From the IMG/VR virus record IMGVR_UViG_3300032087_006258, positions 1 through 22,976 of that record: DNA of 22,976 bases; one strand, 5' to 3'. Positions 1-22,976 of the stretch are shown piece after piece. The notes under the pieces were generated by a model. The model made no database searches, had not been told where the DNA came from, and was given only the letters and a program-made list of their open reading frames with translations. This stretch comes from a virus. How positions within the stretch are numbered: position 1 is the first letter of the stretch; every line of letters begins with the position of its first letter. Both the position numbers and the translations under genes were made by a program.

Positions 1-607
1 GACCAGAATAATTATTCAGTAAACGGCTAACATTTGCAAAAAGCCAAAGACTGTTAAATTTTATTAAATTTGGGTCAAGGGATGGTGCATCTTTGGGGGC
101 ATCTGTTTTCATGATCTTTGAGAGTGTATCATGCAGTACATCCGTACCAAGAGAGTGAGCAAGAAAGTTAATCGGTGTGTTTGGGTTGTCATGAACAATT
201 TGCGTTATTTTTTCACCTACCTCTATTCGTACCCATTCGCCGACATTAGTTAAATATAGAAGTACATCAAGAGCATGAGTCTGCAAAAAATCATCATCCC
301 CTAATTTCGCCTGCATGTTAGATGCTTTTTGTATTATTGATTGTGATGCGCCGATGTCAGGATTACTAGCTAAAAATTCTGCAATGGGTTTATTTGATTG
401 AACAAATCTCTGTCTAACTTTTTCAAAGATCTCGTCATAGGATACAGGTAAAACTTGAACAAAATCTTCGAATTTTTTGTCTTTATATCTATCAATATCA
501 TATCTAGTAAGAGCTTTGTTTGCAGCATTAATTATTTCTTTTTTAAAAGATTCATCTGTATGAGAGCCCATTCCATGAATGACAATTAAAATTTGATTAG
601 AGCTCAT
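1..607 (-). CDS. Alpha/beta hydrolase (lipase/esterase-like), partial, cut by window edge
   Basis: The reading frame begins at the ATG at 607-605 and stays open to base 1, giving 202 visible residues with no stop, so the 3' end lies outside the window. The start is preceded by an AAGGA ribosome site about 7 nt upstream. The N-terminus ILIVIHGMGSH has the strand plus HG oxyanion-type motif seen near the start of serine lipases and esterases. FLAHSLGT around residue 152 is a G/A-x-S-x-G nucleophile elbow with Ser152 as the likely nucleophile. The acid and His of the triad should lie beyond the edge. There is no signal peptide, so a cytosolic enzyme is expected. Its substrate cannot be told from sequence. 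It is the third gene of a minus-strand set with the 2TM protein and the amidase, about 70 nt behind the former. The family call rests on motifs only. Confidence 0.75.
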   Translation of the reverse strand, partial: MSSNQILIVIHGMGSHTDESFKKEIINAANKALTRYDIDRYKDKKFEDFVQVLPVSYDEIFEKVRQRFVQSNKPIAEFLASNPDIGASQSIIQKASNMQAKLGDDDFLQTHALDVLLYLTNVGEWVRIEVGEKITQIVHDNPNTPINFLAHSLGTDVLHDTLSKIMKTDAPKDAPSLDPNLIKFNSLWLFANVSRLLNNYSG

Positions 608-677
608 TTTGCATCCTTATATATTATCATTGGTGAACATTTGGTATTGTAATGTGAAATGCTAAATTACTTTATTA

Positions 678-1394
678 TTATAGTTTCCCTCTGGTTTTCT
701 CTAACATTCCGACAAAGTTATCGATATTGGAACGTGCAATATCTTGCAAGTAGGCAGCTGTTTTTACGCTCATTCCTCCGTAATTTAATTCAGTTAAAAT
801 TGAGCGTATGGCATCTTTCTTCCTTTCAGCAATCATAGCTTTTTCATTAGGTTTTGCATTTTTTATAATTAAAGAACCAATTACAGTAATTAAACCCCAA
901 GCTATAATGTAACTTTGAGTTGCATAAAAAGGAATGTTAGATGCCTCGGTGGTTTTTGACGTTAAATTGTCTATACCACCTACTGCTGTAGTAAAGAATC
1001 CAGAAATAGTAATTAGTAGTGTGGCTGTCCAATCAAGAGAGGACCAACCATTTCTATATCTACGATACCTTTTTATATCACTTTGCAAATTAGTTATTAA
1101 TTTTTCTTTAGTTTCATCGTTCGTTTCGGCGTTCGTTTCGGTTTCGGCGTTCGTTTCGGTTTCGGCGCTCGTTTCGGCTTCGGCGTTCGTTTCGGCTTCG
1201 GCGTTCGTTTCGGCTTCGGCGTTCGTTTCGGTTTCGGCGCTCGTTTCGGCTTCGGCGTTCGCTTCGGTTTCGGCGTTCGCTTCGGCTTCGGCGTTCGCTT
1301 CGGTTTCGGCGTTCGCCTCGGTTTCTGTGTATGCTTCGTTTTCAGTTTTGACCTTGTCTGAAGCTAGAGATTCATTATTATTGCTATGTTTCAT
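678..1394 (-). CDS. Two-TM membrane protein with acidic hexapeptide repeats (possibly SLATT/DUF4231-like)
   Basis: This 238-residue protein starts at ATG 1394, preceded by an AAGGT ribosome site. Residues 1-22 are polar. Residues 23-92 are eleven six-residue units of the type A-E-T/A-E-A/T-N/S plus a partial unit, strongly acidic. Residues 105-117 are basic (KRYRRYR). Two hydrophobic segments follow, about 121-140 and 161-177, separated by a short polar loop. The last 60 residues are a charged, probably helical tail. A basic helix, two TM helices and a helical tail resemble SLATT/DUF4231 two-TM proteins, which are often effectors in nucleotide-signalling conflict systems. I infer this from architecture only, and no diagnostic motif was seen. 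It lies between an amidase gene and a hydrolase gene, about 70 nt from each. The repeat tract is much richer in GC than the rest of the gene. Confidence 0.7.
1119..1328 (-). repeat. In-frame 18-bp tandem repeat tract coding for hexapeptides
   Basis: About eleven and a half 18-bp units run in frame through the 2TM gene. On the plus strand each unit is built from gcgttcg/tttcgg/cttcgg blocks. Units differ by single changes (GCC/GTT, AAC/AGC) that only swap Ala/Thr or Asn/Ser, so the acidic pattern is kept. Unit length is a multiple of three, so gain or loss of copies would lengthen or shorten the linker without a frameshift. There are no unique spacers, so this is not a CRISPR array. Confidence 0.9.
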
Positions 1395-1465
1395 AATTCG
1401 ACCTTATATTCAATATTATAGTTATTGAAGGATAAGTAATATATATTTATTGATTATAAAAACAA

Positions 1466-1993
1466 TTAGATTAATAAAGAAATTTCTTCAATGGCCTCAA
1501 CATATGCATCTATTAACTCTTTTCTTTTTTCTATTGCAGTTTGCAGATCATTGTCATTATCAATGAAAAATGGTTCTGATATTAAACATGGAGCTTTTGT
1601 GTTTTTTAAAAGATATCCACCACGGTCTTCAGATGTTTTAGGCTTAATACCTCGATTCTTTAATTCCAAAGCATTAACCAACTTATCATTGAGTATTTTT
1701 GCAAATTTTTTACCTTTGGATGATTTGTGGTAGTACAATACTTCTGTCCCTGACACAGACTCATTAAATGCATTACAATGAAGGCTGATGATGAAGTCAG
1801 GGTTTAACTCATTAATATCGTCAGGAAGTGTTTTATATGTTCTTCTATATATTCGTTGTATTTGCACGCCTTTAACTCTTTTTTCAATATCAATAGATAA
1901 ACTTTCATTGAAAGTGAACTCATTTAGGCCTGATGAAGAATTACTTGCTCCTGGGGATGTTTTCTTATGGCCTATAACTAACGCACATATCAT
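1466..1993 (-). CDS. N-acetylmuramoyl-L-alanine amidase, stand-alone Amidase_3 domain
   Basis: This 175-residue protein starts at ATG 1993 with an AAGGA site 8 nt upstream. It matches the zinc amidase (Amidase_3) pattern: VIGHKK with His9, NEF with Glu25, ISLHCNA with His72 as the likely third zinc ligand, GTEVLYY after it, and ISEPFFI with Glu140 as the likely catalytic acid. Such enzymes cut the bond between MurNAc and the stem peptide of peptidoglycan. The catalytic domain begins at residue 3. There is no signal peptide, SH3 or LysM wall-binding part, so reaching the wall would need a holin, another export route or lysis. It is the first gene of a three-gene minus-strand set and lies apart from the prophage's own lysis cassette, which already carries a GH24 endolysin. 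A second lysis enzyme or a conflict-system effector are both possible. Confidence 0.85.
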   Translation of the reverse strand: MICALVIGHKKTSPGASNSSSGLNEFTFNESLSIDIEKRVKGVQIQRIYRRTYKTLPDDINELNPDFIISLHCNAFNESVSGTEVLYYHKSSKGKKFAKILNDKLVNALELKNRGIKPKTSEDRGGYLLKNTKAPCLISEPFFIDNDNDLQTAIEKRKELIDAYVEAIEEISLLI

Positions 1994-2150
1994 TATTATA
2001 TCCTTGTAGTTAATACTAATTACTATCGATTATGCTATAAAGTATGAAAGGTAATTTATATCTTGCGTCTATATTCCTGTACTTTTAACCTCAAATTTAA
2101 GAATTGATCTAATTGAAATTTTTAACACATTGAATTATCGTTTAATTTAA

Positions 2151-2168
2151 TGTTGGATTTTCTATACA
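2151..2168 (+). promoter_or_regulatory. TGT-N12-ACA site resembling P2 Ogr/Delta activator element
   Basis: TGT at 2151-2153 and ACA at 2166-2168 are separated by exactly 12 bases. P2-group late promoters carry this spaced dyad near -55, bound by Ogr or Delta zinc-finger activators. Its centre lies about 60 bases before the start site predicted from the adjacent promoter candidate. The six fixed bases could arise by chance in a region this size, and no Ogr gene is visible in the window. Confidence 0.3.
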
Positions 2169-2184
2169 AACTTAAAGCTGACCA

Positions 2185-2213
2185 TTGACACTCACCCTAA
2201 AACGATGCATATT
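2185..2213 (+). promoter_or_regulatory. Candidate late promoter
   Basis: A perfect TTGACA at 2185-2190 is followed after 17 bases by CATATT at 2208-2213, a 4/6 match to the -10 consensus. The start would be near 2220, about 100 bases before the holin gene and just before the first of two terminator hairpins. It is the only good rightward promoter seen ahead of the lysis and packaging genes. Confidence 0.45.
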
Positions 2214-2224
2214 TACCACATTGC

Positions 2225-2251
2225 AAAACCTCGCCAACTCGGCGGGGTTTT
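2225..2251 (+). terminator. Intrinsic terminator hairpin 1
   Basis: An 11-bp stem (2225-2235 with 2241-2251, one T-G wobble) closes a 5-base AACTC loop. The stem's 3' side ends in four T, and another T4 follows at 2256-2259. Flanking A and T runs mean it could also work leftward. It lies directly downstream of the predicted transcription start. Confidence 0.7.
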
Positions 2252-2281
2252 GTCGTTTTAGCGCTTCATACCTCTAATCCC

Positions 2282-2305
2282 AACCGCCGTTCTGGCGGTT
2301 TTTTT
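2282..2305 (+). terminator. Intrinsic terminator hairpin 2
   Basis: The stem AACCGCC / GGCGGTT (2282-2288 with 2294-2300) has a 5-base loop and is followed by a T run to 2305. It ends only 17 bases before the holin start, so transcription of the lysis genes from upstream must read through it. Confidence 0.75.
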
Positions 2306-2322
2306 GACCTTGAAATTCGCCT

Positions 2323-2538
2323 ATGAGAGAGAAGATGATCGGATGGTTTGCCTACCTCTGGGCGGGTTTTACCGGCTTGGTGTCTGGCTTATCTATCAAT
2401 GAAATTGGTGTAGTGGTCTCTATCGCTGCCACCTTGTTTACCGCCGTTATCAACTGGCTCTTTCGACGCCGAATGCTCAAAGCCTTGCAGAACCATCCTG
2501 ATGTGAGAAAAGCCTATGAACAAATGGAAGACGACTAG
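2323..2538 (+). CDS. Phage holin, class II, HP1-type
   Basis: This 71-residue protein has two hydrophobic helices, about residues 6-22 and 27-47, then a charged cytoplasmic tail (RRRMLKALQNHPDVRKAYEQMEDD). The size and two-TM layout fit small class II holins of the HP1 family, which time lysis by permeabilising or depolarising the inner membrane. A depolarising (pinholin) role would suit the SAR-type endolysin next to it. ATG 2323 is given as the start. ATG 2335, four codons on, is preceded by an AGAGAG purine stretch and may be the true one. Its 3' end overlaps the endolysin start by 23 bases. Confidence 0.8.
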   Translation: MREKMIGWFAYLWAGFTGLVSGLSINEIGVVVSIAATLFTAVINWLFRRRMLKALQNHPDVRKAYEQMEDD

Positions 2539-3052
2539 CGGCGCGGCAGGTTGTGCGGTGGCTGCAGTACTGGCCTTTGTGGCTGGTACTAATCACGACT
2601 TAAAGACCGGTGATGATGGTTTAGCGTTTATGGCCGGGCTGGAAGGGTGCGAAAGTTCGGCTTACCAGTGTAGCGCCAATGTGTGGACCATCGGCCTTGG
2701 CCATACCCAAGGGGTAGAGCAGGGTGATACAGCGGAAGTGCCAGAAATTGCCCAGTGGTTTATTGATGATATTGCTGCGGCAGAGAAGGTAGTCTATCGG
2801 CAAGTTAAGCTGCCCGAAGGGCCCAAGTTCGATATGGCCGTGAGCTTTGTGATGAACCTTGGTGCGGGCAACTTTCGCAGTTCTACTTACCTGAAGAAAC
2901 TCAAAGCCGGTGAGCTGGATGCTGCCTGCAACGAATTCACTCGCTGGGTGTACGTGAATGGCAAAGACTGTCGAGTGGATGCCAGCAACTGCCGAGGCAT
3001 TGTTACACGGCGGGAACGAGAACGGGGGATTTGCCTCAATGGTTATGAGTAA
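2516..3052 (+). CDS. SAR endolysin, GH24 lysozyme (P1 Lyz type)
   Basis: This 178-residue glycosidase cleaves the MurNAc-GlcNAc backbone of peptidoglycan. Residues 9-24 (GAAGCAVAAVLAFVAG) form a weakly hydrophobic Ala/Gly-rich signal-arrest-release segment instead of a cleaved signal. The catalytic triad is Glu43, Cys52, Thr58. Cys13 in the SAR segment, Cys45 and Cys52 match the P1 Lyz set (Cys13, Cys44, Cys51), in which a disulfide caps the catalytic Cys until the SAR helix leaves the membrane. By family knowledge the protein is exported by Sec, held inactive in the membrane and activated when the holin collapses the membrane potential. The C-terminal RRERERGICL motif is typical of GH24. It overlaps the holin gene upstream and the i-spanin start downstream. 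Confidence 0.9.
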   Translation: MNKWKTTSGAAGCAVAAVLAFVAGTNHDLKTGDDGLAFMAGLEGCESSAYQCSANVWTIGLGHTQGVEQGDTAEVPEIAQWFIDDIAAAEKVVYRQVKLPEGPKFDMAVSFVMNLGAGNFRSSTYLKKLKAGELDAACNEFTRWVYVNGKDCRVDASNCRGIVTRRERERGICLNGYE

Positions 3053-3437
3053 GTTCAAGAGCTATAGCTTAGCGGTGCTGGTTCTGATCGCGTTGGTGTT
3101 GTTTGTCGAGAATGGTTTTTTATCCCGTGACTTAACAGCATCGAAAGCGAACGTGCAGGCCAAGTCGCAAGAAATTGCGCAGCTAGTCGCGGTGAATCAA
3201 TCCATGGAGCAGACGGTGGCTTACCTCGAAGCCATAGCAGAGCGTGAACGTATAGCGGTTGAGCAGGCGGATTTAGCCCGTCGAAGTTGGCAGGCTCGCA
3301 CATCACAAGCACAACAACAAATTGATAAGGACATTGCCAATGCGAACTGTGCTGATTTGTTTATTCCTGGTGCTGACCGTTGGGTGTACTACAACACCGC
3401 CGTCAGTGGTCACCCAATACAAAGTGAAACTGATTAA
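3039..3437 (+). CDS. i-spanin (Rz/LysB-like inner-membrane lysis protein)
   Basis: The product, about 132 residues, has a short N-terminal cytoplasmic part, one TM helix (SLAVLVLIALVLFVENGFL) and a long periplasmic coiled coil rich in Ala, Gln and Glu. This is the usual plan of the inner-membrane spanin subunit, which pairs with an outer-membrane lipoprotein to fuse both membranes at the end of lysis. I use ATG 3039, with GGGGGAT about 9 nt upstream; ATG 3045 is equally possible. The frame stays open back to 2958, but those codons lie inside the endolysin gene. The o-spanin gene starts inside this one in another frame. Confidence 0.85.
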   Translation: MVMSKFKSYSLAVLVLIALVLFVENGFLSRDLTASKANVQAKSQEIAQLVAVNQSMEQTVAYLEAIAERERIAVEQADLARRSWQARTSQAQQQIDKDIANANCADLFIPGADRWVYYNTAVSGHPIQSETD

Positions 3438-3624
3438 ACCACCTGCCGCGTATTTACTTCCTTGTACTCAACCTTATCAATCGCCACCGCGAAAGTGGGG
3501 TGAGGCCGTCAGGCGTGATCCTGTTTGGCTGATGTATTTCTCGTTGTGTGCTTCTCGTATCGAGAACTTGCGGCGTTGTTACGACAACCCGCAGCACTGT
3601 ATTAGCAACACGAGGAAGCCATGA
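3340..3624 (+). CDS. o-spanin (Rz1/LysC-like outer-membrane lipoprotein)
   Basis: This 94-residue lipoprotein begins MRTVLICLFLVLTVGC, a lipoprotein signal with a lipobox ending at Cys16, followed by TTTPPSVV. The mature protein has the short proline-containing region expected of o-spanins plus a longer Cys-containing tail as in P2 LysC. ATG 3340 is chosen because AAGGA lies 8 nt upstream; an in-frame TTG at 3322 has no such site. About 98 bases overlap the i-spanin gene in a different frame, the usual nested spanin arrangement. Its stop overlaps the small terminase start (ATGA). Confidence 0.85.
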   Translation: MRTVLICLFLVLTVGCTTTPPSVVTQYKVKLIKPPAAYLLPCTQPYQSPPRKWGEAVRRDPVWLMYFSLCASRIENLRRCYDNPQHCISNTRKP

Positions 3625-4088
3625 ATAATGAAAAACGATTATGGAATACCAGTGAGCTAGAACAGTTTGGATCTCACCGTTCGACAGTTCGAAAACGCTT
3701 AAAAGCCGCAGGCATTGAGCCCGTAGCCTTCAAAGGCAATACACCGCTTTACGATGTGTGTCAGGTGGCGCCGTATTTATGCAAAGCGCCAGTGAAAGAG
3801 TCTGACGCGCCAGATTTAATGGGGTTTCCTACCGCTGCTGAATTACGCGCTTTTGTTCAGGCTGAACGAGAGAAGCTGAGTTTATCGAAAGATACGGGCG
3901 ATCTTATTCAGCGGGAAGATTATGAAAATGAAATCGCTAAAAGTATTGCTGCTATTAAGAAGTTTGCTGATGGGGCGATTAACCGAATTGAAACGGCTAT
4001 TCCCGATGCGACCGCTGAGCAGCTTGAAAATATTGAAAGCTTGTTGAATTTCGATTTGAAGGCGGTGAATGATGACATTCGAATATAA
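3621..4088 (+). CDS. Terminase small subunit (Nu1/DUF1441-like)
   Basis: This 155-residue protein has an N-terminal helix-turn-helix-like part (NTSELEQFGSHRSTVRKRLKAAGI, residues 9-32), then a helical, charged C-terminal region. The size, the Nu1-like DNA-binding start and the position directly before a lambda gpA-type large terminase support a role in recognising the packaging site and loading the large subunit. This family is often recorded only as DUF1441. It shares an ATGA overlap with the o-spanin gene and overlaps the large-subunit start by 20 bases, so the genes are probably translationally coupled. Confidence 0.75.
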   Translation: MNNEKRLWNTSELEQFGSHRSTVRKRLKAAGIEPVAFKGNTPLYDVCQVAPYLCKAPVKESDAPDLMGFPTAAELRAFVQAEREKLSLSKDTGDLIQREDYENEIAKSIAAIKKFADGAINRIETAIPDATAEQLENIESLLNFDLKAVNDDIRI

Positions 4089-6138
4089 GTATGCGGATGC
4101 AGCGGCTATTCGACGTAGCTTGGCACACCTTTGTTTACCCGCAGATAAAACGCCTACTGAAGCGGCTGATGAATACCTCTGGATTTCTGATGGTATGGAC
4201 ACCACTAAGTTTCTTAGTGCGATGACGCCTTATATGCGCGAACCGATGAATGCGTTATCTCGTCGAATTTATGAAGCGGTTATTGTGGTTGGCCCTGCGC
4301 GTTCGGGTAAAACCAAGGCAATGGTGGAAGGCTGGATAAACTATGCCGTTACTCAAGCACCGGGTGACATGCTGTTGATCTACAGTACTAAAACCAAAGC
4401 GGTGGATATGAGTAAGGTCGATTTAGACCGATGCTTTTCGAAAACAAAGCCAATCCGAGATTTACGCACAGGCCGCAAGGCAGATGACAATCTAACCAGT
4501 AAACAGTTTAAGAACGGCATGATGCTAAAGCTGGATTCAGCGACTGAAACCAGTTTGTCTGCTTCTACTTATCGTTATGCAGGTTGTACCGATTACGACC
4601 GTGCTGATGATTCAGTCGGTGAAGAGGGAAGCAAGTTTCAACTGATGCTGAAACGGGTTCAGAATGCTAAATCATCTGGCATGGCAATGGCAGAGTCATC
4701 CCCTGGGCGTATTGTTCGCCAGCCTAAACCCGAAGCGCAATTATTACCGCATGAATCTCAGCCTTGTTCCGGTATTGGGTCTTTATACAACCAAGGGGAC
4801 AGGCGTCGTTTTTATTGGCAATGCCCTGATTGCGAAGCGTGGTTTCTTCCTCACTTTGAGGTGTTGAAGTGGGATGAGCATGATGATCATCAGAAAGCGG
4901 CTAATTCGACGTATTGTGAGTGTCCTCGCTGTACGTATCGGATTGAAGAGAATCAAAAGCGAAAACTAAATCTAGATGGACAGTGGTTTCGTGAAGGTGG
5001 CGTTGATCAATATGGTCAGGCTGTCGAAGACGAAAGTCAGGTTCGTAAATCTAAGTGGGCCACATTTTGGTTTGAAGGTGTTGTTGCGACTTATCAGAGT
5101 TGGGATAAGTTGGTGTATCGCTATTTAAGTGCACAAACCCAGTATGACAGTAGTGGTGATGAAGAGGCGCTGAAAAGCTTCTTCAATGTCGATATTGGTC
5201 GCCCTTATATTTTGCAATCCCAAAGTCAGGATGTTGGTGCTCATGAGTTGATGGCTCGGGCTGAAGACTACCCGCGAAGTGTGGTACCTGAAGGTGGCCG
5301 ATTCCTGATCATGAGTATTGATGTGCAGGGTGGTCGAAAGAACCCTCGCTTTGTGGTGCAAGCTCAAGTGTTTGGTGAAGGCTTGCAGCGTTGGGTTATC
5401 GACCGTTATGAGATATTAACGACACCTCACCGCAATGGTGACCGGATTAACCCTGCAGTGTATGCCGAAGATTGGGATCTGTTGATTGATCAGGTGATTA
5501 AGAAAACCTATCCGCTGGCTGATGAGTCTGGCCGTGTGATGAAACCGCTCCTGACGTTGTGTGACTCTGGTGGTTCTGGCGAAACACATGGCAATAAAAC
5601 GACGTCGGTGACTGAGCTAAGTTATCAGTTTTACAACCGCCTGAAGAGGCAGAGCATGTCTCACTTGTTCCGCTTGGTAAAAGGCGCGAGTCGTGATCCA
5701 AAAGACTTAGTGAAAGAAAGCTACCCCGATAAACGTTCTAAACACGCGCATGGTGAAATTCCACTATTACTGCTTCATACCAATCGATTAAAGCACCGTG
5801 TGTCTTCTAGTTACTGTCGTGCTGAATTTGGTTCCCGATATTTCCATTTACCTACGTGGTGTCAACGAGAGTGGTTTGATGAACTCACCGCTGAGTTTGT
5901 TGATGAAAATGGTGACTGGAAGAAGCCAGATAAAGCCGCTAACGAGGCTTTTGATTTATGTGTTTATGCCGAAGCAGGTATGCATTATAAGGGCGGCGAT
6001 GAGTTGAACTGGCAGAAACCACCAGGCTGGGCCGATGAATGGCAATTCAATACCAACGTGGTGGATGCAGACCAACAACCGAAATTTGAACGACAAGCAA
6101 AACGCAGATACAGCCACTCAAGGGGCATTTACGGATGA
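4069..6138 (+). CDS. Terminase large subunit, lambda gpA family
   Basis: This 689-residue packaging motor has the Walker A loop GPARSGKT at residues 75-82. Two CPxC pairs follow (QCPDC and ECPRC, in the 260-310 region), as found in gpA-type terminases. Its C-terminal half contains the IMSIDVQ motif, whose Asp is the likely first metal ligand of the nuclease. The enzyme cuts concatemeric DNA at cos and pumps it into the prohead with ATP. Length is close to lambda gpA (about 640). Start ATG 4069 or 4072, just inside the small-subunit gene, with AAGGCGG upstream. The frame is intact and shows no decay. Confidence 0.92.
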   Translation: MMTFEYKYADAAAIRRSLAHLCLPADKTPTEAADEYLWISDGMDTTKFLSAMTPYMREPMNALSRRIYEAVIVVGPARSGKTKAMVEGWINYAVTQAPGDMLLIYSTKTKAVDMSKVDLDRCFSKTKPIRDLRTGRKADDNLTSKQFKNGMMLKLDSATETSLSASTYRYAGCTDYDRADDSVGEEGSKFQLMLKRVQNAKSSGMAMAESSPGRIVRQPKPEAQLLPHESQPCSGIGSLYNQGDRRRFYWQCPDCEAWFLPHFEVLKWDEHDDHQKAANSTYCECPRCTYRIEENQKRKLNLDGQWFREGGVDQYGQAVEDESQVRKSKWATFWFEGVVATYQSWDKLVYRYLSAQTQYDSSGDEEALKSFFNVDIGRPYILQSQSQDVGAHELMARAEDYPRSVVPEGGRFLIMSIDVQGGRKNPRFVVQAQVFGEGLQRWVIDRYEILTTPHRNGDRINPAVYAEDWDLLIDQVIKKTYPLADESGRVMKPLLTLCDSGGSGETHGNKTTSVTELSYQFYNRLKRQSMSHLFRLVKGASRDPKDLVKESYPDKRSKHAHGEIPLLLLHTNRLKHRVSSSYCRAEFGSRYFHLPTWCQREWFDELTAEFVDENGDWKKPDKAANEAFDLCVYAEAGMHYKGGDELNWQKPPGWADEWQFNTNVVDADQQPKFERQAKRRYSHSRGIYG

Positions 6139-6347
6139 CAATAACTAACCGCCAGCGCTTGCAGTGGTATTTGGATGCTGAGCAGAAAATTTTAATGCAG
6201 CAGTCGGTCGAAACGGCTGAAGGTGAAAAGTTAACGTTTGCCAGTTTAGCGACGGTTCGCAGGGAGATTGAGCGCTTACAGGCATTAATTGCCCGAGAAA
6301 ATCAGGGAGGCCGCAGAAGCTTAATCAGGAGGAATTACCTTGAGTAA
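6135..6347 (+). CDS. Head-tail joining protein, gpW-like
   Basis: This 70-residue protein (MTITNRQRLQWYLDAEQKIL...) matches the size, helical make-up and position of lambda gpW, which plugs the portal after packaging and prepares the head for tail attachment. The basic end RRSLIRRNYLE also fits. It lies between gpA-type and gpB-type genes as in lambda. Its ATG overlaps the terminase stop (ATGA), with AAGGGG upstream. Confidence 0.8.
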   Translation: MTITNRQRLQWYLDAEQKILMQQSVETAEGEKLTFASLATVRREIERLQALIARENQGGRRSLIRRNYLE

Positions 6348-7860
6348 ATTCAACCTTGCTGACCGTGTGGTGGGGTACTTCAGCCCCAAAGCTGGGCTTG
6401 AACGGTTATATAATCGAACGTTGATAAACAAGTATCAAGCTGCACTACCTGCTAACCCTCACACTAAGAAACGTAATCCTCGCTCAACCAGTAAAGCCAA
6501 TCAGTTAAACAAAGATGCTAAGTCGTTACGCCAACGCGCTCGCCATATGGATGAGAACACACCGTTGGTGACGGCTATTCTGGATGAGTTTTGTGCCAAT
6601 GTGGTTGGGCCTAACGGCATTATGATTGAGCCGCAGCCATTGGATAACGATGGCAATGTACATACGGAGTTTGCTCGTCAGATCAATGAATGGTTTGAAC
6701 TGTTTTCCCTTAAGCAAAATATTGATGGTGAGCTGTCTCGGGCAGAAACCGAGTGGCTGGCTTGTCGAACTTGGTTACGTGATGGCGAAGTGTTTGCCCG
6801 TTATTACATGGGGCATCACTCAGATATTACTTACCCCTCTGGTACGCCGTTTGGTGTTCAGCCTTTTGAGCCGGACTACGTGCCGTTGAATATCAGTGAG
6901 CCTGAACGCGGTGTGTATGAAGGTATTCGACGGAATAAGCTAGGGCAGATCGTTTCTATTCTGATTCAACGCGATGCACTTGGCTTTGAGTTCTCGGAGG
7001 TTGAGGCGCGTTTTGTTGCTCACCTGAAGTTTACGCGGCGATTCCATCAAAACCGAGGCGTTACGCTACTGCACTCGGTGTTAGACCTGATTTCTGATGT
7101 GGAAGATTACGACCAATTTGAGCGTATTAGTGCGCAGATTGCTAGCCGCTTTGCCTATTTCATTAAACGCGACAGTAGTGGTGATGCTAACGATGATTTT
7201 GATCGGGGTGGCGATATTTTCCTTGGTATGGGGAACAGTTTTGAATTAGCACCTGGTGAAGATGCAGGTGTGGTCGAAAGTAATCGGCGTGAAGCGATGA
7301 GTAGTCCGTTTCGTGATTCTCAAATGCGTTTAGCGGCTTCAGGTTCGGGTGTGAATTGCTCTAGCGTGACTCGTCATTACACGGGGAGCTATTCGGCTCA
7401 ACGGCAGGAGTTGATCGACTCTTTTGCTCGTTATCGGATCTTACAACGCAAGTTTGTAACCAGCTGGACTCGTCCGCAATACCGACATGCTTTAGAGATG
7501 GCGGTTTTATCTGGTCAGCTAAAAGTCCCCAAAGATGTCAATTCTGATTCGTTGTTGAATGCGATTTATCAAGCACCTGTGATGCCGTGGATTGATCCTG
7601 CCAAAGAGATGATTGGTATCGAGAAAGGAACCCGATTGGGTTTGCAGTCTCTCAGTCATTTTCAGCGGGAACGTAATTTTAATCCTGTATCAGTCAGGCG
7701 CGAGATTAAGGCTGAGCGTAAAGCGATGAATGATGATGCGATTGTGAGTGTGGCAGACCCTGCCCATAACATTGTGGCGAAGATCCAGCATGGCGCTGAC
7801 GACAATAAGCCAGCAGGCCAAAGCAAAAACAGAGAGGCAAAGAATGCCGAAGATGAATAA
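6340..7860 (+). CDS. Portal protein, lambda gpB family
   Basis: This 506-residue protein matches the lambda-type portal (about 530 residues), the dodecameric ring through which DNA enters and leaves the head. Supporting segments are the N-terminal LADRVVGYFSPKAGLERLYNR, an AI-DEFCANVVGPNGI region, and a C-terminal PVMPWIDPAKE motif characteristic of this family. I take TTG 6340 as the start because a full AGGAGG lies about 8 nt upstream. It overlaps gpW by 8 bases and the protease gene by 17 bases. The frame is intact. Confidence 0.92.
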   Translation: MSKFNLADRVVGYFSPKAGLERLYNRTLINKYQAALPANPHTKKRNPRSTSKANQLNKDAKSLRQRARHMDENTPLVTAILDEFCANVVGPNGIMIEPQPLDNDGNVHTEFARQINEWFELFSLKQNIDGELSRAETEWLACRTWLRDGEVFARYYMGHHSDITYPSGTPFGVQPFEPDYVPLNISEPERGVYEGIRRNKLGQIVSILIQRDALGFEFSEVEARFVAHLKFTRRFHQNRGVTLLHSVLDLISDVEDYDQFERISAQIASRFAYFIKRDSSGDANDDFDRGGDIFLGMGNSFELAPGEDAGVVESNRREAMSSPFRDSQMRLAASGSGVNCSSVTRHYTGSYSAQRQELIDSFARYRILQRKFVTSWTRPQYRHALEMAVLSGQLKVPKDVNSDSLLNAIYQAPVMPWIDPAKEMIGIEKGTRLGLQSLSHFQRERNFNPVSVRREIKAERKAMNDDAIVSVADPAHNIVAKIQHGADDNKPAGQSKNREAKNAEDE

Positions 7861-9202
7861 ATCATGGTTCACCCTGAGCAATCAGGGGGAAGAGCAGCCG
7901 GTTAAAGTGTGGGTTCATGGTGATATCGGCAGTTATGACATTGAAGCTATCGATTTGGTGCGTGCGCTGCAGGCAGTTGGTAGCCAAGATGCGGAGTTTC
8001 GTATTCAGAGTTATGGCGGCTCGGTGTATGAAGGGCTGGCGATGTATAACGCTATTAAAGCGCACAAGGGTAATACCGTAGGTGTGGTTGATGGCTTAGT
8101 GGCTTCTATCTCAAGCTATTTTCTGATGGCATGCGATGTGGTGAAGATGCCTGAAAACGCAAAGCTGATGATTCACAACCCGTCGATTGGTGCATGGGGC
8201 GGTGAAGATGAGTTGGATAGTGCGTTAACCCAACTTAAGAACGCGAAACAAACCATTGCTGATGCTTATGTAGAGCGCTGCGGAAAGCCATTGGACGATG
8301 TGCTGGCTGCGATGGCTAAGGAGACTTGGTTTACGGCGCAGGAAGCGCTGGAGTTTGGCTTGATTGATGAGATTGTCGATCCGGTTAACCTGTCCAATAG
8401 CCTTAAGGGTGTATCACTCGATGATTTGCAAGCAAAAGCGTTTAAACACCCTCCGGAAGATTTGCTGAATCAGTTAGAAAGCCCTTTACCTAAGCCCGAA
8501 CAAGACCCGCTTTTAGATTCCACTTCTATAGACGATGAACCTCAACCGCTGGCCGCAAGTGCGGCAGGCAGCGAACAATCACAACAGGTAAGTGACGATA
8601 TGCCAAAACCACTTGATAACGATGTACTGCAAAATGCAGTGAAGAAAGAAAACGCTCGCCAGTCTGCGATTCGTGCGCTGTGTGCTCAGCATAAGGTGAG
8701 TGATGAGTTGTGCGATGAAATGCTCAATGACATGGATTGCTCGGAAGAGAAAGCATCGCTGAAAATTCTGCAGAATTTAGGCACGCTTTCAGCTCAAGGC
8801 TCCGCGGATAATACGAAAGCTGATCATACCCAAGATGGTAATGAATCGATGGGGCTGACGAATACCCATATCCATGTAGATAACGGTAATGTAACCAAAG
8901 ATTCGCTGCAAAATGCGCTAAATTCTCGCTGTGGTACCGAAAGTGTCGAGAAAGATAATCCATATCGCATGAAAACACTGCTGGATATGGCTGAAATTTC
9001 GGTGGGTAAAGACGCTAAGTTCTGCAGTAACAAGAATGAACTGGTGGCAAGGGCGTTTAATAGCGGTGATTTCGCCGACATTATTACTGAAGGTGTTCGC
9101 ACGGTGATACGGTTGAGCTCATTGTTGCTCATGGTAATAGTTCAGGTTTCCGACTCTCAGGCATCGCTCAAAAAAGCATTAGTCATCATGACGATTCAGT
9201 AA
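7844..9202 (+). pseudogene. ClpP-like prohead protease/major capsid fusion, capsid part truncated
   Basis: Start ATG 7844 has AGAGAGG 6 nt upstream. Residues 15-190 are a ClpP-fold protease: oxyanion motif YGGS (57-60), GLVAS with Ser88 as nucleophile, LMIHNPS with His111, and an acid expected further on. Next come a low-complexity Pro/Asp linker, a charged scaffold-like helical region and the beginning of a capsid domain (LVARAFNSGDFADIITEG). Relatives join this protease to a complete major capsid protein of roughly 200-300 further residues. Here the likeness stops near base 9090. The remaining 35 or so codons are a hydrophobic, unrelated tail read out of frame from the neighbouring tail-gene remnant. 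The protease half looks intact, but the capsid is effectively absent. Confidence 0.75.
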
Positions 9203-9306
9203 ATGGGGTGCTTCCACCATCACCAGTTTGCGTTGGATCTGTTCTTTGGGGCGGTGCGACACGGATGGTGGTTATTACTGAAATGAATCCCGGAGCGACT
9301 GCATGA
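9091..9306 (+). pseudogene. 3' remnant of a gene formerly upstream of the tail fibre
   Basis: From 9091 to the TGA at 9304-9306 a frame one base off from the capsid frame is open for 71 codons. It gives a protein-like C-terminus (GDTVELIVAHGNSSGFRLSGIAQKS... VLWGGATRMVVITEMNPGATA) and has no plausible start. Its stop overlaps the ATG of the tail fibre gene (ATGA), as expected for an intact gene end in a phage operon. In P2-type order the gene before the fibre is tail protein I, so this may be its end, but I do not recognise the sequence. Confidence 0.55.
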
Positions 9307-9821
9307 GTACACCGATTGTACAGTACACCAAAGCTGGACTGGCTGAGCTGATAAGTGCGAAGAACCAAGGCATTAAAGGCACAATTAAGTGGATCGCAGC
9401 TGGTGATCGTAGTTATACGCCAAGCGTTAATCAGACTCGGTTGAGTAACGAAAAACAACGAGAGTTGATTACTGATTGGGAAGAGTTGAGCTCAACTCAG
9501 TTACGCATGGGCGCCGTATTTAAAGGCAGTCTTGAATATGAGGTGAGAGAGGTCGGTTTCTTTTTGGAGTCTGGCACGTTACTGGCTGTTTATTCGATAC
9601 CAAATACGTTGCTCACCTATAAGTCAGCGAATGCGAGCTGGTTGCAGAAGTTCACTCTCGATATTTCTCCATTGCCAACGGATAGCGTAAGCGTGGTACT
9701 TGGTGCTGAGAATATAAACCTGTTCCTAGCTGAAGAGCTCGCCATTATGGGAACGGCACAGGTTGGCAACATGGCTCGTCATGTTGAGTTGCTGCTCAGG
9801 GTGAACGAGTTGGAAAAGTAA
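9303..9821 (+). CDS. Tail fibre N-terminal (tail-collar/DUF3751-type) protein
   Basis: This 172-residue protein begins MSTPIVQYTKAGLAELISAKNQGIK and contains TIKWIAAGDRSYTPS and an EVREVGFF segment. This is the pattern of the N-terminal domain that anchors P2 gpH-type fibres to the baseplate. P2 gpH is far longer; here the domain ends at residue 172 (LLLRVNELEK) and a separate fibre gene follows. The stop may be natural, since many relatives split the fibre into two genes, or it may be an old truncation. Its start overlaps the remnant upstream (ATGA). Confidence 0.75.
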   Translation: MSTPIVQYTKAGLAELISAKNQGIKGTIKWIAAGDRSYTPSVNQTRLSNEKQRELITDWEELSSTQLRMGAVFKGSLEYEVREVGFFLESGTLLAVYSIPNTLLTYKSANASWLQKFTLDISPLPTDSVSVVLGAENINLFLAEELAIMGTAQVGNMARHVELLLRVNELEK

Positions 9822-9864
9822 GGTGAGTTGGCTGGCATTAATTCGATAATTGGAAATCAGGCAT

Positions 9865-10599
9865 ATGAGTATTGAGCAACAAATTGGCACGTTGGTTGAA
9901 GCGTCGAATGATTTGACGAAGGTGGTGAATGGAAAGGTTGGGGAGATTGATAAGCGGGTGGAGCAGGCTGAGAGTGAGTATGGTTCATTTATTGCAGAAG
10001 CACGCGGTGAGATGTCGCATATTCTAGTTAGTCGAAATCAAATCATGGAGCCAACTAACTCAAGCTCGATTAAAGGGTTTACAACAATTGGCTTATCTTC
10101 TTTTGAGGTAATCAAGGAAGCGACAATTTATGCCAAGCCATCGAATGATACTGATCATACTGGTAATGGTTGTGCTGCTGATTTTCGGAATAATGTCTTC
10201 AGTGGTTATGTTAATAAGCCATTTTATATTCTCCGATTAAAATGGACGAGAAGCACATTAGCTCATCCTGCGCGACTGGATAACAATTATTCTCAAGGTT
10301 ATCAGCAGGGAGCTGTTACGACTGGTTGCTATCTGCGCATATTATCTGGTGATGTCGAAGGGTCTATGAAGCCACTGATTGAGTACGGTGATGGTTGGAA
10401 GTTTTATGGAATGCGGCGACGAGTATCAAATATAAATGATGCATTTTACGGATCTCATACAAAATTAGGTCTCTCATCACAGCCTGGGACTAGTGGGGAA
10501 GCACTGATCTGTCTGTTTGGTTCAGTAAGTGGTTATGTACCTTATGAGAACAACATATGGGGTGTATTTCCAGAGTTTGCTCGTCCGGCAGATATATAG
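9865..10599 (+). CDS. Tail fibre distal/receptor-binding protein
   Basis: This 244-residue protein starts with a predicted coiled coil (IEQQIGTLVEASNDLTKVVNGKVGEIDKRVEQAESEY, about residues 2-40). A compact beta-rich region with several aromatic and Gly residues follows. A coiled coil plus beta-rich tip is the usual form of a trimeric fibre end that binds the host surface. The call depends on that architecture and on position between the fibre anchor and a fibre chaperone; the tip itself is not recognised. ATG 9865 is chosen because it opens the coiled coil; an in-frame TTG at 9850 is the alternative. The gene is more AT-rich than the adjoining tail genes, typical of exchanged host-range modules. 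Confidence 0.65.
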   Translation: MSIEQQIGTLVEASNDLTKVVNGKVGEIDKRVEQAESEYGSFIAEARGEMSHILVSRNQIMEPTNSSSIKGFTTIGLSSFEVIKEATIYAKPSNDTDHTGNGCAADFRNNVFSGYVNKPFYILRLKWTRSTLAHPARLDNNYSQGYQQGAVTTGCYLRILSGDVEGSMKPLIEYGDGWKFYGMRRRVSNINDAFYGSHTKLGLSSQPGTSGEALICLFGSVSGYVPYENNIWGVFPEFARPADI

Positions 10600-10618
10600 G
10601 CTACTTGAGGAAAAAGCT

Positions 10619-10903
10619 ATGGAAATAAAACATAACGGTGCTTTAGTTGCCACGATTGGTGATGTTACAGAGAGCAATGAAGTATCATCTTTTTTAATCG
10701 CAAATGGATTAAATATTCCAGAAGAAGAGCTTGAGTTGGTTTATACAGGTGAAGAAGCTAGAGAGGCTCGACAGCGAGCATATAGTGTTGAAAGCGATCT
10801 TCTTTATATGGAATGGCAATACGATAATACACCTGAGAAAGAACAAGCTTGGCGAGACAAAGTAACCGAGATAAAAGCCCGTTACCCATTACCAACAGAG
10901 TGA
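10619..10903 (+). CDS. Tail fibre assembly chaperone-like protein
   Basis: This 94-residue acidic protein (MEIKHNGALVATIGDVTESNEV...) ends in a helical region with YMEWQYDNTPEKEQAWRDKVTEIKARYP. That resembles the W-rich C-terminus of phage tail fibre assembly chaperones. It directly follows the fibre gene with a gap of 19 bases and is closed by a terminator. ATG 10619 has an AGGAAAAA site upstream. The frame is open further upstream to 10529, but those codons overlap the fibre gene and have no ribosome site. Confidence 0.65.
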   Translation: MEIKHNGALVATIGDVTESNEVSSFLIANGLNIPEEELELVYTGEEAREARQRAYSVESDLLYMEWQYDNTPEKEQAWRDKVTEIKARYPLPTE

Positions 10904-10914
10904 TACCTATAATG

Positions 10915-10933
10915 CCGCTTTCGCGGTTTTTTT
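10915..10933 (+). terminator. Intrinsic terminator after fibre module
   Basis: A short GC stem CCGC/GCGG (10915-10918 with 10923-10926) with a TTTC loop is followed by seven T. It lies 12 bases after the fibre chaperone stop and separates the fibre module from the sheath operon. Confidence 0.75.
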
Positions 10934-10974
10934 GAACCTAAATCCAGTCTAATTAACCTTCTGCAGGAACAATT

Positions 10975-11166
10975 ATGGCAACCCAAAAACAACTTGGGGT
11001 GCAGGATTTCCCGATCCTGAAACCTTTTCGCCTTAATGGCCGCTGGTATTACCCAGCCGATAAAACTATCTCCCTAAAGCCTGCGCAGACGTCTTTTTTG
11101 CTGAAGAACGGCAAGATTGGGCAGCCTGAGCAAGCGACACCAATTAAACAAGAGGTGAGCAAATAA
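10975..11166 (+). CDS. Small protein of unknown function preceding tail sheath
   Basis: This 63-residue protein (MATQKQLGVQDFPILKPFRLNGRWYYPADKTISL...) has GCAGGAA upstream of its ATG and ends one base into the sheath ATG (TAATG). A small protein just before the sheath gene is common in Mu-like and related contractile tails (DUF2635 in Mu), and the WYYPADKTISLKPAQ segment is loosely similar in kind. I cannot assign a function. Tight coupling to the sheath suggests a tail role. Confidence 0.6.
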   Translation: MATQKQLGVQDFPILKPFRLNGRWYYPADKTISLKPAQTSFLLKNGKIGQPEQATPIKQEVSK

Positions 11167-12341
11167 TGGCAGCCCTTGCACCAATTCAAGATTTTGAGCT
11201 CAACGGTGTTGAAGTTAATACCATTGAGCCGTTACCGAGTATGGGCCCACTTGCGCTGCAGGTAGTTCACTTGGTCGGTACTGCGCCCGATAAGCGCGGG
11301 ACAATTGCTTATAACGAACCAACCCGCCTTTGGAATTATGCCGATGCCATGATGGCGCTAGACAGTAAGGGTGATCGCCAAGGTACCTTGCCGAATGTGG
11401 TTCGCTATCTCTTGGAATATGTAAAGTGCATCCTGTATGTGACTGTTGTACAGGATCATACCGATGATGCGACGACAGAAGCTAACGTGATCGGCGGTGT
11501 CGATTCAGGTACGGGCGCAATCAAAGGTCTTGAGACGGTGAAAGGTTGTCCTGAAACGCCAACCATTATTGCTGCGCCTGGTTTCAGTTCTAAGCCTATT
11601 GGTCAGAAGCTAGCATTGATGGGGCGTGATGTTCGCTGCCGTCCGGTCCTTGATGGGCCAAACCTAAACGATATGGCTGCGGCTGAGTTCGCTGCTGAAT
11701 TTGGGGCTGAAGGAACAGGGGAAGATAAAATAAGCATTATCGACCCTTGGTTCCTTAAAACCTATGACGGTTCACAGCTGTTAATGCCAGCCTCTATTGC
11801 GCTGGTGGCGGCGATGGCTTCTGTAGATGGATGGGTAAGCCCACAAAATCGTTCGGCTCTATGTGATGAAACTGCCCGTAATGTGTCGTATAAAATCAAC
11901 GATAAAACCACGCAAGCTAATTTCCTTAATAAGCATGGTGTTGTGACCATTGCGCGTACCCGTATGGGCGGTTATTCCATTATTGGTAATCGTACGAATA
12001 CTGGACGTTTCATTTCTCATGTTGGTCTTGAAGATTTGATGGCGCGTAAGTTGGAAGAGACCAGCCAGCCGCTGATGGGTAAGCAACTTACTGAAGAGTT
12101 CATGCAGCAGGTGATTGATCGGTTGACGAACTGGGGGCAAGACCTAGTCGCACAGGGGGTGATCCCCGTTTTCAAAGCTTTCCTGCATCCTAGCAAAAAT
12201 AATATTGAGAACTATACATCTGGCCGTTGGTTCTTGTGTGTGAACTATGGCCGTTACTCGCCGAATGAGCACATGGTGTATGAGATGAGTGTTGATAATG
12301 GGCTGATTACAGCTTGGCTTGAGGAGGTGGTAAATGGCTGA
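11166..12341 (+). CDS. Contractile tail sheath protein (gpFI)
   Basis: This 391-residue protein is close in length to P2 FI (about 396). It shows the sheath features LDGPNLND, DPWFLKTYDG, ASIALVAAMASVDGWVSPQN and, near the C-terminus, KFTNWGQD-type and SGRWFLCVNYGRYSPNEHM segments shared by P2-type sheaths. Sheath subunits form the outer cylinder that contracts to drive the tube through the envelope. It overlaps the tube gene by 8 bases. The reading frame shows no damage. Confidence 0.92.
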   Translation: MAALAPIQDFELNGVEVNTIEPLPSMGPLALQVVHLVGTAPDKRGTIAYNEPTRLWNYADAMMALDSKGDRQGTLPNVVRYLLEYVKCILYVTVVQDHTDDATTEANVIGGVDSGTGAIKGLETVKGCPETPTIIAAPGFSSKPIGQKLALMGRDVRCRPVLDGPNLNDMAAAEFAAEFGAEGTGEDKISIIDPWFLKTYDGSQLLMPASIALVAAMASVDGWVSPQNRSALCDETARNVSYKINDKTTQANFLNKHGVVTIARTRMGGYSIIGNRTNTGRFISHVGLEDLMARKLEETSQPLMGKQLTEEFMQQVIDRLTNWGQDLVAQGVIPVFKAFLHPSKNNIENYTSGRWFLCVNYGRYSPNEHMVYEMSVDNGLITAWLEEVVNG

Positions 12342-12825
12342 TCGTATTCGTATGCGAATTAAGGCTCAGGTTGAATCTGTGCCTTTGATGAATGAGATCG
12401 TTGATTTCACTCCGCCTGAAATTAAAGCCAAGTTAGCCAATAACGAGGGTTCGTTCGTTGTGTCGGAAGATACCGTTGGACTTGAAAAGTTGAGTTGGTC
12501 GCTCAAGGTGCGGGGTGAACATGGGGCGATCTCTAAAGCGTTAGGTAAGTTCACGATGGGAAATGCTCAGGTGAATGTAACTGAGAAAGGTAAGAGCACC
12601 GAGGGCGTTGCATTTGTTGAAGAGTATTCGATGTATGGCCCAATTACTGGGATCAAGAAAGAACCTATAAAAATGGGCGAGAAGCCAACCGTTACCATTG
12701 AAGGTACCTGTAAGGCATATACCCAGCGTGATACTGGCATTGTGGTGCATGATATTAATGTGAATACCGGAAAAACCATTGTGGGCGGTGTTGATCTGAT
12801 GGGCGAAGCAGGAATTAGCCTGTAA
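12334..12825 (+). CDS. Tail tube protein (gpFII)
   Basis: This 163-residue protein begins MADRIRMRIKAQVESVPLMNEIVDFTPPEIKAK and has the beta-rich body (SWSLKVRGEHGAISKALG, GEKPTVTIEGTCKAYTQRDTG) of P2 FII-type tubes. It forms the inner conduit beneath the sheath. It follows the sheath gene with an 8-base overlap and is closed by an intrinsic terminator, as in P2-type tails. Confidence 0.9.
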   Translation: MADRIRMRIKAQVESVPLMNEIVDFTPPEIKAKLANNEGSFVVSEDTVGLEKLSWSLKVRGEHGAISKALGKFTMGNAQVNVTEKGKSTEGVAFVEEYSMYGPITGIKKEPIKMGEKPTVTIEGTCKAYTQRDTGIVVHDINVNTGKTIVGGVDLMGEAGISL

Positions 12826-12850
12826 TAGTCTCTTGTTTTTTAGTTGATAG

Positions 12851-12871
12851 GCGCCTTAGGGCGCTTTTTTT
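12851..12871 (+). terminator. Intrinsic terminator after tube gene
   Basis: Stem GCGCC/GGCGC (12851-12855 with 12860-12864), loop TTAG, then seven T to 12871. It lies 26 bases after the tube stop, so sheath and tube can be made in large amounts separately from the low-copy assembly genes that follow. Confidence 0.8.
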
Positions 12872-12885
12872 GTATCGGAATTTCC

Positions 12886-13455
12886 ATGATAAAGACCATT
12901 AAGCTACCTTTCTACAATCGAAATGGTAACCATGAAATTGATATTAAACCTATCTCCCTCGGTGAGTTTCGAAAGCTTCCTTATGTCAATTTTGGCGTAG
13001 ACAAAGAGCTGATCCCTTCTGAACTTTTTCAGCAGCTTAAAGCGATTATCCTTGCTTGTACTGATATTTCTACTGAGGAATTTGAAGAGCTATCTGCCCC
13101 TGATTTTACTCAGCTACATGAAGATATTCGGGCTTTTATCCTAAAGCCCTCTGATGAAATTCAAGAGAAGCCGTTGAGTGGTTCTGATTTTGAATTTGAG
13201 CTGCTATATCCGTTTACCAACGATTTAAACGAGAGCATTTCACGTATTAAGTTTGTTGTTCCTAAGGTGAAGCATTCGGAAGCGCTAGCGGAGATCACTG
13301 AAGATACTGCGCGAGAGAATTTCATGTTTCGTGTGGTTTGTAATCTCGATAAGCCGGATATGGAAGCTATGGCGTTGAATGACTATTTGGCGATCAAGCC
13401 ACAGGTCGGCGCTTTTTTTCAACTGTCGGGGGATTACTTTCGCCCGACGACGTAG
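12886..13455 (+). CDS. Tail assembly chaperone E
   Basis: This 189-residue protein starts MIKTIKLPFYNRNGNHEIDIKPISLGEFRKLP and carries the MFRVVCNLDKPDMEAMALNDYLAIKPQVGAFF segment typical of contractile-tail assembly proteins lying between tube and tape measure. It is expected to bind the tape measure during tail assembly. It is longer than P2 gpE (about 90). ATG 12886 is chosen because earlier in-frame codons lie inside the terminator. Most ribosomes should end at TAG 13453-13455; a fraction should shift to the E' frame at the T run ahead. Confidence 0.8.
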   Translation: MIKTIKLPFYNRNGNHEIDIKPISLGEFRKLPYVNFGVDKELIPSELFQQLKAIILACTDISTEEFEELSAPDFTQLHEDIRAFILKPSDEIQEKPLSGSDFEFELLYPFTNDLNESISRIKFVVPKVKHSEALAEITEDTARENFMFRVVCNLDKPDMEAMALNDYLAIKPQVGAFFQLSGDYFRPTT

Positions 13456-13580
13456 AAGCACTCATTGATTTAATCCCCATGCACCGTAATACCTCTGAAA
13501 GCGAGCTACGTGAATGGCCGCAAGATCAGGCTATGCGGCGGTATGAATTGATTCTCTCTAAGCTCGGGGTTAAACGATGA
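12886..13580 (+). CDS. E+E' frameshift fusion, tail assembly chaperone
   Basis: A -1 slip at 13413-13419 links the first 178 residues of E to 53 residues in the overlapping frame, giving a 231-residue product ending at TGA 13578-13580. The extension (TVGGLLSPDDVEALIDLIPMHRN... RRYELILSKLGVKR) looks like real coding sequence. It has no start codon or ribosome site of its own near its beginning and stops exactly within the ATG of the tape measure gene. This is the arrangement of P2 E/E' and lambda G/GT. The ratio of E to fusion product is thought to be important for tail assembly in those phages. That the slip occurs here is an inference. Confidence 0.75.
13413..13419 (+). promoter_or_regulatory. 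Slippery T7 run for -1 translational frameshift
   Basis: Seven T occur in the phase T_TTT_TTT relative to E, so both P- and A-site codons can re-pair fully after a -1 slip. P2 uses a similar U-rich heptamer. The -1 frame is open for 53 codons from here to the tape measure start. Confidence 0.75.
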
Positions 13581-16267
13581 GCGAAAAGATTAGTTTTGTC
13601 CTTGATGCCACTGTTAAAGGCACGAAGGATATTGTTTCGACCACCACGGCTACCGAGCGTTTGACGGCGGCACTGGAAGAACAGCGTAGTGAGGTGAAAT
13701 CTCTCAATACTCAACTTCGGGAAGTCAAAGGATTCGATTCTGCCAGTAGCCGAGCAGCAAAGTTGGCTAAGCAAGTTTCTGGTGCTAAAGCGTCTATGAA
13801 TGCGCTTGGTATCGAGATGGAAGAAAATAAGCAGAAGACATCTCGTTTACGTGGTGAGTATGGCATTACTCAGGCTGAGATTCGAAGTCTGAACCAACAG
13901 ATGAAAAAGGCTTCAGGTGAAGGGGCACAACAACTCAAACTGAAGTTCAATGAAGCTAATAAGCGGCTTGAGTCGTTAAATGCTGAAATTCATCATGGCA
14001 AAGTTCGAACTACGGAATTAGGTGCGGCTTATAAAAAAGCATCAGGCAGAGTTGATTCCCTAACCGAACGCCAAACAAAACAACAGAATCGCTTACAGAG
14101 CTTAGGTGACGCGCTGAAAAAGGCAGGTGTCAGTACAGATAAGCTTGGTAATGAACAAAAGCGTTTGGAATCCCAAACTGAGAAATCAACGGCGGCCCTT
14201 GAGAAGCAAAATAGGCGACTTAAGGAAATGCAGACGATCCAAGGCCGTATTGATGCTAGAAAGGCAAAGCTTGGAGAAATAGGTAGTCAAGCAACCAGCT
14301 TGGCCATGGCGGCAGCACCATTGGCAGGCACCATGTGGTCTGCCATGAAGAATGAAAGTTCATTCGCGGATGTCAGTAAAGTCGTGGACATGACGCCGGA
14401 GCAGTCTTCTCAGTTACGTTCTTGGGCGTTGAAAACCTCTACTGATACGCCGATGAGTGCCAATGATATCAATGCGATGCTTGCGGCTGGTGGCCAGAGC
14501 GGGATTCAGGATATTAATGAGCTGAAAAGCTTTGTACTTGATTCGGCTAAGATGGGCGTCGCCTTTGATATGGAGGCCGGACAGGCTGGTGAAACCCTTG
14601 CTGTGTTTAAGGCGGCGATGGGACTTGATCAACAAGACGCTCTAGGTCTTGCTGGGCTCGCTAATCATTTATCTAACAACTCCAATTCAAAAGCCAAAGA
14701 CATTGCAGGGGTAATGTCTCGGGAAGGTGCGACGGCTAAAACCGCAGGTTTCTCTGTGAATGAATCAGCGGCTTTAGCTTCAGCCATGCTTTCAACGGGG
14801 ATGGGCGAAGAACGTACAGCAACGGCACTTAAAAACATATCAGGACGGCTGACATTGGGCGATGCGGCCAGTGGCACTCAGAAAAAGGCGATGACTGCAT
14901 TGGGTTTGGATACGGGTGATGTTGCCAGCTCTATGCAGCAAGACGCTTCGGGCACTTTATTGGAAGTGCTGGAAGCCATTAAAGATGCACCCATTGAAGA
15001 GCAAAGTGCGTTGATCAGTCAGATCTTTGGTGAAGAGGCCAAAGGGGCTGTGGCTGCGCTTGCAGGCAATACTCAGAACTTCACCAAAGCGTTGAAACTT
15101 GCCAAGCAAGGGCAAGATGTTCATATCGAATCCCTCCAGAAAGAATATGAGACCCGAGTTAGTACGTCTGAAAATGGCGTGGATATGTTCGTTAATAAAG
15201 TGAGCCGTTTGAGTGTTGTAATAGGAACGGCGTTATTACCTGCATTGAACTGGGTGCTTGAGCCATTGGGTAAAGGCGTTGATATGCTAGCCGATTTTGC
15301 TGAGGCCAACCAAACTGTTACAGCCGCAGTGGGAATTGGAGTTGCAGCGTTCATTGGCCTTAAAGGTGTACTACTAGCTGGCAAGGCCGCTTCGCTTATT
15401 TTTGGTAATACCTTGGATAAATCCCGTTTGTTTCGTAAGGGACTGAATAGGGAAACTAAAGAAGGTGGCAGAATTGCTGCAATGGCGGCTAAACGATGGC
15501 GAAGTCTTAATGCTGTCGTAGGTTCGAGCCGTGGGACAAGACAAAGCGGCATCAGTGGAGGGGCTCGTGGTGAGCGGTCTTCACGTCGTAAACGCCGGGG
15601 GCGAGGGTTATCTGGTTTAGCTCGCTCGGTTATGGATAACCGATTTGTTCAACCTAAAGGTGCAGCTTTGGCGATGGCTGGCTCTGGGATTGCAATGATG
15701 CCTATGAGTGCCATGGCGGCTGATGCCATCGAGATTGGTGGCGATGTGGCAGATAGCATGGGGAAAGTTGGTCTATCCCGAGTTTTGAAACCCCTAGGAT
15801 TGACGATGAACGCGGTCTCTGCTGCTGAAGGTATTGCCACGGGTAATATGGAGCAAAGTGGTGAAGCCTTGGGTGATATCGGTGGATCTTTGGGTGGAGG
15901 TGCCCTTGGCGCCGCAATTGGTACCATGATTTTGCCTGGCATAGGTACTGCTATCGGTGGCTTGCTGGGTTCTATTGGTGGGGGTATTGGCGGCGAGATG
16001 TTGGGTGGCTGGTTTGGACGTAAACTGGACTCACCCGAAAAAACGGCAGCGAAAGTTGATGCTGTTCAACAGAAAGAAGCGCAAGCAAGGCAACAGCCTC
16101 AAGTCACGTTTTCCCCTCAGATTCAAATCACGGGTGCTCAAGGTCAAGATGAGCAAGTAATAGCCAAAGAAATCACTCGCCAAATGGATCAGCAATTCTC
16201 TTATTTGATGGGTGAGAACACGCTTTCAACTCAATTAGGTTATGCCGCTATCGATCGAGATAGTTAG
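13577..16267 (+). CDS. Tail tape measure protein (gpT-like)
   Basis: This 896-residue protein fixes tail length and is later released during DNA entry. The first 230 residues are almost all coiled coil. A core resembling TP901-type tape measures follows, with SSFADVSKVVDMTPEQSSQLRSW and a GATAKTAGFSVNESAALASAMLSTGMG segment. There is a hydrophobic stretch near 575-605, a basic patch (GARGERSSRRKRRGRG) around 660-680, and a Gly-rich membrane-active region near 760-815. P2 gpT is about 815 residues. Its ATG overlaps the E' stop. The intact length makes this the strongest tail-length indicator here. Confidence 0.92.
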   Translation: MSEKISFVLDATVKGTKDIVSTTTATERLTAALEEQRSEVKSLNTQLREVKGFDSASSRAAKLAKQVSGAKASMNALGIEMEENKQKTSRLRGEYGITQAEIRSLNQQMKKASGEGAQQLKLKFNEANKRLESLNAEIHHGKVRTTELGAAYKKASGRVDSLTERQTKQQNRLQSLGDALKKAGVSTDKLGNEQKRLESQTEKSTAALEKQNRRLKEMQTIQGRIDARKAKLGEIGSQATSLAMAAAPLAGTMWSAMKNESSFADVSKVVDMTPEQSSQLRSWALKTSTDTPMSANDINAMLAAGGQSGIQDINELKSFVLDSAKMGVAFDMEAGQAGETLAVFKAAMGLDQQDALGLAGLANHLSNNSNSKAKDIAGVMSREGATAKTAGFSVNESAALASAMLSTGMGEERTATALKNISGRLTLGDAASGTQKKAMTALGLDTGDVASSMQQDASGTLLEVLEAIKDAPIEEQSALISQIFGEEAKGAVAALAGNTQNFTKALKLAKQGQDVHIESLQKEYETRVSTSENGVDMFVNKVSRLSVVIGTALLPALNWVLEPLGKGVDMLADFAEANQTVTAAVGIGVAAFIGLKGVLLAGKAASLIFGNTLDKSRLFRKGLNRETKEGGRIAAMAAKRWRSLNAVVGSSRGTRQSGISGGARGERSSRRKRRGRGLSGLARSVMDNRFVQPKGAALAMAGSGIAMMPMSAMAADAIEIGGDVADSMGKVGLSRVLKPLGLTMNAVSAAEGIATGNMEQSGEALGDIGGSLGGGALGAAIGTMILPGIGTAIGGLLGSIGGGIGGEMLGGWFGRKLDSPEKTAAKVDAVQQKEAQARQQPQVTFSPQIQITGAQGQDEQVIAKEITRQMDQQFSYLMGENTLSTQLGYAAIDRDS

Positions 16268-16291
16268 GGTGTAATTGTTAAGGGTTCGTCT

Positions 16292-16660
16292 ATGCATCAT
16301 TTAGTTATTGGTGAGTTTGTGTTTTCAGTGGGTGATAAAACACCTATCACTAAATTCGAGCGTACGTCACTTGGTGCCTTCTCTGAAGTGGGTTTGATTG
16401 ATGACGCTCGGTCGGAACGAACTGGGCGTCCACTTGAGACTATCGATATTAGTGGGAAGTGGTTGCAATACGGAGCCCATGAATCAGTAGAGAATATTCG
16501 GGGGTTTATCGATGAGCCCCAGCAAGTGAGCGATGGGCAGGGGAGAAACTTAGGACGCTGGACGATCCAACAGCTTAAAGAAGGAAAGTCATCGCTGGTA
16601 CATGATGGTCGGGCAATGGTGACTGATATTACTCTTCAGTTGAAGGAGTACCGTGGATGA
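16292..16660 (+). CDS. Tail terminator/completion protein gpU
   Basis: This 122-residue protein (MHHLVIGEFVFSVGDKTPITKFERTS... GRPLETIDISGKW) has the sequence pattern and place of P2 gpU, shorter than P2's by about 35 residues. It lies 24 bases after the tape measure with AAGGG upstream and overlaps gpX by ATGA. It is thought to act at the end of the tail during assembly. Confidence 0.8.
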   Translation: MHHLVIGEFVFSVGDKTPITKFERTSLGAFSEVGLIDDARSERTGRPLETIDISGKWLQYGAHESVENIRGFIDEPQQVSDGQGRNLGRWTIQQLKEGKSSLVHDGRAMVTDITLQLKEYRG

Positions 16661-16860
16661 AGGTAACCGCGAAGGTCGGTGAGTTGATCATCGACTTGTT
16701 ATATCTGCACACAGGGCAAGATAACGATCAGCTAGAGCAGGCGTTTTACCAGCTTAATCCGCATGTTCGTAATGAGGTGTTCCAACAAAATACTGTTGTG
16801 ACTATACCCGATGTGAAAGCAGCACCAAAACTCAAAACAGTTACTAAATCATGGGATTGA
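16657..16860 (+). CDS. Tail protein gpX, LysM-like
   Basis: This 67-residue protein, the same length as P2 gpX, shows LysM-like spacing: an early AKVGELIIDLLYLHTGQ, then LNPHVRNEVFQQNTVVTIPD. Small LysM-like proteins of this type help build the baseplate or attach it to the tape measure. It overlaps gpU (ATGA) and gpD. Confidence 0.75.
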   Translation: MKVTAKVGELIIDLLYLHTGQDNDQLEQAFYQLNPHVRNEVFQQNTVVTIPDVKAAPKLKTVTKSWD

Positions 16861-17837
16861 TGATGATTAATTTGATAGGGAAAAACGCGGATTTAATGTT
16901 GAATCGACTGAAGTCTTGGCGCCTGAAGGATGGAAATGGGACTGAGGGTGACAGCCTGACTCTGGTTATTAACTCGGATGACATTGATGGTATTCCCCCG
17001 AAGGGAGAGCGGTACTCTGTCATGTTGGGTGATGTACCCCGTGATGAGTTTCAGATTTCAAAACGGTCAATTAGCTTACACCCGCGAGAAATTACGTTGG
17101 TTTTAACTGTGGCCCCTTTTTCGATTACAGATGAAACCGGTTATAGGGAGCGCAAATCAGCGAGCTGGGACAATACAACTTTGGGGCAGGTGGTCTCGGA
17201 CTGTGTTACCTCTCATGGGTTCTCTGTTTTTGTGCATCCAAGATTACAAAAAATTGTAATCGAGCATTTGGATAGGTGTGAAGAGAGCACTCCAGCATTC
17301 TTAAATAGATTAGCGAAACAGTATGATGCAGTTGCAAAGCCATCAGAAGGACGATTTGTTTTTGTTCCCATTGGTGAGCAACGTAGCGCCTCAGGAAAAG
17401 CGATTCAATCCATTACCCTGTCACTTTATCAGGGCCGTGACCCTCAAGGACCTGCATTTATTAATGTGTCATCAGATCTTGATGGGCGTAATGATTTTAA
17501 CGGAGTTCGTGCCCATTACCTTTCAACTTCCGATGGTAGTCGAAAGGAAGTGAGGCTTGGAAGCTCTCCATTTAAGCTGCTTGGTAAAGACAAAAATAGC
17601 AAGGTGGAAGCCGAGCAGACCTGTGCTACTGAGCTTAGAAAACTGCAACGGCAGGGACGGAAAATCACGATAGATGCTCCGGTAAATCCAACCGCATTTG
17701 CCGAGGGTATTGTGATTATGGATGAGTCATTCCCTCGAGCATTTCAGGGGAATTGCTCGATTGACCAAGTTAGTTTCTCCGGCCAAGGGCTACAACCAAC
17801 ACGAATGGCTATTCAAGCGACATTGACAGGTGAGTAA
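16851..17837 (+). CDS. Baseplate hub / late control protein gpD
   Basis: This protein of up to 328 residues belongs to the P2 gpD family. The name late control is historical; gpD forms the central hub of the baseplate, related to T4 gp27. Recognisable parts are LTLVINSDDIDGIPPKGERYSVMLG near the start, the middle AFLNRLAKQYDAVAKPSEGRFVFVPIG and the VTSHGF segment. ATG at 16851, 16860 and 16863 are all possible starts; MINLIGKNADLML from 16863 best resembles relatives. The gene overlaps gpX, and its stop overlaps the integrase start. It is the only baseplate gene still complete in the window. Confidence 0.85.
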   Translation: MGLMMINLIGKNADLMLNRLKSWRLKDGNGTEGDSLTLVINSDDIDGIPPKGERYSVMLGDVPRDEFQISKRSISLHPREITLVLTVAPFSITDETGYRERKSASWDNTTLGQVVSDCVTSHGFSVFVHPRLQKIVIEHLDRCEESTPAFLNRLAKQYDAVAKPSEGRFVFVPIGEQRSASGKAIQSITLSLYQGRDPQGPAFINVSSDLDGRNDFNGVRAHYLSTSDGSRKEVRLGSSPFKLLGKDKNSKVEAEQTCATELRKLQRQGRKITIDAPVNPTAFAEGIVIMDESFPRAFQGNCSIDQVSFSGQGLQPTRMAIQATLTGE

Positions 17838-19117
17838 TGTTATCAACAAATATTCGACTTAATCAGCAAGCTTTATTCTCTTCAACTATCTCCCTCAAAA
17901 TATCTGACGCTCAAATTAAAAAGCACCTTCGAGATCCTCGCGTTCGCCAACTTAAAGATGTGCGATGCTCCCTATATTTGAAATTCAACAAAGCTAGAAC
18001 AGGTGGTACCTGGGTGTTAATGGAATACAAAAAGGGCAATCAGCTTGGCCATCGTATTGGTAAGTACCCCGCGACTCAGGCGAAACATATTATGGATTTA
18101 GTGAGTATTGCGTCCCAGCGTATTGCGGCCGGAGAAAAAGCTGAATGCAGCGGATTTGAAACAGTTGACCAGCTAATAAACTGGCATGTTGAGCGGGAAT
18201 TTAAATTACATCGGTCAACAACGCAGAGATTGCAGAACCTTAAAAGCATGGCGGAACAGCATGTGAGGTGCATGTTTGAGGGTTGGCCCGTCATGAAACT
18301 GTGTCACCAAACAGTAGACAAGCAGCTTATCCAGCCAATGTTTCAACAGGGTTATTCTCTAAGCTATGTACGTGCCAATTTTAACTTGATGAAGACGGCA
18401 TACTCTGCAGCAAAGAAGGTGAAGGAAATCACAGTAAACCCGATGTCAGATGTCCGGTTCAAAGACTTTTTCGGTGAAACCTTTTCTATATCTGCAGGAC
18501 AGGTTCGAGGTTGCCGTTTCAATACTGATCAACTTCCGGAAACGCTGATGGCCACTCAAAAGGCGGATCCAGATAAGCGGTTGCTGCTTACTTTAATTAT
18601 TGCCCACGGTACTCGGATAGGAGAAACCAGAAAAGCCAGTTGGGAATACATCGATTTGACTCAGAAGCGCTGGACTATTCCCGCTGAAGACACCAAGAAC
18701 GGTAAGCCTGTTGTCTATCCTCTGACAGATGGCATGGTTGAACTCTTGCGTTCATACCAAGAGTGGCAAGCTGTGCAAGGATATCAAACTGGGATGTTGT
18801 TCCCTTTGTCCAAACGAAGCCGAAAGCCGATCCACAGTACCACGGCGAGCACATGGGTGAGGGATATCTCGAAAAGAAAGTGGTCGGCTCATGACCTAAG
18901 GAAGCGGGCGAGGACAATCTGGCTTGAATTAGGCATCGACTATATTGTTTGTGAGGCATTACTGAATCACGCTCGTGACAAGCTTGACCAGGTATATATT
19001 CACACTCATATGGAGTTGCAGAAGAAAGATGCCCTCAAAACGTACCATCAATGGCTAAATTCTTGCTGGCACAACTGGCTATTACCTATTTCAATTCCAG
19101 AAACAACCCTTCACTAA
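17837..19117 (+). CDS. Tyrosine recombinase integrase
   Basis: This 426-residue integrase should integrate and excise the prophage by site-specific recombination. Catalytic residues are readable: Arg260 in HGTRIGE, the Lys of KNGKPVVYPL, His352 and Arg355 in AHDLRK, His378 in LNHA, and Tyr387 in QVYIH. The first 100 residues form a basic, arm-binding-like region (LRDPRVRQLKDVRCSLYLKF... GHRIGKYPA); a core-binding helical part follows. The ATG shares one base with the gpD stop (TAATG). That is odd for an integrase, because it would tie expression to late tail transcription unless an internal promoter exists. Protein length and motifs suggest a working enzyme. Confidence 0.92.
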   Translation: MLSTNIRLNQQALFSSTISLKISDAQIKKHLRDPRVRQLKDVRCSLYLKFNKARTGGTWVLMEYKKGNQLGHRIGKYPATQAKHIMDLVSIASQRIAAGEKAECSGFETVDQLINWHVEREFKLHRSTTQRLQNLKSMAEQHVRCMFEGWPVMKLCHQTVDKQLIQPMFQQGYSLSYVRANFNLMKTAYSAAKKVKEITVNPMSDVRFKDFFGETFSISAGQVRGCRFNTDQLPETLMATQKADPDKRLLLTLIIAHGTRIGETRKASWEYIDLTQKRWTIPAEDTKNGKPVVYPLTDGMVELLRSYQEWQAVQGYQTGMLFPLSKRSRKPIHSTTASTWVRDISKRKWSAHDLRKRARTIWLELGIDYIVCEALLNHARDKLDQVYIHTHMELQKKDALKTYHQWLNSCWHNWLLPISIPETTLH

Positions 19118-19178
19118 GCCTTATCACGACTGGATCCTTAAGTGATCTGATTCTAAACATCAGAGGATGAGAGAAAAT

Positions 19179-19469
19179 ATGGATAATTTGGCCCAAAGTG
19201 GCTCTATCGACCCGCATTTGGTTCGTGCAGCTCGGGCTGTTCCGCATCAAGTTGGCTTGGTTAAGTTGAGTAAGACGCAGCTGAGGGTGCTTCAGTCTAT
19301 TAAGTGTGGGGAGGAGGTTACTGCAGGTGATATTGCAGAACGATGTGGGTTGTCTGCTGCTTGGGCTAGCACCACTTTAAGGCGGTTGAGTGAGAGGGCA
19401 TATTTGGTAAGGAGGGTTGAATCGAAGCAAGTTGGTGGGCTTTGCTATTTGTATGAAAAAAACAACTGA
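19179..19469 (+). CDS. Small winged-helix (MarR-like) DNA-binding protein
   Basis: This protein of about 96 residues contains LSKTQLRVLQSIKCGEEVTAGDIAERCGLSAAWASTTLRRLSERAYLVRR, a clear winged helix with the recognition helix around SAAWASTTLRRL. It may regulate the integrase or its neighbours. ATG 19179 is chosen because GAGAGA lies just upstream; ATG 19167 would add four residues, but its AGAGG is too close. It begins 61 bases after the integrase stop. No ligand-binding or dimer part is seen beyond the wing. The target is unknown. Confidence 0.75.
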   Translation: MDNLAQSGSIDPHLVRAARAVPHQVGLVKLSKTQLRVLQSIKCGEEVTAGDIAERCGLSAAWASTTLRRLSERAYLVRRVESKQVGGLCYLYEKNN

Positions 19470-19577
19470 AGAACTACCAGTTGATACAAAAATATTTCTC
19501 AGGTGCGGGAGGTTGATAGCTAAAAAAGCGTAGGCTGCTAAGGTGAAACTAGTTGCATTCTGATGGATGTGACTATA

Positions 19578-19593
19578 CTGTATAAAAAAACAC
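19578..19593 (+). promoter_or_regulatory. LexA (SOS) box-like site overlapping a -10 element
   Basis: CTGT-N8-ACAC at 19578-19593 differs by one base from the LexA consensus CTGT-N8-ACAG and has the preferred TA-CTGTATA left arm and A-rich centre. A TATACT -10-like element (19574-19579) overlaps it. A further ACAG lies at 19605-19608. An ACTGTATA/TATACAGT inverted pair spans the region. The gene starts about 30 bases later. The site is a candidate only. Confidence 0.35.
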
Positions 19594-19624
19594 CATTAAT
19601 ATATACAGTGCATGGAGTGACATC

Positions 19625-20143
19625 ATGAAGAAAGCTATCACTATGATTACTTTTTTATGTTTGGCAGTAAGTAGCCACATGACTTTTGCTGGCAATAATG
19701 AAGATGAAAGCAATAGTTGGAAAAGAGATAATGATAATAAGCTGAAAGCTCGAGCGAGCTCATATGAAAATTCAGTTGATGGGATCATTGGTTCCTTTAG
19801 TAATGCCATTGGAACACGCGAACTTTATTTTTCTTTGGTTTGGGAAAATAAAAAATTCTGTCAAGATAAAGATGATGATTTTTCAGGAAAAACAACAGCT
19901 TATGTGAATGGTCAATCTATTTTATTTCATTATGGCTGTCATGAAAATCAATGGGTTAACTTTAAGGCTAGTAATAAAAAAGGTATAGATTTTATCATTA
20001 GAGAGTTCAATTCGAACCGAAATAAAATGGTTGAATTTACAATACAGTACCCCAACTCTGATGACTGGAGCATACATATACCAAATAAGAACTTTAGTTC
20101 TTTATATCAAGTAATTAAAGCCTCGACAAATGATACGTTATGA
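19625..20143 (+). CDS. Secreted/periplasmic protein of unknown function
   Basis: This 172-residue protein has a standard Sec signal peptide (MKKAITMITFLCLAVSSHMTFA, cut after Ala22). The mature part is hydrophilic, with an acidic, Asn-rich start, two Cys residues (KKFCQDKD and HYGCHEN) that could form one disulfide, and alternating beta-like segments. I do not recognise the family. GGAG lies 7 nt before the ATG. It has its own terminator, so it is probably a single-gene unit. Its AT-rich codon use differs from the tail genes and suggests moron-type cargo; a LexA-like site overlaps its predicted promoter. Confidence 0.7.
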   Translation: MKKAITMITFLCLAVSSHMTFAGNNEDESNSWKRDNDNKLKARASSYENSVDGIIGSFSNAIGTRELYFSLVWENKKFCQDKDDDFSGKTTAYVNGQSILFHYGCHENQWVNFKASNKKGIDFIIREFNSNRNKMVEFTIQYPNSDDWSIHIPNKNFSSLYQVIKASTNDTL

Positions 20144-20167
20144 GGTTTTCGTCCAGTAGTAACGTAG

Positions 20168-20191
20168 GCGCCTCAAATTGGCGCTTTTTTT
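20168..20191 (+). terminator. Intrinsic terminator after secreted-protein gene
   Basis: Stem GCGCC/GGCGC (20168-20172 with 20180-20184), 7-base loop, then seven T. It closes the 19625-20143 gene and its stem arms match those of the terminator at 12851. Confidence 0.8.
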
Positions 20192-20642
20192 GTTCAAAAT
20201 TAGCAGGCTTTTAGGTTCTTCTAAGGGCTGAAACCTTACATACGAGGCCACAGCGCGGGGAATGAAAATTTTTTAGGCTTCTAAGTCACCACCACCAGGT
20301 TTGTATCAGAAGTAGCCAACTATGATTTAGACTATGAGCGTTATGCGTAACATATTTTTATTTGTCGTGACTAATGAAATTAACTATGCAGCTCAGAACA
20401 ACAAGAGTGAGCTGCTTTTAAAGTAGCTAAGAATCGATTGTCTAATAATTGACTTAATCATAAAGGGAAATATCTTAAACTCTAAGACTAAAGAGTAGTT
20501 TTCTCAAAAGCCTCGAATATACGGCATACCTTAACTTATCTTTCGAATTTCACCTGATAAAAACTGTGGAGATCATATAAGTAATGGGGCATAACGATGT
20601 TATAAAAAATGCGAGGTATGGAGCATTCTTTTGGAAAACGTG
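20192..20642. other. Non-coding stretch between convergent genes
   Basis: No gene is supported in these 450 bases. A hairpin lies at 20388-20419. A 30-codon frame at 20334-20426 lacks a ribosome site. A short TTTTAGG...TTCTAAG motif occurs twice (near 20205 and 20271). Both flanking genes are transcribed toward this region. Confidence 0.6.
20388..20419 (+). terminator. Possible terminator-like hairpin
   Basis: GCAGCTCA (20388-20395) and TGAGCTGC (20408-20415) form a perfect 8-bp stem with a 12-base loop, followed by TTTT. The T run is short, and no gene is known to end here on the plus strand. Confidence 0.4.
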
Positions 20643-22196
20643 TTAATTGGCTTGAATCTTCAGAATTTCAATTAGTTTCATGTCGGTAATAGAGGCTAGA
20701 GTTGATTCTGATACTTTAACATTGTCAAATTTAGATAGGTCGTCAAAAAATATATCTTGCAAATTACAGTCTACGAGATTCGCACCAGATAAATCAGCGC
20801 CGCTAATATCGGCCCCAGTTAAGTTTGATTCTGTAAAGTCGCACTGAGACAATTTTGCATTCTGGAGGTTTGCACCGCAAAGTACAGATGTACGAAACAG
20901 TGCCTCTTTTAGGTCAGCTTTATAGAAATTTGCACCTTGAAGTTCCGATTTAGAGAAGTCACTATGTACAAGTATAGAATTGGAGAATTGGCATGATTTC
21001 AGGGTTGAGGAGCTGAAGTCAGAGTAACGAGATGTGACTTTGTAAAAATTTGCGAATTGCATGCTTGAGCCTCTGGCATATAGCATATCCATTACTGCCT
21101 CCGAAAAATTTGCATTTGGCGCTATAGCATGACGAAAGTCCGCGTCATTAATTGATGATTGAGAAAATACTGTACCTACAAACAAAGCAGATTCGGCATC
21201 AATACCGTTCAAGGATGATAGGCTAAGATTGGAAAAGCTAAAATCAGAAAACGCAATTATTGATCCGTCGAGAAAAGTGTAGTTGAAATCTGACATAATG
21301 AATTTGGATTCGCGCAACTGTGATTTTGGAAGGCTGATTAGACTTAAATTTGAAAAATTGCAATGAATTCCTGTAATAGGGTATGGCGTCTTAAATATGT
21401 TAATGTGGTTTTCTTTAACAAACGCTATCAGTTTCTTTGTGAAATAACTTTGGAAAAGCTTAGCGTCCGCAAGGTCGCTTCTAATAATCTTTATTTCATC
21501 GATACTCAATGATTTAGATAAATAATTACGTTTAGAATTGTTGTCGAATAATTCCAAGTCGAATGGGAACAAGTAATCATCAGAAACATGGGTTGTCTGA
21601 GTAATGGCAGTTTTTATATACTCAAAGGCAGGCCTCTTGAAATTATTTCCGTAATCTCCGGATAAGAATCCTGAAATGTTATATAACGCTGAAACTCTGA
21701 GAGATAATTTCCCTTCATTATTTGAAGAATCAAATGATCCAGATATCCATTGCTGTTGTTGATGGAAATCTTTTAAGTTAGTATCTTTTCGAGCATTTTC
21801 TATATTTCTTAAATGATTTTTGTCTCTATAAAACCAGACCAAGTATAAAACAAAAAGTGATGATGTTAAGACGAGAACACTAGAAATCGATCGCGAGTCT
21901 AAGGATTCAGGCCGATTAGGTAACCATTTTATAAAATCCTGAATGTCTATTCCTAATATATTAATGCTATCTCCGTTTTGAGCTACCGCTGCTATGTTCC
22001 ATATCAAGATAATAGAGACAAATGCAAACCCTAAACCTGATAAACCAGCTATAAGCACGAATAGCCACCTCTGGTGAATTAACATATCAAAGAATTTTTT
22101 GGACGTAAGTTGAGGGCGGTATACGCGATAGATAGCAACCATTCGCCATGCGATTCTCGCCTTGACTGTTACTTCCGCTTTTAATTTAATGCTCAA
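20643..22196 (-). CDS. Membrane pentapeptide-repeat protein
   Basis: This 517-residue protein has two TM helices, about residues 44-72 and 104-124, separated by a loop of about 30 residues. A cytoplasmic SLRVSALYNISGFLSGDYGNNFKRPAFEYIKTAI region follows, typical of membrane pentapeptide proteins. From about 275 to 485 come repeats of the A(N/D)(L/F)xx type (GANFYKADLKEALFRTSVLCGANLQNAKLSQCDFTESNLTGADISGADLSGANL). Such repeats fold as a right-handed quadrilateral beta helix. The biochemical role is not known from sequence. The start is TTG 22196, supported by AGAGAGG 8 nt upstream; no ATG is nearby. The AT-rich make-up resembles the cargo genes at the left. It may be prophage cargo or chromosomal. 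Confidence 0.85.
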   Translation of the reverse strand: MSIKLKAEVTVKARIAWRMVAIYRVYRPQLTSKKFFDMLIHQRWLFVLIAGLSGLGFAFVSIILIWNIAAVAQNGDSINILGIDIQDFIKWLPNRPESLDSRSISSVLVLTSSLFVLYLVWFYRDKNHLRNIENARKDTNLKDFHQQQQWISGSFDSSNNEGKLSLRVSALYNISGFLSGDYGNNFKRPAFEYIKTAITQTTHVSDDYLFPFDLELFDNNSKRNYLSKSLSIDEIKIIRSDLADAKLFQSYFTKKLIAFVKENHINIFKTPYPITGIHCNFSNLSLISLPKSQLRESKFIMSDFNYTFLDGSIIAFSDFSFSNLSLSSLNGIDAESALFVGTVFSQSSINDADFRHAIAPNANFSEAVMDMLYARGSSMQFANFYKVTSRYSDFSSSTLKSCQFSNSILVHSDFSKSELQGANFYKADLKEALFRTSVLCGANLQNAKLSQCDFTESNLTGADISGADLSGANLVDCNLQDIFFDDLSKFDNVKVSESTLASITDMKLIEILKIQAN

Positions 22197-22976
22197 CTGT
22201 CACGCCTCTCTTTGCCAGTTAATATTTGGATTATTCCTACATACCTTGAAATTATATCAAACCATAAGTAGCGGTTTTCACTAATAACGTATCTAAAAGA
22301 ACTTAATATCTCACTTGTTACATATTAGGGTACATATGAGAATTTTTTCTATTATTTAGATGATATAACTACATTTATGATAAAGTCGTAAGATGGTATA
22401 AGAAATATAAGCCTAAATGTCATAAATATTTGGTGTACTGATTATCCAAAGGGAAGAGGCTTGGTTTGCAGGACGGGCTTGTATCACTATTCACAGTTTC
22501 ATGTGTCCAAATTGCGTCCTTAATTGACGTAATTTGCGAAATACCCTTTTAAAAATAGAAGGTTATTAATATGTTTCATAATCAATCCAATAGAGTGTTG
22601 GCGCATTGTCTTTTTTCATCATAATACCCTGACGCCATTAGAATCACTTAACGTCTATTTTGTGTGATTCGAATGGCTTGCAAATAATGTACTGTTTGTA
22701 AGCACAAATTATATTTATGTGTATATGTGCATACTTTTATATGCGCATTACAACATACACGTCTTACATAAACAGCTTAGCAGTATTAAACAGCCCTTTT
22801 AATTCAGAGAGCGTGTCTTAAACCTTCAATTGATAACAAATGGGTAGCGGTGTCGTTAATCGTTTTGTAATCATTACGATACCCAATCAGTGCAGTATCT
22901 CGCAGCAACCCTTGAAGAGGCAAGGCTGAAAGACAAAATCATGCCAGAGTTAAAGGAATCAGTAATGAATTGCGAA
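22197..22976. other. AT-rich region with no confident gene
   Basis: About 780 bases without a convincing gene. The left part should hold the promoter of the minus-strand pentapeptide gene, but no clear -35/-10 pair was identified. A long inverted repeat lies at 22634-22677 and a weaker one near 22723-22750. Near the right edge a minus-strand frame ending at 22804 and a plus-strand frame from 22890 are open but unrecognised; either could be part of a gene beyond the window. Confidence 0.55.
22634..22677. repeat. 14-bp imperfect inverted repeat
   Basis: GCCATTAGAATCAC at 22634-22647 and GTGATTCGAATGGC at 22664-22677 pair with one mismatch across a 16-base loop. No T run follows on either side, so it is not a typical terminator. 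It could be a protein-binding site, a mobile-element end or a structured RNA. Confidence 0.6.

Follow-up and report, generated by a model that had tools for sequence, protein, structure and literature searches.

In this stretch of viral DNA a head maturation protease gene runs, without any intervening capsid or baseplate genes, into the last codons of a tail gene. Is this a natural arrangement, an artefact of the record, or the result of a deletion? The first-pass annotation had favoured one deletion of several kilobases. Our comparison with related prophages likewise makes it by far the most probable explanation that a temperate prophage with a contractile tail, resident in a Photobacterium-like host, recently lost about 4.8 kb through one deletion.

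General features of the window

The window, that is the whole stretch analysed, is an IMG/VR record in its entirety (22,976 bases); it is classed as linear and is therefore probably a fragment of a larger element. Gene calls and profile matches identify the late region of a temperate phage with a contractile tail, flanked by further cargo. The lysis genes (2323-3437) are followed by the terminase genes (3621-6138) and the portal (6340-7860), and, beyond the joint, by the tail fibres (9303-10599) and finally the integrase (17837-19117).

The nearest relative is an intact prophage of Photobacterium sanctipauli, with approximately 84-86% DNA identity around the joint. The reference copy, L003 (IMGVR_UViG_2902482210), is the same as L027 (NZ_PYMA01000018.1, P. 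sanctipauli DSM 100436). This prophage is collinear with the window over 2175-19371, its proteins are mostly 85-98% identical, and its lysis, packaging, tail and integrase genes are the same. It differs in retaining a 4.8 kb head and baseplate block that is absent from the window, and in having its own tail fibre tip and its own cargo (Septu, with Hachiman nearby) upstream of the lysis genes. Vibrio phages and prophages Va_PF430-3_p42, Va_90-11-286_p16, 10N.286.54.F2_PE001 and VP882 share packaging genes (terminase 72-74% identical) or tail and fibre genes, but are more distant, and none can be aligned at the DNA level over the whole window.

The protease-capsid fusion

The open frame at 7748-9202 encodes a ClpP-type head maturation protease with capsid, followed by residues without homologues. 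In 25 viral and eight genome loci the protein homology stops at query residue 422, which corresponds to base 9112, so that the truncated protease/major capsid fusion occupies 7847..9112 on the plus strand. The protease domain (PF00574) lies at residues 45-178, and the match to phrog_133 spans positions 4-395 of 668, as against 3-667 in an intact homologue. Relatives continue past residue 422 as a capsid domain (PF25209, E 6e-31, over the missing 269 residues). In the window the 422 native residues are succeeded by approximately 29 new, out-of-frame residues (9113..9202, plus strand) ending at a stop codon at 9200-9202, and no homology was found in that frame. The first-pass annotation had correctly noticed the change to unrelated residues, which it put at about 9090, that is, short of the true end of homology; it had also spoken of a capsid domain at the joint, of which only the N-terminal edge remains, the kept piece being the protease plus linker.

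Position of the joint

BLASTN against L003 gives a left match over window 3611-9111 (~84% identity) and a right match over ~9101-9954 (~86%), but the latter lies 4.8 kb further along L003. The left match ends where window base 9111 equals L003 11262, while the right match is in full register from window base 9109 (ACGGTTGAG, at L003 16063); 4,803 bp are therefore absent, L003 11260 being joined to 16063. The BLAST figure of 4,804 bp was set aside, as it stems from a one-base gap at the alignment edge. The two-sided alignment holds against L002, L003 and L027 and places the joint at 9108-9112, in line with an earlier estimate of a few tens of bases and about 20 bases downstream of the 9091 then given.

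At 9107-9109 the relatives aligned on the left side have ATG (Met) and then CGN; the window reads ATA CGG, and the right side ACA CGG. The A at 9109 therefore most likely derives from the right side, and CG is certainly shared, perhaps ACG. The microhomology that the first-pass annotation had proposed to look for is small, 2-3 bp being certain and up to about 7 bp imperfect; the longest exact repeat common to both ends in L003 is 7 bp, and it is out of register.

The gpI relic and the tail fibre gene

The stretch 9109..9306 (plus strand) carries the last 65 codons and the stop of gpI (Tail_P2_I); the 65 codons (9109-9303) form an open frame without internal stops, which ends in an ATGA shared with the start of the tail fibre gene at 9303. 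By tblastn, L003 gpI is 83% identical to the window over 69 aligned residues (150-218; E 2e-35). The protein-like C-terminus and its overlap with the fibre gene had been recognized beforehand, and prove to be the end of gpI, although the frame begins at 9109 rather than at 9091. Since no start codon is found upstream within reach in its frame, the relic is probably silent. It still bears the mark of functional constraint. Over its 195 bases it differs from L003 at 40 sites, of which 27 are third codon positions (dN/dS 0.12). With the changes placed at random, 11.3 silent ones are expected; the observed value is 25.7, which none of 5000 simulations reached.

The tail-collar fibre gene directly after the relic (9303..9821, plus strand; PF12571, phrog_3737) is intact and 95% identical to its L003 counterpart, with a dN/dS of 0.03. 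It has its own GGAG ribosome-binding site at ~9290-9293, about 7 bases before the ATG, as does L003, and so need not depend on translation of gpI.

At 9954-10796 the tail fibre tip bears no relation to its P. sanctipauli counterpart, although the sequence on either side of it is 85% identical; this is an exchange of the host-range part of the fibre. The nearest relatives of the tip (54% protein identity) are found in otherwise different phages (L049-L051).

The missing block

At the start of the block present in L003 are the final 269 residues of the protease-capsid fusion, which make up almost all of its capsid domain. There follow a decoration protein (phrog_122), a small protein of unknown function (phrog_28695), a tail-completion/neck protein (phrog_27), a conserved protein of unknown function (phrog_16426), baseplate assembly protein V (phrog_9992), baseplate wedge W (phrog_43) and baseplate J (PF04865, phrog_6). 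It closes with the first 153 of the 218 residues of gpI (PF09684), about two thirds of that protein. The loss of the rest of the capsid, of head completion functions and of V, W, J and I had been predicted; to these must be added the decoration protein, the neck/tail-completion protein and the two small conserved genes. Apart from the gpI relic, searches of the window with the deleted proteins gave no match (best E 0.085), as had also been noted.

The full block is in place in 52 of the 56 sheath-bearing viral loci, the other four (L057, L068, L090 and L109) being cut by contig ends, and likewise in the protease-matched loci with the exception of L014 and L034, which are also cut by contig ends. 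One small head gene (L003 12434) was not detected in Aliivibrio-type loci, where the rest of the block is present.

The junction itself appears to be private to this record. Neither the viral nor the genome collection contains it as an exact 48-mer, and the viral collection does not contain it as a degenerate pattern either. In 52 Photobacterium genomes there is no contiguous match to it, the two halves matching apart or not at all, and near-identity searches among phages and plasmids gave no match to the window.

Origin and age of the probable deletion

Both flanks of the joint are collinear with intact relatives and the gap is one continuous block, so that a single deletion of 4,803 bp accounts for the lost genes, the shared flanks and the gap together, as the first-pass annotation had held. 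This interpretation is supported by the sequence comparison. Upstream of the joint the terminase large subunit, gpW-like protein and portal (4069..7860, plus strand; phrog_15, phrog_21) are intact, with dN/dS values of 0.02-0.06 against L003; downstream the same is true of the sheath, tube, tape measure, gpU, gpX and gpD (11166..17837, plus strand; phrog_23, phrog_28, phrog_52; 0.015-0.09). Overall, most flanking genes on both sides are intact, with a dN/dS of 0.015-0.1, and there is no decay elsewhere. Because the relic is still open and its differences from L003 are mostly silent, the loss would be very recent: gpI diverged while still functional, and the deletion would have followed nearly all of that divergence.

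As there are no long repeats at the ends, the most likely route would be one illegitimate recombination event, in which sites with 2-3 bp in common were united through end joining or slippage. Lost with the intervening piece would be the capsid shell domain, the genes for head decoration and completion, those for baseplate V, W and J, and most of gpI. The truncated gene would give a scaffold/protease with a short nonsense tail. With shell protein and baseplate absent, neither heads nor baseplates could form, and, judging from the gene roles in P2-type phages, the element would make neither phage nor tailocin by itself. It would persist as a passenger with its cargo and lysis genes, together with immunity genes if an early region exists outside the record.

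Alternative explanations

The joint might be an artefact (a chimeric amplification product, a chimeric read or a wrong contig join) in a record whose real prophage is intact. It occurs in one record only, and short microhomology is typical of amplification chimeras. An in vitro chimera would moreover look the same as a young deletion, since neither the orphaned relic nor the flanking genes show decay, and for this reason we keep a modest share of the probability for it. Yet the genes stand in just the order and orientation that a simple deletion would leave, and assembly collapse on a repeat is unlikely, because in the relative the ends have no exact repeat longer than 7 bp, that one being out of register, and this is too short for collapse by a k-mer assembler. 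A natural compact architecture, in which the short protein has a genuine gene of its own and this type of phage carries capsid and baseplate genes elsewhere, has next to no probability and was rejected. We found nothing in its support except that the record is a fragment, genes outside which are not visible. Relatives that reach far enough carry the block exactly here, and in none of them was the short gene found as a normal full-length protein with the capsid elsewhere; in addition, the residues after 9112 have no homologue and the gpI relic has no start.

An improbable reading is that of a deletion variant living beside the intact prophage in a mixed population, or of a satellite packaged by a related helper phage that supplies capsid and baseplate. 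In its favour, the genes for terminase, portal and tail shaft, and likewise those for lysis and integrase, have all stayed intact and under constraint, and related prophages occur in the same genus, in one genome (G053) twice. The constraint, however, predates the deletion; no capsid-size or hijacking genes were seen, and the deleted form was not found repeated or shared, as it should be if a satellite were maintained. Slightly less probable still is a newly arisen helper-dependent element, which, having kept packaging, tail shaft, lysis and integration, could be mobilised by Photobacterium prophages; related prophages are common in that genus.

Classification

On the preferred reading of a recent deletion, the window element adds one more case, in itself ordinary, to the defective (cryptic) prophages. 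In comparison with intact relatives it lacks the major capsid domain, the decoration and neck proteins, V, W, J and most of I, and it has a single collinear breakpoint with flanks in the relatives' order. The missing capsid and baseplate genes suggest that it would fail to yield infectious particles. Like other cryptic prophages with internal deletions it has lost virion genes while its other genes stay open; it differs in showing only one event, very young, with no further decay. An R-type tailocin was rejected, as baseplate V, W, J and I are lost while terminase, portal and protease are kept. Nor does the element have the recurrent, conserved, compact form of a phage satellite, the junction being in no other contig searched and the relatives being full length.

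We regard it as a recent instance of ordinary prophage decay; a chimera arising in assembly or amplification is less likely. It offers a clean, base-level example of the first step in such decay, before any other gene has degraded, and opens no new mechanism. A further lesson is that viral contigs called from records of this kind are not complete phages.

Other features of the window

Divergence from P. sanctipauli jumps at about 3603, between window 2175-3603 and 3611-9111. The dS is 0.1-0.5 for the lysis genes, ~0.6-1.4 for the head genes and 0.37 for the integrase, and the jump points to a mosaic exchange. At 3603-3611, where the terminase small subunit follows an Rz-type lysis gene, the window is about 194 bp shorter than P. 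sanctipauli; a second deletion was rejected here, as more distant relatives, L004 among them, match the window in lacking those bases.

The minus-strand cargo to the left of the lysis genes (window 1-2175) differs from that of P. sanctipauli. It comprises a hydrolase-like protein, which the end of the record cuts, an Amidase_3 protein (PF01520) and a membrane protein with a long acidic repeat. The latter arises from an 18-bp tandem repeat at 1123-1325 (11.3 copies, 93% matching), in frame in ORF 678-1394 (minus strand), which encodes acidic repeats such as AETEANAE ahead of the membrane region. In the P. sanctipauli relative L047, PADLOC models (at 2070-5191 and 12959-15126 of L047) identify Septu PtuA/PtuB adjoining the lysis genes, in the same slot as the 1-2175 cargo; they also identify Hachiman HamA/HamB, which lies close to the prophage's left end or inside it. 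Beyond the integrase, window 20643-22196 (minus strand) encodes a protein of 517 residues that has pentapeptide repeats at its C-terminus and likely membrane segments, and is possibly prophage cargo.
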